NCBI RefSeq assembly: GCF_001612885.1
Contig: NZ_BDBH01000009.1
Coordinates: 186,001 to 250,000, forward strand
Origin: Nocardia harenae NBRC 108248
GTDB lineage: Bacteria > Actinomycetota > Actinomycetes > Mycobacteriales > Mycobacteriaceae
Reading direction: 5' to 3'
DNA length: 64,000 nucleotides
The notes below the pieces were generated by a model. That model searched no databases. It was not told where the DNA came from and worked only from the letters and a program-made list of their open reading frames with translations. Position numbers and translations under genes: made by a program. Position 1 is the stretch's first letter, and each line of letters opens with the position of its first letter. This document shows, piece by piece, positions 1 through 64,000 of this stretch.

Positions 1-486
1 GTGCTCGACCGAGGCGGTGTTCCCGGCTCGGCGTCGCACGATCGTGCGCAGTGCGGGCAGCTCGTCGGCGATGTCGAGGATGCGGGTGACGTAGTCCGAT
101 TCCGCGACGACCACGGCCGCCGCGGCGTCCGAGATCTGGTGGCGCAGGAACTCGGCCTTCAGCGCGGTGTTCAACGGGACCCAGACGGCGCCGAGCGCGT
201 TGGCGGCGAACCAGGTGACCAGCGCGTCCAGGTTGTTGTCCAGCATGCAGACCACGGTGTCGCCGCGGCCGATCCCCAGCTCGCGCAGTCCCGCCGCGCG
301 TCGCAGGGCGGCCGTCCAGAGCGCGCCGAAGGTGGTGATCTCGCCGGAGAAGTCGAGAAAGGGCTCGTCGCCGACGTGGGCCGAGGCTCGTCGGAGCACA
401 TCGATGACCGTGTCGGGTTCGTTGCGTCGCCAGGTGGTGTCGGACCGGTGGTCGGCGGGGTGTTCGAGGGTGATGTCGCTTGCCAC
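1..486 (-). CDS. AMP-binding acyl-CoA synthetase, N-terminal part (runs off the window)
   Basis: The 162 visible residues are the N-terminal part of an ANL-superfamily acyl-CoA synthetase. They include the early substrate-domain signature where a 'GDTVVCMLDN' stretch is followed by 'GAVWVPLNTALK'. Such enzymes form an acyl-adenylate from acid and ATP and then the CoA thioester. The catalytic P-loop and the C-terminal lysine lie outside the window, so substrate class cannot be judged. The GTG start at 486 is chosen because GGAG sits about 6 nt upstream and no better start lies between it and the neighbouring stop. It lies 8 nt downstream of the PPDK-like gene on the same strand, so the two are probably co-transcribed. 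Confidence 0.8.
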   Translation of the reverse strand, partial: MASDITLEHPADHRSDTTWRRNEPDTVIDVLRRASAHVGDEPFLDFSGEITTFGALWTAALRRAAGLRELGIGRGDTVVCMLDNNLDALVTWFAANALGAVWVPLNTALKAEFLRHQISDAAAAVVVAESDYVTRILDIADELPALRTIVRRRAGNTASVEH

Positions 487-494
487 TGATGCTC

Positions 495-2153
495 CTACCC
501 GTCGTTTTCCAGTTGCACCGCGATGAGCATGGCCGGCAGCGGGTGCGCGCACGTGATGTCGGTATGTCCGGCTCGGAGGGCGGCGCGCACCGTGTCGGCG
601 TCGACCGTCTCCAGGTGCGGCAGCCGAGCCGTCTCCGACGGGTGGTGCGCGCGCAGCGGGGCGTGCCGCAGGCCGATCTCGGTCAGTCGCCGCAGATCCG
701 GACTGTCCGATTCCGACCAAGCGCTCAGGGCCAGCGCGCCCTCGCGGATTTCGCCGTGGTCGCCGTCCACGGTGATGGTTCTGCCGAGTAGCGCGGTGAC
801 GGTTCCCGCACCGCAGCCGACGACCGCGGGCGTGCCGGTCTCGCGGCTGACGACGGCCGCGTGCGAGGTGGCGCCGCCGGACTCGGTGACGATGCCCTCC
901 GCGGCGAGCATGCCGTGCACATCGTCGGGGCTGGTGGCGGTCCGCACCAGGATCACCTTCTCCCCGGCGTCGGCGGCCTCGACCGCGTCGTCGGGATCGC
1001 CGACGGCGCGTCCGGTGGCCACGCCGGGGCACGCGGCCAGCCCCTTGGCGAGGAGCGGTGCGGCCAGGCGTGTCTCCGGTTGCAGCGAGGGCAGCAGCAG
1101 AGTCCGCACGTGCTCGGGGCGCACCCGGCGCAACGCCTCGGAGCCGTCGATCCTGCCCTCGTCGAGGAATCGCAAGGCCAAGCGAACCGCGGCTTGGGCG
1201 GACCGCTTGGCCGTGCGGGTCTGCAGCAACCACAGGCGGCCGTTCTCGACGGTGAATTCGATGTCCTGGACATCGGTGCCGAGATCCTCGAGGACGCGCG
1301 TGGCCGCCATCAGCTCGGCGTACACCTCGGGCTGCTCCGTTGCCAGTGCGCTGAGCGGTTCGCAGTCGGTGGTGCCCGAGACGACGTCCTCGCCCTGCCC
1401 GCCGCGCAGCCACTCGCCGAACGGCTCGTCCGAGCCGGTCAGCGGATTGCGGCTGAACAACACGCCGGTGCCGGAATCCTCCCCCAGGTTGCCGAAGACC
1501 ATCGCCTGTACCACGACCGCGGTGCCCGCGTGGTCGTCGAGGCCGCGGTGGTGGCGGTAAGCGCGCGCCCGGGGGCTGTTCCACGATGCCAGCACAGCGG
1601 CGATCGCGCCGCGCAGTTGCGCCGCGGGATCCGCGGGAACGGTGGCGTCCGCATCGCCGTTCAGGACGATTCGCCGGTACATCTCGGTGAATCGGCGCCG
1701 GGTGTCGGCGGCGAATTCCGCGGTCCCGGCCCGGCCGAGGGTCGCCTCCACGGCGTCATCGATGCCCAGGTCGAGCACCGTGTCCATCATGCCAGGCATG
1801 CTCAGCGCGGCCCCGCTGCGCACGCTGACCAGGAGCGGCCGCCGCCCGCCGCCGAAGCTGCGACCGGTCTCGGATTCGACCCAGCGCAGCCCGTCGAGAA
1901 CGGCGGGCCAGATGCTGTCGAGGGTCTGTTGGGGATCCTGCTGCCAGCGGCGGCAGACCTCGGTCGTGATCGCGAACGCGGGCGGTACCGGCAGGTGATG
2001 TCGCCGCATGCCGTCGATGCCGAAGCCCTTGTTGCCGAGCACCTTCCGGGACAGTCCGCTCCGGCCGTCCAGCCGGGCGACGAGGGGCGCGCCGCCGATC
2101 TCGGTCGCGGTGGATTCGTGCCGTCCTCGATCGCTCGAGATGACCTTCGACAT
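495..2153 (-). CDS. ppdK: Short pyruvate, phosphate dikinase-like protein (ATP-grasp plus phosphohistidine domains only)
   Basis: This 552-residue protein has the PPDK ATP-grasp nucleotide-binding region ('SVRSGAALSMPGMMDTVLDL', then a 'NPLTG' segment) followed by the swivelling phosphohistidine domain ('GGATSHAAVVSR', catalytic His). It ends soon after, so it lacks the C-terminal PEP/pyruvate TIM barrel of the roughly 880-residue enzyme. Mycobacteria carry a similarly short homologue (Rv1127c, about 490 aa), so this is a family form and not necessarily a broken gene. It may phosphorylate its histidine from ATP and pass the phosphate to a separate partner or small molecule; that is inference. 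The ATG at 2153 is chosen over an upstream in-frame start at 2225 because AAGGAGG lies 4 nt before it. The region upstream is AT-rich. Confidence 0.82.
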   Translation of the reverse strand: MSKVISSDRGRHESTATEIGGAPLVARLDGRSGLSRKVLGNKGFGIDGMRRHHLPVPPAFAITTEVCRRWQQDPQQTLDSIWPAVLDGLRWVESETGRSFGGGRRPLLVSVRSGAALSMPGMMDTVLDLGIDDAVEATLGRAGTAEFAADTRRRFTEMYRRIVLNGDADATVPADPAAQLRGAIAAVLASWNSPRARAYRHHRGLDDHAGTAVVVQAMVFGNLGEDSGTGVLFSRNPLTGSDEPFGEWLRGGQGEDVVSGTTDCEPLSALATEQPEVYAELMAATRVLEDLGTDVQDIEFTVENGRLWLLQTRTAKRSAQAAVRLALRFLDEGRIDGSEALRRVRPEHVRTLLLPSLQPETRLAAPLLAKGLAACPGVATGRAVGDPDDAVEAADAGEKVILVRTATSPDDVHGMLAAEGIVTESGGATSHAAVVSRETGTPAVVGCGAGTVTALLGRTITVDGDHGEIREGALALSAWSESDSPDLRRLTEIGLRHAPLRAHHPSETARLPHLETVDADTVRAALRAGHTDITCAHPLPAMLIAVQLENDG

Positions 2154-2319
2154 GATCCTCCTTGTGGCCACTGTGTCCGTCGCTTGCGTCTGGGGCGAAG
2201 CGCCTACCTCCAAAGATAGGCACAAAGAGTAATAATTATCTAACTTCTTGCGAATCCGGCGGACGTCCGTGCGGGGCGCCCGGCGAGGTGCGCCGACGGC
2301 ATGGGTGCCGACGTGGCGC

Positions 2320-2988
2320 TCAGCGAGCGCGATCGGCGGCGGAGCCGATCACGCCCGCGCGCGCCAGTTCGGCGCGGCACGAGGCGGGATTCTCGAACAG
2401 GATCGTGTGCATCCCCAGGTCGGCCGCGGGCGCGAGATTCTCCACGAAGTCATCGATGTACACGACCGCGGCGGCCGGTAGGTCCAGGCGCCGCAGCAGC
2501 TCCCGATAGATGGCCGGGTCCGGTTTGCGCAGCCCGAGCTCGGCCGAGTTCACCACGATCCGGAAACAGTCCTCGGGCAGTTCGTCGCGGAGCCATTCGC
2601 GATTCTCCAGCAGATTGTTCGTCAGCATCGCGACGTCGTAGTGGGCTGCCAGCTCGCGCACCAGCTCGATCATCTCCGGTACCAGCACCCGGGCCGCGGT
2701 CATCGCCGCCGCCAGCTCCCTGATATCGACCCGTACGCCGTGCTGCCGCTCGACACGCACGCAGACGTCCCGGAGGAAATCCCTGGCCGTCATCGCGCCC
2801 GTCTCGACCTTCGCGAACGCCGCGTCGCCACGCAGGAAGGCCGAGAGCGTGCCGGTCGGCAACCCCAGCTTCTCCCCGTAGATCTCCAGGCCGACCATCG
2901 GCGGCGGCGTGAGAACGCCACCCCAATCGAAGGCGATCGCGGAGAACCTGCTCCTCGGCGTCGGAGTCTCCTCGATCTCGGAACTCAC
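2320..2988 (-). CDS. HAD-superfamily hydrolase (haloacid dehalogenase-like phosphatase)
   Basis: The 222-residue protein opens with 'AFDWGGVLT', HAD motif I in the variant where the second aspartate is replaced, as in the epoxide hydrolase N-terminal/ACAD10-like HAD group. Motif II is in 'MLTNN', the motif III lysine in 'LRKPDPAIY', and motif IV in 'VYIDDFVEN'. It is a cytosolic hydrolase of unknown substrate. The GTG at 2988 is preferred because GAGGAGGG lies 4-5 nt upstream; the open frame extends to 3150 without another good site. This HAD subgroup often accompanies acyl-CoA dehydrogenase and CoA-ligase genes, which fits the surroundings. Confidence 0.85.
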   Translation of the reverse strand: MSSEIEETPTPRSRFSAIAFDWGGVLTPPPMVGLEIYGEKLGLPTGTLSAFLRGDAAFAKVETGAMTARDFLRDVCVRVERQHGVRVDIRELAAAMTAARVLVPEMIELVRELAAHYDVAMLTNNLLENREWLRDELPEDCFRIVVNSAELGLRKPDPAIYRELLRRLDLPAAAVVYIDDFVENLAPAADLGMHTILFENPASCRAELARAGVIGSAADRAR

Positions 2989-3202
2989 GGGACCCTCCTC
3001 GCATGGTGGTGAGATGATGTGCCGCGTTCCGCCGATCTGTGCCGGTCGGTCCGTGGCTGTCGAATGTGGCGGCCGGACCGGGTCCGTGCACGGGCAGTCG
3101 CCGTTTCGGCGGAGTGTCGGTAGGGGGGCGCCGATCGAATCCGGCGGCACGTCCGTCCGATCACAGTCGCCGGCGGGCGGAAATCAAAGACTCAGCAAGG
3201 GT

Positions 3203-3216
3203 TACTTGGTTAAGTA
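3203..3216. promoter_or_regulatory. Inverted repeat TACTT-N4-AAGTA in divergent promoter region
   Basis: The 355-bp gap between the HAD gene (minus) and the DUF35 gene (plus), 2989-3343, contains no convincing gene. It holds a perfect short inverted repeat, TACTTGGTTAAGTA, in a locally AT-rich stretch about 130 bp before the DUF35 start. Such a site in a divergent promoter region is a plausible operator for a TetR-type repressor. No protein can be assigned to it from sequence alone. Confidence 0.4.
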
Positions 3217-3343
3217 TGTCGGTAGTGTGCTGCGTCTGCCGGGGTTTGGCAAGAGCCGTCCCCGCGTCCGGCGCAGCCGACCGAGCCGACAGCCGATAGC
3301 GGGTGACGCGCGGCGTCACCCCCCACCCATGCGAGGTTGCCCT

Positions 3344-3814
3344 ATGTCCAACACCCGCGGGCCAGGCGTGCTCCAGCGACCGCTTCCGCTGGTCACCGCC
3401 GAGAATCGCCACCATTGGCAGGCTGGCGCGAACGGTAGCTGGCAGGTACTGCGCTGTCCGCTCTGTGGCCATCGCGCCCTCCCGCCCGCGCCGTGCTGCT
3501 CGTCGTGCCGGAAGGGCATCCCCGCGCCGAGCCCCGCGTCCGGCGATGCCTACCTGGTCTCGTGGACGGTCAATCACCAGGCCTGGTTCCCGGGGATGGA
3601 GGTACCGTTCGTGCTGGTTCTGATCGAGCTGGCGGAGCAGCGGGATCTGCGCTTGCTGACCAATCTGCTGGGGCCCGACGGCGCGCCCGTCGCCACCGCC
3701 GACGGCCTGCGCGCCGATATGCCGGTGCGCCTGCGCTTCGAGCGGGTCGCCGACGACGTGTGGCTTCCGCAGGCCGTGGTGGGGGCCGGATTCGCGGCTG
3801 GGGCACACGGGTGA
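3344..3814 (+). CDS. DUF35 / OB-fold acyl-CoA-associated zinc-ribbon protein
   Basis: This 156-residue protein begins with a rubredoxin-like zinc ribbon (CPLC, then CSSC about 14 residues on) followed by an OB-fold region with 'YLVSWTVNHQAWFPG'. That is the DUF35 architecture. These proteins bind acyl-CoA and work with thiolase-like partners. In steroid side-chain degradation the Ltp2/ChsH2-DUF35 pair is a retro-aldolase. Its TGA overlaps the GTG of the next gene (a thiolase homologue) by 4 nt, so translational coupling and a protein pair are likely. The ATG at 3344 follows GAGG by about 9 nt; the open frame extends far upstream but shows no gene-like protein there. Confidence 0.85.
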   Translation: MSNTRGPGVLQRPLPLVTAENRHHWQAGANGSWQVLRCPLCGHRALPPAPCCSSCRKGIPAPSPASGDAYLVSWTVNHQAWFPGMEVPFVLVLIELAEQRDLRLLTNLLGPDGAPVATADGLRADMPVRLRFERVADDVWLPQAVVGAGFAAGAHG

Positions 3815-4992
3815 AACGCGCCGAGGATTCCGCTGTGATCAGCGGAGTAGGACAATCGGATATCGGACGCGGGCTCGGTCGCTCGCCGCTGTCGCTCGCC
3901 GCGCAGGCCGCGCTGCGCGCGATCGCCGACGCGGGCCTCGACGTCGATGATGTCGACGGAGTATCCACCTGGCCCGGCAGGTACGACCACATCCCCGGCT
4001 TCTCCGGGGTCGGTGTGTCCGACCTGCAGGCCGCGCTCGGGCTGCGCCTGAACTGGTTCGCAGGCGGTCCGGACGCGGCGGGCCAGCTGGGGCAGGTGTT
4101 CAACGCGGTCGCCGCCGTGCACTCCGGTCTGGCCCGGCACGTGGTGTGCTTCCGCGTGGTCACCGAGGCCACGGTGCGCCGGACCGGCGCCCGACCGAGC
4201 CAGTCCGGAACGGGGTCCGAGCGGTTACAGGGGGCCACCTCCTTCGTCGCACCGTACTGGGCGACCTCCGCGGCGCAGTGGACGGCGCTGCTCGCCCGCC
4301 ATCACATGAACCGCTTCGGGACGACGCGCGAACATCTGGGCGCCATCGCCGTGAACGCCCGCGCGCACGCCGCGCTCAACGAGACCGCGGTGTTCCGCGA
4401 GCCGATGACGATGGAGGACTATCTCGGCGCGCGTCCCATCTGCGACCCGCTGGGACTCTACGACTGCGACGTGCCGGTCGACGGCTGCACCGCCGTGGTG
4501 ATCAGTGCCGCCGATACGGCCGCGGAGCTGCGACGACGCCCGGTCCGCATCCTCGCGATGGGCAGCGCGCTCAAGGATTCGCCGACGTGGTTCGGCCGGG
4601 CGGACCTGACCACCTCGGCCGCCCACGATGCCGCCGAGATGATGTGGTCACGCACCGACCTCGCACCCGGCGACGTGGACGTGGCCGAGTTGTACGACGG
4701 ATTCAGTTTCCTGACCCTGATGTGGATCGAGGCGCTCGGCTTCTGTGGCCCGGGGGAGGGCGGGCCGTGGCTCGATGGCGGTCGCACCATCGCGCGCGAC
4801 GGCGCCGTCCCACTGAACACTCAGGGCGGGCAACTGTCCGGCGGTCGATTGCACGGGCTGGGGTTTCTGCACGAGGCGGTCGTCCAGTTGCAGGGGCGCG
4901 GCGGCGTCAGGCAGCTGGCCAGGCGACCGGAGATCGCGGTGGCGGCGGCAGGCGGCGGGCCCCTCGGCGGCTCGCTGCTGCTGGGGTGCTGA
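3811..4992 (+). CDS. Thiolase-superfamily protein (lipid-transfer/Ltp-type, possible retro-aldolase)
   Basis: This 393-residue protein has the thiolase fold typical of SCP2-type or 'lipid-transfer protein' thiolases: 'ISGVGQSDIGRGLGRSPL' at the start, 'DVAELYDGFSF' in the C-terminal half, and a glycine-rich 'GGQLSGGRLHGLGF' loop. No canonical thiolase nucleophilic cysteine is evident where it is expected near residue 90-110. Together with the 4-nt overlap with the DUF35 gene, this resembles the Ltp2-DUF35 aldolases, which cleave a beta-hydroxyacyl-CoA with a tertiary alcohol rather than a beta-ketoacyl-CoA. That activity is inferred. The GTG start at 3811 is fixed by the overlap (GTGA). Confidence 0.82.
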   Translation: MKRAEDSAVISGVGQSDIGRGLGRSPLSLAAQAALRAIADAGLDVDDVDGVSTWPGRYDHIPGFSGVGVSDLQAALGLRLNWFAGGPDAAGQLGQVFNAVAAVHSGLARHVVCFRVVTEATVRRTGARPSQSGTGSERLQGATSFVAPYWATSAAQWTALLARHHMNRFGTTREHLGAIAVNARAHAALNETAVFREPMTMEDYLGARPICDPLGLYDCDVPVDGCTAVVISAADTAAELRRRPVRILAMGSALKDSPTWFGRADLTTSAAHDAAEMMWSRTDLAPGDVDVAELYDGFSFLTLMWIEALGFCGPGEGGPWLDGGRTIARDGAVPLNTQGGQLSGGRLHGLGFLHEAVVQLQGRGGVRQLARRPEIAVAAAGGGPLGGSLLLGC

Positions 4993-5021
4993 GCCGGGCC
5001 GGATCCGTCGGAGGCGCGGCC

Positions 5022-5108
5022 ATGGGGCCTCCTCGCGGGAGCGGTGCGGACCCGGTCGAGAAGTCGGCTCTTGTCAAGAAGCTGGCAGACGCCTACCATT
5101 CCGAATAG
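5022..5108 (+). CDS. Possible 28-residue small ORF
   Basis: An ATG preceded by GGAGG (9 nt spacing) opens a 28-residue frame ending at TAG. It lies in the 267-bp gap between the thiolase and the thiolase-ECH fusion. The peptide ends in '...VKKLADAYHSE', which resembles the first helix of SnoaL/NTF2-like proteins, so it could be a remnant of such a gene or a chance frame. There is no other support. Confidence 0.2.
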   Translation: MGPPRGSGADPVEKSALVKKLADAYHSE

Positions 5109-5259
5109 CGGACGCAAACCGTCGGTAATTACTTTTCCCCGGAACCTGCCAGGTGAAACCGCTTGTCGTGCAGTGGTATCCGGCTGCGACAACCTAGATT
5201 CACCCGCCGGGAACCGGCGTGGCAACGAGCGGGACTTCTCGGCGCGGTGGAGGACTCAG

Positions 5260-7656
5260 ATGACGAAGACGGTCGACTATTCGAGTATCGACGCGCGCAC
5301 GCCGATCGTGGTCGGCGTCGGCCAGGCGGGCGAACGCATCGACGATGCCGACTACCGCGCCCTGTCGCCGATCGATCTGGCCGTTGCCGCGGCCGAGGCG
5401 GCGATCGCCGATACCGGCGCGGATCCGCGCTCGGTCATCGCGGCGATCGACACCGTGGCCTGTACCCGGCAATTCGAGAATTCGACGCCCATGGCCCCGG
5501 CGCCGCTCGGCAAGTCGACGAAATTCCCCCTGTCGGTGTCGAATCGGTTGGGTGCGGCGCCGCGGCGGGCGGTGCTGGAGGTCGCCGGAGGGCAATCTCC
5601 GCAACATCTGCTGAACGAGTTCGTCGACACGATCCACGCCGCGGCCGCCGAGGTCGTGTTGTTGGCCGGTGCCGAGGCGATATCCACCATCCGCCACCTG
5701 ACCGGGTCCGACGCCGCGCCCGACTTCGGCGACGACCCCGCCGATCCGGACGACCGCTACGAGGACCGCGGATTCGGGCTGGCCGGGCTGACCACCATGG
5801 AGCAGGCCGCGCACGGACTGGTGAGCGCGCCCGCCCAGTACGCGCTGCTGGAGAACGCGCGTCGCGCGGCACGCGGGGAGTCGAGGGAGAAGTACACGGC
5901 CGCCATGGGCGCGCTGTTCGCGCCGTTCACCGAGGTTGCCGCCACCAACCCGCTCTCCGCCGCTCCCGAGCGCCACAGCGCCGAGGAACTCGTCACGGTG
6001 ACCGAGCGCAATCGGATGATCGCCGACCCGTATCCGCGTTTCCTCGTCGCCCGGGATCAGGTCAACCAGGGCGCCGCCGTTGTCCTGATGTCGGTCGGAG
6101 CCGCGCGTCGGCTCGGTATCGACGAGCGCAAATGGGTATTCCTGCACGGCCGAGCCGATCTGCGTGAGCGAAACCTGCTCGAGCGCGCAGACTTCGGGAC
6201 GGCGCCTGCCGCGGTCGCTGCCGTACGGCACGCGTTGGCCGTGGCCGGGCTCGACATCGACCGCATCAACTTCTTCGATTTCTACTCCTGCTTCCCGATC
6301 GCGGTCTCGAATATCACCGAGCCGCTCGGACTCTCACCGGACGACCCGCGAGGTCTCACGGTGACCGGCGGGCTGCCGTTCTTCGGCGGCGCGGGCAACA
6401 ACTACTCGATGCACGCGATCGCCGAAGCGGTACCGCGAGTACGCGCCGAACCCGGTTCCTACGCGCTGGTTTCGGCCAACGGCGGCGTGCTGTCCAAGAC
6501 CTCGGTCGGCATCTACAGCACCACACCGGCCGAGTTGCGCCGCGACGACAGCGCCGCACTACAGCGCGAGATCGACGCACTCGACAGTCCATCGCATGTG
6601 GCCCATCCCGACGGCTGGGCCACCATCGAGACCTACACCGTCGTGCACGGCCGGGGTGGCCTCAGGACCGGCATCGTGATCGGCAGGCTCGAGGACGGTG
6701 ACGGGCGATTCCTGGCACAGGTCGCACCCGAGGACGACGCGCTGCTCGAGCTGCTGGAGACCGCGGAACAGCCCATCGGACAGCGTGTTCACGTCACCGC
6801 GCTCGGTTACGGGAACCGGCTGACGGGCACCGCCGAGACCGCGCGCGAGCTGTTCGCCAAGGGCGCGCCCGCACTGCGGGAGAACTACGAGTTCGTCAAG
6901 GTTCGTCGCGACGGTCATCTGCTCGAGGTCACCATCAATCGCCCCGAGGCACGCAACTCCCTGCATCCGCCGGCGCACGAGGAACTCGACAGCGTCTTCG
7001 ACGCCTTCTTCGCCGACCGCGATCTGTGGGTCGCGATCATCACCGGCGAGGGCGCGCAGGCATTCTGCGCGGGCAACGATCTGGTCTACGGCGCGGGCGG
7101 CAAGCAGGTCTACATCCCGCTCAACGGCTTCGCGGGATTGACCAGCAGGAAGAATATGACGAAGCCGGTGATCGCGGCGGTCAACGGGTTCGCGATGGGT
7201 GGCGGCTTCGAGATCGCTCTGGCCTGCCATCTCGTCGTGGCCGACGAGACCGCGAAGTTCGCCCTGAGCGAGGTCAAGGTCGGCCTCGTCGCCGGTGCGG
7301 GCGGAGCGATCCGGCTGCCGCGTTCGGTGCCGCCGAAGGTCGCCACCGAGTTGATTCTCACGGGGCGGCGAATCGGTGCGCAGGAGGCGCGCGAACTCGG
7401 TGTCGTGAACCGTGTCGCGCCCCCCGGTGCGGCGATGACCGCGGCGCGTGCGTTGGCCGACGAAATCCTCACGGGCTCACCGACATCGGTGCGGCTGTCG
7501 CTGGCTCTCATGGAGCAGACCCAGGGCATCGCCGACACGGTCGAGGCGGTCACCGCGCCCAACGATGTCATCGACGAGTTGATGACCAGCGCGGACGCCA
7601 TCGAAGGCATGGTGGCCTTCGCCATGAAGCGCACACCGCAATGGAAGAACCGGTGA
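5260..7656 (+). CDS. Fusion protein: thiolase-like domain plus enoyl-CoA hydratase
   Basis: A 798-residue protein. Residues 1 to about 440 are an acetyl-CoA acetyltransferase/thiolase-like domain ('TPIVVGVGQAGERID', then 'GGLPFFGGAGNNYSMHAI'). About 450-530 is a small C-terminal thiolase extension. From about 540 to the end is a complete crotonase-fold enoyl-CoA hydratase. The hydratase part keeps both catalytic glutamates, in 'GGGFEIA' and 'SEVKVG'. Standalone versions of both domains are common; the single chain suggests channelling between hydration and C-C bond cleavage of one CoA ester. ATG 5260 follows GGAGG by 7-8 nt. It lies 40 nt upstream of the CoA-transferase gene, likely in one operon. 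Confidence 0.85.
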   Translation: MTKTVDYSSIDARTPIVVGVGQAGERIDDADYRALSPIDLAVAAAEAAIADTGADPRSVIAAIDTVACTRQFENSTPMAPAPLGKSTKFPLSVSNRLGAAPRRAVLEVAGGQSPQHLLNEFVDTIHAAAAEVVLLAGAEAISTIRHLTGSDAAPDFGDDPADPDDRYEDRGFGLAGLTTMEQAAHGLVSAPAQYALLENARRAARGESREKYTAAMGALFAPFTEVAATNPLSAAPERHSAEELVTVTERNRMIADPYPRFLVARDQVNQGAAVVLMSVGAARRLGIDERKWVFLHGRADLRERNLLERADFGTAPAAVAAVRHALAVAGLDIDRINFFDFYSCFPIAVSNITEPLGLSPDDPRGLTVTGGLPFFGGAGNNYSMHAIAEAVPRVRAEPGSYALVSANGGVLSKTSVGIYSTTPAELRRDDSAALQREIDALDSPSHVAHPDGWATIETYTVVHGRGGLRTGIVIGRLEDGDGRFLAQVAPEDDALLELLETAEQPIGQRVHVTALGYGNRLTGTAETARELFAKGAPALRENYEFVKVRRDGHLLEVTINRPEARNSLHPPAHEELDSVFDAFFADRDLWVAIITGEGAQAFCAGNDLVYGAGGKQVYIPLNGFAGLTSRKNMTKPVIAAVNGFAMGGGFEIALACHLVVADETAKFALSEVKVGLVAGAGGAIRLPRSVPPKVATELILTGRRIGAQEARELGVVNRVAPPGAAMTAARALADEILTGSPTSVRLSLALMEQTQGIADTVEAVTAPNDVIDELMTSADAIEGMVAFAMKRTPQWKNR

Positions 7657-7696
7657 CCGGGTCGGCCTGGGCGGACATATCGAAAGGACGGCAACG

Positions 7697-10102
7697 ATGC
7701 CAGAGCGATCGCTACCACTGCACGGAGTCCGCGTAGTCGACTTCACCGATGGCGCCGCCGGATTCGCCGGGCGATTCCTCGCCGATCTCGGCGCCGACGT
7801 GGTGCTGGTGGAGCCGCCGCTGGGCGCGGAGTCCCGCCGGGCGCAACCCCGCCACGACGGCCACGGCCTGCGCTTCGCGACCGCGCACGCCAACAAGCGG
7901 GGCGTCACCCTCGACGTGACCACCGAGCAGGGCCGCGCGAATCTGCTGCGACTGACCGACACCGCCGACATCTTCCTCGAGTCGCATCCGGTCGACTACC
8001 TGGCCGGGCTCGGGCTCGGAGAGCGGGCGCTGCGCGATCGCAATCCTCGCCTCGTCGTGGTCTCGGTGACCGACTTCGGCCGGACCGGGCCCTATCGCGA
8101 CTACAAGGCGAGCGAGACCGTGTTCACCGCGCTGTCCTCACTGCTGACGCGCTCCGGGGCACCCGGCCGTGAACCGCTGGCGCCGCCCGGAGAATTCGCC
8201 ACCCAGACCGCGGCGATCGACGTGGCCTACGCCGCGCTGCTGGCCTACATGCGAGCGCGGCGCGGCGCCGGCGGCGACTACCTGGACTGTTCGCTGTTCG
8301 ACCTCGTGGTGCAGGATCTGGATCCCGGCTTCGGTATGGCCGGTACCGCGACGATGGGCCAGCCGCTGTCGAACCTGCCGCCCGGACGCCCGGATGTGCG
8401 CATGATGTACCCGATCGTGCCGTGCGCGGACGGACACGTGCGCATGTTCATCGCCTCCGGCAAGCAGTGGCGGGCATTGTTCACCTGGATGGGGGAGCCG
8501 GCGGAACTCGCCGATCCCGATCTCGAGCAGATCTTCATGCGAATGATGAGCTGGCAGGGCAAGATCCGTCCAGCGGTCGAGAAATTCTTCGCCGGTCGGA
8601 CCCGGGCCGAGATCGTGACGCGCGGCTCCGAGCTGGGTATCGCGGTGGGACCGCTGAACACCCCCGAGGAGATCTTGACCAGCGACCATGTCCGTGAGCG
8701 CGGATCGTTCGTCGACGCCGAGATCGCGCCGGGGCTGCGCGCCACGGTGCCGAGCGGCTACCTCGAGTTGGATGGTGATCGTGCCGGATTCCGCCACCGC
8801 GCCCCGGAACTCGGCGAGCACACCGACGCGGTTCTCGCCGAGTCGCCGGAGCCGAGCGCGAACTCGGTAGCGGACGCGCCCGAGCTTCCGTTGGCCGGTG
8901 TCCGGGTGCTCGATCTCGGTGTCATCGTCGTCGGCGCGGAAACCGGACGCCAACTGGCCGATCAAGGCGCCGACGTGATCAAGGTGGAGAACCGCGCGTT
9001 TCTCGACGGGGCCCGTCAGATGGACGCCGTCGGCAAGGTGGGCTACTCCTACGCGATCGGCAATCGCAACAAGCGCAGCATCGGGCTGAACCTGCGCAGC
9101 GATGCGGGCAAGGAGTTGTTCCTCCGCCTGGTCGCGGCCTCGGATGTCGTTCTGACAAACTTCAAGCCGGGGACTCTGGAGTCGCTCGGACTCGGGTACG
9201 AACAACTCGCGGCGGCCAACCGCCGCGTCATTCTGGTCGAGAGCAGCGCCCTGGGCAGCACCGGACCGTGGTCGAGGCGCATGGGATACGGGCCGCTGGT
9301 ACGCGCCACGGTCGGACTGACCACCCTGTGGCGGCATCCGGAGGTACCGGACGGATTCGGCGACGATCAGACCGTCTATCCCGACCATGCCGCCGCTCGG
9401 GTAGGGGCCGCCGCCGTGGTCGCCGCGCTGATCGAACGTGAGCGTACCGGCGTCGGCCGTCATATCGGCATCGCGCAGATGGAGACGGTCTTCTGCCAGC
9501 TGGCCACCGAGTACGTCCGGGAGTCGCTGCAGCCCGGCACACTGACGGCCAAGGGCAATGTCGGCGAATTCGACGCTCCCGCGAACATCTATGCCTGCTC
9601 CGGCGACGATGCCTATTGCGCGGTGGTCATCGACGGCGATGGCGACTGGAGAAATCTTGCCGTGGCACTCGGCCGTCCCGAACTCGCGGACGCGCCCGAA
9701 TACGCCACCGCAGCGGCGAGAGTGGCGCATCGCGCCGAACTGGACGCTCTTGTTCAGGAGTGGATCGCGCCGCTGACACCACGCGAAGCGCAGGAACGCC
9801 TGCAATCCAACGGGGTGGCGGCGGGCGCGGCCGTGCACGTGAAGGATCTGCTGACCGATCCACATCTGGCAGCCCGACACCAGTTCGGCGAGCTGCCGCA
9901 GCCGGGATACGATGCGCCGCTCGAGGTCGTCACCGGTCCCGCGCTGTTCGAGAATCTCCCGCATCCACCGCTGCGTCCCGCGCCGGAGATGGCGGCCGAT
10001 ACCGAAGACATCTGCCGGGAAGTGCTCAGTATGACCGATGCGCAGATCGCGGAATCGGTGGCCGCCGGCGTACTCGAGGTGCCCGCGTCCGACACCCGGT
10101 AG
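7697..10102 (+). CDS. Double-domain CaiB/BaiF (family III) CoA-transferase
   Basis: This 801-residue protein consists of two family III CoA-transferase repeats. The first starts at 'LPLHGVRVVDF' (residue 5) and the second at 'LPLAGVRVLDL' (about residue 397). Each carries an 'LGADVV/QGADVIKVE' nucleotide-binding signature and 'NKR' motif. Family III enzymes move CoA between carboxylic acids through an aspartyl-CoA anhydride. In the first half the motif that should carry the catalytic Asp reads 'GDYLDCSLFD'; in the second it reads 'RHIGIAQME', so one half may be non-catalytic. Family III enzymes work as interlinked dimers, so the fusion may be a tied pseudo-heterodimer. ATG 7697 has AAGGA about 8 nt upstream. 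It could activate the acid product of the local aldehyde dehydrogenase. Confidence 0.87.
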   Translation: MPERSLPLHGVRVVDFTDGAAGFAGRFLADLGADVVLVEPPLGAESRRAQPRHDGHGLRFATAHANKRGVTLDVTTEQGRANLLRLTDTADIFLESHPVDYLAGLGLGERALRDRNPRLVVVSVTDFGRTGPYRDYKASETVFTALSSLLTRSGAPGREPLAPPGEFATQTAAIDVAYAALLAYMRARRGAGGDYLDCSLFDLVVQDLDPGFGMAGTATMGQPLSNLPPGRPDVRMMYPIVPCADGHVRMFIASGKQWRALFTWMGEPAELADPDLEQIFMRMMSWQGKIRPAVEKFFAGRTRAEIVTRGSELGIAVGPLNTPEEILTSDHVRERGSFVDAEIAPGLRATVPSGYLELDGDRAGFRHRAPELGEHTDAVLAESPEPSANSVADAPELPLAGVRVLDLGVIVVGAETGRQLADQGADVIKVENRAFLDGARQMDAVGKVGYSYAIGNRNKRSIGLNLRSDAGKELFLRLVAASDVVLTNFKPGTLESLGLGYEQLAAANRRVILVESSALGSTGPWSRRMGYGPLVRATVGLTTLWRHPEVPDGFGDDQTVYPDHAAARVGAAAVVAALIERERTGVGRHIGIAQMETVFCQLATEYVRESLQPGTLTAKGNVGEFDAPANIYACSGDDAYCAVVIDGDGDWRNLAVALGRPELADAPEYATAAARVAHRAELDALVQEWIAPLTPREAQERLQSNGVAAGAAVHVKDLLTDPHLAARHQFGELPQPGYDAPLEVVTGPALFENLPHPPLRPAPEMAADTEDICREVLSMTDAQIAESVAAGVLEVPASDTR

Positions 10103-10119
10103 CCGGGCGATACCGACAC

Positions 10120-10722
10120 CTACCGCGCGGCGGCCAGCACCAGATCGACCAGCCCCTCGCAGTAGGTGTCGGCCTCCTGTGCCAGCCGTGGGATCTGGGC
10201 GGGCGGGGTGGTGAGGCACTGCATCAGGATGCCGCCGAGCAGGGCGTCGAGCAGGAGCGTGACAGAAGTGTCGCGGGACAGATCGTTGCGGTCGATCGCC
10301 CGGCGCGTGATGGCGCGCATGGCCGTCACGTGCGCGGTGATGAACGCTTCCCAGCGCGGTGCCAGCTCGGGAACCATGCGGGCCTCGCCGCACAGTCGCA
10401 GCAGCGCGTCACCGATGTCACCGGTGAGCAAGGTGAAGATGCTGCGCGACAGCACGATCAGGTCGCCCCGAACCGACCCGGTGTCGACCTCGAACGGGAT
10501 GTCGACCCGGGCTTCGAGGGCATCGAGGAGCAGCGCGGTGTTGTCCGGCCAGCGCAGGTAGATCGATGACTTCCCGACTCGTGCTTCGCGGGCGACCGCG
10601 TCGATGGTGAAACCCGCCCAGCCGACCCGGCCGTAGAGCCGGCACGCGGTATCCCGGACGCGCTGATCCACCTCGGGGTCGCGCGGCCTGCCCGCCCCCG
10701 CGCTCGTTGTCGTTCGACCCAT
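10120..10722 (-). CDS. TetR/AcrR-family transcriptional regulator
   Basis: 200 residues with the N-terminal TetR helix-turn-helix ('FTIDAVAREARVGKSSIYLRW', residues about 38-58) and a helical ligand-binding C-terminal domain with 'TLLLDALLGGILMQ'. It lies 42 nt downstream of the GntR gene on the same strand and converges on the CoA-transferase gene, with only 17 bp between stops. It probably represses part of the surrounding catabolic cluster in response to an acyl-CoA or lipid; the ligand is unknown. Confidence 0.9.
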   Translation of the reverse strand: MGRTTTSAGAGRPRDPEVDQRVRDTACRLYGRVGWAGFTIDAVAREARVGKSSIYLRWPDNTALLLDALEARVDIPFEVDTGSVRGDLIVLSRSIFTLLTGDIGDALLRLCGEARMVPELAPRWEAFITAHVTAMRAITRRAIDRNDLSRDTSVTLLLDALLGGILMQCLTTPPAQIPRLAQEADTYCEGLVDLVLAAAR

Positions 10723-10764
10723 CGCGCTCCGCTCCCCTCTCGCCGCTACGCCGCCCGTGCCGCT

Positions 10765-11562
10765 TCAGTAGAGCAGGTCGACAACCTGTGCGCTGTCGCC
10801 GCCGTTGCGGAGGAGATAACTGCGCGCCGCTCGCATGTGCTTGAGCCAGAACGCCTCGGCGGCCTCTCCGTCGCGAGCCGTGACGAGTTCGCTCAGGCGC
10901 TCGTAGGCACGCAGGCCGCGCTGATTGTCGGCGTCGAGTTCTTCCGGCCTGCCGAGCTTCTCGTCGTAGCGCTGTTCGGTCTGGCGTTCCACCAGCTCCG
11001 TCAGCATCCCGATCACCGTCGCGAGGGTGTGGTTGCCGGACAGCTCGACCAGCCGACGATGGAATTGCACTGTGCGCCTGCCGAATTCGATCGGAGTCTG
11101 CAGCGCCTCCCGGACGTGCTCGACCTCGGCGGCGAGAGCGCGGCGGTTGGCCGCCGGCCCCCGTTCGGCGACCCGGCGCGCACAGGCGGGCTCGATCACC
11201 ATGCGTGCCTCGTAGACATCCTGCAGGGTTGTCTTCGACAGCGTCAGAAGCAGGCCGAACTGGGCGGCCGCTGCCTCCGGCCCGGGGATCGTCACTCGGG
11301 CGCCGCCCGGCGGCCCTCGACGGATACTGACCAAGGAGTCGGCTTCCAGCAGTCGAAACGCCTCGCGCAGGGTCGGTCGCGACACCCCGAAATGTTCCAT
11401 CAGCTCGGGCTCGGTCGGGAGCCACTCGCCATCGCCGATCTGACCGCGCGCGATCATGCGGCGGATGCGATCGGCGATCACCTCCGGCATCTTCTTCGGC
11501 CGGACCTGGTTGTTGCGGGCCGCCGCGCCCTTGGCGCTGGTCACATGTGCCTCCGTACGCAT
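10765..11562 (-). CDS. GntR-family (FadR/FCD subfamily) transcriptional regulator
   Basis: 265 residues. The winged helix-turn-helix at about residues 28-95 has the FadR-type 'LPTEPELMEHFGVSRPTLRE' signature. It is followed by an all-helical FCD domain with 'EARMVIEPACARRVAE' and the metal/ligand-binding histidine near 'FHRRLVELSGN'. FCD regulators sense organic acids or acyl-CoAs. The gene is transcribed away from the aldehyde dehydrogenase gene across a 636-bp intergenic region, so it may control both itself and that gene. The ATG at 11562 is the first start of the open frame; 'GAGGCAC' upstream gives a modest ribosome binding site. Confidence 0.9.
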   Translation of the reverse strand: MRTEAHVTSAKGAAARNNQVRPKKMPEVIADRIRRMIARGQIGDGEWLPTEPELMEHFGVSRPTLREAFRLLEADSLVSIRRGPPGGARVTIPGPEAAAAQFGLLLTLSKTTLQDVYEARMVIEPACARRVAERGPAANRRALAAEVEHVREALQTPIEFGRRTVQFHRRLVELSGNHTLATVIGMLTELVERQTEQRYDEKLGRPEELDADNQRGLRAYERLSELVTARDGEAAEAFWLKHMRAARSYLLRNGGDSAQVVDLLY

Positions 11563-12198
11563 CCGCGATGGTCGAGTCCGTTCCGACCGAGATTATCCCA
11601 TCGCGGATCCGTGACCGGCCACGGTGACGGATCTGGTTCCACCAGTTCATCTCGATTCGGCCGGGTGTTCGAGGGGTGCCGGCGACCCTGGGGTGCGCTG
11701 GACGGCGGTCCGCGGTCGCGCGCGGACACGACCCGTCGGGCGGTGTCGGTTCCGCGCCTGCGAGCGGCAGGCAAGGTGAAGTGAGCCGCGGAACCGACCG
11801 GGTCGAGAGATGCTCCGTCTCGGGGGATCTATCAGTGAGAACAGCTGCGGTACAGGTGAATTAAGCCTTTCCAGTTCGGGGTGGGATCCGAGTCAGGGTT
11901 TCGCGATCCGACAGAGTGATCGGCCAGGACCCGGGCTTCCAGTTCAGCTGGTTTATTTGTATAATCTGGCTATTTAGCCTTCCGATCGAAGGGCCCGCGC
12001 ACTTCGGGTCCGTTCGTCGGCGGCGGATCGAACCTCTTCTCCGATTACCAGCATCATGTGCCGGAAATTGGGTTAGAGTGGTTCGGATCACACCGCGACA
12101 CCCCCGAATATGAGCGGCTTCTCCCCGCCGGACGGCCGCGACTGTCATCTCCGCACCAACTCGCGCAAAGCGACTGTACGACAGGGCAATCGACTATC
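11563..12198. other. Long divergent intergenic region with candidate promoter
   Basis: This 636-bp stretch separates the GntR gene from the aldehyde dehydrogenase. I see no supported gene. Around 11940-11990 it becomes AT-rich and contains a perfect TATAAT at 11960-11965 on the plus strand, with only a weak -35 match about 16 bp upstream. An in-frame extension of the aldehyde dehydrogenase to an ATG at 12058 crosses its right part; the extra 47 residues look non-homologous. Confidence 0.4.
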
Positions 12199-13731
12199 GT
12201 GACCAGCCAAATACATTCCGTCTCGGCTCGTCCGGACGAATCGGTGGACCTACTGGAGCCGACCGAGGAGCAGCTCCGCGCGTTCTTGGACCGGCAGCGC
12301 GCGGCGTTTCTGGACCGGGGCGCACCCTCGGTGGCCAGCAGGCGGGACCGTATCGATCGACTGATCCTGATGGTCACCGAGAACGCCGACGCCTTCGCGG
12401 CGGCGCTGGCGGCGGATTTCGGCCACCGCCCCGAAACGCTCAGCAAGTTCAGCGACATCCTCGGCGTGCTCGGTGACATCCAGCTCACGCGGGCTCGGCT
12501 ACGCGCGTGGATGCGTCCGAGCAGGCCGCTGCGGGGCTCGGGGCTGTTCGGCGTCGCGAGCCGGGTCGAGCGAGTCCCGCTCGGCGTGGTCGGCATCATC
12601 GGGCCCTGGAACTTCCCGCTCGGTCTGGTGATCGAACCCGCGGCGGCGGCCTTCGCGGGCGGCAACGCCGTCATGGTCAAGTTCTCCGAGGTCACCACCC
12701 ATACCGCGGAGCTGTTCGTCCGCAAGGTCGCCGAGTACTTCGACCCGTCCGAGTTCATCGCGGTGAGCGGTGGACCCACGGTCGGCTCGGCATTCAGCGC
12801 TCTCCCGTTCGACCATCTGTTCTTCACGGGTTCGCCGAAGGTGGGCGCGCTCGTGGCGGCGGCGGCCGGCCGCAATCTCGTCCCCGTCACCCTGGAGCTG
12901 GGCGGCAAGAACCCGGTGGTCGTCGACCCGGCCGCCGATATCGGCCGGGCGGCGCGCCGGCTGGCCGAAGCTCGCCTGATGAACGGCGGGCAGTTGTGCC
13001 TCTGTCCCGAACTGGTCTTCGTACCCGAGGAACAGAAGACGGCCTTCCTCGAGGGCGTCTTGCGGCGCGCCCGTGCCATCGCCGGTTCCGATGGCGGCCA
13101 TGTCGCGGTGGTCAACGACGCCAACTTCACGCGGGTGACCGGATTGCTGGAGGATGCGCGCGGCAAGGGCGCCACGGTGCACGAGGCGGTGCCCGGTGAG
13201 CGGCCCGACCCCGTCGCCCGGCGGATCCCCCCGGTGGTGGTCACCGACTTCGACGACACCATGACGATCGCCGACGAGGAGATCTTCGGCCCGATTCTCA
13301 TGGTGCGGTCGTATCGGACGATCGACGAGGTGATCGCGTACCTCGCGCCGCGGCCCGCGCCCCTGGCGGCCTATTGGTTCGGACCGGAGAACGAGGCGTT
13401 CCTGGCCTTCACCGGGCGCGTGCGCTTCGGTGGGATGACCGTCGGCGACGTGGCCCTGCACTGCGCGATTCCGGCGCTTCCGTTCGGCGGCGTCGGGCAC
13501 AGCGGTTCGGGCGCTTACCACGGCAGGCGGGGGTTCGAGACCTTCACCCACGCCAGGGCCATCACCACGAGCCGGCTTCCGATGTCGGTCGGTGCACTCG
13601 CCACCCCGCCGGTCGGCCGTCGCACGGCCGCGCTGGTCGATTCCATGATCGCGCGAACCGCGGCGGCCGCGCGGCGCAGGCTGGACCGCGCCTCGGATTC
13701 TTCGGCACCCAGGAATACAGGAGAGAAATGA
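12199..13731 (+). CDS. Aldehyde dehydrogenase, class 3 / coniferyl-aldehyde-dehydrogenase-like
   Basis: The protein is 510 residues from the GTG at 12199. It has the class 3 order of motifs: 'VGIIGPWNFPLGL', 'LFFTGSPKVG', 'LELGGKNPVVV' (catalytic Glu) and 'NGGQLC' (catalytic Cys), and ends 'FGGVGHSGSGAYHGRRGFETFTH'-like. These enzymes oxidise medium to long or terpenoid aldehydes to acids with NAD(P)+. About 45 extra C-terminal residues ('...RTAAAARRRLD') could be a membrane-proximal tail as in FALDH-type enzymes. The start is uncertain: an in-frame ATG at 12058 exists, but neither site has a strong Shine-Dalgarno sequence. Its stop overlaps the next ATG (ATGA), so it is coupled to the SDR, and together they could take an alcohol to an acid. 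Confidence 0.85.
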   Translation: MTSQIHSVSARPDESVDLLEPTEEQLRAFLDRQRAAFLDRGAPSVASRRDRIDRLILMVTENADAFAAALAADFGHRPETLSKFSDILGVLGDIQLTRARLRAWMRPSRPLRGSGLFGVASRVERVPLGVVGIIGPWNFPLGLVIEPAAAAFAGGNAVMVKFSEVTTHTAELFVRKVAEYFDPSEFIAVSGGPTVGSAFSALPFDHLFFTGSPKVGALVAAAAGRNLVPVTLELGGKNPVVVDPAADIGRAARRLAEARLMNGGQLCLCPELVFVPEEQKTAFLEGVLRRARAIAGSDGGHVAVVNDANFTRVTGLLEDARGKGATVHEAVPGERPDPVARRIPPVVVTDFDDTMTIADEEIFGPILMVRSYRTIDEVIAYLAPRPAPLAAYWFGPENEAFLAFTGRVRFGGMTVGDVALHCAIPALPFGGVGHSGSGAYHGRRGFETFTHARAITTSRLPMSVGALATPPVGRRTAALVDSMIARTAAAARRRLDRASDSSAPRNTGEK

Positions 13732-14519
13732 GCAGTCACAACGCGGCGAACGGTGCGGTGGCGCTGGTCACCGGCGGAGCCAGTGGGATCGGGATGGCCG
13801 GCGTGCGGCGACTGGCCGAACGGGGGTACCGGATCGCGGTCGTCGATCTGAACGAGACCGCGCTGGACGCCGTCGCCGCCGAATTCGGCGACGCCGTGAG
13901 CACTTTCGCCGCCGACGTATCCGATCACGACGCGGTGTTGGCGGTGGTGAGCAAAGTCGAGAGCGAGCTCGGTCCGATCCAGCACGTCTTCGCCTGTGCG
14001 GGTGTGGCTCGAGTGGGGTCCACATTGTCGGTGGACCGGGCGCACGTCGATCTGATGATGCGGGTGAACTACGGCGGCGTGGTGAATCTCGTCTACTCGG
14101 TCATTCCCCGCATGATCGAGCGAGGAGGCGGTGAGTTCGCGGTCGTCGCGTCGATGACGGGCATCATGGCCCCGCGCAAGATGGCCGCCTACGGGGCGAC
14201 GAAGGCCGCGGTCATCGGCCTGCTCGACGCGCTGAGTTACGAGCTGGAGGGCACCGGCGTGCAGTTGGCGTGCGTATGTCCGGAGGCGGTGCGGACCCCG
14301 ATGGCGAACGACTTCTTCGTGAACGCGGACAAGCGCCGACGCGCGCTGAAAACGGCGGTCACCCCGGAGCAGGTGGTCGCGGCGACCGAGCGCGGTCTGC
14401 GCCGCCGCAGATTCCTGATCCTGCCCGGCCCGGTCTCCAAGGTCGGGTGGCGACTCCAGCGATTCCTCCCCCGCGTGACCCACGCGATGCAGCGCAGCGG
14501 CGCTGCCGATCTGGTCTGA
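13728..14519 (+). CDS. Short-chain dehydrogenase/reductase (SDR)
   Basis: 263 residues with a classical SDR layout: the Rossmann 'TGGASGIG' near residue 17, a 'CAGVA' version of the NNAG motif, catalytic Ser in 'VVASMTG', and 'YGATKAA' (Tyr, Lys). After the core there is a C-terminal arm with 'RRRRFLILPGPVSKVGWRLQRFLPR', typical of SDRs annotated in mycobacterial lipid clusters. It probably interconverts an alcohol and a ketone or aldehyde with NAD(P)(H). ATG 13728 follows AGGAGAGA and overlaps the stop of the aldehyde dehydrogenase. Confidence 0.9.
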   Translation: MSSHNAANGAVALVTGGASGIGMAGVRRLAERGYRIAVVDLNETALDAVAAEFGDAVSTFAADVSDHDAVLAVVSKVESELGPIQHVFACAGVARVGSTLSVDRAHVDLMMRVNYGGVVNLVYSVIPRMIERGGGEFAVVASMTGIMAPRKMAAYGATKAAVIGLLDALSYELEGTGVQLACVCPEAVRTPMANDFFVNADKRRRALKTAVTPEQVVAATERGLRRRRFLILPGPVSKVGWRLQRFLPRVTHAMQRSGAADLV

Positions 14520-14533
14520 GGGGGACGGCCGCC

Positions 14534-15331
14534 ATGGTCTGCTGCCTGCTGGCCGCGCAATTGGGGGTGCTGCTGCGTGGATTCTTCGCGCCCGTGCGGG
14601 GGCAGGGGGAGCGGCGACCGCGCCCCCGCGCGTCGGTGGTCGCCCTGGCCGTGGGGGAGCTGGGAATCCTCGCCGTTCTGGTGCTCGCGATCGCCTCGGC
14701 ACGACCGGGGGCCTCGTCGTCGACGGCCGAGTCCGCTCACGTCCACGACGTGAGCCACGTCGGCATGAGCCATGGCGCGAATCACGTGGTGTGGATGGCC
14801 GCGCTGGCCCTCGCGACCACGGTCATCCCGCTCACCGTGCTGGCCGCGACGGAAACGGCTCTCCCGCGGCTGCGTGAGCTCGCGCTGCGGGTGCCCGCCT
14901 GGTTGGACGCGGTGATCTGGATCACGGTACTGGTGGTGTGGCATCTGCCGGTTGTGCACGCCACCGTGTCCGGCTCGGTGTGGCGAACGGCCGTGCTTGC
15001 CGTGCTGACGGCTGTCGTCTCGCTGCCGGTATGGGCTCGGGTCAGCGACCTGCTGCGCCGGGCGCCGCAGGTGGCGGCCACGACGTGGGTGCCGCTGCTC
15101 GCGGCCTTCGAGATCAGCATGGTGTTCGGCGCGGCGCTGGTGGCGAGTCCGGCCGGGTGGGTGCCGGGAGCCGGCGCGGTGCCGATCGCCGAACAACGCC
15201 TGTCCGGACTGCTGATGCTCGTCGTGGACATCGCGGCTCTGGTCCATCTGTTCCGGCGCGAGCGCGGCACGGCCGAAATCGACTCGCTCTTCACCGCTTT
15301 CGTACGTACTCCCCGGGAAGGAACCCGGTGA
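14534..15331 (+). CDS. Polytopic membrane protein, distantly CtaG (cytochrome c oxidase assembly)-like
   Basis: 265 residues with about six hydrophobic segments. The 'VVWHLPVVHATV' segment and the late 'PIAEQRLSGLLMLVVDIAAL' segment match the pattern of Caa3_CtaG proteins ('HLP...' and '..DQQLAGLLMW..'). A His-rich loop ('HVHDVSHVGMSHGANH') between the second and third segments could bind metal. CtaG-type proteins help place copper or haem in terminal oxidases, but here no oxidase genes are near, so function is open. The ATG at 14534 lies 14 nt after the SDR stop, behind GGGGGA. The first residues are poorly supported; an internal start is possible. Confidence 0.6.
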   Translation: MVCCLLAAQLGVLLRGFFAPVRGQGERRPRPRASVVALAVGELGILAVLVLAIASARPGASSSTAESAHVHDVSHVGMSHGANHVVWMAALALATTVIPLTVLAATETALPRLRELALRVPAWLDAVIWITVLVVWHLPVVHATVSGSVWRTAVLAVLTAVVSLPVWARVSDLLRRAPQVAATTWVPLLAAFEISMVFGAALVASPAGWVPGAGAVPIAEQRLSGLLMLVVDIAALVHLFRRERGTAEIDSLFTAFVRTPREGTR

Positions 15332-15492
15332 CGACCGCGATGGTGAAGGCGCGCGTGCGGGCCGTCGACTGGGGCCCGGGGTCGCCCGGCGCGGGATTCC
15401 TGGCTGTCGCCCGCGCGTGGCCGGGACTCTTCCCGGTGGGTCCCCTGCTCGTCGGCGCCGCCTCCGTCCGCCCGCGCTCGCGCGGGGGGCGC

Positions 15493-16146
15493 TCAGGGCT
15501 CGGCCGGATCCCGCGCGGCCACGGTGGCCGAGCCGGACCGGTGCGGCGCGAGCGCCCGCTCGATGATGGCGGGCAGGTGGAGCAGCACCGAGTCTCGGCG
15601 GCTCCTGTCCTCGGTGCCGATGTCCTGGTGCAGGAGGGCGAGCATCAGCGTCGGACCGAGCACGTCCTCGACGACCGCGCCGGGGTCGAGGTCGTCTCGT
15701 CGTTCGGTGCGCGCGGCGGCGGCGACGCGGTCGCGCAGCATCCGCTGGCCGGGTTCCAGCAGACGATTCCGATAGGCGGCGAACAGTCCGGGCACCGAGT
15801 CGGCGTCGAGATGGATCCGCAGGTAGGCGCGACCGGAGCCGCGGGTGAACACGTCGAACACAGCGGTGGCGAGTTCCAGCAGCCATTCCCGCAACTCCTG
15901 CCCCACGCGGGTTTCGATCAGCGGAAACCCGGAGGCGGTGAGCGCTGCCATCAGAAGTTCTTCGCGCGTGTCGAACCGCCGCCCCACGGCGTCGCGCGAT
16001 ACTCCGGCCGCCGTGGCGACCGCCTTGACGGTGAATCCGGACCAGCCGTGTCTGGCGTAGACCTCGCGAGCCGCGTCGAGGATGCGTCCGTCCAGGGTGG
16101 TATCGCGGGGTCGTCCCGCCGTCCTCACGCCATCGTCGTTGGACAC
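15493..16146 (-). CDS. TetR/AcrR-family transcriptional regulator
   Basis: 217 residues. The helix-turn-helix is near residues 35-55 ('FTVKAVATAAGVSRDAVGRRF'). The C-terminal domain is TetR_C-like with 'DLDPGAVVEDVLGPTLMLALL'. The GTG start at 16146 has GGGAGGG just upstream. It is divergent from the first LinD-like gene with 194 bp between starts, so control of that gene is the simplest guess. It converges on the CtaG-like gene, leaving 161 bp (15332-15492) with no gene seen. Confidence 0.9.
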   Translation of the reverse strand: MSNDDGVRTAGRPRDTTLDGRILDAAREVYARHGWSGFTVKAVATAAGVSRDAVGRRFDTREELLMAALTASGFPLIETRVGQELREWLLELATAVFDVFTRGSGRAYLRIHLDADSVPGLFAAYRNRLLEPGQRMLRDRVAAAARTERRDDLDPGAVVEDVLGPTLMLALLHQDIGTEDRSRRDSVLLHLPAIIERALAPHRSGSATVAARDPAEP

Positions 16147-16340
16147 AGCCCTCCCGCACTCGCCCGACCTGCTCCGTTGATATCACACCCGGGCGACGCG
16201 GCCGCTACCGCGAGGGAGCGGGAGGCGACGCGGCACGTCTTCGCTCGCCGACGGCGCGGATGTGCCTTCTGTTTCAGTGTGGGCGCAGCACCGATCGTGC
16301 TTCGTACCCACTCCGGTGTCACTCGATGTGGAGAACTGCC

Positions 16341-18293
16341 ATGAGTACCGATCTCTTGCGAACCCCGGCCGAATCGGGCGCGGATTCGCACGCGTTGCCG
16401 CAGCGGCGGCGGTTGCACGGGCCGGTGAGTACGCGACGCCAGCGCCGAACGGTGCTGGCCTACACCCTGCTCGCGGTGGTCGGCTTCCTGCCGTCCCTCC
16501 TGGCGGCGGGGGCCGGATGGCAGGCGTTGGGCCTCGGGCTGGTGGTGCCCGGCGGCGGATTCCTGCTGCACGGCGCCGTGGGTGCGGCCGCGATGCTGCT
16601 CACCCTCGTTGCGCTGGCGGTGGCACTGGTGGTGTGGTTCGGTACCGGCAACGTGATCGTGCCGGTGCTCGTGTGGCTGGCGGCGGCCGGTTCGGCCACG
16701 TGGTGGTCAGCGGGAGATCCCGAACCCGGACCGGTGCCCGCGGCCGCGACGGCGGTGATCGTCGCGGCCGTCGCGCTGGCCACGGTTCTGGTCAAGCGCC
16801 GGGCAGTGGCACGAGCGCACCGGCTTCGCGCCGAACGGGAGGCATACCTGCCCGCCGAGATCGCCGCGTATCGGGCACGCCGAGCGCCGGATGCGACCGG
16901 TATCGGCGAACTGGACGACAAGCAACTCGCCCATCTCCGCTGGTTGCTGGAATTGGGCCTGCAGCCGGTCGGAGAGTTCGAGGGTTTCGATATCGTCGAG
17001 CAGTTCCAGCCCTCCGCGCTGCGCTATCAGATCAACCACGTGCAGTATGCGCTCGCCCAGGCGCAGCGGCACTACCTCCCGAATTTCGACGGCTATCTCT
17101 CGCGCGCGCAGGAGAACCTGATCGAGAAACTGGCCGAGCCGAAGGTCTGGGGCTACTGGCGACTGGAGCGGCTGTGGGGACGGCTGAGCCTGCACTACGA
17201 CCCGGCGGCGCGGGAGAACATCATGTTCACGGGGTGGTCGGGGATCTGCCTGAACACCTACAGCGCCACCACCGGCAGCGCGCGCTTCGCCGGCTCCGAT
17301 GCCCTCGAATTCACTCTGGGTAATCCGCGCAAGACCTATCGCCACGGTGCGGAGTCGTTCAATCGATCGCTGGTGGAGAACTTCGGCCGGGCCGAGCACA
17401 CGCTCTTTCCCTGCGAGCCGAACTGGACCTACTCCACGTGCAATCTCTACGGAATCAACAGCATCGCCTCGTATGACGCGGCATTCGGTACCAACCATCT
17501 GGCCGAGGTGCGCGAACCGTTCGTGCGCGGGCTGCGTACCGAGTTCATGGATCCGGCGGGCAACCTGGTGCCGTTCCGCTCCGATCACCTGGGTTTCGGC
17601 GTGCCCGCGAGTACCGGAGTCGTCTTCGCCCAGGCTGCGGGCTGGGCACGACCGACCCTGCCGCGTCTGTCGGAGATGCTGTGGGCCATCGCGTGCCGGG
17701 AGGTCTTCCAGCTCGACGAGGGAGGGCTCGAGCGCAGCCTGGAGACGCTGATGAAGACCGATCCCGGCAACTATCGAAACACCGGGTTGTTCGCGCGCGC
17801 CGTCATCGCGTTCTCGGCGGTCGAAGTCGGCGACTCGGCGGTGGCGAAGGCTGTCTTCGACTGCATGGAACGGTGCAACGATCCCGTCGAGGAGCGCGGC
17901 ACCCGCCGGTTCGGCAACGGCTCGACCTTCTCCAACGCGATCGCGGCACACGCCGCCCTCAGCCGGCCCGGCGACTGGTCCGCACTGATCACCCAGCCCG
18001 CTCCGGCCTCCGCCCGTACCGGGCCGCTGCTCGGCAGCGCCTCCTACGACGAAGTGATGGTCGCGCGCGCCACCAGCGACGGTGATGACCTCGACCTGGT
18101 GCTGTGCCCGGCGCCGACGCGCACCGGCCCGGTGGACGCGTCGCTGCGACTTCGCCGCCTGCGGCCGGGGGGCACCTATCGCGCCGTGTCGCCGAGCGGA
18201 ACGACGGAATTCATCGCCGATCGCCTCGGGGAGGCGGGGATCACGGTCTCGGTCGCCGGACGGTGCGGTGTTCGCGTCGAACCGATCGGATAG
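16341..18293 (+). CDS. Membrane-anchored linalool dehydratase/isomerase-like protein (copy 1)
   Basis: 650 residues. Residues 38-151 hold about four to five hydrophobic segments. From about 190 onward the protein matches the helical-barrel linalool dehydratase/isomerase (LinD) family. The family pair of cysteines with nine-residue spacing is present in 'CEPNWTYSTC' (C358 and C367), matching LinD C171/C180. An 'ENIMFTG' segment matches LinD 'ENIMYKG', and 'PGNYRNTG' occurs further on. In LinD the residue after 'YKG' is the catalytic His129; here it is Trp. LinD is a soluble periplasmic enzyme that isomerises linalool and geraniol and dehydrates linalool to myrcene, so the membrane domain is a clear departure. 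The ATG at 16341 has GGAGA about 6 nt upstream. Substrate is unknown; an isoprenoid alcohol is inferred. Confidence 0.8.
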   Translation: MSTDLLRTPAESGADSHALPQRRRLHGPVSTRRQRRTVLAYTLLAVVGFLPSLLAAGAGWQALGLGLVVPGGGFLLHGAVGAAAMLLTLVALAVALVVWFGTGNVIVPVLVWLAAAGSATWWSAGDPEPGPVPAAATAVIVAAVALATVLVKRRAVARAHRLRAEREAYLPAEIAAYRARRAPDATGIGELDDKQLAHLRWLLELGLQPVGEFEGFDIVEQFQPSALRYQINHVQYALAQAQRHYLPNFDGYLSRAQENLIEKLAEPKVWGYWRLERLWGRLSLHYDPAARENIMFTGWSGICLNTYSATTGSARFAGSDALEFTLGNPRKTYRHGAESFNRSLVENFGRAEHTLFPCEPNWTYSTCNLYGINSIASYDAAFGTNHLAEVREPFVRGLRTEFMDPAGNLVPFRSDHLGFGVPASTGVVFAQAAGWARPTLPRLSEMLWAIACREVFQLDEGGLERSLETLMKTDPGNYRNTGLFARAVIAFSAVEVGDSAVAKAVFDCMERCNDPVEERGTRRFGNGSTFSNAIAAHAALSRPGDWSALITQPAPASARTGPLLGSASYDEVMVARATSDGDDLDLVLCPAPTRTGPVDASLRLRRLRPGGTYRAVSPSGTTEFIADRLGEAGITVSVAGRCGVRVEPIG

Positions 18294-18386
18294 CCGCAGT
18301 GCGATGGTGGCAACGAAATGTGTTGCCGCAACGCAATTTTCGCCAGTTCGCTGCTGCGAGCGCGAATGCGGGCTATGGTCTCCATG

Positions 18387-18408
18387 GAATATAACGATCG
18401 ATACATTC
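18387..18408. promoter_or_regulatory. 22-bp imperfect palindrome before the CrtC/AttH-like gene
   Basis: The arms GAATATAACGA and TCGATACATTC are inverted copies matching at 9 of 11 positions around a central CGATCG. The site ends directly before the AGGAGG ribosome binding site of the gene at 18419. A repressor bound here would block transcription or initiation; the adjoining TetR gene at 19417 is the likeliest partner. Confidence 0.5.
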
Positions 18409-18418
18409 AGGAGGCGTG

Positions 18419-19420
18419 ATGTCGATCCCCACCTACGGCGACTTCGATTTCCAGACCGTCGTGGACACCTACGACCCGAAGCTGGCCGATCTGCAACCCC
18501 ACCATCACCGGCACGGGCTGACGTTGCAGGTGCAGTACTTCTACGGGACGCTGCGCGACTCCGACGGCGTGACGTGGGCGTTGGAGCGCAAGTTCATCGG
18601 CCCCATGACCGGCGGCGTGTGGCTGATGAACGACGCGAGCGGCGACCTGAACCTGCACGTGGGCGCGCTGACGTCCGCGCGGGGCGAATCCATCCGCACG
18701 ATCGAGCCGTCCAAGCGCGTCTGGCGTAATCACCTCATGCACACGATGTCGGAGAAGTTCGGCGTCGCGAGCGAGCCGATGGAGCTGGCCATCGACGACG
18801 AGGGGATCCGGTGGTCGGAAGGCGAGCTGTTCGATCTCGCGGGCCCGCTGCAGGGGCCGGGATTCCAGTTCTACGCCCCCGCCCGCGACGAACCGCTGTT
18901 CTACAGCACTCAGGTCTACTGGGTCACCGGCACGATCGGGGGCAAGCCCGCCGAGGGGTTCGTCGGGCTCGACAACGGCTATTGGACCCACGGCGTCGAG
19001 TGGAAGGAATACCGCTACTTCCGTGATCTCGAGGTCTCGTGGGAGGTGTTCGGCAACAAGTTCACCGACGGCTCGATCGAGTACGGTGTGATCGTCAAGG
19101 GCCGCCGCGGCTGGTCGGGTGCGGCAACATTCGAGTCGGGTAAGCTGATCGCCAAAACCGATCAGGTCGGCGCGGTCTACGATCTCGACGACGAGGGCTT
19201 CATCAACAGCATAAACTTCGACATCGGCGGTCAGGGCTACACGTTCACCGGTGGGGAGACGGGGAGAATGCACCATTTCGGCGAGGCCCGCTGGGGTAAC
19301 TACACCTCGCAGGGAGGTGTCACCCGGCGTGTCGGTGACGCCCGGGAACTGGACTTCGGATACAGCTGGATCGAGTTCTTCCCCACCCGGATCACCGCGG
19401 ACGGACTCACCTCTGGATGA
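18419..19420 (+). CDS. CrtC/AttH-like (lipocalin-type) protein of unknown function
   Basis: 333 residues, rich in beta-strand and aromatic residues ('QVQYFYGTL', 'FQFYAPARDEPLFYSTQVYWVTG', 'GYSWIEFFPTR'). The overall look is that of the CrtC/AttH fold, two lipocalin-like barrels, which includes carotenoid 1,2-hydratase. No signal peptide or membrane segment is seen. A role in hydrating or binding an isoprenoid is suggested by the family resemblance and by the flanking LinD-like genes, but I do not see decisive catalytic residues. ATG 18419 is chosen over the GTG at 18416 because AGGAGG ends 4 nt before it. Its stop overlaps the TetR start (ATGA). Confidence 0.7.
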   Translation: MSIPTYGDFDFQTVVDTYDPKLADLQPHHHRHGLTLQVQYFYGTLRDSDGVTWALERKFIGPMTGGVWLMNDASGDLNLHVGALTSARGESIRTIEPSKRVWRNHLMHTMSEKFGVASEPMELAIDDEGIRWSEGELFDLAGPLQGPGFQFYAPARDEPLFYSTQVYWVTGTIGGKPAEGFVGLDNGYWTHGVEWKEYRYFRDLEVSWEVFGNKFTDGSIEYGVIVKGRRGWSGAATFESGKLIAKTDQVGAVYDLDDEGFINSINFDIGGQGYTFTGGETGRMHHFGEARWGNYTSQGGVTRRVGDARELDFGYSWIEFFPTRITADGLTSG

Positions 19421-20079
19421 CCGCTGGGCCAACGGGAGCCAGGCGTCGCTCCGGTCGTCCGCCGGCCGGAGCGGATTCCGTGCGGGATGCCCTGCTCCGT
19501 GCCGGGGCGACGCATTTCAGTAAATCCGGCTACGCCGGTGCGAGCATCCGCGACATTCTGGCCGACGCGGGCGCGACCGCGCCCGCGCTGTATCACCACT
19601 TCGGTAACAAGCCCGGACTGTACATCGCCACGGCGACCGAGGCGCAGAACCACGTATTCGACACGTTCCGGTCGGCGGTGACCGGCAGGCGTTCCCGGGC
19701 GGATCGGGTCTCGGCACTGCTCGACGCCGCGGTGGCGCTGCGACGAGAGCACCCGTACGCCGCCGAATACCTGGTCGTCGTGGATCGCGATATCGCCCGC
19801 CATCCCGAGCTCGGCGAGCTGGCTGCCTTCGGCGCGCGCTTCGACGAGTTCTGGAGGGGGCTGGTCGGTGCGCAATCCGATCGAGGCACCGCGATCGGAT
19901 TGCGCGCCCTCGTGCAAGGCGTCTTGGTGATGGGTGGCCCGACCATGCCCATCACGGATGTGGAGGCGGGCGCGCAGGCCCTGCAGCGGCTGTTGCGAGC
20001 GGGGATCGACTCGCCGCCTCGAGCGGGCGAGTCCTCGACGGAAGGTGCGGCTTCCGCGGTGGCGAAGCCGCCGCCGTGA
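19417..20079 (+). CDS. TetR/AcrR-family transcriptional regulator
   Basis: 220 residues with 'ASIRDILADAGATAPALYHHF' as the helix-turn-helix (about residues 44-64). It overlaps the CrtC/AttH-like gene by 4 nt and so is probably co-expressed and autoregulated through the palindrome at 18387-18408. The C-terminal domain has the usual TetR_C helices ('LRALVQGVLVMGG'). It faces another TetR gene tail to tail. Confidence 0.9.
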   Translation: MTAGPTGARRRSGRPPAGADSVRDALLRAGATHFSKSGYAGASIRDILADAGATAPALYHHFGNKPGLYIATATEAQNHVFDTFRSAVTGRRSRADRVSALLDAAVALRREHPYAAEYLVVVDRDIARHPELGELAAFGARFDEFWRGLVGAQSDRGTAIGLRALVQGVLVMGGPTMPITDVEAGAQALQRLLRAGIDSPPRAGESSTEGAASAVAKPPP

Positions 20080-20110
20080 CCAGGCCCCTGGCACCCTGCG
20101 TCGAACTCGG

Positions 20111-20141
20111 GCCGCTCGGCGAGATCCGTGCGCCGAGCGGC
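20111..20141. terminator. Bidirectional hairpin terminator between convergent tetR genes
   Basis: A perfect 11-bp stem (GCCGCTCGGCG / CGCCGAGCGGC) with a 9-nt loop lies in the 75-bp gap between the two converging TetR genes. There is no U-run, as is usual in actinobacteria. Confidence 0.7.
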
Positions 20142-20154
20142 TGTCGAGGCGTCG

Positions 20155-20784
20155 CTACCGGCGCGCTCGTCCGAGGAGGAAATCGACGAGATCGGCGGCG
20201 TAGTTCGTGCCCGGGGTACTGAGCGTCGTCCCGTCGCGCCTGGCCAGTGACTCGTAGAGCGCCGCGCCGGCCAGCAAGCCGGTGAGCATCGTCGCCGACA
20301 CGTCCGCGTCGAGTTCACCGCGGTCGAGCCCGCGCTGGATGATCGCCTCCGCGGCGTGCAGCGTGTGCTCCGCGGCGACGTCTCCGACGGCGGCGTGCAA
20401 CGGTGACTGCCGCTGCACCTCGATCATCATCCGAATCACCACCGGCCCGTCGGGGGAGGCGAAGTAGTCCATCAATCCCGCTGTGAAAGCGATCAACTCG
20501 GTACGCAGGTCTCCGGTTTCGCGGATCTGCAACGCGAAGTCGGTCCGGCGCAGTGCGTCGATCAGGAGGTCGGGCGCCGAGGCCCACCGTCGGTAGAGAG
20601 CGGGCTTGCCCACATCGGCCCGCTTGCTGACGGATTCGAACGTGACCGCCGCCTGGCCGCCTTCGGCATAGAGCATTCGCGCTGCCTGCAGGCATCGGCG
20701 ACTGATTTCGGGGTCGCGCGGTCTGCCGCCGCGTTCGACTGCCGAATCCGACCGGAGCGTCAAGCCGCGCACCTTCTCGCGCAC
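20155..20784 (-). CDS. TetR/AcrR-family transcriptional regulator
   Basis: About 209 residues from the GTG at 20784. The helix-turn-helix sequence is 'VTFESVSKRADVGKPALYRRW', followed by a TetR_C_16/AcrR-like domain. The frame stays open far upstream, over the second LinD-like gene, so the start is uncertain: GTG 20784, GTG 20772 and TTG 20763 are all in frame, and the TTG has AAGG about 9 nt upstream. It is divergent from the second LinD-like gene. The ACGTAC inverted repeat between them is the probable operator. Confidence 0.85.
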   Translation of the reverse strand: MREKVRGLTLRSDSAVERGGRPRDPEISRRCLQAARMLYAEGGQAAVTFESVSKRADVGKPALYRRWASAPDLLIDALRRTDFALQIRETGDLRTELIAFTAGLMDYFASPDGPVVIRMMIEVQRQSPLHAAVGDVAAEHTLHAAEAIIQRGLDRGELDADVSATMLTGLLAGAALYESLARRDGTTLSTPGTNYAADLVDFLLGRARR

Positions 20785-20824
20785 GTGGTCATTGACGAAG
20801 TCTACCGCCCGGATTAGCCTACTA

Positions 20825-20843
20825 ACGTACTGTAATCGTACGT
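20825..20843. promoter_or_regulatory. Inverted repeat ACGTAC-N7-GTACGT, candidate TetR operator
   Basis: Perfect 6-bp arms separated by 7 bp lie in the AT-rich divergent region between the TetR gene (start near 20784) and the second LinD-like gene (start 20929). The position, about 85 bp before the LinD-like ATG and 40 bp before the regulator start, suits an operator that controls both directions. Confidence 0.55.
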
Positions 20844-20928
20844 AATTATGCGGAAGCAATTCTTCCCCCACACCTCCGCTGCGGCAGCACTCTGCGCCCG
20901 CGAGGGGAACCTCGAGATTCGAGATGTC

Positions 20929-22818
20929 ATGACAACGACCAGAGAACCCGAGATATTGCACACCCGTGCGGGAGCGAGTGGTTCGGTGCTGCGCAGGCAC
21001 CGGTTCCGAGCGCTCGGCACATGGGCGGTCACGGCCTTCGTGGGGATTCTGCCCATTCTCGCCGACGCGCCCGACGGACTCGCGGCGGCCGGACTCGGAC
21101 TGTGGTTTCCGGGGGCCGGTTTCCTCTACGGTGGCCTGTGGTGGGCGACCGTGCTGACGCTGCTCGCGTTCGTCGTCGCCATGGCACTGTGGGTTCTCAT
21201 GGGCGGGTTCGTCTTTCCCGTCGGGGTGTGGGCGGGGACGGTACTGCTGGCCGGGGTGACCGCCGGGCAGGAGTGGGCGCCCGCCCGCGTGGTCGTGCCC
21301 GCGACCGCCGCGGTCGTGATCGCGGCGGTCGGGGCGGCGATGTTGTCGCGCAGGCGGACGACGCGGCGACTCGGCGAGCGGGCGGCCGACGAGCTGGCGA
21401 CGGTGGCGTTCCGGGAGCCGGAATTGCGCAACCCCGTACCCGGCGAGCTCGACGAGAAGGACCTCGCCGAACTCCGGTATCTGCTCGACCGCGCGCTGCA
21501 GCCGGTAGACGAGTTCGCAGGCTTCAACACCATCGACCAGTTCCGGGAGAGCGCTTGGCGCTACCAGCTCGTCACCATGAACTACGCACTGGCCGCCCTT
21601 CAGGTGAATCATCTCCACGCCTTCACCGGCTATGTGCAACAAGCGCAACGCAACGCGATCGTGAAGATGACGGACCGCCGCGTCTGGCACTACTGGCGCA
21701 TCGAGAATCTGGTCGGCAACTTCAAGTTCGGCGCCGATCCGATCCGGTACGAGAACATCATGTATTCGGGATGGTGGGCGCTGGCGCTCGGCGCCTACGA
21801 GCGAGCCACCGGCGACCTGCAGTTCTCCGAGCCGGGGGCACTCACACTCGTGGACAAACCCGGGCGCGAGTACGTCTACGACTATCCGGCGATCGTCGAG
21901 GCGATCGTCGGCCAGTTCGACGACCGTGCGCTGACATTCTTTCCGTGCGAACCGAACTGGGTGTTCACCGTCTGCAATCTGTACGGGATGGGCGGCGCGT
22001 TGCTGTTCGATCGCGTACACGGCACGAGGCACGGTTCGGATCGGCTGGACCGGTTCAACGAGATCCTCGAATCGGAATTCACCCGGTGTGACGGTGGCGC
22101 TGTCGTCATCGCGTCACGCCGTACCGGGCTGACCCTGTCGACCTCGGAACCGTTCTCCGCGGCCTCCAATACGTGGCTGACCAACATCGTCTCGCCGCGG
22201 CAGGCGCAGGTCGCCTGGGAACTGGCACGGCGCTTCAACATCCAGCGCACCCACGGTGATCTGCATGCCATCGTCCCGAAGGGGGCGGGGTTGGTCGACC
22301 CCGGCAACTATCGGTTGACCGGAGCCTGGTACTGGGCGTCGTCGATGGTCAGCGCTCGGGAAATGGGCGACCACGAACTGTACGAGGTCGCCGCGCAGAA
22401 GTTCGACGCGTTGAAGCCGATGAATCCCGATGCCGAGCATCCGTCCGAATATCACCGGTCGCTGTTCTGTCGAGCGATGGCGTGTGTGGGGCGGTTCGGG
22501 GCGCAGGACATGTGGTACCGGTTCGGCCACGGGGATATCACCGAACCCGCGACGGCGGGCGCGCATCTGAGCGAAATTTCGTACCGCGAGGCCCACGTCG
22601 CGGCCGCCCACCGCGACGGTGAGCGGTTGCGCCTGGTGCTGCGACCGGCGGCCGGGCCGGTCGGCGCCGCACTGCGGGTGGGCGGCCTGCGGCCCGGACG
22701 ACGCTACCGGGCAGCGGGGACGGTGGAGCCCGAGGTCACGGCCGACAACAGGGGTTTCGCCACCGCGACGGCGCGGGTCGACGGGCGCACCGAAGTAGTC
22801 TTCGGTCCGGCAGAGTAG
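20929..22818 (+). CDS. Membrane-anchored linalool dehydratase/isomerase-like protein (copy 2)
   Basis: 629 residues, collinear with copy 1. About four to five hydrophobic segments (residues roughly 25-130) precede a LinD-like catalytic domain. The paired cysteines are in 'CEPNWVFTVC' (C340, C349). 'ENIMYSG' is followed by Trp where LinD has His129, and 'DRVHGTRHGS' aligns with LinD 'DRLHGTDYR'. The two copies are clearly diverged, so they may differ in substrate or form a hetero-oligomer. An upstream in-frame ATG at 20848 would start right after the operator; 20929 is preferred because the protein then begins like copy 1. The 369-bp stretch after the gene (22819-23187) holds no convincing gene. 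Confidence 0.8.
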   Translation: MTTTREPEILHTRAGASGSVLRRHRFRALGTWAVTAFVGILPILADAPDGLAAAGLGLWFPGAGFLYGGLWWATVLTLLAFVVAMALWVLMGGFVFPVGVWAGTVLLAGVTAGQEWAPARVVVPATAAVVIAAVGAAMLSRRRTTRRLGERAADELATVAFREPELRNPVPGELDEKDLAELRYLLDRALQPVDEFAGFNTIDQFRESAWRYQLVTMNYALAALQVNHLHAFTGYVQQAQRNAIVKMTDRRVWHYWRIENLVGNFKFGADPIRYENIMYSGWWALALGAYERATGDLQFSEPGALTLVDKPGREYVYDYPAIVEAIVGQFDDRALTFFPCEPNWVFTVCNLYGMGGALLFDRVHGTRHGSDRLDRFNEILESEFTRCDGGAVVIASRRTGLTLSTSEPFSAASNTWLTNIVSPRQAQVAWELARRFNIQRTHGDLHAIVPKGAGLVDPGNYRLTGAWYWASSMVSAREMGDHELYEVAAQKFDALKPMNPDAEHPSEYHRSLFCRAMACVGRFGAQDMWYRFGHGDITEPATAGAHLSEISYREAHVAAAHRDGERLRLVLRPAAGPVGAALRVGGLRPGRRYRAAGTVEPEVTADNRGFATATARVDGRTEVVFGPAE

Positions 22819-23146
22819 GGGATGATCGTCAGTGGCTTGCTGTATTCTCGGCGCCTACGCGATGGCCATGCTCGTCGGTGCCTGCCGCAAGGTCGCAGGC
22901 GCCTGTCGCCGGATGCGGCGCACGACGGCGGCTCCCGAGCGGAACTCCGACGCGTGGGCCGCGTAGCGGGCGCCGCGTCCCACCCGGTACCGATGCGATG
23001 AGTGGTGGCGTCGCCGGCATCCGGCCGCGGGGCTGATCGCGATCTTCGGTGGGTGGATGCCGATAAACCATGGGATCGCCGGTATTTCGCTCCGGTCGTG
23101 CCGATCCTGTGGTCGGCGGTACTTGACCGAGCGACCGTGATCTATC

Positions 23147-23168
23147 TAATATATTGTTTGTTATATTA
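23147..23168. promoter_or_regulatory. AT-rich inverted repeat TAATATA-N8-TATATTA before the AveC-like gene
   Basis: The 369-bp gap 22819-23187 is gene-free as far as I can see. Its last 50 bp are strikingly AT-rich and include perfect 7-bp inverted arms spaced by 8 bp, ending 19 bp before the GTG of the AveC-like gene. The segment just before it, TCTATCTAAT (23141-23150), recurs as its reverse complement ATTAGATAGA at 25075-25084, before the acyl-CoA dehydrogenase gene. Confidence 0.55.
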
Positions 23169-23187
23169 ATTCGGGCGAGGAGCGCGG

Positions 23188-24237
23188 GTGGCGGACGTAA
23201 AGGTTCAGTCGAGCGAGGCGCTCGCACCCCCGCCGCCTCGGCCCGTCCGTCCGGTGGTGGTGTGGTCGGTTGCCGGCGCGGGTGCGCTGGTGTTGCAGTT
23301 CTACGTCTTCGCCTCGTGGCTGAGCACCGACGCGGCGCCGGTCATTGCCACCGGTGTTCCCCGCTCGACCTGGGTGTTCGTCATCGTGTTCCAGGTCGCG
23401 ATGACTTCGGCGGCGGTGTTCGCGCTCTGTTACGTCGGCCGGGGAGTCATCCGGGAGCGGCGGGTCACCATCGAGGCGGCCCTGCTGATCGGCTACGCGT
23501 CGTGTTTCTGGCAGGACCCGATCACCCCGAACTATTTGCGCGTCACCTTCTACTACAGCTCGGCCTTCGTGAACCAGGGCTCGTGGGGGCACCACATCCC
23601 GGGCTGGATCAGTCCCAACAGCTCCGTGTGGGTCGAGCCCTTCTTTCTCACCGGTTCGTCCTACCTGGCGATGATCCTGACCGCTATCCAGGGGCGCAAC
23701 GCCATGCGGTGGATCAAGCGGCGCAGGCCACAGACCAACGTCGCCGGGCTGCTGTTCACCGGCTGGCTGGTAGTCGCGTCGACCGACTTCCTGCTGGAGA
23801 ATCTGTTCGTTCGCACGGGCGTCTACGCGTTTCCCGGAACCATCCATGGCTTGTCGATATCCGGCGGGACCATTCATCAGGTCCCGGTATACGAGTCCAT
23901 GACGTGGGGACTGGTCTGGGCGACGGGCGCGGCGATCCTGTACTTCGTCGACGACCGTGGGCAGTCATTCGTCGAGAAGGGAATCGACAGTTTCCCGCTC
24001 GGGCTGCGACACCGCGGGCTGTTCAAGATTCTGTCGTGCGTCGGCGTCCTCAACCTCGCCTACATTTTCTGCTTCGCGATCCCGTACAACCTGATCTCGC
24101 TGCACATCGACCCGTTCCCGGAAGGCTATCCCAGCCACCTGAACAACGGGATATGCGGTGTGGGCACGCCCTATGCCTGTCCCGACCCGGGTCTTCCGAT
24201 GAATCTGCCGAACGCCCCGGTGCCGCCCCCGCCCTGA
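23188..24237 (+). CDS. Spirocyclase AveC-like polytopic membrane protein
   Basis: 349 residues with about seven hydrophobic segments and conserved polar stretches between them ('WQDPITPNY', 'GSWGHHIPGW', 'STDFLLENLFVRTGVY'). The layout matches the AveC family, named after the dual-function spirocyclase/dehydratase of avermectin biosynthesis. Most family members in Nocardia and mycobacteria lie in lipid or steroid clusters and are uncharacterised. A dehydration or cyclisation role on a lipophilic substrate in the membrane fits its LinD-like neighbours but is inferred. GTG 23188 follows GAGGAG by about 7 nt. The C-terminus is a proline-rich tail. Confidence 0.8.
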   Translation: MADVKVQSSEALAPPPPRPVRPVVVWSVAGAGALVLQFYVFASWLSTDAAPVIATGVPRSTWVFVIVFQVAMTSAAVFALCYVGRGVIRERRVTIEAALLIGYASCFWQDPITPNYLRVTFYYSSAFVNQGSWGHHIPGWISPNSSVWVEPFFLTGSSYLAMILTAIQGRNAMRWIKRRRPQTNVAGLLFTGWLVVASTDFLLENLFVRTGVYAFPGTIHGLSISGGTIHQVPVYESMTWGLVWATGAAILYFVDDRGQSFVEKGIDSFPLGLRHRGLFKILSCVGVLNLAYIFCFAIPYNLISLHIDPFPEGYPSHLNNGICGVGTPYACPDPGLPMNLPNAPVPPPP

Positions 24238-24250
24238 CCGGAAGCTGATA

Positions 24251-25048
24251 GTGGTTACTTTTTCGGTAGCGCCCGGACTGGCGCGCACCGTTCCGCTCGT
24301 CGAGGTACTGAAGCTGGATCGGATCGACCGCGACCTGTTCCGCTCGGTGCACCTCTTCGAGGTCGATCGGCCCCTCTACGGCGGCCAGGTGATGGCGCAG
24401 GCCCTGCTCGCGTGCGGCGCGACCGTCGAACCGGACCGGATACCGCATTCGCTGCACGGGTATTTCCTCCGTCGCGGGGATGGCGCTCGGCCGGTGGTCT
24501 TCCGAACGGAAGTCGACCGGGACAGCCGTTCGTATTCGGCGCGGCGCGTGGTGGCTCTCCAGGATGGTGAAGTCATCTTCAGCATGGCGGCGTCGTTCCG
24601 GACGATCGTGGCGGGGCAGGAGGGCGCCGGATCGGAGGTGGTCGTGACCGCCGCCGTGGAGCAGTGTCCGGTTTTCGTTCCCTATTCGGAACTGGCGCTC
24701 GAGATCCGTGCCCACGACTGGACCGGCCGGCCGGGGAAGTCTCATCCGGCGAAGTTCTGGGCCCGTCCCCACGGTCCGCTGCCCGAGAACGATCCATTGG
24801 TCCACGCGGCCGCCATCGCGTACGTGTCGGATTTCTCCGCTGGGCTCCCGTACACCGTGGGAACCGACGTTCTCGGACCGAGCCTCGACCACGCGCTGTG
24901 GTTCCACCGGCCGCCGCGGTGGGACGGTTGGCTCTACCTCGACTACGACAGAGGCCTGTCGGCGGCCAAACGCGGCTGGTACACCGGCTCGGTTATCGCC
25001 GACGGTGAAGTCGTCGCCAGCCTGGCGCAGGAGATGGCCTACCGGTGA
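24251..25048 (+). CDS. Acyl-CoA thioesterase (TesB-like, double hotdog)
   Basis: 265 residues. Both hotdog halves are visible: the first around 'FEVDRPLYGGQVMAQAL', the second around 'YVSDFSAGLPYTVG' and 'SLDHALWFHRPPRWDGWLY'. That is the TesB/acyl-CoA thioesterase II pattern with the Asp in 'YVSD'. It hydrolyses acyl-CoA to free acid and CoA and would serve to release CoA from dead-end or product esters of the pathway. The GTG at 24251 begins 13 nt after the AveC-like stop, and the two are probably one transcript. Confidence 0.88.
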   Translation: MVTFSVAPGLARTVPLVEVLKLDRIDRDLFRSVHLFEVDRPLYGGQVMAQALLACGATVEPDRIPHSLHGYFLRRGDGARPVVFRTEVDRDSRSYSARRVVALQDGEVIFSMAASFRTIVAGQEGAGSEVVVTAAVEQCPVFVPYSELALEIRAHDWTGRPGKSHPAKFWARPHGPLPENDPLVHAAAIAYVSDFSAGLPYTVGTDVLGPSLDHALWFHRPPRWDGWLYLDYDRGLSAAKRGWYTGSVIADGEVVASLAQEMAYR

Positions 25049-25068
25049 GGGCCGGACGGTTGCCCCGA

Positions 25069-25099
25069 TATTCAATTAGATAGATTATATAACTGAATA
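25069..25099. promoter_or_regulatory. 31-bp imperfect palindrome before the double acyl-CoA dehydrogenase
   Basis: The arms TATTCAATTAGAT and ATATAACTGAATA match as inverted copies at 11 of 13 positions around a 5-bp spacer. The element lies just upstream of the start codons at 25111/25129. It shares ATTAGATAGA with the region before the AveC-like gene (as the reverse complement at 23141-23150), so the same regulator may bind both. Confidence 0.6.
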
Positions 25100-25128
25100 A
25101 ACCAGGTGCTGTGGCCCGAAGAGGTGCG

Positions 25129-27399
25129 ATGGTGGGATCCGAGGAGACTCGCGTGGATGACTGGCGGGTGCGATTGACGGCCCTACTCGAGAACTACGCG
25201 ACGCGGCCGCGGCCGGGATCGTCGCGTGAACGCGCGGCTGCCGCCCGCGCGTGGCAGGGGGAACTGGTCGATGCGGGCCTGGCCGCACCCGGCTGGCCGA
25301 AGGATGTCGGCGGGCTGGAGCTCGACCTGGAGGACCAGCTCGACTACTACCGGATGACCAGCGCGGCCGGTGTGCCCAAACATCCCAATCCGATGGCCTT
25401 CATCGTCGCGCCCACCCTGATCGTCTACGGTACCGACGCTCAGAAGAAGCGGTTCCTGGAACCGCTGCTGCGCGCCGAGGAGATGTGGTGTCAGGGGTTC
25501 TCCGAACCAGGTGCGGGCAGTGATCTGGCCTCCCTGTCCACCCGGGCGGTACGGGACGGCGACAGCTACCGGGTCACCGGTCAGAAGATCTGGACCACCC
25601 AGGCGACCGGGGCGGACTGGATGTTCGCGCTGGTGCGTACGGGTCCGGCCGGGCGTGGTACCGATGGCATCAGCTACCTGCTCATTCCGATGAACTCTCC
25701 GGGCATCGATGTCCGGCCGCTGCGCGACGCCTCGGGCGCCTACCATTTCGCCGAAGTCTTCTTCGATGATGTCGTGGTCCCCGCCGAGAACCTGGTCGGT
25801 GCGGAGGGGCGGGGGTGGTCGGTGATGCGCACATCGCTCGGCCATGAGCGCGCGACGGCATTCCTCGCCGACGAGTTCCGCTACCGCGGCTTGGTGGACA
25901 AGGTGTTCGCGCTCGCGGTCAGCCGGGGCTACGCGAACGACGCGGTGATCCGCCAGGAACTGGCTTTCGTCGAGACCGCTGTTCGCGCGATCGCGGCCAA
26001 CAGTGCTCGTGCCTTGAACGCCGTTCTGCGACAGGAGGATCCGGGCGGGGTGGCATCGGTGAACCGATTGGTCAAGTCGGAGTTCGAACAGCGACTGCAT
26101 CGGCTCGCGCTGCGATTGACCGGGTCGGGCGCCACGCTGGGCGGCCGGTCCGCGGGCGCGGTCGACGGCGGCCGCTGGAGTTACGGTTACCTGATGTCGC
26201 GGGCGTCGACCATCGGCGCCGGGACCGCCGAGATTCAGCGCAATGCCATTGCCGAGCAAGTGCTCGGTCTCCCGTCGCACCGGGGCGACGGCACCCGGCC
26301 CGCCGCCGTCGCACCCGGTCGCCCGCTGACTCCGCCGGACCAGGACGAGGCGGCGCTGCGCCGGGCACTCGGTGAGGTGCTTGCCGCCGCCACCGGTACC
26401 GGGCAGGTGGTGCGGCCCTCCGAGCCCGCCGATTACGACAGGGCGCTCTGGCAGCAGCTGGTCGGATTCGGCCTGCCCGGACTCGCGCTCGCGGAGGAGT
26501 CGGGTGGCGGCGGTGCGAGTATGCGGATGCTCGCGGTGGCGGTGGAGGAGGTCGGCTACGCGCTGGCGTCGGTGCCGCTGGTGCCGACACTCGGCGCGCT
26601 CGAGCTGCTGCGACTGGCCGGGACCACCGAGGTGGTGCACGCGATAGCCGACGGCGCGACGGCGGCCTTCGTCGTCCCGGTCGAGGACGAGGGTTGGGGC
26701 GTCGACGGTCCGCTACCGGCCCTGGAGGGCACCCGGCTGTCGGGCTCGGTGCAGCGGGTAGCTGGTGCGCCGGTGGCCGACGTACTGGTCGTGCTGGCCA
26801 GAGACGCCGCTACGGCGGAGCTGGTCCTCGCCACGGTCGAGCCGCGCGAGGTCGAGATCGAGCCGCAGGAGCCGATGGATGTGACGGCGACCGCCGGCGT
26901 GGTGGTGCTGGACGGCGTGGCGCCGACTGTCGTCGCCCGGGGGGACGAGGTGCTCCGAATCCTCGACGCCGCGCGGCCTGCGGTGCAATTGATGCTCGCG
27001 GCGGATTCGGTCGGGGTGGCGAATCGGGCCTTGGCGATGGCCGTCGACTGGGCCGGCCAGCGCGCGCAGTTCGGTCGCCTCATCGGCTCGTATCAGGCGA
27101 TTTCGCACCGCTGCGCCGACATGCTGGTGCGCGCGGAAGGTGCGCGCGCGCAGGTATTATCCGCCGCGGAACTCGCCCCGAACGACATCGAGGCCGCCGA
27201 TATCGCCGCCGCCGACGCGCTCGACGCCGCCGTCTGGGTCGCCGAGAATTGTATCCAGATCCATGGTGGTATCGGGTTCACCTGGGAGCATCCCGCGCAC
27301 CTGCTGTTGCGGCGGGCCATCGCGAACCAGGCGGCACTCGCCCGGCCGGAGCAACTGCGCGATCGCGCCGCCGGTGTGGTGCTGGCTCGGCTGTCCTGA
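25129..27399 (+). CDS. Two-domain acyl-CoA dehydrogenase (FadE34/FadE6-like fusion)
   Basis: About 756 residues with two acyl-CoA dehydrogenase units in one chain. The first (about 1-385) has 'QGFSEPGAGSDLASLSTRAV', a full FAD-binding 'KIWTTQA' region and an 'AEIQRNAIAEQVLGLP' end. The second (about 400-756) is shorter in its middle domain and ends with 'IHGGIGFTWEHPAHLLLRRA'. Mycobacterial FadE34-type enzymes have this layout, a fused version of the alpha2beta2 heteromeric dehydrogenases used for branched or steroid side-chain CoA esters. That makes a bulky isoprenoid acyl-CoA a reasonable substrate. ATG 25129 is chosen for the GAGG 4 nt upstream; a GTG at 25111 would add six residues. Confidence 0.86.
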   Translation: MVGSEETRVDDWRVRLTALLENYATRPRPGSSRERAAAARAWQGELVDAGLAAPGWPKDVGGLELDLEDQLDYYRMTSAAGVPKHPNPMAFIVAPTLIVYGTDAQKKRFLEPLLRAEEMWCQGFSEPGAGSDLASLSTRAVRDGDSYRVTGQKIWTTQATGADWMFALVRTGPAGRGTDGISYLLIPMNSPGIDVRPLRDASGAYHFAEVFFDDVVVPAENLVGAEGRGWSVMRTSLGHERATAFLADEFRYRGLVDKVFALAVSRGYANDAVIRQELAFVETAVRAIAANSARALNAVLRQEDPGGVASVNRLVKSEFEQRLHRLALRLTGSGATLGGRSAGAVDGGRWSYGYLMSRASTIGAGTAEIQRNAIAEQVLGLPSHRGDGTRPAAVAPGRPLTPPDQDEAALRRALGEVLAAATGTGQVVRPSEPADYDRALWQQLVGFGLPGLALAEESGGGGASMRMLAVAVEEVGYALASVPLVPTLGALELLRLAGTTEVVHAIADGATAAFVVPVEDEGWGVDGPLPALEGTRLSGSVQRVAGAPVADVLVVLARDAATAELVLATVEPREVEIEPQEPMDVTATAGVVVLDGVAPTVVARGDEVLRILDAARPAVQLMLAADSVGVANRALAMAVDWAGQRAQFGRLIGSYQAISHRCADMLVRAEGARAQVLSAAELAPNDIEAADIAAADALDAAVWVAENCIQIHGGIGFTWEHPAHLLLRRAIANQAALARPEQLRDRAAGVVLARLS

Positions 27400-27456
27400 T
27401 TCGAGCCGCGGGAGGTTGTGATCTGTCACTCAGTGATGGAGGAGGCGCGCGCACGT

Positions 27457-30066
27457 TCAGGCCGCGGCGAGTTCACGAAGCTCCTGCATTCCCGCCAGCC
27501 AACGATCAGTGAGGGGGGACGTGTCCCCGAGTGCCGCTACGGCATCAGCGATCATCGCGGCGTCTTCGGCAGTCAGTCCGTCCATCAGGCTCCGGGCCGC
27601 CGCGCTCAGCGCCGAGATCAGCGCTGTTCCGTCGGCGTGGACAGCGATGACGTCCGGTGATCGCGATCGGTGATCGTGCGTCTCGGCGGCCAGCTCGGTC
27701 AGCGGCTCCACGATCGACCACCGGACGCGAGCGGCCGATTCCGCGGTACTCGCCGTGCCGAGCTCACCGACCACCTGTTCCACTGCCCCGAAGACCTCGA
27801 GCAGGCCCGAGCTCATCGCCCGTCCCTGCCCCTCGAGGTAGAGCCGCGCGGCCACGTCGCCGATAACCTCGGGCGCCGAAGCGTCGATGATGAGGTCGGT
27901 GTCCGCCACCGGCGGAATGACGGCGGTGGCCGCGACGACGCCAGTACACGTGACGAGCACCGCCGCACCGGTCGCGAGAACGGTGCGAACGCGGCTCCGC
28001 GGCCACGGCAGCAGTGTCAGCGCGGCCACGATCGAGGTGAGGAGCACGAACAGACCGAGGATGTCGGCCAGCATCGAGGTGGTGACGCCGAGCGCCGTCG
28101 GGGCACCGGTGCCTGCATTGACGACCCAGAACCCGCAGCAGAACACGACGATGGCGACCGCACCTGCCGGTGCGCCGAGCGCGAGCCCCTTCTCGGTATC
28201 GGCCAGCGCGAAGACGGTGACCGCGACCGCACCCGCCGTGGCACCGCACCAGGCCGTGACCTCGAGTAGCGTGTACAGCGAATCGACGTCGAGGTCGCGG
28301 GGAGCCCGTTGCCGGAAGAGCGCATACGGCAGGAGTCCGCCGACACCCCCGGCCAGCCCGGCGAGCGCGAGGTCGCGGCCCGGCGGCGCGGTCCGGACCA
28401 GGGGTGGCCGCTCCGCGGGAGGCCGGACATACAGCCAAGCGGGAATCGTGATCTCCGCGCGAGTAAGGGCGCACGCCACAGCGGCCAGTGCCGCCACGGT
28501 CCCGGCGGCGAGCAACACGGCGACATTGTCGAGCTGCGACCCGAGATACGTGCGGGTGAAAGCCACCGGCGTGTTGTCCAGGCTCAGCTGCACCCGCTGC
28601 CACTGATCCAGGACCGTGAAGTAGATCAGGGACGAGGCGAGCGCACCGACCGGCCACGACCATCGGGGTGAACGCAGCCGCGCCGTGGCGTCGAAGCAGA
28701 CCTGGGCGAGCGACGCGGTGAGCGCGGTGCCGCCCAGCCCCGCCAATGCGAACAGCAGCAGCCAGATCGGGTGGTCGAGCCCGCCCCGCAGCGCGGAGGT
28801 GGTGTGCGCCAGGGAAACGACGTGACCGAGCATCAGCCCCACTGCGACGCCGCAAGCCGGAAGCCGCAGGGCGAGTGTGCCGGGCACGACGCGATCGACG
28901 GCGACGGCGCGCCATACCCCGACCCCGACGGTGCAGCCGAGCAGGAGCCCGCCCACCGCGGGCGCGATCGACTGCTGGTACTGCTGCAGGGACGTCGCGG
29001 TCGACGCCGCCGTGAGGGTGTTCGCGAGTAGCGGCATCGCCGCACCTACGAGAAATGCAGGCAGGGCGCCGTCGAGGAAGGTGATGGCCGCCGCGAGGTG
29101 CGGCTTCCGTAGCACCGCGACCCTGCTGTCCGCGCCGGGGTGGTTCGCCCTGAGCTGCCGCCACCACCCGTTCGCCGCCGCGCGCGCACGGCCGGTGAGC
29201 GCGATCAACCGCTCCGGGCCGTCCAGGAACAGTGCGGCGCGCAGATCGGCGTCGAACTCCCGCGACCGCAGCAGTGCGGTCGCCGTGAGATCCACGGTGA
29301 CGATCAGCAGCACCGCGCGCCACACGTAGTCCGGGACGAGCCCGAATTTTCCGGTCCACACCGCGGTGATCAGCGGCAGCAGCAGCACCGGCAGGACGGC
29401 GTAGCGCACACCGCGGGTGATCCAGGACAGCGTGACGTCACGATTGCTGATGTGCGCGAGTTCGTGCATGACGAGGGGATCGAAGAGCGATCGGTCGCGC
29501 ATGCTCAAAGCGGCCTTGCGCGGCAGCGCGATGCGGTAGCGGCCGAGCGAGCCGTAGCTGAAGGCGTCGCGCTGGTCTTTCGAGCCGAGCATGACCTCCG
29601 GCGGTCGGCGAAGTCCCGCCGCGTGCGCGAGTTCGCCGACGCGAGCGACCGCATCCGGCAGCAGCGCCGCGGCGGGGGTGAGCCCGCGGCGCCGTTCGAT
29701 GAACGACGGCGCGACGAGCACGATGCCGACGCCGATGGCGAGCACGAGCGCCGCTCCGACGAGGGCGAAGGCCGCACGGGTGTGCTGGGCGCCGGCGTAA
29801 CAGCGCATGGCCGCGTCGTGGGTGGCGATCTGGGATCTGAGGCTATCGAAGGATTCGCTGTAACCGGCTCTGTGCAGGCAGTCCTCGACGGTGCGAAGGA
29901 ACCGCTCGCCGTGGATCTGGGCGTGCAGGGAATCGCCGAGGAACAGCCCCGCCGTGACCGTGGCCGCCACCAGGACGACGAATCGGACGGTGGTGGGGGA
30001 GGGGAACGCCGACAGCGAAACGCGCGGAGCAGCGGCGGACGGTGTCAGCCGCTCAGCGGCGGTCAT
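27457..30066 (-). CDS. Large polytopic membrane protein with M48 zinc metallopeptidase domain
   Basis: 869 residues. A first transmembrane segment near residue 30 and another near 105 frame an extracytoplasmic segment with two Cys. The M48 domain follows: zinc motif HELAH at H201-H205 in 'VMHELAHISNRDV', and the third ligand in 'SREFDADLRAALFLDG'. After it come about ten more hydrophobic segments and a soluble C-terminal tail. M48 family members such as HtpX cleave membrane proteins; this one is far larger than HtpX (about 290 aa) because of the second membrane domain. It is preceded, with a 6-bp gap, by the small gene at 30073, so the two are one operon. Confidence 0.8.
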   Translation of the reverse strand: MTAAERLTPSAAAPRVSLSAFPSPTTVRFVVLVAATVTAGLFLGDSLHAQIHGERFLRTVEDCLHRAGYSESFDSLRSQIATHDAAMRCYAGAQHTRAAFALVGAALVLAIGVGIVLVAPSFIERRRGLTPAAALLPDAVARVGELAHAAGLRRPPEVMLGSKDQRDAFSYGSLGRYRIALPRKAALSMRDRSLFDPLVMHELAHISNRDVTLSWITRGVRYAVLPVLLLPLITAVWTGKFGLVPDYVWRAVLLIVTVDLTATALLRSREFDADLRAALFLDGPERLIALTGRARAAANGWWRQLRANHPGADSRVAVLRKPHLAAAITFLDGALPAFLVGAAMPLLANTLTAASTATSLQQYQQSIAPAVGGLLLGCTVGVGVWRAVAVDRVVPGTLALRLPACGVAVGLMLGHVVSLAHTTSALRGGLDHPIWLLLFALAGLGGTALTASLAQVCFDATARLRSPRWSWPVGALASSLIYFTVLDQWQRVQLSLDNTPVAFTRTYLGSQLDNVAVLLAAGTVAALAAVACALTRAEITIPAWLYVRPPAERPPLVRTAPPGRDLALAGLAGGVGGLLPYALFRQRAPRDLDVDSLYTLLEVTAWCGATAGAVAVTVFALADTEKGLALGAPAGAVAIVVFCCGFWVVNAGTGAPTALGVTTSMLADILGLFVLLTSIVAALTLLPWPRSRVRTVLATGAAVLVTCTGVVAATAVIPPVADTDLIIDASAPEVIGDVAARLYLEGQGRAMSSGLLEVFGAVEQVVGELGTASTAESAARVRWSIVEPLTELAAETHDHRSRSPDVIAVHADGTALISALSAAARSLMDGLTAEDAAMIADAVAALGDTSPLTDRWLAGMQELRELAAA

Positions 30067-30072
30067 GGCCGT

Positions 30073-30567
30073 TCACCGGCCGGTTGCCAGTGCGCCGACG
30101 GTCGCATCGGCGATCAGGGCCGCCGTTGCCTCGTTCACCCCGGCCGTGATCGCCGTGGCGCGCGCGACCTCGCGGACACGAGCGGCCTGCTCACGGGTCA
30201 GTGCGACCGGCTGCTGCGCCGGGCTGCGATTCCCGAGACCGAGAAGCTGCCGCAGGTATCCGGTCATCGAGGTCGCGGCCCGCTCGACCGCGCTCTCCGC
30301 GACCGCCGTGGCCAGCGACTGCAGGACCTTCTGAGCGACGAGGATCACGAACGGGGTGAGCATCGCGAGTTCGAGGCCGAATCCGAGCGCCTCGTCCCGG
30401 TCCGGCGGCGCGAGGACGGCGCGCGGATCGGCGAAGTACTCCTCGGCGGTGAGCTCGTAGAGCGGCATCTCCTCGGGCGCGACGTCGGCGAGGATCATTC
30501 TCGCGAGTTCGTCGGTCAGGGCGCGCTCGGCTCGGGCGTCGATCAGGGCCGGGATTCGATCGGGCAT
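30073..30567 (-). CDS. Uncharacterised 164-residue protein, partner of the M48 gene
   Basis: A 164-residue helical, acidic protein ('PDRIPALIDARAERALTDEL...'). One moderately hydrophobic stretch ('ALGFGLELAMLTPFVILVAQ') near the middle may insert in or lie along the membrane. I do not recognise a family. The ATG at 30567 has GAGG 7 nt upstream; the open frame runs to 30762 but without a ribosome binding site. Its stop lies 6 bp before the peptidase start, so it may regulate or deliver substrates to the M48 protein. Confidence 0.65.
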   Translation of the reverse strand: MPDRIPALIDARAERALTDELARMILADVAPEEMPLYELTAEEYFADPRAVLAPPDRDEALGFGLELAMLTPFVILVAQKVLQSLATAVAESAVERAATSMTGYLRQLLGLGNRSPAQQPVALTREQAARVREVARATAITAGVNEATAALIADATVGALATGR

Positions 30568-30697
30568 GGCAACCTCGCTGCACGTTGTCGCGATGGGGAG
30601 TTCCAGACAACGCACTGCGCACGCGGCCGACAAGAGTAGCGGACTACTCGGGGGATCCGATATTTCTCCGACTTCGGCGAGCACCTCGCCGATTCCG

Positions 30698-30726
30698 TTG
30701 CGGAACCGGCCCCGGTTGTCTAGCGT
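30698..30726 (+). promoter_or_regulatory. Candidate leaderless promoter of the P450 gene
   Basis: TTGCGG at 30698-30703 and TAGCGT at 30721-30726 are spaced by exactly 17 bp. The GTG start of the P450 lies 8 nt after the -10 box, so the transcript could begin at the start codon. No Shine-Dalgarno sequence is visible, as expected for leaderless mRNA, which is common in actinobacteria. Confidence 0.55.
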
Positions 30727-30734
30727 CGCCCGCT

Positions 30735-32027
30735 GTGACTTCGCCACCGGCTTCGCCGTCACACCAGCACACTGGTCCAGACGCGCAGGACTCCTCCGCC
30801 ACTCCGGCCGACGGGGATCCCCCCGCGCCGCTGTACACCGAGGAGTTCATGACAGACCCCCTTCGGGTGTACCGCGAACTCCGCGACAGACACGGGCCGT
30901 TGGCCCCGGTCGAATTGGCGCCGGACACCCCCGCGACCCTGGTGCTCGGCTACCGCGAGGCCCTGCGGATCCTGGACGACGACGCGCACTACCCCTCCGA
31001 CCCCCGGCGCTGGCAGCAACTCGTCGCCCCGACCTGCCCGGTGCTGCCGCTGCTGCAGTGGCGCCCCATCACGATGCGCACCGCGGGCGCGGAGCATGCC
31101 CGGCTGCGCGAAGCCTGCACGGACGGCCTGGAACGGGTGAACCTGCACGCCGTGCGGCAGGTCGTGGAGCGCACCGCGGTCGCGATGATCGAGTCGTTCG
31201 GCGAAGCCGAGCCGATCGAGCTGCTCGGACAGTACGCTTTTCCACTCACCTTCCAGGTGCTCACCGAGGTGCTCGGCCTCCCGCCGGAGGCGGGGCAGCG
31301 CGCACTCGCCGGGGTGTCCGCCGTGCTCGATGCCGCGGACGCCGAATCGGCTCGCCGGGGCAATGCGGTTTTCGAGGAGATCCTCGCCGATGTCGTCCGG
31401 CACAAGCGCGACCATCCGGGCAACGATCTGCTCTCCTGGCTCATCGCGCACCCGGCGCGGCTGGACGACACCGAGCTGGTCCAGCAGACCGCCATGCTGT
31501 ACGGGGCCGGAACCGAGCCCACCTGCGGCTTGATCAGCAACGCCCTGCTGCTGGTGCTGACCGACGATCGCTTCGGCGGCGGAGTACTCGGCGGCGCGAT
31601 CTCGACCCGCGACGCGATCGAGCAGGTGCTGTTCACCGATCCGCCGTGGGCGAACTTCAGCGTCCGCTATCCGAGGCAGCCGCAGCTGCTGAACGGCGTG
31701 TTCCTGCCTGCGCACCAGCCGGTCGTGATCTCCTCGGCCGCGTGCAACGATGATCCCTCGATCGCCGGTGACCGCACGGGGAACCGCTCGCACCTGGCGT
31801 GGGGTGCGGGCACGCACGCCTGTCCGGCGCGGTCGATGGCCGAGCTGATCGCCCACGAGGCGATCGACCAGCTGCTCGACGCGCTGCCCGAGATATCGCT
31901 GGCGATCCCGGCCGGGGAGCTGACCTGGCGCCCCGGGCCGCTGCATCGGATGCTCGCCGCGCTGCCGGTGTACACATCGGCCGATGCGGTCAGCGCTCCG
32001 CGTGGCCGCGAGACGCCGCTGCCGTGA
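30735..32027 (+). CDS. Cytochrome P450-like protein lacking the ExxR motif (CYP157-like)
   Basis: 430 residues with a P450 fold. The haem-cysteine loop is 'WGAGTHACPA' (C363), and the I-helix oxygen-binding motif is 'YGAGTEPTCG'. The K-helix, which should read ExxR, reads EQVLF at 296-300, so both canonical residues are changed. The streptomycete CYP157 family has the same loss (EQSLW in CYP157C1) and often occurs in conservon operons, though no conservon genes are seen here. It may be a regulatory or atypical P450 and not an ordinary hydroxylase. The 3' end overlaps the oppositely oriented AtuA-like gene by 38 bp. Confidence 0.82.
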   Translation: MTSPPASPSHQHTGPDAQDSSATPADGDPPAPLYTEEFMTDPLRVYRELRDRHGPLAPVELAPDTPATLVLGYREALRILDDDAHYPSDPRRWQQLVAPTCPVLPLLQWRPITMRTAGAEHARLREACTDGLERVNLHAVRQVVERTAVAMIESFGEAEPIELLGQYAFPLTFQVLTEVLGLPPEAGQRALAGVSAVLDAADAESARRGNAVFEEILADVVRHKRDHPGNDLLSWLIAHPARLDDTELVQQTAMLYGAGTEPTCGLISNALLLVLTDDRFGGGVLGGAISTRDAIEQVLFTDPPWANFSVRYPRQPQLLNGVFLPAHQPVVISSAACNDDPSIAGDRTGNRSHLAWGAGTHACPARSMAELIAHEAIDQLLDALPEISLAIPAGELTWRPGPLHRMLAALPVYTSADAVSAPRGRETPLP

Positions 32028-33825
32028 GGCCGGTGCGCCCGACCGGTTCGAGGAGAATCTCGGGAATGTCGGTGTGCACCGCCCGCACGAACTCGCCGAG
32101 CCCCTTGGCCTGCGGGTCGGTCCGGGTGCAGGAGGCGACGCCCTCGCCGAGGAAGCCGACGATCACGAAGTTGAGCGCGCGCAGGTTCGCGAACTCGTAG
32201 CGGCGGATCTCGTAGCAGGCGGCCTCCGGGACGAGCGCGCGGAAGCGCTCGGTGCTCAGGTGGGTGCGGAGCCATTCCCAGCGCTGGTCGGTGTCGGCCC
32301 ACAGCCCGACGTTGGCCTTGCCGCCCTTGTCGCCGGAGCGAGCCGCGGCTATCGCGCCGAGCGGCGCGCGGGTGTGCGGGCCGGAGCCGGTCGGCGCAGC
32401 GGCCGGTTCGGGTGCCGACGCGATCACCCCGGTCCAGCGGTCGTCGGTGTGCGGGCAGTGCGGGACGGCCTCCCGGGTGCCGTCGGCGTGGACGACGACG
32501 TGGGCGACCTCGGTGGCGGGGATGGTCGTCGGCCAGTAGACCCCGAACTCGGTGGCGGAGCTGGGCGGGGTGGTCGTGTGGAAACCGGCGTACCCGGCGA
32601 CCGCGAGTTCGAGCACGGCGTCGGAGAACGCCCGGTCGACCGGCGCGCGGTCGCGGTGCTTGACGGTGATCCGCAGGTGCGCGGTGGCCTCGGCGAAGCA
32701 GGTGGGATCCGGGCGGTCGTAGCGCAGCAGCTGGATGTCGACGGCGTCGAACTGCTCGGCGCCACCGAGGGTGTCGAAGAGCAGATCGGTGGTCCAGCGC
32801 GCCTTTTCCTCGATGTCGAGGCCGGTGAGCACCATCGTCATGGTGTTGCGGTAGCCGCCGACGCGGTTCATGGCCACCTTGAGCTGCGCGGGCGGCGGGC
32901 TGCCGGTGGTGCCCGCGACCCGCACCCGGCCGGGGCCGTCCTGGGTGACGGTGAGGGCGTCGAAGCGGGCGACGACGTCGGGGTTGGGGTAGATCGGTGA
33001 GTCCACCTCGTAGAGCAGCTGCGCGATCACCGTCCCCGGGGACACCAGCCCGCCGGTGCCCGGGTGCTTGGTGATGACGAAGCTGCCGTCCGCGGCGAGC
33101 TCGGCGATCGGGGAGCCGGGGAAGCGGCGATCGGTGATCTCGTGCAGGTTCGAGTAGTTTCCCCCGCTGGCCTGGGGGCCGCACTCGATGATGTGCCCGG
33201 CGGCGACCGCGCCGGCCAGCGCGTCGAAATCGGTGCGCTCCCAGCCGTGCCACCAGGCGCCCGCCCCGACCACGAGGGCCGCGTCGGTGACCCGGGGCGC
33301 GATCACGACATCGGCGCCGTGCGTGAGGGCGGCGGCGATGCCCCAGCCGCCGAGGTAGGCGTTGGCCGACACCGGTTCGCTGCCCGCCTCCGCGAGCGCG
33401 TGGCCGGTGTCCAGGTTGCGGAACGGGTACTCCGCGCGCAGCTGGGGCAGCCGGGGCATGAGGTCGTCGCCCTCGATGTGCGCGACCCGCAGGTGCAGGC
33501 CCTGTTCGGCGATGATCTCCCGGATGTGCGCCGCCATCCCGGCCGGGTCCAGACCACCGGCGTTCACGACGACCTTGATGCCGCGCTCGGCACACCGCCG
33601 GGCCACGCGCGCGAACTGGCGGGGGAAAGTGCGCGCGTAGCCGGCGCCGGTGGGTTTGCGGGCCGCTTTCCAGAGGATGAGCATGGTGAGCTCGGCGAGG
33701 TAGTCCCCGGTGACCACATCGATCTCGCCGCCCTCGATCAGGTCCTCGAGGGCGGAGAAGCGGTCGCCGTAGAACGCCGAGGCATTGCCGATGCGCACCG
33801 GGCGGCGCGGCGCGGTGGTGGTCAT
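31990..33825 (-). CDS. atuA: Acyclic terpene utilisation AtuA-like protein (DUF1446)
   Basis: 611 residues. The N-terminal 450 match the DUF1446/AtuA domain ('VRIGNASAFYGDRF', 'VVNAGGLDP', 'GRVRVAGTTGSPPP', 'GGYRNTMTMVLTG'). The last about 110 residues are the small domain often fused to it ('ARSGDKGGKANVGLWA'). In Pseudomonas atuA is the first gene of the acyclic terpene (citronellol/geraniol) degradation operon and is needed for growth, but its biochemical activity is unknown. Here it is last in a five-gene operon with the carboxylase subunits. ATG 33825 follows AAGGAC by about 5 nt and overlaps the previous stop (ATGA). Confidence 0.88.
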   Translation of the reverse strand: MTTTAPRRPVRIGNASAFYGDRFSALEDLIEGGEIDVVTGDYLAELTMLILWKAARKPTGAGYARTFPRQFARVARRCAERGIKVVVNAGGLDPAGMAAHIREIIAEQGLHLRVAHIEGDDLMPRLPQLRAEYPFRNLDTGHALAEAGSEPVSANAYLGGWGIAAALTHGADVVIAPRVTDAALVVGAGAWWHGWERTDFDALAGAVAAGHIIECGPQASGGNYSNLHEITDRRFPGSPIAELAADGSFVITKHPGTGGLVSPGTVIAQLLYEVDSPIYPNPDVVARFDALTVTQDGPGRVRVAGTTGSPPPAQLKVAMNRVGGYRNTMTMVLTGLDIEEKARWTTDLLFDTLGGAEQFDAVDIQLLRYDRPDPTCFAEATAHLRITVKHRDRAPVDRAFSDAVLELAVAGYAGFHTTTPPSSATEFGVYWPTTIPATEVAHVVVHADGTREAVPHCPHTDDRWTGVIASAPEPAAAPTGSGPHTRAPLGAIAAARSGDKGGKANVGLWADTDQRWEWLRTHLSTERFRALVPEAACYEIRRYEFANLRALNFVIVGFLGEGVASCTRTDPQAKGLGEFVRAVHTDIPEILLEPVGRTGLTAAASRGHAER

Positions 33826-34622
33826 GATCGTCCTTCGGTGGGTGGGCGGCCGGGGCCGGGTGCCCCGGCGAAGGCCTGGGCGATCGTCGCCCAGGAGCGC
33901 GCCACCGGGCCGGTGATGGTGAGCGCGGTGTCGAGGGGGTGGCGGCGCTGGGTGACGACGAGCGCGAAATCCTCGGCCGGGCCGGTGATCCGGTCGGTCG
34001 CGTCGTCCGGGCCCCAGCTCCAGGTGGCATCGGTGTCCGGTGCGGTGAGCTCGACCCGCACCGGTGCCTGCGGGACCTCGAGTCCGCGCAGCGCGTGGCT
34101 GAAACCGAAGGTCGAGACGCCGAGGTGGCAGACGCTGCGCAGCCCGCGCCCGAGCGGCTGCGTGGCGCCGATGGTGTCGTAGATGTCGCGGCCGTGGGCC
34201 CAGGTCTCCATGAGCCGGGCGGTGGCCGAGGAGGCGACGCTCATGGGCGGCCCGAACCACGGCAGCCTGCGGCGGGGGTCCTGCTCGGCGAAGGCGGCCA
34301 GCAGGTGTCGTCGCGCGGTGCCGAACCAGTCGAAGAGCTCCGCGACCGGCAGCCCGCGGCTGTCGGCGGCGACCAGGTCCGGGAAATTGTCCCCGTGCGC
34401 GACCAGCCGGGCCGCGTCGAGCTCGAACCGGGCGGGGTCGGCCAGTGCCAGCGCCGCGCAGTCGTCGAAGTAGGCCAGGTGCGAGACCTGGTCGCGCACC
34501 GCCCACCCCGCGGCCGGGGTCGGCTGCTCCCAGTGCGCCTCGGTGAGGGCGGCCAGCGTCTCGGTGAGCCGGTCGGTCTCCCAGGCGAGATCGGCGAGCA
34601 GCGCGGGAAAGTCCAGTCCCAT
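33822..34622 (-). CDS. TIGR03084-family metal-binding protein (DinB/MDMPI-like)
   Basis: 266 residues. An N-terminal DinB/mycothiol-dependent maleylpyruvate isomerase-like four-helix bundle includes 'WAVRDQVSHLAYFD' and 'METWAHGRDIYD', whose histidines would bind a divalent metal. A C-terminal domain with 'TWSWGPDDATDRITGPAEDFALVVTQR' follows. TIGR03084 proteins are found next to AtuA/DUF1446 genes in actinobacteria; a thiol-dependent isomerase or transferase step is a reasonable guess given the fold. It is joined to the enoyl-CoA hydratase gene by a 1-nt overlap (TGATG). Confidence 0.85.
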   Translation of the reverse strand: MGLDFPALLADLAWETDRLTETLAALTEAHWEQPTPAAGWAVRDQVSHLAYFDDCAALALADPARFELDAARLVAHGDNFPDLVAADSRGLPVAELFDWFGTARRHLLAAFAEQDPRRRLPWFGPPMSVASSATARLMETWAHGRDIYDTIGATQPLGRGLRSVCHLGVSTFGFSHALRGLEVPQAPVRVELTAPDTDATWSWGPDDATDRITGPAEDFALVVTQRRHPLDTALTITGPVARSWATIAQAFAGAPGPGRPPTEGRS

Positions 34623-35383
34623 CACTGCCCCCGCCAGACCGGGCTGCGCTTCTCCACGAAGGCGCGCATTCCCTCCTGCGCGTCCCCGGAGGTGTAGACG
34701 GGGGCCCAGAGCTGCTCGGCCTCGTCGAACGCCGCGCTGAGCGGGAGTTCGGCGGTCAGCCCCGCGGTGCGCTTGCCTGCCAGCACCGAGAGCGGCGCGT
34801 TCCCGGCGATCTGGGCGGCGAGCTCGCCCGCGGCCGCCAGCAGCTGGTCCGGTTCGGCGAGCCGGTTCACGAAGCCGATGTCGTACGCGCGTTCGGCGGT
34901 CAGCGGCCGCCCGGTGAGCAGCAGCTCCATCGCGATCCGGCGCGGGATCATCTGGGCGAGCGGCGCCGCCCACGGCGCGCCCCTGCCGACTCGGACCTCG
35001 GAGATGGCGAAGGTCGCGGTGGTGGCGGCGACGCACAGGTCGCAGCTCTGCGCCAGCAGGAAGCCACCGGCGAAGGCCGCGCCGTTCACCGCGGCGATGG
35101 TCGGTTTGTCCACCTGGATATTGCGGCCGAACTGGGGCACGTAGTCCGGCGGCGGGATGGTCAGCCCCTCCGCCGACATCTCGGCGAGGTCGCCGCCCGC
35201 GCAGAAGGCCTTCGTGCCGCTGCCGGTGAGGACGAGCACCCGGGCGTCGTCGTCGGCGGCGAAGCGCCGCGCGCCCTCGAACAGCCCCGCGCGGACCTCC
35301 CGGTTCAGGCTGTTGCGGGCCTCGGGGCGGTCGATCGTCAGCCAGGCGATGCCGTCGCGCAGCTCGTAGCGGACCGCGGTCAC
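34622..35383 (-). CDS. Enoyl-CoA hydratase/isomerase family protein (AtuE-like position)
   Basis: 253 residues with the crotonase fold: 'RPEARNSLNREV', the oxyanion loop 'AFCAGGDLAEM', and 'NGAAFAGGFLLA'. In ordinary hydratases that last stretch ends 'GGGCELA', so the first catalytic Glu is replaced by Leu. The second is present in 'ISEVRVGRG'. The gene lies between carboxylase and AtuA genes, where Pseudomonas has atuE (isohexenylglutaconyl-CoA hydratase), so hydration of a carboxylated terpenoid CoA is the expected job, but the changed residue leaves isomerase or other crotonase chemistry possible. The GTG start at 35383 overlaps the previous stop (GTGA). Confidence 0.86.
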   Translation of the reverse strand: MTAVRYELRDGIAWLTIDRPEARNSLNREVRAGLFEGARRFAADDDARVLVLTGSGTKAFCAGGDLAEMSAEGLTIPPPDYVPQFGRNIQVDKPTIAAVNGAAFAGGFLLAQSCDLCVAATTATFAISEVRVGRGAPWAAPLAQMIPRRIAMELLLTGRPLTAERAYDIGFVNRLAEPDQLLAAAGELAAQIAGNAPLSVLAGKRTAGLTAELPLSAAFDEAEQLWAPVYTSGDAQEGMRAFVEKRSPVWRGQ

Positions 35384-37374
35384 GACGCCGCCCCCTCGGC
35401 CTCGACGACGGCGAGAATCTGCCCGGCGTCGACCTGGGCCGCGGTGGTCACCGGGATCTTTACCACGATGCCGTCGGCCGGGGCGCGCACCGTGTGCTCC
35501 ATCTTCATGGCCTCCAGCACCAGCACCGGGTCGCCGGTGCGGACCCGCGCACCCTCGCCGACCTCGATCCGCACCACCGTGCCCGGCATCGGGGCGAGCA
35601 GCGAGCCTGCCTCGTCGGGGTCGGCCGGCTCGGGGAACCGGTCGATCTCGCGCAGCGCGGTGGCGCCGAGCGGACTGTCGACGTACCAGGTCGCACCGGT
35701 GCGGATGAGCCGATAGCCCCGGCGCACGCCGTCGATCTCCGCGTCGACCTCCGTCCCGGAGGCCGCGAGAACGGTCACCGGTCCCGGCTGCCACTCGTCC
35801 ACGGTGGCCTCCACTTGATCCCGGCGCACCCGGTAGGAGACGTTCAGGGTGGTCTCGCCCGCGGCGAAGGAGATCGCCTGCGGTGCGCTGTAGAGGGTGC
35901 GCCAGCCGGAGGGCAGCCCGCGGAGGACCGGCGCCTGTTCGCGCCGCTGTGCCTGCCCGGCCACGGCCGCGACCAGGGCATGGACCCGGACCGCGTCCGC
36001 GCTCGCCGCCGCGGTGGCGGCCAGCGCGCCCGCGCCGCGGCGTTCCAGCCAGCCGGTATCGATGGCCCCCGCCCGGAACTCGGGATCGCGCAGGATGCCG
36101 ATCAGCAGGTCGCGATTGGTGGTGACGCCGTGCACGGTGGTCTCGCGCAGCGCCCGCGCCAGCAGGTCGCAGGCCTCGTCGCGGGTGGCGCCGTGCGCGA
36201 TCACCTTGGCCAGCATCGGGTCGTAGTGGGTGCTCACCGTCTGCCCCGAGGTGAAGCCGGAGTCGACCCGGAGGCCGGGCAGCTCGGGGAACCGCAGGGT
36301 GCTGAGCAGGCCGGAGACCGGGACGAAACCGGCCGCGACGTCCTCGGCGTACAGCCGCACCTCCACCGCGTGGCCCCGCGACCCGGCCGCGGCGACCTCG
36401 GGCGGCAGCGGCTCGCCCGCGGCGACCAGCAGCTGCGCGCGGACCAGGTCGGTGCCGGTGACGAGCTCGGTCACCGGGTGCTCCACCTGCAGCCGGGTGT
36501 TCACCTCCAGGAAGTAGAACGCGCCGTCCGGCGCCATGACGAATTCGACGGTGCCCGCGCCGGTGTAGGAGAGCGCCTTGCCCGCCGCGATCGCGGCCCG
36601 GCCCAGCTCGGCGCGCAGCTCCGCGTGCACGACCGCGGAGGGGGATTCCTCGACGATCTTCTGGTAGCGGCGCTGGATCGAGCATTCCCGCTCGCCGAGG
36701 TGCACCACCGCGCCCGAGCTGTCGCCGAAGATCTGCACCTCGATGTGGCGCGGCGATTCCACGAACTTCTCCAGGAACACCGTGCCGTCCCCGAACGCCG
36801 ATGCGGCCTCGCGGGTCGCGCTGCGCACCGCCTCGGCCAGCTCGCCGGGGCCGGTGACGATCCGCATGCCCCGTCCGCCGCCACCGAAGGCGGCCTTGAC
36901 CAGGATCGGGAAGCCGATGCCTTCGGCGGCGGCGGCGAGCTCGGCGGGGTCGTCGCCGGTGACCGTCGCGCCGGGAAGCACCGGGACTCCGGCGGCGGCC
37001 ATGATCTCCTTGGCCTCGATCTTGGAGCCCATCGCCGCGATGGCCGCGGGCGACGGCCCGACGAAGACCACCCCGGCCGCCGCGCAGGCACGGGCGAAGT
37101 CGGCGTTCTCGGAGAGGAAGCCGTAGCCGGGGTGCACGGCGTCGGCGCCGGTGCGGCGGGCCGCGTCCAGCACCAGATCGGTGCGCAGGTAGGTCTCGGC
37201 GGGCGTGGAGCCGGGTAGCCGGACCGCCTCGTCGGCGGCGTGCACGTGCGGGGCGTCGCGATCGGGGTCGGAGTAGAGCGCGACGGTCGCGATATCCATG
37301 GTGCGCGCGGTGCGCATGATGCGCGCGGCGATCTCACCGCGGTTGGCGACGAGAAGTTTGCGGAGAACAGGCAT
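35380..37374 (-). CDS. Acyl-CoA carboxylase alpha subunit (biotin carboxylase plus BCCP), AtuF-like
   Basis: 664 residues: biotin carboxylase domain (1 to about 450; 'LVANRGEIAARIMRTAR', ATP-grasp 'KAAFGGGGRGMRIV', 'EVNTRLQVEHPVTE'), a linker, and a C-terminal biotin carrier domain whose biotinylated Lys is K624 in 'EAMKMEH'. It carboxylates biotin with ATP and bicarbonate and hands it to the beta subunit encoded 9 bp upstream. Acetyl/propionyl-, methylcrotonyl- and geranyl-CoA carboxylases share this design; the AtuA and hydratase neighbours favour a geranyl-like or other beta-methyl-branched enoyl-CoA. Confidence 0.92.
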   Translation of the reverse strand: MPVLRKLLVANRGEIAARIMRTARTMDIATVALYSDPDRDAPHVHAADEAVRLPGSTPAETYLRTDLVLDAARRTGADAVHPGYGFLSENADFARACAAAGVVFVGPSPAAIAAMGSKIEAKEIMAAAGVPVLPGATVTGDDPAELAAAAEGIGFPILVKAAFGGGGRGMRIVTGPGELAEAVRSATREAASAFGDGTVFLEKFVESPRHIEVQIFGDSSGAVVHLGERECSIQRRYQKIVEESPSAVVHAELRAELGRAAIAAGKALSYTGAGTVEFVMAPDGAFYFLEVNTRLQVEHPVTELVTGTDLVRAQLLVAAGEPLPPEVAAAGSRGHAVEVRLYAEDVAAGFVPVSGLLSTLRFPELPGLRVDSGFTSGQTVSTHYDPMLAKVIAHGATRDEACDLLARALRETTVHGVTTNRDLLIGILRDPEFRAGAIDTGWLERRGAGALAATAAASADAVRVHALVAAVAGQAQRREQAPVLRGLPSGWRTLYSAPQAISFAAGETTLNVSYRVRRDQVEATVDEWQPGPVTVLAASGTEVDAEIDGVRRGYRLIRTGATWYVDSPLGATALREIDRFPEPADPDEAGSLLAPMPGTVVRIEVGEGARVRTGDPVLVLEAMKMEHTVRAPADGIVVKIPVTTAAQVDAGQILAVVEAEGAAS

Positions 37375-37383
37375 CGCCAGACC

Positions 37384-38982
<1,599 letters not shown>

Positions 38983-39040
38983 CAGCCCCGCCTTTCGGGT
39001 GTGCTCGGGAACGATGACGGTGGCGTGTGGACGCAGTGCC

Positions 39041-39072
39041 GTGAGTTAGTGAATGGCCATACACTAACTCAC
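39041..39072. promoter_or_regulatory. Operator 1: large palindrome containing TTAGTG-N10-CACTAA, before the Atu-like operon
   Basis: Perfect 11-bp arms (GTGAGTTAGTG / CACTAACTCAC) flank a 10-bp centre that is itself palindromic apart from its outer bases. It sits between the carboxylase operon and the nitronate monooxygenase-like gene, overlapping the stop codon of the latter (39069-39071). Related sites with the same core and spacing occur at 40098-40119 and 49712-49733. Confidence 0.8.
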
Positions 39073-40076
39073 GCGGAGCGCTCCGGGAAACCCCCGGGGA
39101 CCGGGGAATTGGCGTTCGGCGAGCGGCCGAGCGCTCGATTGCCCCCGATGGGGAAGGGGGTGTCCGTCGAACGGGGGATCCCGATGGCCGTGCGGTACTC
39201 CTCGGCCAGTGCGGCGACCACCTCGGCGACCGGGGTGACCTCGGTGACGGCGCCGACGCCGTGGCCCGCGCTCCACGCGGTGCGGTTGCGCAGCAGCCGG
39301 TCCTGGGCGAAGCCGGTGGCTGCCGGGTCGTCGGCACCGGCGCGGTCCAGCCACGAGGCGAGCAGGCTCGCGGGAATGCCGCCGACCCGGTCCGACAGCC
39401 GCACCTCGTCCATCGAGGATTCGACGACGGCGCTGCGGTAGGCCGGGTCGGCGAGGCTCTCCGGCGTGGCGATGAATCGGGTGCCGAGGTGCACCAGGTC
39501 GGCGCCGAGGGTGAGCGCCGCCGCCATGGCCACTCCGTCGGTGATCCCGCCCGCGAGCACGATCGGGCCGTCGAAGCGGGCGCGGACCGCGCGGACGAAC
39601 GCGAAGGGGTTCGCCCAGCCGGTCTGCCCGCCGGCCCCCGCGGTGAGCAGCACCAGGCCGTCGGCGCCCGCGGCGAGCGCGCGCTCGGCGTGCGCCAGAT
39701 TCGCCACGTCGGCGAAGACCAGGCAACCGATGTCGTGCAGCGGCCCGACCACCGGCGCGGGTGACCCGACGCTGGTCACGACCAGTTCGACGCGATGCCG
39801 GAGGAGGCACGCCAGGTCGGCGGCGAGCCGGGCGTTGCTGCGGTGCACCACCAGGTTCGGGGCGACGGGGGCCGCGTCGAGCTCCGCCAGCGCGGCGGCG
39901 ATCTCCGTCAGCCAGCCGTCCAGCTCCCGCTCGTCGGCGGCGTTGTGCGTGGGAAACGAGCCGATGACCCCGGCGGCAGCGGCGGCGGTGACGAGGCCGG
40001 GGCCGGAGACCGCCGTCATGGGGGCGGCGATGGCCGGGATGGTCAGCCGGTCGGTCAGGGCGGCGGGAAGCGGCAC
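39069..40076 (-). CDS. Nitronate monooxygenase-like / NPD-family FMN oxidoreductase
   Basis: 335 residues forming an FMN-binding TIM barrel: 'IPAIAAPMTAVSGPGLV', 'VTSVGSPAPVV', 'GADGLVLLTAGAGGQTG', 'IVLAGGITDGVAMAAALTLGADLVHLGTRF' as separate strands with the phosphate-binding 'GG..' and 'GTRF' motifs. Members oxidise nitronates or act as enoyl-reductase-like or other flavin enzymes in lipid pathways, and many in actinobacterial catabolic clusters are untested. GTG 40076 follows GAGGAG with 4 nt spacing. Operator 2 lies 20-45 bp upstream, and operator 1 lies at its 3' end. Confidence 0.85.
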   Translation of the reverse strand: MPLPAALTDRLTIPAIAAPMTAVSGPGLVTAAAAAGVIGSFPTHNAADERELDGWLTEIAAALAELDAAPVAPNLVVHRSNARLAADLACLLRHRVELVVTSVGSPAPVVGPLHDIGCLVFADVANLAHAERALAAGADGLVLLTAGAGGQTGWANPFAFVRAVRARFDGPIVLAGGITDGVAMAAALTLGADLVHLGTRFIATPESLADPAYRSAVVESSMDEVRLSDRVGGIPASLLASWLDRAGADDPAATGFAQDRLLRNRTAWSAGHGVGAVTEVTPVAEVVAALAEEYRTAIGIPRSTDTPFPIGGNRALGRSPNANSPVPGGFPERSA

Positions 40077-40097
40077 GATGCTCCTCTAGCGAATCTG

Positions 40098-40119
40098 ATA
40101 GTGAACCACGAATCACTAA
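40098..40119. promoter_or_regulatory. Operator 2: ATAGTG-N10-CACTAA before the nitronate monooxygenase-like gene
   Basis: The half sites TAGTG and CACTA are inverted and spaced by 10 bp exactly as in operator 1. The element lies 22 bp upstream of the start codon, where a bound repressor would block transcription. Confidence 0.7.
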
Positions 40120-40257
40120 GCGTAGGCACTCTCGCGCACCGGCGGGGCGGGACGGCTTGACACGGTGATGTGGATCACTGCAAGGTGTGGTGAGTGAATC
40201 GCGCGGCACAACGGGCGGGCGGCTGTGCCGCTGAGGGGTAGCCCGGAGAAGGGCACT

Positions 40258-41232
40258 GTGGCAATGACGGCACCGGCCGGCAATCATCCATCGGGCGGCC
40301 TCGGGTCCGCGCACGACCGGACCGCTGGGGCACGGTTCGAGTCCGGCCTACTTCGCGGGCACCGGGATCCGGGGCCGCACCGGCTACCCGCGGCGTTCGC
40401 GCGGCTGCGAGCACTCGGCGACACCGCCGAGCTGCTGGCCGCGGTACCGGCCGAGCTCTGCGCGGCCGGCGGTTTCGACCGCGCGCTCATCGCCGAGGTG
40501 GACGGCTCGGCCTGGCGGCCGCTGCGCTGGCACCGCCCCGGCGCCGACGTCGCCGCCCCGCCGGGCATCGTCGTCGCGCTGGCCTCCCCGCTGCTGGAGG
40601 CGGAGGTGGTCCGCCGCAGGCTGCCCGCGCTCGTGACCGAGGCCGCAGGCGAGCCGCGCGCGCACCGTGCGCTGGTCCGGCTGGCCGGGACCAGGGAGTA
40701 CGTGGTGGCGCCGATCGTCGCCGAGGAGACGGTGATCGCCCTGCTGCACGCCGACACCGCGGCGACCGGCCGCCCGCTCACCGTCGCCGACCGCGAAACG
40801 CTGCGCCGCTTCGCCGACACCGTGGGGGTGATCCACGAGCGCCTGGCGCTGGCCGAGCGCATCGACCGGCAGCGGGCGGAGTTCGAGGCGGCCGCCGCGG
40901 CGCTGGCGGAGGTGTTCACCGCGCACCCCTCGCGGGCGCTCCCCGGACCCGCGGTGCGGGGAGCCGTGGCGCTACCCGCGGGCCCGCTCGCCGCGCGCCG
41001 CGGTGCGGCGCCGGGAGCGCAGGGCGGTGCACCGCTCACCGACCGGGAGCGGGAGGTGATGGGGCTGCTGGTCGCGGGCGCCACCAACGCCCAGATCGCG
41101 GCGCGGCTCACCGTCGCCGAGAGCACGGTCAAATCCCATGTGAAGCACATTCTGCACAAGCTGGGCGCGCCCAACCGGGCAGGCGCGATCGCGCGCTACG
41201 TGCAGGCCACGAGGTACGAGCGGAGCGCGTGA
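40258..41232 (+). CDS. LuxR-family transcriptional regulator with GAF-like domain (tandem copy 1)
   Basis: 324 residues. A GAF-like sensor (about 45-205; '[15 protein letters not shown]', '[19 protein letters not shown]') is followed by a LuxR/GerE helix-turn-helix at the end ('[20 protein letters not shown]', then '[16 protein letters not shown]'). There is no phosphoacceptor receiver domain, so it likely senses a small molecule directly. The GTG at 40258 is preferred because GGAGAAGGG precedes it; in-frame alternatives are GTG 40225 and ATG 40264. Its stop overlaps the start of the next, similar regulator. Confidence 0.85.
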
Positions 41233-42401
41233 TGGTGGTATCGATCACCGCCGACCCCGCGGCAGGCGCGGCGACGGCCCGCGCCCGGACCGCCAAGCGG
41301 CGCGAGGACGAGCTGGCCGCCGTGCTCGCGCAGCTGCGCGCAGCGGTGCTCCGCGAATGCGGTGACGCCGTGCTCCCCGATCCCCGCACCGAGGGCGCCT
41401 GGCGCGCCGCGGAGACGGTCTCCGCCCTGATCCACCGCTGCCTGGCGGCGCTGCGCGATATCCCGGCGGGTCAGAAGCAGCGGGCCCAGCGGGTATGCGG
41501 CCTTGTTCTCCAGTTGCAGCGGCTGGCGCTCGACCTCTACCTGCACGACACCGCGCAGCGCAGCGGCAGGCTGGCCGACTGCGCCGCCGGGCTGAGCCGG
41601 CTTCGCTCGGTCCCCGACCCGGCCGCGCTGCTCGACTCCGCCTGCGGAGAGATCGTGCTGCGCTGCGGTTTCCAGCGGGTGGTGCTCTCCCGGGTGGGGG
41701 CGCGAAGCTGGAGCCCGTGGCTGTCGCACTTCGCCGCCGACACCGACGCGGGTTCCTGGATCTCGGAGTGGATCGGCCAGCAGATCCCACTCGAGCCGTA
41801 CGCCCCGGAGGCGCGGATGCTGACCGACCGGCGGGCGTCGCTGGTCCAGGACACCGCCAGTGCCGGGGTGTACCGGCCGATCATCGTCGACGCCGGGCGT
41901 TCCCGCTCCTACGTGGTCGCCCCGGTGCTGCACGGGGACGAGGTGGTGGGGATGGTGCACGCGGACCACCACCCGTCGGCGCGTCGGGCCGACGAGACCG
42001 ACCGGGACATCCTCTGGGCCTTCACCGACGGCTTCGGGCACCTCTACGAGCGCACCGTCCTGCTGGATCGGCTGCGCAGCCAGCGCGACCACGCGCGGGA
42101 ACTGGTCGGCGCCGCGGTGCGCCGGATGGACGAGCTCTGCGAAACCGGCGCCGTGCTCGCCCGCGACAACGACCGGGAGGGCGCCGCTGGCACGGCGCCG
42201 GGGGCACATCCGGAATCCGGGCTGACCGTCCGGGAAGCCGAGGTGCTGCGGTTGATGGCCGAGGGCCGGACCAACCGCGCCATCGCCGATCGCCTGGTGA
42301 TCACCGAGGGCACCGTGAAATCGCACGTCAAGCACATTCTGCGGAAACTGGGCGCGGTGAACCGGGCGCAGGCGATCGCCTGGTCGCTGGCGCGCGAATG
42401 A
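41232..42401 (+). CDS. LuxR-family transcriptional regulator with GAF-like domain (tandem copy 2)
   Basis: 389 residues with a longer N-terminal helical part, a GAF-like region (about 130-280; 'VVLSRVGARSWSPWLSHF', 'SYVVAPVLHGDEVVGMVHAD') and a C-terminal LuxR helix-turn-helix ('LTVREAEVLRLMAEGRTNRA', '[16 protein letters not shown]'). The DNA-binding helices are nearly the same as in copy 1, so the two may bind the same site or heterodimerise. ATG 41232 overlaps the previous stop by 1 nt (TGATG) and has GGAG 6 nt upstream; GTG 41229 is the alternative. Confidence 0.85.
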   Translation: MVVSITADPAAGAATARARTAKRREDELAAVLAQLRAAVLRECGDAVLPDPRTEGAWRAAETVSALIHRCLAALRDIPAGQKQRAQRVCGLVLQLQRLALDLYLHDTAQRSGRLADCAAGLSRLRSVPDPAALLDSACGEIVLRCGFQRVVLSRVGARSWSPWLSHFAADTDAGSWISEWIGQQIPLEPYAPEARMLTDRRASLVQDTASAGVYRPIIVDAGRSRSYVVAPVLHGDEVVGMVHADHHPSARRADETDRDILWAFTDGFGHLYERTVLLDRLRSQRDHARELVGAAVRRMDELCETGAVLARDNDREGAAGTAPGAHPESGLTVREAEVLRLMAEGRTNRAIADRLVITEGTVKSHVKHILRKLGAVNRAQAIAWSLARE

Positions 42402-42404
42402 CGG

Positions 42405-42435
42405 CGGTGGGCTCTGCCTGCGGCCGAGCCCACCG
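42405..42435. terminator. Hairpin terminator between convergent genes
   Basis: A perfect 10-bp stem (CGGTGGGCTC / GAGCCCACCG) with an 11-nt loop fills the 39-bp space between the stop of the LuxR gene (plus) and the stop of the acyl-CoA dehydrogenase gene (minus). Confidence 0.75.
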
Positions 42436-42440
42436 AACGA

Positions 42441-43679
42441 TCAGCCCTGCGGGCGCGCCGACTGCAGCAGGAACTGCCCGATGTAGGTGCGCGACTGGTC
42501 GGCGTTGAGCGGCTGGAACATCGAGGCCGCCGAATCCCGGTAGAGGCGTTCGAAGATCGCGCCCTTCCGGAACGAGGAGCCGCCGACCATGCTCATCGCG
42601 TGCCTGGTCATGTACAGCACATTGTCGGCGATGAAGGTCTTCGCCAGCCCGATGTAGGGGAAGCGGAGCTCGACGGGCCAGTCGGCGTCCCGGCCGGAGA
42701 TCACCTCTTCACAGGTGCGGTAGAGCACCCGGCGGCTGAGCTCGACGCGGGAGGCCAGTTCGCCGACGCCGTCGATGATGTGCCCGACCCCGGCGACCTC
42801 GGTGTCGGCGGCGACGATCGCGCCGAAGGTCGCGCCGAGGCGCTTCTTCGCCAGCGTCGCGACCGCCTCCTCCAGGACCCGCTGCTGCATCCCGAGGTAG
42901 ATGCTCGCGAACATCAGCGACGCCCACTCGAGCACGCCGAAGGCGCCCGCGCGCCACTGACAGATGAAGCCGTCGGCGGGCACGTAGTAGCCGTCGAAGT
43001 GGATGGTATGAGTGCCGGTGGCGTGCATACCCAGTGCGTCCCAGGTCTTCTCGATCCGCAGGCCGTCGCCGTTGCCGTCGGCGTCGACGGTGAAGTCGCC
43101 GATGAAGAAGCTCTCCGCGGCGATCCGCGCCTCGAAGTCCTCGGGTAGATTGCCCTCGGCATCGGTGATGGTGGCGTTCGTGGTGATGATGTCGGCCGCC
43201 TCGCACAGCGTGCCCCAGGTCTTCTTGCCGTAGAGCCGCCAGCCGCCATCGCGCTGCGGCACCGCCTTCATGTCGGCCAGCCCGCTGAACCCGGCCCGCT
43301 GCTCGGAGAAGGGGCCGAACATCAGATCGCCGTCGGCGACCCGGCCCAGCCAGTACTTGTTCTGCTCCTCGCTCATCAGGCCGCCCGCGATGCCGACCAT
43401 GATGTAGTGCATGTTGTAGGCGAGCGTGATCGCGGAATCGCCCCGCGACAGCTCGGTGATGACCTTCGAGGCGTGCAGCAGGCTGCCGCCGGCGCCGCCG
43501 AATTCCTTGGGTACGGGCAGCGCACCCAGCCCGGACTTCTTGAATGCCTCGATGGAGGGCACGGCGAAGGTGTTCTCGGCGTCGTAGCGCGGCCCGATTT
43601 CCCGGAAGAATTGCGATACCTCCTGCGCCGTGCGGAAGTAGGGCTCGAAATCCTCGTCGGTCAGGTCGTGTTTCAGCAC
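42441..43679 (-). CDS. Acyl-CoA dehydrogenase
   Basis: 412 residues with the three acyl-CoA dehydrogenase domains: helical N-terminal part, 'FGPFSEQRAGFSGLADMKAV' in the beta domain (where typical enzymes have 'T.EPxAGSD'), and a C-terminal helical domain ending 'GAIFERLYRDSAASMFQPLNADQSRTYIG' in pieces. The changed flavin-contact loop places it in a divergent subgroup. It is transcribed alone and converges on the LuxR pair. The ATG at 43679 has AAAGGAGA upstream. The 258 bp to the SnoaL-like gene hold the divergent promoters and no gene that I can see. Confidence 0.88.
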   Translation of the reverse strand: MLKHDLTDEDFEPYFRTAQEVSQFFREIGPRYDAENTFAVPSIEAFKKSGLGALPVPKEFGGAGGSLLHASKVITELSRGDSAITLAYNMHYIMVGIAGGLMSEEQNKYWLGRVADGDLMFGPFSEQRAGFSGLADMKAVPQRDGGWRLYGKKTWGTLCEAADIITTNATITDAEGNLPEDFEARIAAESFFIGDFTVDADGNGDGLRIEKTWDALGMHATGTHTIHFDGYYVPADGFICQWRAGAFGVLEWASLMFASIYLGMQQRVLEEAVATLAKKRLGATFGAIVAADTEVAGVGHIIDGVGELASRVELSRRVLYRTCEEVISGRDADWPVELRFPYIGLAKTFIADNVLYMTRHAMSMVGGSSFRKGAIFERLYRDSAASMFQPLNADQSRTYIGQFLLQSARPQG

Positions 43680-43937
43680 GGTGGTCTCCTTTTGTTCGTA
43701 GCGGCGATAGCGAGTCTGGTCGGTGCGGGTCGCTCCGCGCGCCTCCCGAAAGAGGGATTCGCACCCGGCGAGGGGGATAAGGCCGGGTGCGGGGCACGGC
43801 CGCCCTCCCCCCTTCGAGCAGTGGTATTCCCCCGTCGGGAGGTCGTGTGCCCGGTCGGGGGAGCCCTACCGTGAAGACGTCGGCCCGGTGGGTCCACACC
43901 GGGATCGCCATTCGTTCGATCACGAAGGAGAGTGGCT

Positions 43938-44390
43938 GTGAGTCATTTCTTTGCCGTCAAGTGGCTGAAAGCATTCCGGGAGAGCCCCGAAGCGGTCGTC
44001 GCGCTCTACGCCGACGAATTCCTCTTCGAGGACCCCATTCTCGGGCAGCGGATCACCTCCAAGGAGGAGCTGCTGCGGGTCTTCGCGCCCTACGCCAACA
44101 AGGACCCCGAAAACGGCATCGGTATCAACAATTTCCGGATCGACGAGGTGATCGGCGACGAGCACTCGGCGGTCTACCGCTGGACCTGGGACGCCCCGAC
44201 CGCCACCGCCTTCGTCGGCATCCCGGCAGGCGGCAAGGTGCCGGGCAGCCGCGGCCTGACCTTCCACGTCTACGACGCCGACGGCCGGATCACCAAGGAG
44301 GCCAGCCTCTGGGACGTGGCCACCGCGGTCGCCGAACTCGGCCAGCCGATCACCCCGCGCGCGGTCGCCACGCTGCCCGTGCCCGCCTGA
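43938..44390 (+). CDS. SnoaL-like/NTF2-fold protein (copy 1)
   Basis: 150 residues with the NTF2/SnoaL outline: an initial helix ('AVKWLKAFRESPEAVVALYADEF'-like in pieces), 'LFEDPILGQRITSKEELLRVF', and final strands 'TFHVYDADGRITKEASLWD'. The family contains small isomerases, hydratases and cyclases as well as binding proteins. GTG 43938 has AGGAG 7 nt upstream; the GTG at 43932 would be too close. It is 31 bp from a second copy, first in a run of plus-strand genes to 49.1 kb. Confidence 0.82.
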   Translation: MSHFFAVKWLKAFRESPEAVVALYADEFLFEDPILGQRITSKEELLRVFAPYANKDPENGIGINNFRIDEVIGDEHSAVYRWTWDAPTATAFVGIPAGGKVPGSRGLTFHVYDADGRITKEASLWDVATAVAELGQPITPRAVATLPVPA

Positions 44391-44421
44391 AACCCGTACC
44401 GACGGAAGGGAACCAACGACG

Positions 44422-44925
44422 ATGACCGACCATCAGACCCATGCCAGGCGCTGGGCCTCGGCGCTGATCACCGACACCAGCACCGTGCTCGACCTCTACG
44501 CCGACGACCTCGTCTTCGACGACCACCGCGACCGCGACCACGTGCTCGACACCGCCATCACCAAGGACGAGCTCGCGCCCCGGCTGGCCGTCTACAGCAA
44601 CCGCGACCTCGGCAACGGCGCAGGCATCCACGAGTTCCGGGTGGACGAGAGCTACCCGCTCCCCGGCGTGAACGGCCTCCCCTCCGTGGTGATCCTCTGG
44701 AGCTGGACCGGCGAGGGGCTGGAGAGCTACCGCGGCGTCCCGGCCGGCGGCCGCATGCTCACCACCCGCGGCATCACCTGGCACCAGCTCGACTCGCTGG
44801 GCCGCATCACCCGCGAGGTGACCTACTGGAACGACACCCCCGTGCTGCAGGAGCTGGGCATCCCGATCGTCACCCCCGAGTACTGGGTGGAGGGCTTCGA
44901 CCCCGCCACGCTCGCGGGCGCCTGA
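44422..44925 (+). CDS. SnoaL-like/NTF2-fold protein (copy 2)
   Basis: 167 residues, related to the previous gene in outline ('TVLDLYADDLVFDDHRD', 'ITKDELAPRLAVYSNRD', 'TWHQLDSLGRITREVTYWND'). The pocket residues differ, so the pair may act as a heterodimer or on successive intermediates. GGAAGGGAACC precedes the ATG. The acyl-CoA ligase ATG follows its stop by 1 nt. Confidence 0.82.
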   Translation: MTDHQTHARRWASALITDTSTVLDLYADDLVFDDHRDRDHVLDTAITKDELAPRLAVYSNRDLGNGAGIHEFRVDESYPLPGVNGLPSVVILWSWTGEGLESYRGVPAGGRMLTTRGITWHQLDSLGRITREVTYWNDTPVLQELGIPIVTPEYWVEGFDPATLAGA

Positions 44926-44926
44926 C

Positions 44927-46489
44927 ATGTGGGGCACGTTGCCGGACGTCCTGGACCGGGCCTGCACCTACTACGCGGGCAATACCGCGGTGATCGACGG
45001 CGACCGCTCGATCACCTACCGCGAGCTGGAGCAGTGGCGCAACCGGGTGGCCAACGGGCTGCGCTCGCTCGGAGTGGGCAAGGGCGAGCGGATCGGGCTG
45101 CTGCTCCCGAACAGCCTCGAGTTCATCCCGACCCAGCACGGGATCTGGGCGGCAGGCGGCGTGCTCGTCCAGATGCCCGCGCGCGCCGCCGCGGAGGGCT
45201 TCCGCAGCAATCTCGCGCAGACCGAAGCGACGACGCTGATCTACGACGCGCAGTTCGAGGACCGGGTCGCCGGGCTGCGCGAGCAGCTCCCGGCGCTGCG
45301 GCACGTGATCCGGGTCGGCGGGGACTCGCCGCTGCCCGACGGCGTGCTCGACTACGCGGAGCTCTTCGACGCGCAGCCCACCGACCGCCCCGAGGTCGGG
45401 CTGCGCGAAGACGACGAGGCGTACGTGCTGTTCACCTCCGGCAGCACCGGCGACCCCAAGGGCGTGGTGAATTCCCACTTCACCTGGGGCCACTACAGCA
45501 TCACCGCGGGGCTGGAGATCGGTGACATCCGCTTCGGCGAGCGGTTCGCGCACGGCGCGCCGCTGACCCACTTCACCCAGATCTTCGTGCTGCCCACCTT
45601 CCTGCGCGGCGGCACCAACATCATGCTGCCCGGCCTCGACGTCGACGTGCTGCTCGCCGCGGTCCAGGAGCAGCAGGTCACCGCCACCGCCGTCGTCCCG
45701 ACGATCGTGTACCTGCTGCTCGATCACCCGCACCGCGCCGAGTACGACCTGAGCTCGCTGCAGACGATGATCTACGCGGGCGCCCCGATCGCCCCCGAGC
45801 GGCTGCGCGAGGCGCTGAAGATCTTCGGGCCGATCTTCGTGCAGACCTACGCGGGCACCGAGCCGGGCTACGTCTCCTGTCTGCGCAAGAACGAGCACCG
45901 CCCGGACGACCCGGCCTGGGCCGGGCGGCTCGCCTCCGCGGGCAGGCCGATGTTCCAGGTACGGGTCTCGATCCAGGACGAGCAGGACCGCCCGCTGCCG
46001 ATCGGCGAGGTGGGGGAGATCTGCTCCCGCCAGCTCGGCCAGATGCTCGGCTACCTCGACCGGTCCCGCGATGGCGAGGCGCTGCGCGACGGCTGGGTGC
46101 ACACCGGCGATATCGGCCACCTCGACGCCGACGGATTCCTCTACCTCGTCGACCGGAAGAAGGACATGGTCGTCAGCGGCGGCTTCAATGTCTTCCCGCG
46201 CCAGGTCGAGGACGCGCTGGCGACCCACCCGGCCGTCGCGCAGTCGGCGGTTTTCGGTGTGCCGCACGAGAAGTGGGGCGAAGCCGTGCACGCGGTGGTG
46301 GTGCGCAAGCCGGGTGCGGAGGTCGCCGAGACCGCGCTCGTCGAGCATGTGAAGGCCGCGCTCGGCAGCGTGCCCGCCCCCAAGTCGATCACCTTCGCCG
46401 ATGCGATCCCGGTCAACCCGGCGGGCAAGGCCGACAAGAAGGCGCTGCGCGCACCGTACTGGCAGGGCCGCGCCCGCCAGATCGGCTGA
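44927..46489 (+). CDS. Acyl-CoA ligase (AMP-forming)
   Basis: 520 residues, complete ANL enzyme: P-loop 'LFTSGSTGDPKGVV', A5-type motif 'TYAGTEPG' (usual form YGxTE, so slightly altered), A7 'GWVHTGDIGHLDADGF', hinge 'DRKKDMVVSGGFNVFPRQVE', and the C-terminal catalytic Lys in 'NPAGKADKKAL'. It activates a carboxylic acid as its CoA thioester; substrate type is not obvious. The gene is immediately followed by an aldehyde dehydrogenase, so aldehyde to acid to acyl-CoA is a sensible sequence of steps. Confidence 0.9.
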   Translation: MWGTLPDVLDRACTYYAGNTAVIDGDRSITYRELEQWRNRVANGLRSLGVGKGERIGLLLPNSLEFIPTQHGIWAAGGVLVQMPARAAAEGFRSNLAQTEATTLIYDAQFEDRVAGLREQLPALRHVIRVGGDSPLPDGVLDYAELFDAQPTDRPEVGLREDDEAYVLFTSGSTGDPKGVVNSHFTWGHYSITAGLEIGDIRFGERFAHGAPLTHFTQIFVLPTFLRGGTNIMLPGLDVDVLLAAVQEQQVTATAVVPTIVYLLLDHPHRAEYDLSSLQTMIYAGAPIAPERLREALKIFGPIFVQTYAGTEPGYVSCLRKNEHRPDDPAWAGRLASAGRPMFQVRVSIQDEQDRPLPIGEVGEICSRQLGQMLGYLDRSRDGEALRDGWVHTGDIGHLDADGFLYLVDRKKDMVVSGGFNVFPRQVEDALATHPAVAQSAVFGVPHEKWGEAVHAVVVRKPGAEVAETALVEHVKAALGSVPAPKSITFADAIPVNPAGKADKKALRAPYWQGRARQIG

Positions 46490-46519
46490 CCCCCAACCCG
46501 TTCCGCTCAGGAGAACACC

Positions 46520-48025
46520 ATGACCACCCCGCACTACTCGCTCTACATCGACGGCAAATGGGTCGATACCGGCGATGTCTACGAAATCCGCAGCCCGGCC
46601 ACCGAGGAGCTGGTGGCCACCGTCGCCAGGGGCGGCGTCGCCGAGGCCGATCGGGCCGTGGCCGCCGCGCTCGCCGCGCACCACGACGGCCAGTGGCGCC
46701 GCACCTCCCCGCAGCAGCGCGCCGCGCTGCTGCACGACGTCGCGGGCAGGCTCGCCGCTCGCACCGACGAACTCGCGGTGCTGCAGTCCAGGGAGAACGG
46801 CGCCACCATCCGGATCACCGGCGCCCTGCACATCGGGCTCTCCGCCGCCCAGTTGCAGTACCTGGCCGCGCTGGCCGAGGACTACCCGTGGGAGACCGAG
46901 GGCCCGCAGATCGGCCCGGTACCCGCCGCCGCCGGGCTGGTTCGCCGCGAGCCGCTGGGTGTGGTCGCGGCGATCGTGCCGTGGAACATCCCGCTGCTCA
47001 CCATCGTCTGGAAGATCGGCCCCGCGCTGGCCGCGGGTAACACCGTCGTACTCAAGCCCGACGAGCACGCCCCGCTGCTCGCCCTCGAGCTGGCGCGCGA
47101 ATTCGAGGCCGCCGGGCTGCCGCCGGGGGTGCTCAATGTGATCACCGGCGACGGCGACCCGGTCGGCGCGCACCTGAGCGGCCACCCCGACGTGCGGAAG
47201 GTGGCGTTCACCGGCTCCACCGCGGTCGGCAAGAGCATCCTGCGCCAGTCCGCGGACACCGTGCGCCGGGTGACCCTCGAACTCGGCGGCAAGGGCGCCA
47301 ACATCCTGCTCGACGACGCCGACCTCGACATCGCCATCGACGGCGCGCTCTTCGCGTGCATGGCCAACAACGGCCAGGCGTGCGAGGCGGGCACCCGGTT
47401 GCTGGTACCCGCGCAGCGCCACGACGAGGTGGTGCGCCGGCTGGTCGAGCGCGGCTCGACCCTGGTACTCGGCGATCCGCTGAGCCCGGGAACCCATGTG
47501 GGGCCGATCATCTCGGCCGAGCAGCGGGACCGCATCCTCGACTACTTCCGGATCGCGGCCGAGGAGGGCGCGGTCGCGGCGCTCGGCGGGCGCGCCCCGG
47601 AGGGGGACGGCTTCGACCGCGGCTTCTGGATCGAGCCCACCGTCTTCACCGGCGTCACCAACGACATGCGGATCGCCAGGGAGGAGGTGTTCGGCCCGGT
47701 GCTGACGGTGATCGGCTACGACACCGTCGAGGAGGCCGTCGCCATCGCCAACGACACCTCCTACGGCCTCTCGGCCGGGGTGTGGGGCGGCGAGGAGCAG
47801 GCGCTCGAGGTGGCCCGCAGGCTGGAGGCGGGCATGGTGTGGGTCAACGACTGGCACGTCATCCACCCGGCCTACCCGTTCGGCGGCTACAAGGAGAGCG
47901 GCCTCGGCCGCGAGGGCGGCCCGCACGCCCTCGACGAGTACACCGAGCAGAAGTTCGTCTCGCTCGACCGCTCCGGCGGGATCGCGAACCGGGCCTTCGC
48001 GATCGTCATCGACCCGGTCGGCTGA
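46520..48025 (+). CDS. NAD(P)-dependent aldehyde dehydrogenase
   Basis: 501 residues, a standard class 1/2-like enzyme: '[21 protein letters not shown]', '[13 protein letters not shown]', catalytic Glu in '[14 protein letters not shown]', catalytic Cys in '[12 protein letters not shown]', and '[14 protein letters not shown]'. ATG 46520 follows AGGAG. Its stop overlaps the next start (TGATG), so expression of the small luciferase-like gene is coupled to it. Confidence 0.92.
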
Positions 48026-48597
48026 TGATCGCCGCGCCGCCGGTGGCCCGGACGCCCCGGGTCGTGGTCGAGCTGCGGGCGGCCGGGGGAGCCCCCGGCC
48101 GCGTGGCACCCGACCTCGTCGAACTGACCGTCGCCGCGCGGCGCGAGATCGTCCCGGTCCGGGCGGCGGACGTCTCGGCGGTTCCGCGCGCGTGTGCCGC
48201 GGCGCGCGCGGAGGCGGCGGCGCGCGGGCCCGGCGTCAGCATCCTGGTCGAGCTGGCGGTACTGCTCGCCGCGGGCACCGGCGCGGCGCGGCAGCGGCTG
48301 GCCGAGCTGGAGCGCGCCGAGCGCTGGATCCCGCCCGGCCTCCGCTATCTCGGCACCCCGGCCGGGCTGGCCGGGCTGATCATCGACCTGCACCGAGCCG
48401 CGGGCGCCGACGGGGTGCTGCTGCGACCGATCTCGCCCGCCGCCGTCGGCGGCCCGCTCACCACGGGGACGGTGCCCGAGCTCGAACGGCTCGGCGTCCG
48501 GATCGCACCGGGCGCCGTGCGGCGGTTGTGCCCGCCCGCGCCGCCGCTCACCGTCCCCGCACCCTGGAAGGAGCAACCATGTCCCACACCACCGTGA
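48025..48597 (+). CDS. Small protein resembling the C-terminal part of a luciferase-like monooxygenase
   Basis: 190 residues. The segment '[31 protein letters not shown]' (in pieces) followed by '[18 protein letters not shown]' looks like the C-terminal barrel strands and tail of class NtaA/SnaA luciferase-like monooxygenases, but the N-terminal two thirds of such a protein are missing. It is fixed in the operon by overlaps on both sides (TGATG with the aldehyde dehydrogenase; 19 nt with the flavin reductase). So it may be a reduced but functional subunit or a decaying gene. The next gene encodes the sort of flavin reductase that would feed such a monooxygenase. Confidence 0.6.
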
Positions 48598-49082
48598 AGG
48601 CGGAGGACTACCGCGCCGCCATGCGCAGGCACGCCGCGGGGGTCACCATCGTGACGCTGGATTCACCCCGCGGCCCGGTCGGCTTCACCGCGACCTCGTT
48701 CGCGTCGCTGTCGCTGCAACCGCCGCTGGTCAGCTTCAACATCACCTGCACCTCGTCCAGCATCGACGCGCTGCGCGGCGCGGAGTCGGTGGTGGTGCAC
48801 CTGCTCGGCGCCCACCAGCGGGAGCTGGCGGGCCGCTTCGCGGGCAGCGCCGATCAGCGATTCGCCGACGCCGCGGGCTGGTGCCGGCTCGCCACCGGCG
48901 AGCCGGTGCTGCACGACACCCCGATCTGGCTGCGGGGCGCGGTGGAGCGGCTGATCCCGGCCGGTGATTCGGTGCTGGCGATCGTGCACGTGATCGAACT
49001 GCACGGCGTCGAGAGCGAGGCGGTGGCGCCGCTGCTGTACCACGGCGGGCGCTGGTCGGCCGCGGTCGCGCTCACCGAGTGA
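48579..49082 (+). CDS. Flavin reductase (FMN-binding split-barrel, two-component monooxygenase partner)
   Basis: 167 residues with the flavin reductase-like domain: '[15 protein letters not shown]', '[21 protein letters not shown]' and '[11 protein letters not shown]', ending with '[10 protein letters not shown]'. It would reduce FMN with NAD(P)H and supply FMNH2 to a luciferase-type oxygenase, perhaps the remnant upstream or the enzyme encoded at 49763. ATG 48579 has GGAAGGAG 5-6 nt upstream. The gene overlaps the convergent TetR gene by 11 bp at its 3' end. Confidence 0.88.
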
Positions 49083-49647
49083 CGTGCCCGGGCAGCCCGA
49101 GCACTGCCCTGGCCGCGGCGGTGAGCAGCTCGCGGAGCCTGCCGCCGGGAAGCCCGCTGTTGTGGAACAGGGTCGACTGGATCGCGCCGATCGCCGCGTG
49201 CACCAGCGCCCGCGCGTCGGCGTCGGTGAGGTCGGTGCGCAGCTCGTCGAGCACGTGCACCCACTCCTCGACGTACATGCGCTGCTTGCGGCGCAGGCGG
49301 CGCTGGTCGGCGGCGGGCAGGTTGTGGATCTCGTTGTGGTAGACCTGCGCGAGCTCGCGCTGCGCCACCACGAACTCCACCTGACCGGCGATGAGCTGGT
49401 CGAGCATCCCGCCGAGCTCCCCGACGGCCTCCACGATCTGCTCCTCGTCGCGCAGCAGCTCGTCGATGGCGTGGTCGAAGAGCGCGACCAGCACCGCCGA
49501 CTTGCTAGGGAAGTGCCGATAGATCCCGGAGCCGGTGATCCCGGCCGCGCCGCCGATGTCGGCCATCGACACCGCGTGGAAGCCATTGCGCGCCACCAGG
49601 TCCGCGGCGGCGCCGAGGATCTTCGACTTGCGCTCAGGATCCCGCAC
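49072..49647 (-). CDS. TetR/AcrR-family transcriptional regulator (start uncertain, possible ATC start at 49683)
   Basis: At least 191 residues. Helix-turn-helix '[21 protein letters not shown]', then a C-terminal domain of the TetR_C_33/KstR-like kind with '[16 protein letters not shown]'. The first canonical start is GTG 49647, but it lacks a ribosome binding site. AGGAGG at 49690-49695 is 42 nt away from it, and instead faces an in-frame ATC at 49683 with 6 nt spacing; the 12 extra residues (SEQRSTAAPAR...) look like a normal TetR N-terminus. Operator 3 lies directly upstream, so this protein is the best candidate for the regulator of the TTAGTG-N10-CACTAA sites. Confidence 0.88.
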
Positions 49648-49711
49648 CCGGGCGGGCGCCGCGGTGCTCCGCTGCTCGCTGATGATCGGCCTCCTGACCA
49701 GCTGGGAACAG

Positions 49712-49733
49712 TTAGTTATTCATGATTCACCAA
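49712..49733. promoter_or_regulatory. Operator 3: TTAGTT-N10-CACCAA between the TetR and luciferase-like genes
   Basis: The half sites and the 10-bp spacing match operators 1 and 2 with two changes. It lies in the divergent region between the TetR gene and the luciferase-like oxidoreductase, where it would serve autoregulation and control of the downstream genes. Confidence 0.65.
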
Positions 49734-49762
49734 CGCGAAAGTGTATCGGACGGGAGCGCGCG

Positions 49763-50800
49763 ATGCGGGTCGACGGCAATATCGGCGGCACGGTGGACGG
49801 GACCGGCGGCGCCGAACTCGCGGAGCTCGATGCCCAGGTCGACGCGGCCGAGCGGGCCGGCTTCGACGGCGTGTGGAGCACCGAGGTCGGCCGCGACCCG
49901 TTCCTGCCGCTGGCGCTCGCCGCCCGCCGCAATCCCCGCCTGCAGCTGGGCACCGCCGTCGCCGTCGCCTTCGCGCGCAACCCGATGACCGTCGCCGCGA
50001 CCGCCAACGACCTGCACCACCTGAGCGGCGGGCGGTTCACGCTCGGCCTGGGCTCGCAGGTGCGGGCGCACATCACCCGGCGCTTCGGCATGCCGTGGTC
50101 CAGCCCCGCCGAGCGGATGCGGGAGTTCGTGGCCGCGGTCCGCGCGATCTGGGCGAGCTGGGCCACTGGAACCACGCTGAACTTCCGCGGCGACTTCTAC
50201 GAGCACACCCTGATGACCCCGATGTTCACCCCGCCGCCCAACCCGTGGGGGACACCGCCCATCCTGGTGGCCGCGGTGGGGGCGCGCATGACCGCGGCCG
50301 CGGCCGAATCCGCCGACGGGCTGATCGTGCACGGCTTCACCTCGCAGCGCTACCTGACCGAGGTCACCACCGCAACGGTCGCACGCGGGCTGGCCGGCTC
50401 CGGGCGCGAGCGCGGTGATTTCACCGTGACCTACCCGGGGCTGGTGGCGACCGGCGACGACGAGCGCTCCTTCGCCGCGGCCCGCACCGCCGTGCGGGAA
50501 CAGATCGCCTTCTACGCGGCCACCCCCGCCTACCGCGGCGTCCTCGACCTGCACGGCTGGGGCGACCTGCACGCCGAACTGCGCCGGCTCGCCGGGCTGG
50601 GGCGCTGGAGCGCCATGACCGACATCATCGACGACACCGTGCTCGGCACCTTCGCCGTCGTCGGCGAGCCCGCGGCGGCCGGCGCCGAGATCGCGCGCCG
50701 ATTCGGCGGTCTTGTCGACCGCTTCACCCTCTACACCCCGTATCCGATCAGCGACGCCGCCCGGCGCGACGTCATCACCGCGGTGCGCGGCGCCGGGTGA
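49763..50800 (+). CDS. Luciferase-like (LLM) F420/FMN-dependent oxidoreductase, TIGR03617-like
   Basis: 345 residues forming a complete luciferase-like TIM barrel: 'AERAGFDGVWSTEVGRDPFLPLA', 'LQLGTAVAVAFARNPMTVAATAND' in pieces, 'GGRFTLGLGSQVRAHITRRFG', 'PPILVAAVGARMTAAAAESADGLIVHG' in pieces. Actinobacterial members of this subfamily generally use F420. The ATG at 49763 follows a GGGAG and is 30 bp past operator 3. The next gene starts 14 nt after its stop. Confidence 0.87.
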   Translation: MRVDGNIGGTVDGTGGAELAELDAQVDAAERAGFDGVWSTEVGRDPFLPLALAARRNPRLQLGTAVAVAFARNPMTVAATANDLHHLSGGRFTLGLGSQVRAHITRRFGMPWSSPAERMREFVAAVRAIWASWATGTTLNFRGDFYEHTLMTPMFTPPPNPWGTPPILVAAVGARMTAAAAESADGLIVHGFTSQRYLTEVTTATVARGLAGSGRERGDFTVTYPGLVATGDDERSFAAARTAVREQIAFYAATPAYRGVLDLHGWGDLHAELRRLAGLGRWSAMTDIIDDTVLGTFAVVGEPAAAGAEIARRFGGLVDRFTLYTPYPISDAARRDVITAVRGAG

Positions 50801-50814
50801 TCGAGGAGAACACC

Positions 50815-51966
50815 ATGGATTTCACCGAACCGGCCGAGCACACCGCGCTGCGCGCGGCGGTCGCGGGCATCGCCGGGACGTTCGGCGGCGACTACTACGC
50901 CGCGAAGGCCGAGGCCAGGGAGCCCACCACCGAACTGTGGCAGGCGCTCGGCCGCGGCGGCTACATCGGCATCAACCTGCCCGAGGAGCACGGTGGTGGC
51001 GGCGCCGGTCTGGCGGAGCTGGCGATCGTCTGCGAAGAGGTCGCCGGGGCGGGCTGCCCCCTGCTGCTGTTGCTGGTGTCGAGTGCGATATCCGGGGAGG
51101 TGATCGCCCGGTTCGGCTCCGACGCCCAGCGCAAGACCTGGTTGCCCGGGCTGGCGAGTGGCGAGAGCAAGATCGTCTTCGCCATCACCGAGCCGGACGC
51201 CGGCTCCAACACCCATCGGCTCGCCACCACCGCCACCCGCTCCGGTGACGATTTCGTGCTCCGCGGGCAGAAGTACTACATCTCCGGGGTCGACGAAGCC
51301 GACGCGGTGCTGGTCGTCGCCCGGACCGGAACGACCGCCACCGGCGCGGCCGAGCTCTCGCTGTTCCTGGTCGACGCCGACGCCCCCGGGCTGGTCGCGC
51401 AGCGGCTCCCGGTTTCGGTGTTGCTGCCGGAGAAGCAGTTCACCGTCTTCTTCGACGAGGTCCGCGTGCCGCGCGATCGGCTCGTCGGCGTCCTCGGTGA
51501 CGGCTTCCAGCAGGCGTTCCACGGGCTCAATCCGGAGCGCATCACCGGGGCGGCGCTGTGCGTCGGGGCCGGGCGTTACGCGCTGCGCAAAGGCGCCGAG
51601 TACGCGCGCTCGCGGACCGTGTGGAAGGCCCCGATCGGCGCGCACCAGGGCGTCGCACACGCACTGGCCGAGGCGAAGATCGCGCTCGAGCAGGCCGCCC
51701 TGCTCACGGCGAAGGCCGCGTGGCTGCACGACCGGCGGCTGGCCGCGGGGGAGGCGGCGAACATGGCGAAGTACGCGGCCGCCGAGGCGGGGCTGGCGGC
51801 GGTGGACGCCGCGATCCAGACCCACGGTGGCAACGGTGTCTCGACCGAGTACGGCTTGATCCCGCTGTGGGGGCTGGTGCGGCTGCTGCGAATCGCCCCG
51901 GTGAACCGGGAGATGATCCTGAATTATGTGGCAGGCCACTCCCTCGGGCTGCCGCGGTCGTACTGA
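50815..51966 (+). CDS. Acyl-CoA dehydrogenase
   Basis: 383 residues, standard architecture: 'FAITEPDAGSNTHRLATTA' (flavin/substrate loop), 'LRGQKYYISGVDEAD', 'VFFDEVRVPRDRLVG' and 'IQTHGGNGVSTEYGL' with the C-terminal FAD-contacting Gly-Gly. It introduces a trans-2 double bond into an acyl-CoA. GAGGAG lies 8 nt before ATG 50815; an in-frame GTG at 50797 overlaps the previous stop but has no ribosome binding site. Confidence 0.9.
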   Translation: MDFTEPAEHTALRAAVAGIAGTFGGDYYAAKAEAREPTTELWQALGRGGYIGINLPEEHGGGGAGLAELAIVCEEVAGAGCPLLLLLVSSAISGEVIARFGSDAQRKTWLPGLASGESKIVFAITEPDAGSNTHRLATTATRSGDDFVLRGQKYYISGVDEADAVLVVARTGTTATGAAELSLFLVDADAPGLVAQRLPVSVLLPEKQFTVFFDEVRVPRDRLVGVLGDGFQQAFHGLNPERITGAALCVGAGRYALRKGAEYARSRTVWKAPIGAHQGVAHALAEAKIALEQAALLTAKAAWLHDRRLAAGEAANMAKYAAAEAGLAAVDAAIQTHGGNGVSTEYGLIPLWGLVRLLRIAPVNREMILNYVAGHSLGLPRSY

Positions 51967-52635
51967 GCCGAGCGCGCAGCGCAGGCCACCGCCGGGGCCG
52001 AGAACGTGGTCCGGTTCGACCGTTCCGCGGACAACCGGCCTTGGGTCGAGGGTGGTGGATGCCCGGCGGAGTCGGAGGTCGGGCCCTGGTAGGCGCCCCG
52101 GCAGCGGCCGGATTTTGTCGAACCGGGAGCCATTCCCCCTGCTGGGGGCTCGACACTATGTGGACGATCACAGGTTGATTCTGTGCGCCATTCGACCTAC
52201 CTGGGACTTTCCATACCCTTTGGTCCATCTTTACTATTGAGGCGACCCTCAGCGTTACGGTCACGTACACAAAGGGCGCCGCGCCACCGCGCGGCGCGTT
52301 CGATGCCGCACATGTTCCGCCGATGAACCGGGCCCATGGCCTGGCGAAGGAGAAATATGTTCACCGACACCGACGTCGCCCCGCCGCTCTCGCCCGACGG
52401 CGAAAAATGGTGAAGCGCAAGAGTTTCAGAATCGTGGCGTAGCAATCCGCCCGGCAGCGGATCTCTCAGGTTTTGCTAAGTCATCACCAATACCCTTGCT
52501 TTCATCACACCCCGGCCCGTTGCAGCGCCGGGGCATCGCTCCACCGCGACTGCCGGTTCGCGGTCTGTGCTCCCTGTCGGACATCGTGATCGTCAACCGA
52601 CCCCGGCTCGCGCCGGGTCGGGCGAAGGAGAAGAC
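51967..52635. other. 669-bp intergenic region before the SulP-carbonic anhydrase gene
   Basis: No full-size gene is supported here. It contains an 18-codon ORF with a strong ribosome binding site at 52357 and an AT-richer stretch near 52180-52240. Two near-identical ribosome-binding segments (GGCGAAGGAGAA) occur, one before the small ORF and one before the transporter gene at 52621-52632, which hints at a duplicated leader. Confidence 0.4.
52357..52413 (+). CDS. 18-residue ORF with strong ribosome binding site (possible leader peptide)
   Basis: GAAGGAGAAAT leads directly into ATG at 52357, and the frame encodes MFTDTDVAPPLSPDGEKW before TGA. It lies 222 bp upstream of the SulP-carbonic anhydrase gene, with no gene between. 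It resembles no known precursor peptide; it could be a leader peptide for attenuation or a free microprotein. Support is limited to the ribosome binding site. Confidence 0.35.
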   Translation: MFTDTDVAPPLSPDGEKW

Positions 52636-54843
52636 ATGGCAATCGAGAACGATCTGGCTCCACCCGGCCGCCCCGCGCTCCGCGAACGCATGAATTCCGT
52701 TCTGCGCCACGACGTTCCCGCCTCCATCGTGGTGTTCCTGGTCGCCCTCCCGCTCTCGCTGGGCATCGCGGTCGCCTCCGGCGCGCCGGTGGAGGCCGGG
52801 CTCATCGCCGCGGTGATCGGCGGCATCGTCGCCGGCTTCCTCGGCGGGTCGGTGCTGCAGGTCAGCGGCCCCGCGGCCGGGCTGACCGTGGTGGTCGCCG
52901 AGTCGATCAACCAATTCGGCTGGCGCACCACCTGTTTCATCGGGGTGGCGGCCGGTGTGCTGCAGATCGTCTTCGGGCTGAGCCGGGTGGCGCGGGCCGC
53001 GCTGGCGGTGGCGCCGGTGGTGGTGCACGCCATGCTCGCCGGAATCGGCCTGACCATCGCGCTACAGCAGGTGCACGTGCTGCTCGGCGGCGAATCGCAG
53101 AGCAGCGCCTGGCGCAACATCACCGAGCTGCCCGCGCAGATCGGCTCGCTGGACGCCTGGGACGCGGGCATCGGGCTGGTCGTCGTCGCGATCATGCTCG
53201 GCTGGCGCTGGGTGCCGAAGCGGCTAGCCGCGGTGCCGGGGCCGCTGGTCGCGGTCGTGGCCGCCACCGTGCTCTCGCTGGTGCTGCCCGCCGACGTCGA
53301 GCGCATCGTGCTGAACGGCTCGCTCTTCGACGCCATCGCGCTGCCGCAGATTCCGGACGGCGGCTGGGCGGCGGTCGCGCTCATGGTGCTCACCATCGCG
53401 CTGATCGCCAGCGTGGAGAGCCTGCTCTCGGCGGTCGCCATCGACAAGATGCACGACGGCAGGCGTACCGACTTCGACCGCGAGCTGATCGGCCAGGGCT
53501 CGGCGAACGTGCTCTCCGGCCTGGCAGGCGGGCTGCCGGTGACCGGCGTGATCGTGCGCAGCGCGACCAATGTCGCGGCCGGGGCGCGCAGCAAGGCCTC
53601 GGCGATCCTGCACGGCGTCTGGCTGCTGGTCTTCTCGGTGGTGCTGGCCTCGCTGGTCGAGCAGATCCCGCTGGCCGCGCTGGCCGGGCTGCTCATCGTG
53701 ATCGGCATCCAGCTGGTCAAGCTGGCGCACATCAAGCTCGCCAAGCGCACCGGCGACCTGCTCGTCTACACCTCGACCATCCTCGGCGTCGTCTTCCTGA
53801 ACCTGCTGGAGGGGGTGCTGATCGGGCTCGCGCTCGCCTTCGCGCTGCTGCTCTGGCGGGTGGTCCGGATCCACGTGCACGCCCAGCAGGCGCCCGGCTC
53901 CGAGCAGTGGGTGGTGCGGATCGACGGCTCCTGCACCTTCCTCGCGCTGCCCCGGCTCACCGGTGAGCTGCACAAGGTGCCCGCGGGCGCCGACGTCACG
54001 GTGGAGATGACCGTCGACTTCCTCGACCACGCCGCCTACGAGGCGCTGGAGGAGTGGGTGCGCCAGCAGGAGAACGGCGGCGGCTCGGTGCACTTCGTCG
54101 AGATCGGCAGCGCGCGGATGGCCGACGCCACCGCGGGGCCGCCCGCGCGCGGCCTCGGCCGCGCCGTCTGGGACGACATCCTCGGTCCGTGGCGGCACGA
54201 GGAGGCGCCGGAGGACAAGGTGACCGCGGGCGTCGCGGCCTACCACCGCGGCCACGCGCACGTCGTGCGGCCGCACCTGGACGAGCTGCGCGACCGGCAG
54301 GACCCGGACTCCTTCTTCCTCACCTGCGCCGACTCCCGGATCGTGCCGAACGTGATCACCAGCAGCGGCCCCGGCGACCTGTTCACCGTGCGCAACGTCG
54401 GCAACCTCGTCCCGGTCTCGGGCGACCCGTCGGTGGAGGCGGCGCTGCTCTTCGCGCTGGAGGAACTGGACGTGCGCAGCGTCGTCGTCTGCGGCCACTC
54501 CTCCTGCGGGGCCATGAAGGCGCTGCACTCCGGCGCGCAGGCCGGGCCGGAGATCGGTGCCTGGCTGGCGCACGCCGCGCCCAGCCTGGAGCGGTTCCGG
54601 CTCGGCCACCCGGTCGCGCTGGCCGCCCGCGCCGCGGGCTTCGGCGAGGTCGACCAGCTGAGCATGGTGAACGTGGCCGTGCAGCTGGAGACGCTGCGCG
54701 CGCACCCGGCGGTGCTGGCCCGCGGCGCGACGGTGACCGGGCTCTTCTTCGACATCGCCAGCGCGCGGGTGGTCGAGGTGACCGAGGACGGGATCGCGCG
54801 GATCGACGAGAGCGGCGAGCGCCGCACGCTCGAACCGGCCTAG
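52636..54843 (+). CDS. SulP-family anion transporter fused to beta-carbonic anhydrase
   Basis: 735 residues. Residues about 15-395 form a SulP transporter with about 10-12 membrane segments ('HDVPASIVVFLVALPLSLGIA', 'SGPAAGLTVVV'). About 400-500 is a STAS-like domain with 'VVRIDGSCTFLALPRL'. From about 525 on is a beta-class carbonic anhydrase with zinc ligands in 'CADSRIVP' (C, D) and 'HSSCG' (H, C). Mycobacterial Rv3273 has the same order. It should take up bicarbonate and interconvert it with CO2 at the membrane. Bicarbonate feeds biotin carboxylases, such as that of the Atu-like operon. ATG 52636 follows GAAGGAGAA. Confidence 0.92.
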   Translation: MAIENDLAPPGRPALRERMNSVLRHDVPASIVVFLVALPLSLGIAVASGAPVEAGLIAAVIGGIVAGFLGGSVLQVSGPAAGLTVVVAESINQFGWRTTCFIGVAAGVLQIVFGLSRVARAALAVAPVVVHAMLAGIGLTIALQQVHVLLGGESQSSAWRNITELPAQIGSLDAWDAGIGLVVVAIMLGWRWVPKRLAAVPGPLVAVVAATVLSLVLPADVERIVLNGSLFDAIALPQIPDGGWAAVALMVLTIALIASVESLLSAVAIDKMHDGRRTDFDRELIGQGSANVLSGLAGGLPVTGVIVRSATNVAAGARSKASAILHGVWLLVFSVVLASLVEQIPLAALAGLLIVIGIQLVKLAHIKLAKRTGDLLVYTSTILGVVFLNLLEGVLIGLALAFALLLWRVVRIHVHAQQAPGSEQWVVRIDGSCTFLALPRLTGELHKVPAGADVTVEMTVDFLDHAAYEALEEWVRQQENGGGSVHFVEIGSARMADATAGPPARGLGRAVWDDILGPWRHEEAPEDKVTAGVAAYHRGHAHVVRPHLDELRDRQDPDSFFLTCADSRIVPNVITSSGPGDLFTVRNVGNLVPVSGDPSVEAALLFALEELDVRSVVVCGHSSCGAMKALHSGAQAGPEIGAWLAHAAPSLERFRLGHPVALAARAAGFGEVDQLSMVNVAVQLETLRAHPAVLARGATVTGLFFDIASARVVEVTEDGIARIDESGERRTLEPA

Positions 54844-54893
54844 GGGTCGCGGCCCGGCGTCCGAGCCGCCCCCGGGGCTCGTACGCTGGGCTG

Positions 54894-55343
54894 GTGAGCA
54901 TCGATCCCGACCCCCGCGCGCCCGATGACTCCGCGCGGGCGCGCGCCGGGCGCGAGCACAGGTACGCCTGGCGGCGCCGGCTCGCGGAGCGGCCCGGTGT
55001 CGAGCTGGGCTACCGGATCCTGGTCGCGCTGGCCGGGATCGCGGTGCTGGCGCTCGGCATCGTCGCCATTCCCTACCCGGGGCCGGGCTGGGCCATCGTC
55101 TTCGCCGGGCTCGGTATCCTGGCCAGCGAATTCGCCTGGGCACAGCGTGTCCTCGCGTGGCTTCGCGAGCGGTACCGGCAATTCATGGCATGGTTCTCGG
55201 CGCGCGGGCCGCTGGTGCGCGCGCTCGCGGCGCTCGGCACCTTCCTGATCGTCGTCGCGACGCTCTGGGTGCTGGATACGTTCTCGCTGGTCGGCGGCTG
55301 GATCGGAGTGGAGTGGCCATGGTTGCGCAGTCCCCTGAAGTGA
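54894..55343 (+). CDS. PGPGW-motif small membrane protein (TIGR02611 family)
   Basis: 149 residues. A charged N-terminus is followed by two membrane segments around the signature 'PYPGPGWAIVFAGLGILASEF', then an amphipathic stretch ('RVLAWLRERYRQFMAWF') and a last membrane segment. Function of the family is unknown. TACGCT at 54882-54887 lies 6 nt before the GTG, so the mRNA may be leaderless; there is no good Shine-Dalgarno site. Its end overlaps the Fe-S protein gene by 25 nt. Confidence 0.8.
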   Translation: MSIDPDPRAPDDSARARAGREHRYAWRRRLAERPGVELGYRILVALAGIAVLALGIVAIPYPGPGWAIVFAGLGILASEFAWAQRVLAWLRERYRQFMAWFSARGPLVRALAALGTFLIVVATLWVLDTFSLVGGWIGVEWPWLRSPLK

Positions 55344-55957
55344 CCGGGACCGTCGGGGGCGCCGCGCTGCGCGACCCCGCCTGGGTCACCGCGCGGATCA
55401 CCGAGATGGGCCGGAGCTGGGGCACCGGCTCCTGTCGCGCCGCAGGCACGCTGTGGTGGTGCATGGTGGCATCGGCCCTGGTCCGGCCGGTGGTCGGGGC
55501 GTACGCGGCGCACGCGGCGGTGCCCGCCGTCGAGCTGGATCGGCTCAGCTGCCCGGTGCGCGCCGACGGCGGCATCGAGACGGTGGAGCTCGCCGCCGAC
55601 CCCGCCGAGCCGAGGGCAGCGGCGCAGGCGCTGCGCGCCAGCCTGGCCTCGGTGATCGCCACCGTCGCCCAGGCGTCCGGCGCGGGCATCCCGGCGCTCT
55701 GGGCGGTGGTCGCCGACGCCATCGGCAACCGGGCGATCGACGCGGGCGCGCCCGGCGTCGCCGCGGCGCTCGCGCACGACGTCGGCGGCAAACTGCCCGC
55801 ACCGCGGTTCCAGGAGGTCGGCGGCCGCACTTTCGTCAAGCGGATCTCCTGCTGCCTGGTCTTCGAGGCGCCAGGCTGCGAGATGTGCACGAGCTGCCCG
55901 AAGCGCCCCGCCGCCGACCGCGAGCGGCTGCTGACGGCACTGACCACCGGGAACTGA
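55319..55957 (+). CDS. FhuF-like (2Fe-2S) C-terminal domain protein
   Basis: 212 residues. The C-terminus has CC-x10-C-x2-C, 'CCLVFEAPGCEMCTSC', the [2Fe-2S]-binding motif of FhuF-type ferric siderophore reductases. The N-terminal part is Ala/Val-rich with 'RSWGTGSCRAAGTLWWCMV'. It may reduce ferric siderophores in the cytosol; no siderophore genes are near. The ATG at 55319 lies inside the end of the previous gene in another frame, with GGAG about 8 nt upstream. Confidence 0.8.
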   Translation: MVAQSPEVTGTVGGAALRDPAWVTARITEMGRSWGTGSCRAAGTLWWCMVASALVRPVVGAYAAHAAVPAVELDRLSCPVRADGGIETVELAADPAEPRAAAQALRASLASVIATVAQASGAGIPALWAVVADAIGNRAIDAGAPGVAAALAHDVGGKLPAPRFQEVGGRTFVKRISCCLVFEAPGCEMCTSCPKRPAADRERLLTALTTGN

Positions 55958-56116
55958 CTCCTCGGCGGAACGTCGGCCGCGGTGTCCGTCGGCGCGTCCG
56001 CGCGGCGGTGCCGATAGCATGGCAGCGCCGGAGCACACGGGTGCCCGGTATCGACGCGGGATCCGCCCCGGGGGCGGGAAACACCCGTGCCCGACGACGC
56101 CGAGGAGAGCTCAGCC

Positions 56117-58171
56117 GTGACCATCTCAGCCCCGATCAGTCCTGCCACCCACGTCCGGGTGCCTGCCGGGACGACGGCGGGTGCCGCGGTGCGCGAGGCG
56201 GGGCTGCCGACCAAGGGCCCGGACACCATCGTGGTGGTGCGCGACGCCGAGGGGCTCAGGGATCTCTCCTGGGCTCCCGAGGCCGACGTCGAGGTGGAGG
56301 CGATCGCCGCGAACACCGAGGCCGGCCGCAGCGTGATCCGGCACTCCGCCGCGCACGTGCTGGCCCAGGCGGTGCAGCAGGAGTTCCCCGAGGCCAAGCT
56401 CGGCATCGGCCCGCCGATCAAGGACGGCTTCTACTACGACTTCCGGGTCGACCGGCCGTTCACCCCGGAGGATCTGGCCAAGCTGGAATCCCGGATGAAG
56501 AAGATCGTGAAGGGCGCCCAGCGCTTCGCCCGCCGCGTGGTCGACGTCGAGGATGCCAGGGTGGAGCTGGCGGGCGAGCCCTTCAAGCTGGAGCTCATCT
56601 CCGACAAGTCCGGCATCGACGACCCCGAGGTGATGGAGGTCGGCGGCAAGGAACTCACCATCTACGACAACCTCGACCCGCGCTCCGGCGAGCGGATCTG
56701 GGGCGACCTCTGCCGCGGCCCGCACATCCCCACCACCAAGTTCATCCCGGCCTTCAAGCTCACCCGCAGCTCCGCCGCGTACTGGCGCGGCGACCAGAGC
56801 CGCGAGGGGCTGCAGCGCATCTACGGCACCGCGTGGGAATCGCCGGAGGCGCTGGAGGAGCACCTGCACCTGCTGGCCGAGGCCGAGCGCCGCGATCACC
56901 GCAAGCTCGGGCTCGAACTCGACCTCTTCAGCTTCCCGGACGAACTCGGCTCCGGCCTGCCGGTCTTCCACCCGAAGGGCGGCATCATCCGCAAGGAGCT
57001 GGAGGAGTACTCGCGGGCGCGGCACGTGGCGGCGGGGTACGAGTTCGTGAACACCCCGCACATCACCAAGGGGCATCTCTTCGAGGTCTCCGGCCACCTG
57101 GACTGGTACCGGGACGGCATGTTCCCGGCCATGCAGCTGGACGCGGAGTACAACGAGGACGGCACCGTCCGCAAGCCCGGCCAGGACTACTACGTCAAGC
57201 CGATGAACTGCCCGATGCACAACCTGATCTTCCGCTCCCGCGGCCGCTCGTACCGCGAGCTCCCGCTGCGGCTCTTCGAGTTCGGCTCGGTGTACCGGTA
57301 CGAGAAGTCCGGCGTGATCCACGGCCTCACCCGGGTGCGCGGCATGACCCAGGACGACGCGCACATCTACTGCACCAAGGAGCAGATGCACGCGGAGCTG
57401 ACCAGCACCCTGCAGTTCGTGCTCGGGCTGCTCGCCGACTACGGCCTGGACGACTTCTACCTGGAGCTCTCCACCAAGGACCCGGTGAAGTTCGTCGGCT
57501 CGGACGAGATCTGGGAGGAGGCCACCGAGACTCTCGCCGAGGTCGCCGCGGCCTCCGGGCTGGATCTGGTGCCCGACCCGGGCGGCGCCGCCTTCTACGG
57601 CCCGAAGATCTCGGTGCAGGCCAGGGACGCGCTCGGCCGCACCTGGCAGATGTCCACCATCCAGCTCGACTTCAACCTGCCCGAGCGGTTCCAGCTGGAG
57701 TACACCGCCGCCGACGGCAGCAAGCAGCGCCCGGTGATGATCCACCGCGCGCTCTTCGGCTCGATCGAGCGGTTCTTCGGCGTGCTCACCGAGCACTACG
57801 CCGGCGCCTTCCCGGCCTGGCTGGCCCCGGTGCAGGTGGTCGGCATCCCGGTGGCGGAGGCCTTCGCCGGGCACCTGGACGCGGTGGTCGAGCGGCTGCG
57901 CGACGCCGGGGTCAGGGCCCAGGTGGACCGCACCGACGACCGCATGCAGAAGAAGATCTTCAACCACACCGCGCAGAAGGTGCCCTTCATGCTGCTCGCC
58001 GGTGAGCGCGATGTCACCGCGGGCGCGGTGAGCTTCCGCTTCCGCGACGGGAGCCAGGTGAACGGAGTCCCGGTGGACGACGCCGTCGCCACCGTCCTCG
58101 CCTGGATCGCAGGCCGGGAGAACGCCTCGCCGAGTGCGGACGGGTTCGAGGTCCGGAAGGCGGGAGCGTGA
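56117..58171 (+). CDS. thrS: Threonyl-tRNA synthetase
   Basis: 684 residues with the bacterial ThrRS order: TGS domain (about 10-75, '[17 protein letters not shown]'), editing domain with '[12 protein letters not shown]', class II catalytic core (motif 2 '[24 protein letters not shown]' in pieces; zinc Cys C365 in 'NCPMH'), and the anticodon-binding domain ('[15 protein letters not shown]'). It charges tRNA-Thr. GTG 56117 follows GAGGAG by about 10 nt; a GTG at 56087 would add ten residues. The stop overlaps the GTG of the HIT gene (GTGA), starting the mycobacterial-type phospholipid operon. Confidence 0.96.
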
Positions 58172-59187
58172 GCGAGTCAGGCCCGGAGGCGGGAGCGGAG
58201 CGTGGCCACGGAGGGCCCGCGCTCACGCCGGATGGGCAGAGCGTGAGCGCGTCAGGCCCGGAGGCGGGAGCGGAGCGTGGCCACGGAGGGCCCTCGCTCA
58301 CGCCGGATGGGCAGAGCGTGAGCGCGTCAGGCCCGGAGGCGGGAGCGGAGCGTGGCCACGGAGGGCCCGCGCTCACGCCGGATGGGCAGAGCGTGAGCGC
58401 GTCAGGCCCGGAGGCGGGAGCGGAGCGTGGCCACGGAGGGCCCGCGCTCACGCCGGATGGGCAGAGCGTGAGCGAGTCAGGCCCGGAGGCGGGAGCGGAG
58501 CGTGGCCACGGAGGGCCCTCGCTCACGCCGGATGGGCAGAGCGTGAGCGAGTCAGGCCCGGAGGCGGGAGCGGAGCGTGGCCACGGAGGGCCCTCGCTCA
58601 CGCCGGATGGGCAGAGCGTGAGCGAGGAGTTCGTCGTGCGCGGGGCGGGGGAGCCGGATCGGCTGCAGCGGCTGTGGACGCCCTACCGGATGTCCTACAT
58701 CTCGGAGGCCGCCACCGCGGCGCCGAGGAACGGCTCGACCGGGCACCCCTTCACCGACATCCCGCTGATGACCGACGAGGACGGCCTCGTCATCGCGCGC
58801 GGCGAGCTGGTGTACGCCGTGCTCAACCTGTACCCGTACAACCCGGGACACCTCATGGTGGTGCCGTATCGCAGGGTCGCCAAGCTGGAGGATCTCACCG
58901 ACGCGGAGGCCGCCGAGCTCATGGCCTTCACCCAGGAGGCGATCCGCACGGTCAAGCGGGTCTCCTCGCCGCACGGCTTCAATGTCGGGCTGAACCTGGG
59001 CGGGGTCGCGGGCGGCTCGCTCGCCGACCACCTGCACCAGCACGTCGTCCCGCGCTGGGGCGGCGACGCCAACTTCATCACCGTCATCGGCGGCGCCAAG
59101 GTGATGCCGCAGCTGCTGCGCGACACCAGGGCGCTGCTCGCCGACGCCTGGAAGAACCCGGCGCCCGCCGCGAAGGATGTCGAGTGA
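58168..59187 (+). CDS. HIT-family nucleotide hydrolase/phosphorylase with 6 x 25-residue N-terminal repeats
   Basis: From GTG 58168 the protein is 339 residues. Residues 2-151 are six copies of a 25-residue repeat ([20 protein letters not shown] + DGQSV, with E/A and A/S variation). The rest is the HIT domain of Rv2613c-type proteins (Ap4A phosphorylase), with the histidine triad 'HLHQHVV'. The mycobacterial protein is about 195 residues, as this one would be if it began at the last repeat-borne GTG (58618). I prefer 58168 because GGAAGG lies 7 nt upstream and it overlaps the thrS stop; GTG 58618 has only a poor site. The enzyme cleaves Ap4A to ADP and ATP. Confidence 0.85.
58171..58620. repeat. 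Six perfect-length 75-bp tandem repeats at the 5' end of the HIT gene
   Basis: Units start at 58171, 58246, 58321, 58396, 58471 and 58546. They are nearly identical, differing mainly in GAG/GCG at codon 2 and GCG/TCG at codon 17. As the unit is 25 codons, the frame is kept. Each unit ends with AGCGTG, supplying a potential start codon, and most can form a 10-bp hairpin (for example GCGCTCACGC at 58219-58228 with GCGTGAGCGC at 58241-58250). The repeat is open on the opposite strand too, which follows from its composition. Confidence 0.95.
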
Positions 59188-59860
59188 GGTGCTGAGCTTC
59201 TTCGGCCGCGCGACCTTCGCCAAGGCCACCGCCCCGCTGGGCCGCGCCCTGGTGCGCACCGGGCTCACCCCGGACGCGGTGACGCTGCTCGGGACCGCCG
59301 CCACCATCACCGCGGCGGTCACGCTCTTCCCGGCCGGTCACCTCTTCTGGGGCACCATGGTGATCTGGCTCTTCGTCATGTTCGACATGCTGGACGGCGC
59401 CATGGCCAGGGCCAGGGGCGGCGGCACCAGGTACGGCGCGGTACTCGACGCCACCTGCGACCGGGTCGCCGACGGCGCCATCTTCGGCGGGCTGGCCTGG
59501 TGGGCGGTGTTCCACGAGGACAGCAAGCTGCTGTTCGCCGCGACGCTGGTGGTGCTGGTGACCTCGCAGGTCATCTCCTACGCCAAGGCGCGCGCCGAGG
59601 CCAGCGGGCTCTCCGCCGACGGCGGGCTCATCGAGCGGCCGGACCGGCTCATCATCGTGCTGGTGGGCGCCGGGCTCACCGGGATCGGCGGGTACTGGGG
59701 CATCGAGTGGCTCACCTGGGCGGTGCACGTCGCCATGTGGATCCTCGCGGTGCTCAGCATCGTCACGGTCTTCCAGCGGGTGCTCGCGGTGCGCAACTCA
59801 CCGGGCGCCCGCGACCTGCTCCCGCCTGCCGGTGCCGCCCCGGCGCAGGAAGCCGGATGA
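59177..59860 (+). CDS. pgsA: Phosphatidylinositol phosphate synthase (CDP-alcohol phosphatidyltransferase)
   Basis: 227 residues with about six membrane segments. The CDP-alcohol phosphotransferase signature D-x2-DG-x2-AR-x8-G-x3-D-x3-D is complete ('DMLDGAMARARGGGTRYGAV', then D, then D). In mycobacteria this gene (Rv2612c) makes phosphatidylinositol phosphate from CDP-diacylglycerol and inositol 1-phosphate, the base of PIM, LM and LAM glycolipids. It overlaps the HIT gene by 11 nt. Confidence 0.94.
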   Translation: MSSEVLSFFGRATFAKATAPLGRALVRTGLTPDAVTLLGTAATITAAVTLFPAGHLFWGTMVIWLFVMFDMLDGAMARARGGGTRYGAVLDATCDRVADGAIFGGLAWWAVFHEDSKLLFAATLVVLVTSQVISYAKARAEASGLSADGGLIERPDRLIIVLVGAGLTGIGGYWGIEWLTWAVHVAMWILAVLSIVTVFQRVLAVRNSPGARDLLPPAGAAPAQEAG

Positions 59861-60012
59861 GCGCGCCCGCCGCGGGCGGCGCCCGCCTCGGGCGGTCCGC
59901 CGGGGCCGCGGGGTGCGGGCAGTGTCGCACCGCCGTCGACCGGAGCCTGCGCCGGTCCGGGCCGGGCGTCGGCACGCCCCCCGGCCGCCGGCGGCTCGGG
60001 AGTGCCGCATGA
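59857..60012 (+). CDS. Possible 51-residue ORF coupled between pgsA and the acyltransferase
   Basis: The frame starts with ATG overlapping the pgsA stop (ATGA) and ends with TGA overlapping the acyltransferase ATG (ATGA). It encodes 51 Arg/Gly/Ala-rich residues with a CxxC ('CGQC'). In mycobacteria pgsA and the acyltransferase abut directly, so this 148-bp spacer is extra. The double overlap argues for translation through the spacer; the composition argues against a folded protein. Confidence 0.35.
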   Translation: MSAPAAGGARLGRSAGAAGCGQCRTAVDRSLRRSGPGVGTPPGRRRLGSAA

Positions 60013-60959
60013 GTTTCGGCGAGCGCGCCTCCGCGCTCGGCTACGCGGCGGGCTGGCGCATCGTCCGGGCCCTGCCGGACGGGCTGGCGCGCAGCGCCTT
60101 CCGCATCGGCGCCGACCGCGGCGCCCGCGGCGGCGGCCCGGAACAACTGCGCCGCAATCTCGCCCGCGTCCTCGGCGTCCCCCCGGCCGAGGTCCCGGAC
60201 GACCTGATCCGCGCCTCCGTCCGCTCCTACGCCCGCTACTGGCGCGAGGCGTTCCGGCTCCCCACCATGGACCACGCCGCCCTCGGCCGCTCCTCGCTGC
60301 TCCCGGTCGAGGGCCGGGAAAATCTGGACGCCGCCCTCGAGCGCGGCAGGGGCATGCTGCTCGTCCTCCCGCACACCGGCAACTGGGATATGGCCGGAGT
60401 CTGGCTGGTGCAGAACTACGGCCGCTTAAGCACCGTCATGGAGCGGCTGAAACCGGAATCCCTGTTCGAACGCTTCGTCGCCTACCGCGAGAGCCTCGGC
60501 TTCGAGATCTTCCCGCTCACCGGCGGCGAACAGCCCCCCTTCGCCACGCTCGCCGCCCGGCTCCGGGACAACGGCATCGTCTGCCTGCTCGGCGAGCGCG
60601 ACCTCACCGGCCGCGGCGTCCCGGTCACCTTCTTCGGCGAGCGCACCTGGATGCCGGGCGGCCCGGCCGCGCTGGCCGTCGAGACCGGCGCCGTCCTGCT
60701 CCCGGTGCACCTCTGGTTCCGCGAGACCGCGGACGGCACCGAGGCGTGGGGGCTGCGCGTCGGCGCCGCCATCGACACCGCCGACGGCGTCGCCGCCGCC
60801 ACCCAGGCCCTCGCCGACTCCTTCGCCGCAGGCATCGCCGAACACCCCGCGGACTGGCACATGCTGCAACCGCTCTGGGAAGGCGACCTCTCCGAGCGCA
60901 GGCGCGCGGCGATCGCGGCCGCGCAGGCGGACCGGCACCCCGGCGAGGCGGCCCGATGA
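60009..60959 (+). CDS. patA: Phosphatidylinositol mannoside acyltransferase (PatA, Rv2611c-like)
   Basis: 316 residues of the LpxL/HtrB-like acyltransferase superfamily. The catalytic HX4D is 'HTGNWD' (H122, D127); 'YGRLSTVMERLKPESLFERF' and 'LLGERDLTGRGVPVTFFGE' are further family blocks. In mycobacteria PatA adds palmitate to the mannose of PIM1/PIM2 on the inner membrane face. It lies between pgsA and pimA as in mycobacteria. The GC-rich frame extends upstream to 59832, but ATG 60009 matches the family's N-terminus. Confidence 0.92.
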   Translation: MSFGERASALGYAAGWRIVRALPDGLARSAFRIGADRGARGGGPEQLRRNLARVLGVPPAEVPDDLIRASVRSYARYWREAFRLPTMDHAALGRSSLLPVEGRENLDAALERGRGMLLVLPHTGNWDMAGVWLVQNYGRLSTVMERLKPESLFERFVAYRESLGFEIFPLTGGEQPPFATLAARLRDNGIVCLLGERDLTGRGVPVTFFGERTWMPGGPAALAVETGAVLLPVHLWFRETADGTEAWGLRVGAAIDTADGVAAATQALADSFAAGIAEHPADWHMLQPLWEGDLSERRRAAIAAAQADRHPGEAAR

Positions 60960-62080
60960 GAATCGGCATGGTCTGCCCGTACTCCTTCGACGTGCCGGGC
61001 GGCGTGCAGGCGCACGTCGTCGAGCTGGCCCGGGTGCTGATCGAGCGCGGGCACCGGGTGAGCGTGCTCGCGCCCGCCGCCGAGGAGACCGAGCTGCCGG
61101 ATTTCGTGGTCTCCGCGGGCCGCGCCGTCGCCATCCCGTACAACGGCTCGGTAGCCCGGCTCGCCTTCGGCCCCATGGCCTACACCCGGATCCGGCGCTG
61201 GATCGAGACCGGCGACTTCGATGTGCTGCACATCCACGAGCCGAACGCGCCAAGCCTCTCCATGCTGGCGCTCAAGATCGCCGAGGGGCCGATCGTGGCC
61301 ACCTTCCACACCTCGACCACGAAATCCCTGGTCCTGAGCACGTTCCAGGGCGTGCTGCGGCCCTACCACGAGAAGATCACCGGCCGGATCGCGGTCTCCG
61401 AGCTGGCCCGGCGCTGGCAGGTCGAGGCACTCGGCTCGGACGCCGTCGAGATCCCGAACGGCGTCGACGTGGGGGCCTTCGCCCGCGCGCCGCTGCTGCC
61501 CGGCTACCCGCGCCCCGGCGGCACCGTGCTCTTCCTCGGCCGCTACGACGAGCCGCGCAAAGGTGTGGACGTGCTGCTCGCCGCGCTCCCCGCGCTGGTC
61601 GCCAGGCACCCGGACGTGCGAATCCTCGTGGTCGGCCGCGGCGACGAGGAGCGGCTGCGCCGGGTGGCGGGGCCGCACGCCGACCGGCTGCACTGCCTCG
61701 GCCAGGTCTCCGACGCCGAGAAGGCCGCCGCCATGCGCAGCGCCGACGTCTACGTGGCGCCCAACCTGGGCGGCGAGAGCTTCGGCATCATCCTCATCGA
61801 GGCCATGGCCGCGGGCACCGCCGTGGTCGCCAGCGAACTCGACGCCTTCCGCCGGGTGCTGCGCGACGGCGCCGCGGGGGTGCTCGTCCCCATCGGTGAC
61901 GCCGCCGCGCTCGCCGCCGCGCTCGGCGACCTGCTCGCCGACGAGGATCGGCGCACTGCGCTGGTCCGGACCGCGAGCCGGGTGGTCGGGGAGTACGACT
62001 GGCCGGTGGTGGCCGAGCAGATCCTCCGGGTCTACGAGACCGTCACCGTCGGCGACGAGGGAGTGCGGGCCGCCGGATGA
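60956..62080 (+). CDS. pimA: Phosphatidylinositol alpha-mannosyltransferase
   Basis: 374 residues, GT4 (GT-B fold). The N-terminal 'PYSFDVPGGVQAHV' is the PimA nucleotide-sugar/acceptor loop; 'FHTSTTKS' and the C-terminal 'GESFGIILIEAMAAG' (with the EX7E-type glutamates) complete the site. It transfers mannose from GDP-mannose to phosphatidylinositol, the first step of PIM synthesis. The start overlaps the patA stop (ATGA). Confidence 0.95.
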   Translation: MRIGMVCPYSFDVPGGVQAHVVELARVLIERGHRVSVLAPAAEETELPDFVVSAGRAVAIPYNGSVARLAFGPMAYTRIRRWIETGDFDVLHIHEPNAPSLSMLALKIAEGPIVATFHTSTTKSLVLSTFQGVLRPYHEKITGRIAVSELARRWQVEALGSDAVEIPNGVDVGAFARAPLLPGYPRPGGTVLFLGRYDEPRKGVDVLLAALPALVARHPDVRILVVGRGDEERLRRVAGPHADRLHCLGQVSDAEKAAAMRSADVYVAPNLGGESFGIILIEAMAAGTAVVASELDAFRRVLRDGAAGVLVPIGDAAALAAALGDLLADEDRRTALVRTASRVVGEYDWPVVAEQILRVYETVTVGDEGVRAAG

Positions 62081-63123
62081 TCACCTTCTCCGCCACCACG
62101 GTGCTGGTCCTCGCGATCATCGTCGCCGCGCTGGCCGCGCTGGCGCTGTGGGCCTACGCCACCGCCAACCGGCTGGATCGGCTGCACGTGCGCAACGACC
62201 AGTCCTGGGCCGCGCTGGAATCCGCGCTGGCCCGCAGGGCGGTGGTCGCGCGGGCGGTGGCGCTCGCCATCGCCGGCCCGGTCTCCGACCCCGCCGTCAC
62301 CGAGCGGGCTCGCAGGCTCACCGCGCTCGCAGGCCGGGCCGAGCGCGCCGACCGCGGCGAGCGGGAGGCCGCGGAGAACCGGCTCGGCGCCGCGCTCGCC
62401 GCGGTCGACATCGAGCAGCTGCGCCCGCAGCTCATCTCCGAACTCGCCGACGCCGAGGCCAGGGTGCTCATCGCCCGCCGCTTCCACAACGACGCCGTGC
62501 GCGACACCCTCGCACTGCGCACCAGGCGCCCCGTGCGCTGGCTGCACCTCGGCGGCACCGCCCCGCTGCCCACCTACTTCGAGATCCCCGAGCGCACCAC
62601 CCCTGCCGCGTCGACCGGGCTCGCCGTCGATACCAGCCGCACCTCCGCCCGCGTCGTGCTGCTCGACCACTCCGGCCGGGTGCTGCTCATGCGCGGCTCC
62701 GACCCGCGCACCCCGGAGACCGCGTTCTGGTTCACCATCGGCGGCGGCGTCGAACCGGGGGAGACGCTGCGCCAGGCCGCCGTGCGCGAACTGCACGAGG
62801 AGACCGGCCACATCGCCGACCCGGCCGCGCTGCGCGGCCCGATCTGGCGCCGGGTCGCCGTTTTCCCCTTCGACGGCGAGCTCATTCGCGCCGAGGAGCT
62901 CTTCTACGTGCTCCGGGTGCCCGCCTTCGAGCCCAGCCCCGCCTCGCTCACCTTCGTCGAGCGCCGCTCGATCTCCGGCAACAAGTGGTGCGCGCCGGAC
63001 GACATCGTGGCACTGGACCGTTCCGGCGAGACCGTCTACCCGTACCAGTTGGACGAGTTGCTCGCCGAGGCCGCGGCGGTGGCCGATGGCGGCGACGAGC
63101 CCGAGGTGCGCTCGATCCGCTGA
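62077..63123 (+). CDS. Membrane-anchored NUDIX hydrolase (Rv2609c-like)
   Basis: 348 residues: one N-terminal transmembrane helix (about 5-28), a LemA-like helical region (about 35-155) and a NUDIX domain with a complete box, 'GGGVEPGETLRQAAVREL' followed by 'HEETG'. It hydrolyses a nucleoside diphosphate linked to another moiety; GDP-sugar or other products of the PIM pathway are possible substrates. It overlaps pimA by 4 nt and is last in the operon. Confidence 0.9.
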   Translation: MITFSATTVLVLAIIVAALAALALWAYATANRLDRLHVRNDQSWAALESALARRAVVARAVALAIAGPVSDPAVTERARRLTALAGRAERADRGEREAAENRLGAALAAVDIEQLRPQLISELADAEARVLIARRFHNDAVRDTLALRTRRPVRWLHLGGTAPLPTYFEIPERTTPAASTGLAVDTSRTSARVVLLDHSGRVLLMRGSDPRTPETAFWFTIGGGVEPGETLRQAAVRELHEETGHIADPAALRGPIWRRVAVFPFDGELIRAEELFYVLRVPAFEPSPASLTFVERRSISGNKWCAPDDIVALDRSGETVYPYQLDELLAEAAAVADGGDEPEVRSIR

Positions 63124-63237
63124 AACATACCTGTGATCTGCTGCACAATCGAGGGGCTGTGGGGTGCCCGGCTTCCAGGGTCGGGTACCTCTGAACGGAC
63201 GCGCGTCATCGGGGGCGCGCAGAGGTGGAGGTAGCAC

Positions 63238-63330
63238 ATGTCGTATCTGCTTTTCGATTTCCTGACGCCGCTGATCGGCCCGGCCGCCGCGACGTATTGG
63301 GCCGAATTGCTGGTCGTCGCTCCGCTGTAA
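63238..63330 (+). CDS. 30-residue hydrophobic membrane microprotein
   Basis: ATG 63238 has GGAGG 7 nt upstream and opens a 30-residue frame ([20 protein letters not shown] + [10 protein letters not shown], then TAA). It forms one probable transmembrane helix with a central GP. It lies alone between the NUDIX gene and pdxS, 108 bp from one and 149 bp from the other. The ribosome binding site and hydrophobic pattern support a real small membrane protein; the function is unknown. Confidence 0.55.
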
Positions 63331-63425
63331 CGGCCGTCACGATCGCGGCGGGGTTGCTGTAACTGTCGGTCCGGTACCAGACCAGTGGTGCCGGACTGGC
63401 TATCAAGTGGCCTGCCTGGCGCGCC

Positions 63426-63431
63426 TAGAAT
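63426..63431 (+). promoter_or_regulatory. Candidate -10 box of pdxS
   Basis: TAGAAT, a good actinobacterial -10, lies 47 nt before the preferred pdxS start. No clear -35 is seen. An inverted repeat CCGG-TACCA...TGGTG-CCGG lies just upstream (63371-63394). Confidence 0.4.
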
Positions 63432-63478
63432 CGGAAACGTTCCCCGACCGATTGGCGCATATGACCCAGGAGTTTGCC

Positions 63479-64000
63479 GTGACCACCCCCGAATCCACCC
63501 CGACCACCGGTACCGCCCGCGTCAAGCGCGGCATGGCCGAGATGCTCAAGGGCGGGGTGATCATGGACGTCGTCACCCCCGACCAGGCGAAGATCGCCGA
63601 GGACGCGGGCGCCGTCGCGGTGATGGCGCTGGAGCGGGTCCCCGCCGACATCCGCGCCCAGGGCGGCGTCTCCCGGATGAGCGATCCCGACATGATCGAC
63701 GGCATCATCGCCGCCGTCTCCATCCCGGTGATGGCCAAGGCCAGGATCGGGCACTTCGTGGAGGCGCAGATCCTGCAGAGCCTCGGCGTCGACTACATCG
63801 ACGAGTCCGAGGTGCTCACCCCCGCCGACTACGCCAACCACATCGACAAGTGGAAGTTCACCGCTCCCTTCGTCTGCGGCGCCACCAACCTCGGCGAGGC
63901 GCTGCGCCGCATCACCGAGGGTGCGGCCATGATCCGCTCCAAGGGCGAGGCCGGTACCGGTGACGTCTCCAACGCCACCACCCACATGCGCAAGATCCGC
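63479..64000 (+). CDS. pdxS: Pyridoxal 5'-phosphate synthase lyase subunit PdxS (cut by window end)
   Basis: The first 174 residues of PdxS are visible: '[20 protein letters not shown]', '[21 protein letters not shown]' in pieces, the catalytic Lys in '[13 protein letters not shown]', and '[11 protein letters not shown]'. PdxS builds PLP from ribose 5-phosphate, glyceraldehyde 3-phosphate and ammonia supplied by PdxT, whose gene would lie outside. GTG 63479 is preferred for its AGGAG 6 nt upstream; an in-frame ATG at 63461 has no ribosome binding site. Confidence 0.95.

Follow-up and report, generated by a model that had tools for sequence, protein, structure and literature searches.

LdiA and LdiB, encoded within a stretch of 64,000 nucleotides of Nocardia harenae NBRC 108248 (contig NZ_BDBH01000009.1, positions 186,001 to 250,000; hereafter the window), are proteins of the Ldi family (PF18566) provided with an N-terminal membrane anchor. 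We consider that they are probably, though far from certainly, anchored enzymes with the architecture of Lis from Thauera linaloolentis that isomerize an isoprenoid alcohol, whose product would then be degraded by the LdiA cluster; a lipophilic isoprenoid alcohol, as the initial annotation had proposed, would still be the likeliest kind of substrate. The genes and motifs discussed below are the following (window coordinates):

5044..7656, + strand, thiolase-like protein fused to an enoyl-CoA hydratase (start not fixed)
7697..10102, + strand, double class III CoA-transferase (CaiB type, two copies fused)
12199..13731, + strand, aldehyde dehydrogenase (ALDH; PF00171; frame open from 12058, start not fixed)
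13728..14519, + strand, short-chain dehydrogenase (SDR; PF00106)
14534..15331, + strand, membrane protein, weakly CtaG-like (start not fixed)
15493..16146, - strand, TetR-type regulator divergent from LdiA
16341..18293, + strand, LdiA, 650 aa, intact frame (open reading frame, Pfam, hydropathy)
17214..17240, + strand, ENIMFTGWS block of LdiA, with W at the position of LinD His128
17412..17441, + strand, LdiA codons for CEPNWTYSTC, Cys358/Cys367 corresponding to LinD Cys170/Cys179
18416..19420, + strand, 334-aa protein without significant Pfam match
19417..20079, + strand, TetR-type regulator
20155..20700, - strand, TetR-type regulator divergent from LdiB (start not fixed)
20929..22818, + strand, LdiB, 629 aa (open reading frame, Pfam, hydropathy)
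21946..21975, + strand, LdiB codons for CEPNWVFTVC, Cys340/Cys349
23188..24237, + strand, AveC-like protein (PF17198)
24251..25048, + strand, acyl-CoA thioesterase of TesB type (below the NCBIfam tesB cut-off)
25135..27399, + strand, double acyl-CoA dehydrogenase, a fusion of two copies (start not fixed)

A GGAGAA sequence stands ahead of the LdiA ATG, and taking the GTG at 20926 as the LdiB start would yield a protein of 630 aa. Both frames are intact, show a strong coding bias and retain the cysteines as well as the NIM and CEP blocks, which are conserved. In LdiA, the membrane part comprises approximately residues 36-153 and the Ldi domain residues 228-529, and a C-terminal extension (approximately 546-650) runs past the end of LinD; in LdiB, the membrane part (approximately 27-142) is followed by the PF18566 domain. 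There is a third Ldi gene elsewhere in the same genome.

The initial annotation had placed two linalool dehydratase/isomerase-like proteins here, and the two long open frames together with the Pfam HMM search bear this out. The PF18566 profile matched LdiA with E = 4.3e-79 (266.7 bits, profile positions 1-317 of 318) and LdiB with E = 1.3e-69 (235.5 bits, positions 1-299 of 318), both exceeding the curated whole-protein threshold of 26.1 bits. With LdiA and LdiB as queries, phmmer matched the LinD structures with best E values of 3.5e-5 and 1.2e-8, and a 64-row family profile matched LinD at 3.5e-31; given these E values, the match is far beyond chance. For LdiA, the profile-profile match to LinD (hhalign) reached 99.8% probability over 301 columns. 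LinD from Castellaniella defragrans (PDB 5hlr, 5g1u) and the window proteins thus have in common the Ldi domain by profile, the paired cysteines nine residues apart and the NIM-xxG block, and the double-cysteine and ENIM(F/Y)xG motifs originally read from the sequence are indeed seen in both proteins (ENIMFTG in LdiA, ENIMYSG in LdiB). In contrast, LinD is a periplasmic, unanchored protein of 371 aa (PDB chain), whereas LdiA and LdiB add the membrane part and about 100 extra C-terminal residues. LinD folds as an (alpha,alpha)6 barrel and forms a pentamer whose active site lies between subunits.

Residues were compared with those of LinD in a MAFFT alignment with 86 aligned relatives, using hhalign as a second alignment for LdiA. 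The cysteine pair equivalent to LinD Cys170/Cys179 is conserved in 85 and 84 of the 86 relatives. The position of His128 is occupied by Trp in both LdiA and LdiB (hhalign places the LdiA residue alike), and this column holds Phe, Tyr or Trp in 82/86 relatives and His in 3/86. In the N-terminal region, where the alignment is insecure because the global hhalign alignment puts the gap elsewhere, the MAFFT column of Asp38 contains Glu in LdiA, Asp in LdiB, Asp in 79/86 relatives and Ser in the Mycolicibacter LdiA orthologue, and the column of Tyr44 contains Val in both window proteins; an acidic residue at the Asp38 position is probably retained. LinD carries a Cys48-Cys101 disulfide (PMC6600392), and its two cysteines are missing from the window proteins (Glu and Glu in LdiA, Ala and Asp in LdiB), which is consistent with a reducing compartment. 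Therefore, the likeness to LinD holds for the cysteine pair and probably for the acid at Asp38, but not for His128, the disulfide cysteines and, with a less sure alignment, Tyr44.

Taken singly, the hydropathy profiles of LdiA and LdiB present four to five segments, close to the "about five" described initially. Of the 64 aligned relatives, 46 possess the membrane part, and their mean hydropathy shows three strong peak regions (LdiA residues 43-50, 85-117 and 138-147), the middle one spanning enough for two helices. The simplest reading of the anchor is therefore four helices, with a weaker stretch around residues 56-80. Lys and Arg are frequent on either flank of the membrane part, reaching 0.22 and 0.26 per residue, and scarce in its loops (0.01-0.08). 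According to the positive-inside rule, basic residues mark the cytosolic side, and the basic clusters on both flanks thus suggest that the Ldi domain lies in the cytosol.

This build fits that of Lis (47Lol, ENO87364), a membrane-anchored Ldi relative published in 2016 and described as a protein of 644 aa with four predicted helices in its first 139 aa, with inner-membrane activity, geraniol/linalool isomerization and activation by a reductant (PMC4791888). Lis produced in E. coli was reported to be inactive (PMC4791888). Judged from this published description, LdiA and LdiB (650 and 629 aa) share with Lis a length of about 640 aa, N-terminal helices (most simply four) within the first ~140-155 residues and a C-terminal Ldi domain. 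Thauera degrades linalool by way of geraniol and geranial to geranic acid, using Lis together with two dehydrogenases (PMC4847356), a setting that resembles that of LdiA in having alcohol and aldehyde dehydrogenases in the pathway; as described, Lis differs in that its linalool pathway, which includes Atu/Liu genes, is anaerobic and betaproteobacterial, and one copy is reported. An anchored appearance was observed in 44 of the 92 classified family members. Hence, the membrane-tethered branch postulated at the outset exists but is not new, since the anchored form was already known through the enzymatically characterized Lis, and LdiA and LdiB are further members of it.

Scanning genomes once for a single peptide pattern yielded 79 relatives, among them anchored and unanchored forms, from several phyla and in at least three distinct gene contexts. 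LdiA and LdiB share 226 of 622 aligned residues (36%). In the tree, the sister of LdiA is a Mycolicibacter protein with which it shares 62% identity over the domain and 55% overall. The closest relative of LdiB reaches 37% over the domain (39% in a local match), and the end branch of LdiB measures 1.74-1.77 changes per column. The low identity between both proteins and the position of LdiA speak against a recent tandem duplication; the cluster does hold two copies, as had been noticed, but the tree does not support a local duplication. In Mycolicibacter sinensis (locus L018), the LdiA orthologue comes immediately after an ALDH gene, among CaiB-, TetR-, CtaG-like and SDR genes, and a second Ldi gene located ~3.2 kb upstream does not group firmly with LdiB.

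LdiA sits in a low-GC3 catabolic island, after the ALDH and SDR genes, the SDR ATG overlapping the ALDH stop by 4 bp. The ALDH shares 58% identity with the ALDHs whose genes immediately precede Ldi in L018 and in Mycobacterium sp. (L050). The protein at 14534..15331 has no Pfam match of its own, and its CtaG-like label comes from a weak blastp similarity to its counterparts in L050 and L018 (E values of 5e-5 and 4e-4; phmmer gave no match). With this weak assignment for the window, ALDH and CtaG-like genes adjoin Ldi in five places, i.e., the window, the third Ldi gene of the genome, L018, L050 and a plasmid of R. opacus, and all five contain an SDR or alcohol dehydrogenase gene within ~5 kb of Ldi. 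Across the family, redox genes were not significantly concentrated near Ldi, and a family-wide claim was therefore rejected, the concentration test giving p = 0.09 for the SDR cluster (which includes some FMO-like frames), 0.23 for ALDH, 0.48 for Zn-ADH, 0.70 for P450 and 0.75 for acyl-CoA dehydrogenase, and AMP-ligases being if anything farther from Ldi (p = 0.06). The redox-module argument is thus limited to two clades, that of LdiA and that of the third Ldi.

LdiB has no directly adjoining redox gene. The best NCBIfam match of the TetR regulator beside it was KstR-like (24.7 bits, cut-off 280) and that of the regulator at 19417 was ScbR-like (52.2 bits, cut-off 150). Two paralogues of the 334-aa protein are encoded on the same contig, ~27-28 kb further upstream, and the search for a solved relative returned one structure match, with E = 0.6. 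A conserved partnership of Ldi with AveC or with the 334-aa family was discarded, as at a tblastn E value of 1e-8 neither was found in the stretches searched at the 79 loci. No clear geranyl-CoA carboxylase was recognized in the window island; a carboxylase pair at 35380-38982 lies outside it and meets no NCBIfam cut-off.

In the reaction that we propose, the helices would keep the catalytic domain close to the cytosolic face of the membrane, the place to which a lipophilic allylic alcohol partitions. With the two cysteines serving as acid and base, a tertiary hydroxyl would be protonated and lost as water; re-addition of water to the opposite end of the allyl system would give a primary allylic alcohol, and deprotonation would alternatively yield a diene. 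In the LdiA cluster, this primary alcohol would be oxidized to the acid by the SDR and the ALDH, after which the CoA-transferase, the fused acyl-CoA dehydrogenase and the fused thiolase/hydratase would degrade the CoA ester, although the direction of the reaction and the order of the pathway might be different. The role of LdiB is less clear than that of LdiA; it may perform the same reaction on a second alcohol or isomer. This proposal agrees with the PF18566 and LinD profile matches, the cysteines, the Lis build, the charged flanks, the lack of the disulfide cysteines, the ALDH/CtaG-like context and the linalool pathway of Thauera. Against it stand the change of His128 to Trp, the Val in the Tyr44 column and the Asp38 change in LdiA (these two with an unsure alignment), the redox genes not being concentrated family-wide, the weak CtaG-like assignment, the isolation of LdiB from close relatives and redox genes, and the island lacking a clear geranyl-CoA carboxylase.

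The aromatic residue found at the His128 column in nearly all relatives could also mean that the same domain performs another chemistry, a possible but rather unlikely alternative in which LdiA and LdiB mainly dehydrate (or hydrate) a tertiary alcohol or alkene, or else have as substrate a long prenyl lipid or the side chain of a terpenoid instead of a free monoterpenol, the change of His128 having altered the reaction. The neighbours of Ldi in other genomes point in this direction, since divergent Lcp/MpaB-like family genes adjoin it at 18/79 loci (of six such proteins tried, Pfam recognizes those of L047, L035 and L040 and not those of L034, L038 and L054) and uppS- and dgkA-type genes adjoin it in an alphaproteobacterial clade, and neither is known monoterpene machinery. 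However, these contexts come from clades other than that of LdiA, whose own context resembles alcohol catabolism, and Lis does isomerize linalool.

The many generic acyl-CoA genes of the island, the AveC-like protein and the 334-aa family would also suit a steroid- or xenobiotic-like catabolism of some branched or cyclic compound that is not an isoprenoid, with Ldi recruited for another tertiary alcohol; in fact, a LinD-like isomerization has been suggested for 25-hydroxy-steroids (PMC3691188). We regard this as improbable, since no steroid-ring gene was recognized among the window genes scanned and both characterized family members, LinD and Lis, act on acyclic terpenols. Even less probable is that one or both copies do not catalyze this chemistry in vivo, being diverged, decaying or a binding or sensing partner, an explanation most plausible for LdiB given its long end branch and distant relatives. 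The altered Asp equivalent in the LdiA clade and the Ldi frame of Mycobacterium sp. GA-2829, split into three pieces, are in line with it, but the intact, well-biased window frames with their retained motifs are not. We thus maintain that isomerization of an isoprenoid alcohol is the best explanation for LdiA and LdiB.

The newest lead is provided by the Lcp/MpaB-like and uppS/dgkA-type neighbours, since these gene groups of the relatives hint at an unexplored isoprenoid-lipid chemistry. Among the literature matches listed (titles, beginnings of abstracts and term counts), none linked Ldi to AveC, Lcp or polyprenols. As a tentative and rather doubtful extension, anchored Ldi proteins might constitute a broad and largely uncharacterized group of membrane enzymes by which water is moved, removed or added within the bilayer, on prenyl lipids and long prenyl alcohols. 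The alphaproteobacterial operon of uppS-type, anchored Ldi and dgkA-type genes, which are present in Aureimonas sp. AU20, would then make, isomerize and phosphorylate a polyprenol, many actinobacteria would couple Ldi to an Lcp/MpaB-like haem oxygenase cleaving the isoprenoid chain, and a catabolic offshoot acting on terpenoid alcohols of C15 or longer would be represented by LdiA and LdiB. If the gene contexts are taken at face value, allylic isomerization or dehydration by cysteines and without a cofactor would reach far beyond two monoterpene enzymes and may extend to polyprenols, and the window supplies an actinobacterial counterpart to the Thauera pathway that is open to testing.

Two genes of the window encode proteins with a hydrophobic N-terminal part followed by a linalool dehydratase/isomerase (Ldi) domain (PF18566):

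16341-18293, + strand, LdiA, 650 aa
20929-22818, + strand, LdiB, 629 aa

PF18566 matched LdiA with E = 4.3e-79 (profile positions 1-317 of 318) and LdiB with E = 1.3e-69 (positions 1-299), confirming the family membership that the initial annotation had proposed from motifs, which are themselves exact in the sequence. The PDB matches of both proteins (phmmer, E up to 1) were linalool dehydratase/isomerase chains only, and a profile built from 64 relatives recovered LinD, the enzyme of Castellaniella defragrans, at 3.5e-31.

Residues of LinD named in excerpts of the literature are Asp38, Tyr44, His128, Cys170 and Cys179 (PMC12455561). When 86 family members (101 matches minus five repeating or clipping loci, one second frame of locus L048 and pieces below 400 aa) were aligned with LinD, Cys170 was kept in 85 and Cys179 in 84, and the His128 column held Phe in 35, Tyr in 26, Trp in 21, His in 3 and a gap in 1. 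Asp38 was kept in 79/86 members and Tyr44 in 1/86; at the Asp38 position, in a loop whose alignment is disputed, the family exceptions include LdiA, with Glu, and its Mycolicibacter orthologue, with Ser. The cysteines of the LinD disulfide, given as Cys48-Cys101 in an excerpt of PMC6600392, are absent from both LdiA and LdiB in this alignment. A separate profile alignment to LinD (99.8% probability, 301 columns) agrees for His128 and both catalytic-site cysteines and disagrees on the N-terminal Asp/Tyr loop.

About five N-terminal hydrophobic segments had been described. Taken singly, LdiA and LdiB show four to five. Of 64 aligned relatives, 46 possess the N-terminal part, and their mean hydropathy is most simply read as four helices plus a weaker stretch between helices 1 and 2. 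Lys and Arg are plentiful on both flanks of the membrane part and scarce in its loops, and thus the Ldi domain is probably cytosolic. The predicted anchor is present, but the membrane-tethered branch is not new, since the linalool isomerase (Lis) of Thauera linaloolentis has the same layout, published in 2016: according to excerpts of PMC4791888, Lis is 644 aa long, places four helices in its first 139 residues and lacks a signal peptide, and its activity lies in the inner membrane. LinD, in contrast to Lis, is periplasmic.

PF18566 is uncommon, being found in 4/60 related genomes and 7/396 genomes of the phylum (both counts including the genome of the window) and in 0/14 control genomes. A scan of species genomes yielded at least 79 Ldi loci, a lower bound because a single peptide pattern was used in one pass; most are actinobacterial, and the rest include loci from Pseudomonas, from alphaproteobacteria and from bins assigned to other phyla. 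Hydropathy was used to classify 92 proteins (the scan loci, proteins from further genomes and six copies on plasmids): a hydrophobic N-terminal region is clear in 44, ambiguous in 11 and absent from 37, of which 24 are 505 aa or shorter as called. An unanchored clade of 31 proteins, many of about 470 aa (L057, L059, L065, L078, L092 and others), comes chiefly from mycobacteria, Nocardia and Gordonia and has different neighbours, e.g., a DUF5134 protein. Two distant Ldi proteins, L094 and L095, come from bins labelled Acidobacteria and Elusimicrobia; genes adjacent to them may encode a 2-hydroxyacyl-CoA dehydratase or a benzoyl-CoA reductase, with putative subunits and an activator among the products.

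The initial annotation also regarded the two genes as duplicated in one cluster. There are indeed two copies, but a quick maximum-likelihood tree does not support a fresh duplication: LdiA is sister to a protein of Mycolicibacter sinensis (62% identity over the domain, SH-aLRT 100), with Pseudomonas proteins nearby, and LdiB sits on a long branch whose position is not firm. This placement indicates that LdiA and LdiB are old relatives, brought or kept together. Ldi gene pairs within 5 kb also occur in Mycolicibacter (L018) and in an actinobacterium (G084).

Upstream of LdiA lie a divergent TetR gene and an aldehyde dehydrogenase (ALDH) gene, the latter overlapped by 4 bp by a short-chain dehydrogenase (SDR) gene. 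About 14 bp beyond the SDR gene follows a gene for a membrane protein with weak similarity to CtaG. Mycolicibacter L018 and Mycobacterium L050 likewise have Ldi next to genes of these kinds, arranged as SDR, CtaG-like, ALDH, Ldi. In L050 (Mycobacterium sp. GA-2829), the LdiA counterpart at 10001-11964 is split into three frames, reflecting a pseudogene or sequencing errors. Genes of these kinds also flank Ldi on an R. opacus plasmid, together with a P450, and the third Ldi of the window's own genome, accompanied there by an acyl-CoA ligase of the ATP-grasp type and a zinc alcohol dehydrogenase:

L113 2800-11776, third Ldi neighbourhood, with TetR, ALDH, CtaG-like (PF09678), zinc alcohol dehydrogenase and acyl-CoA ligase genes

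The codon usage of this third gene is the usual one for the genome, and its locus is perhaps a cleaner pathway for testing than that of the window. On an R. erythropolis plasmid, ALDH, alcohol dehydrogenase and AMP-binding protein genes precede Ldi; plasmids of Aureimonas, Variovorax and Agrobacterium vitis carry other neighbours, and the Novosphingobium plasmid locus is without annotation. In a control across 78 loci, SDR, ALDH, zinc alcohol dehydrogenase, P450 and acyl-CoA dehydrogenase clusters were not significantly commoner at distances up to 4 kb from Ldi than at 4-10 kb, and thus the redox-gene argument is specific to the clades with those neighbourhoods.

Two other arrangements recur in particular clades. 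In 18/79 loci, a gene of one divergent Lcp/MpaB-like family shares the strand of Ldi and lies no more than 1 kb away (in the control's blast clusters, 13 near Ldi vs. 0 far, p = 2e-5), and members of a separate, supported clade carry uppS-type or dgkA-type genes beside Ldi:

L034 11743-12642, L035 11875-12759, L038 11893-12801, L047 11737-12810, examples of a divergent Lcp/MpaB-like gene directly beside anchored Ldi
L118 4751-7900 (Aureimonas sp. AU20 plasmid pAU20b), L042 4802-8208, L052 9087-12421, uppS-type, anchored Ldi and dgkA-type genes in a row
L083 484-3028, L087 9935-12064, Ldi and dgkA-type gene only

Seventeen of the 18 Lcp/MpaB-linked Ldi proteins belong to a single anchored clade (24 rows, support 99), and the other, L040, neighbours it. 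In three loci the called Ldi and Lcp/MpaB-like frames share 4 bp. PF09995 matches three of the six Lcp/MpaB-like proteins scanned with it; every one of the 18 carries an R-x3-T motif with a His 28 residues further on, a pattern that resembles the haem-associated R164/T168/H198 of Lcp (excerpt of PMC6311187). None of the six PF09995 matches in the window's genome lies near its Ldi genes. In the clade of six (L083, L087, L077, L042, L052 and L118), Pfam identified a DgkA-type gene after Ldi in five and an UppS-type gene before it in three, L077 having neither; L042, although from a bin labelled Anaerolineae, is close to L052, with neighbours identical in kind. The alphaproteobacterial uppS-Ldi-dgkA row suggests an Ldi acting on polyprenols. 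For a wider role on prenyl lipids, the firmer UppS/DgkA evidence and the weakened Lcp/MpaB label offset each other, leaving such a role less likely than not. A literature search gave no paper on either arrangement among the matches listed.

The pair lies in an island of low GC3 (window 1-30066 plus about 16 kb or more upstream, L112), adjoining DNA with a GC3 of 0.90-0.98. Besides a thioesterase gene, the island carries genes for three fused enzymes and an AveC-like protein:

5044-7656, thiolase-enoyl-CoA hydratase fusion
7697-10102, fused double CoA-transferase
23188-24237, AveC-like protein (PF17198), downstream of LdiB
25135-27399, fused double acyl-CoA dehydrogenase

Between roughly 170 kb and 216 kb of the contig, the genes measured show a GC3 of 0.80-0.89; those of the window's right half and of two other regions lie at 0.89-0.98. 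This codon usage sets the island apart and suggests that it was acquired from elsewhere. Three island copies (window 18416-19420; L112 5718-6713 and 6746-7753) represent a family of about 330 aa, without Pfam or PDB match, found in 5/99 related genomes including this one. The sole other AveC-like match in the genome (C4:146007, L114) has a different neighbourhood.

As told in excerpts of PMC6600392, acid/base catalysis by the cysteines via a carbocation was put forward in two structural studies of LinD, and part of one of these proposals was later questioned by computations. Since both cysteines are in place, LdiA and LdiB would be expected to catalyze allylic hydroxyl transfer or dehydration, and the aromatic residue replacing His128 may give them a different reaction balance. 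By analogy with Thauera, whose route runs from linalool to geraniol, geranial and geranic acid (excerpt of PMC4847356), the pathway of the window would follow the same course. The best-supported explanation, which we consider more probable than not, is that LdiA and LdiB would perform allylic hydroxyl transfer or dehydration in such a Thauera-like route.
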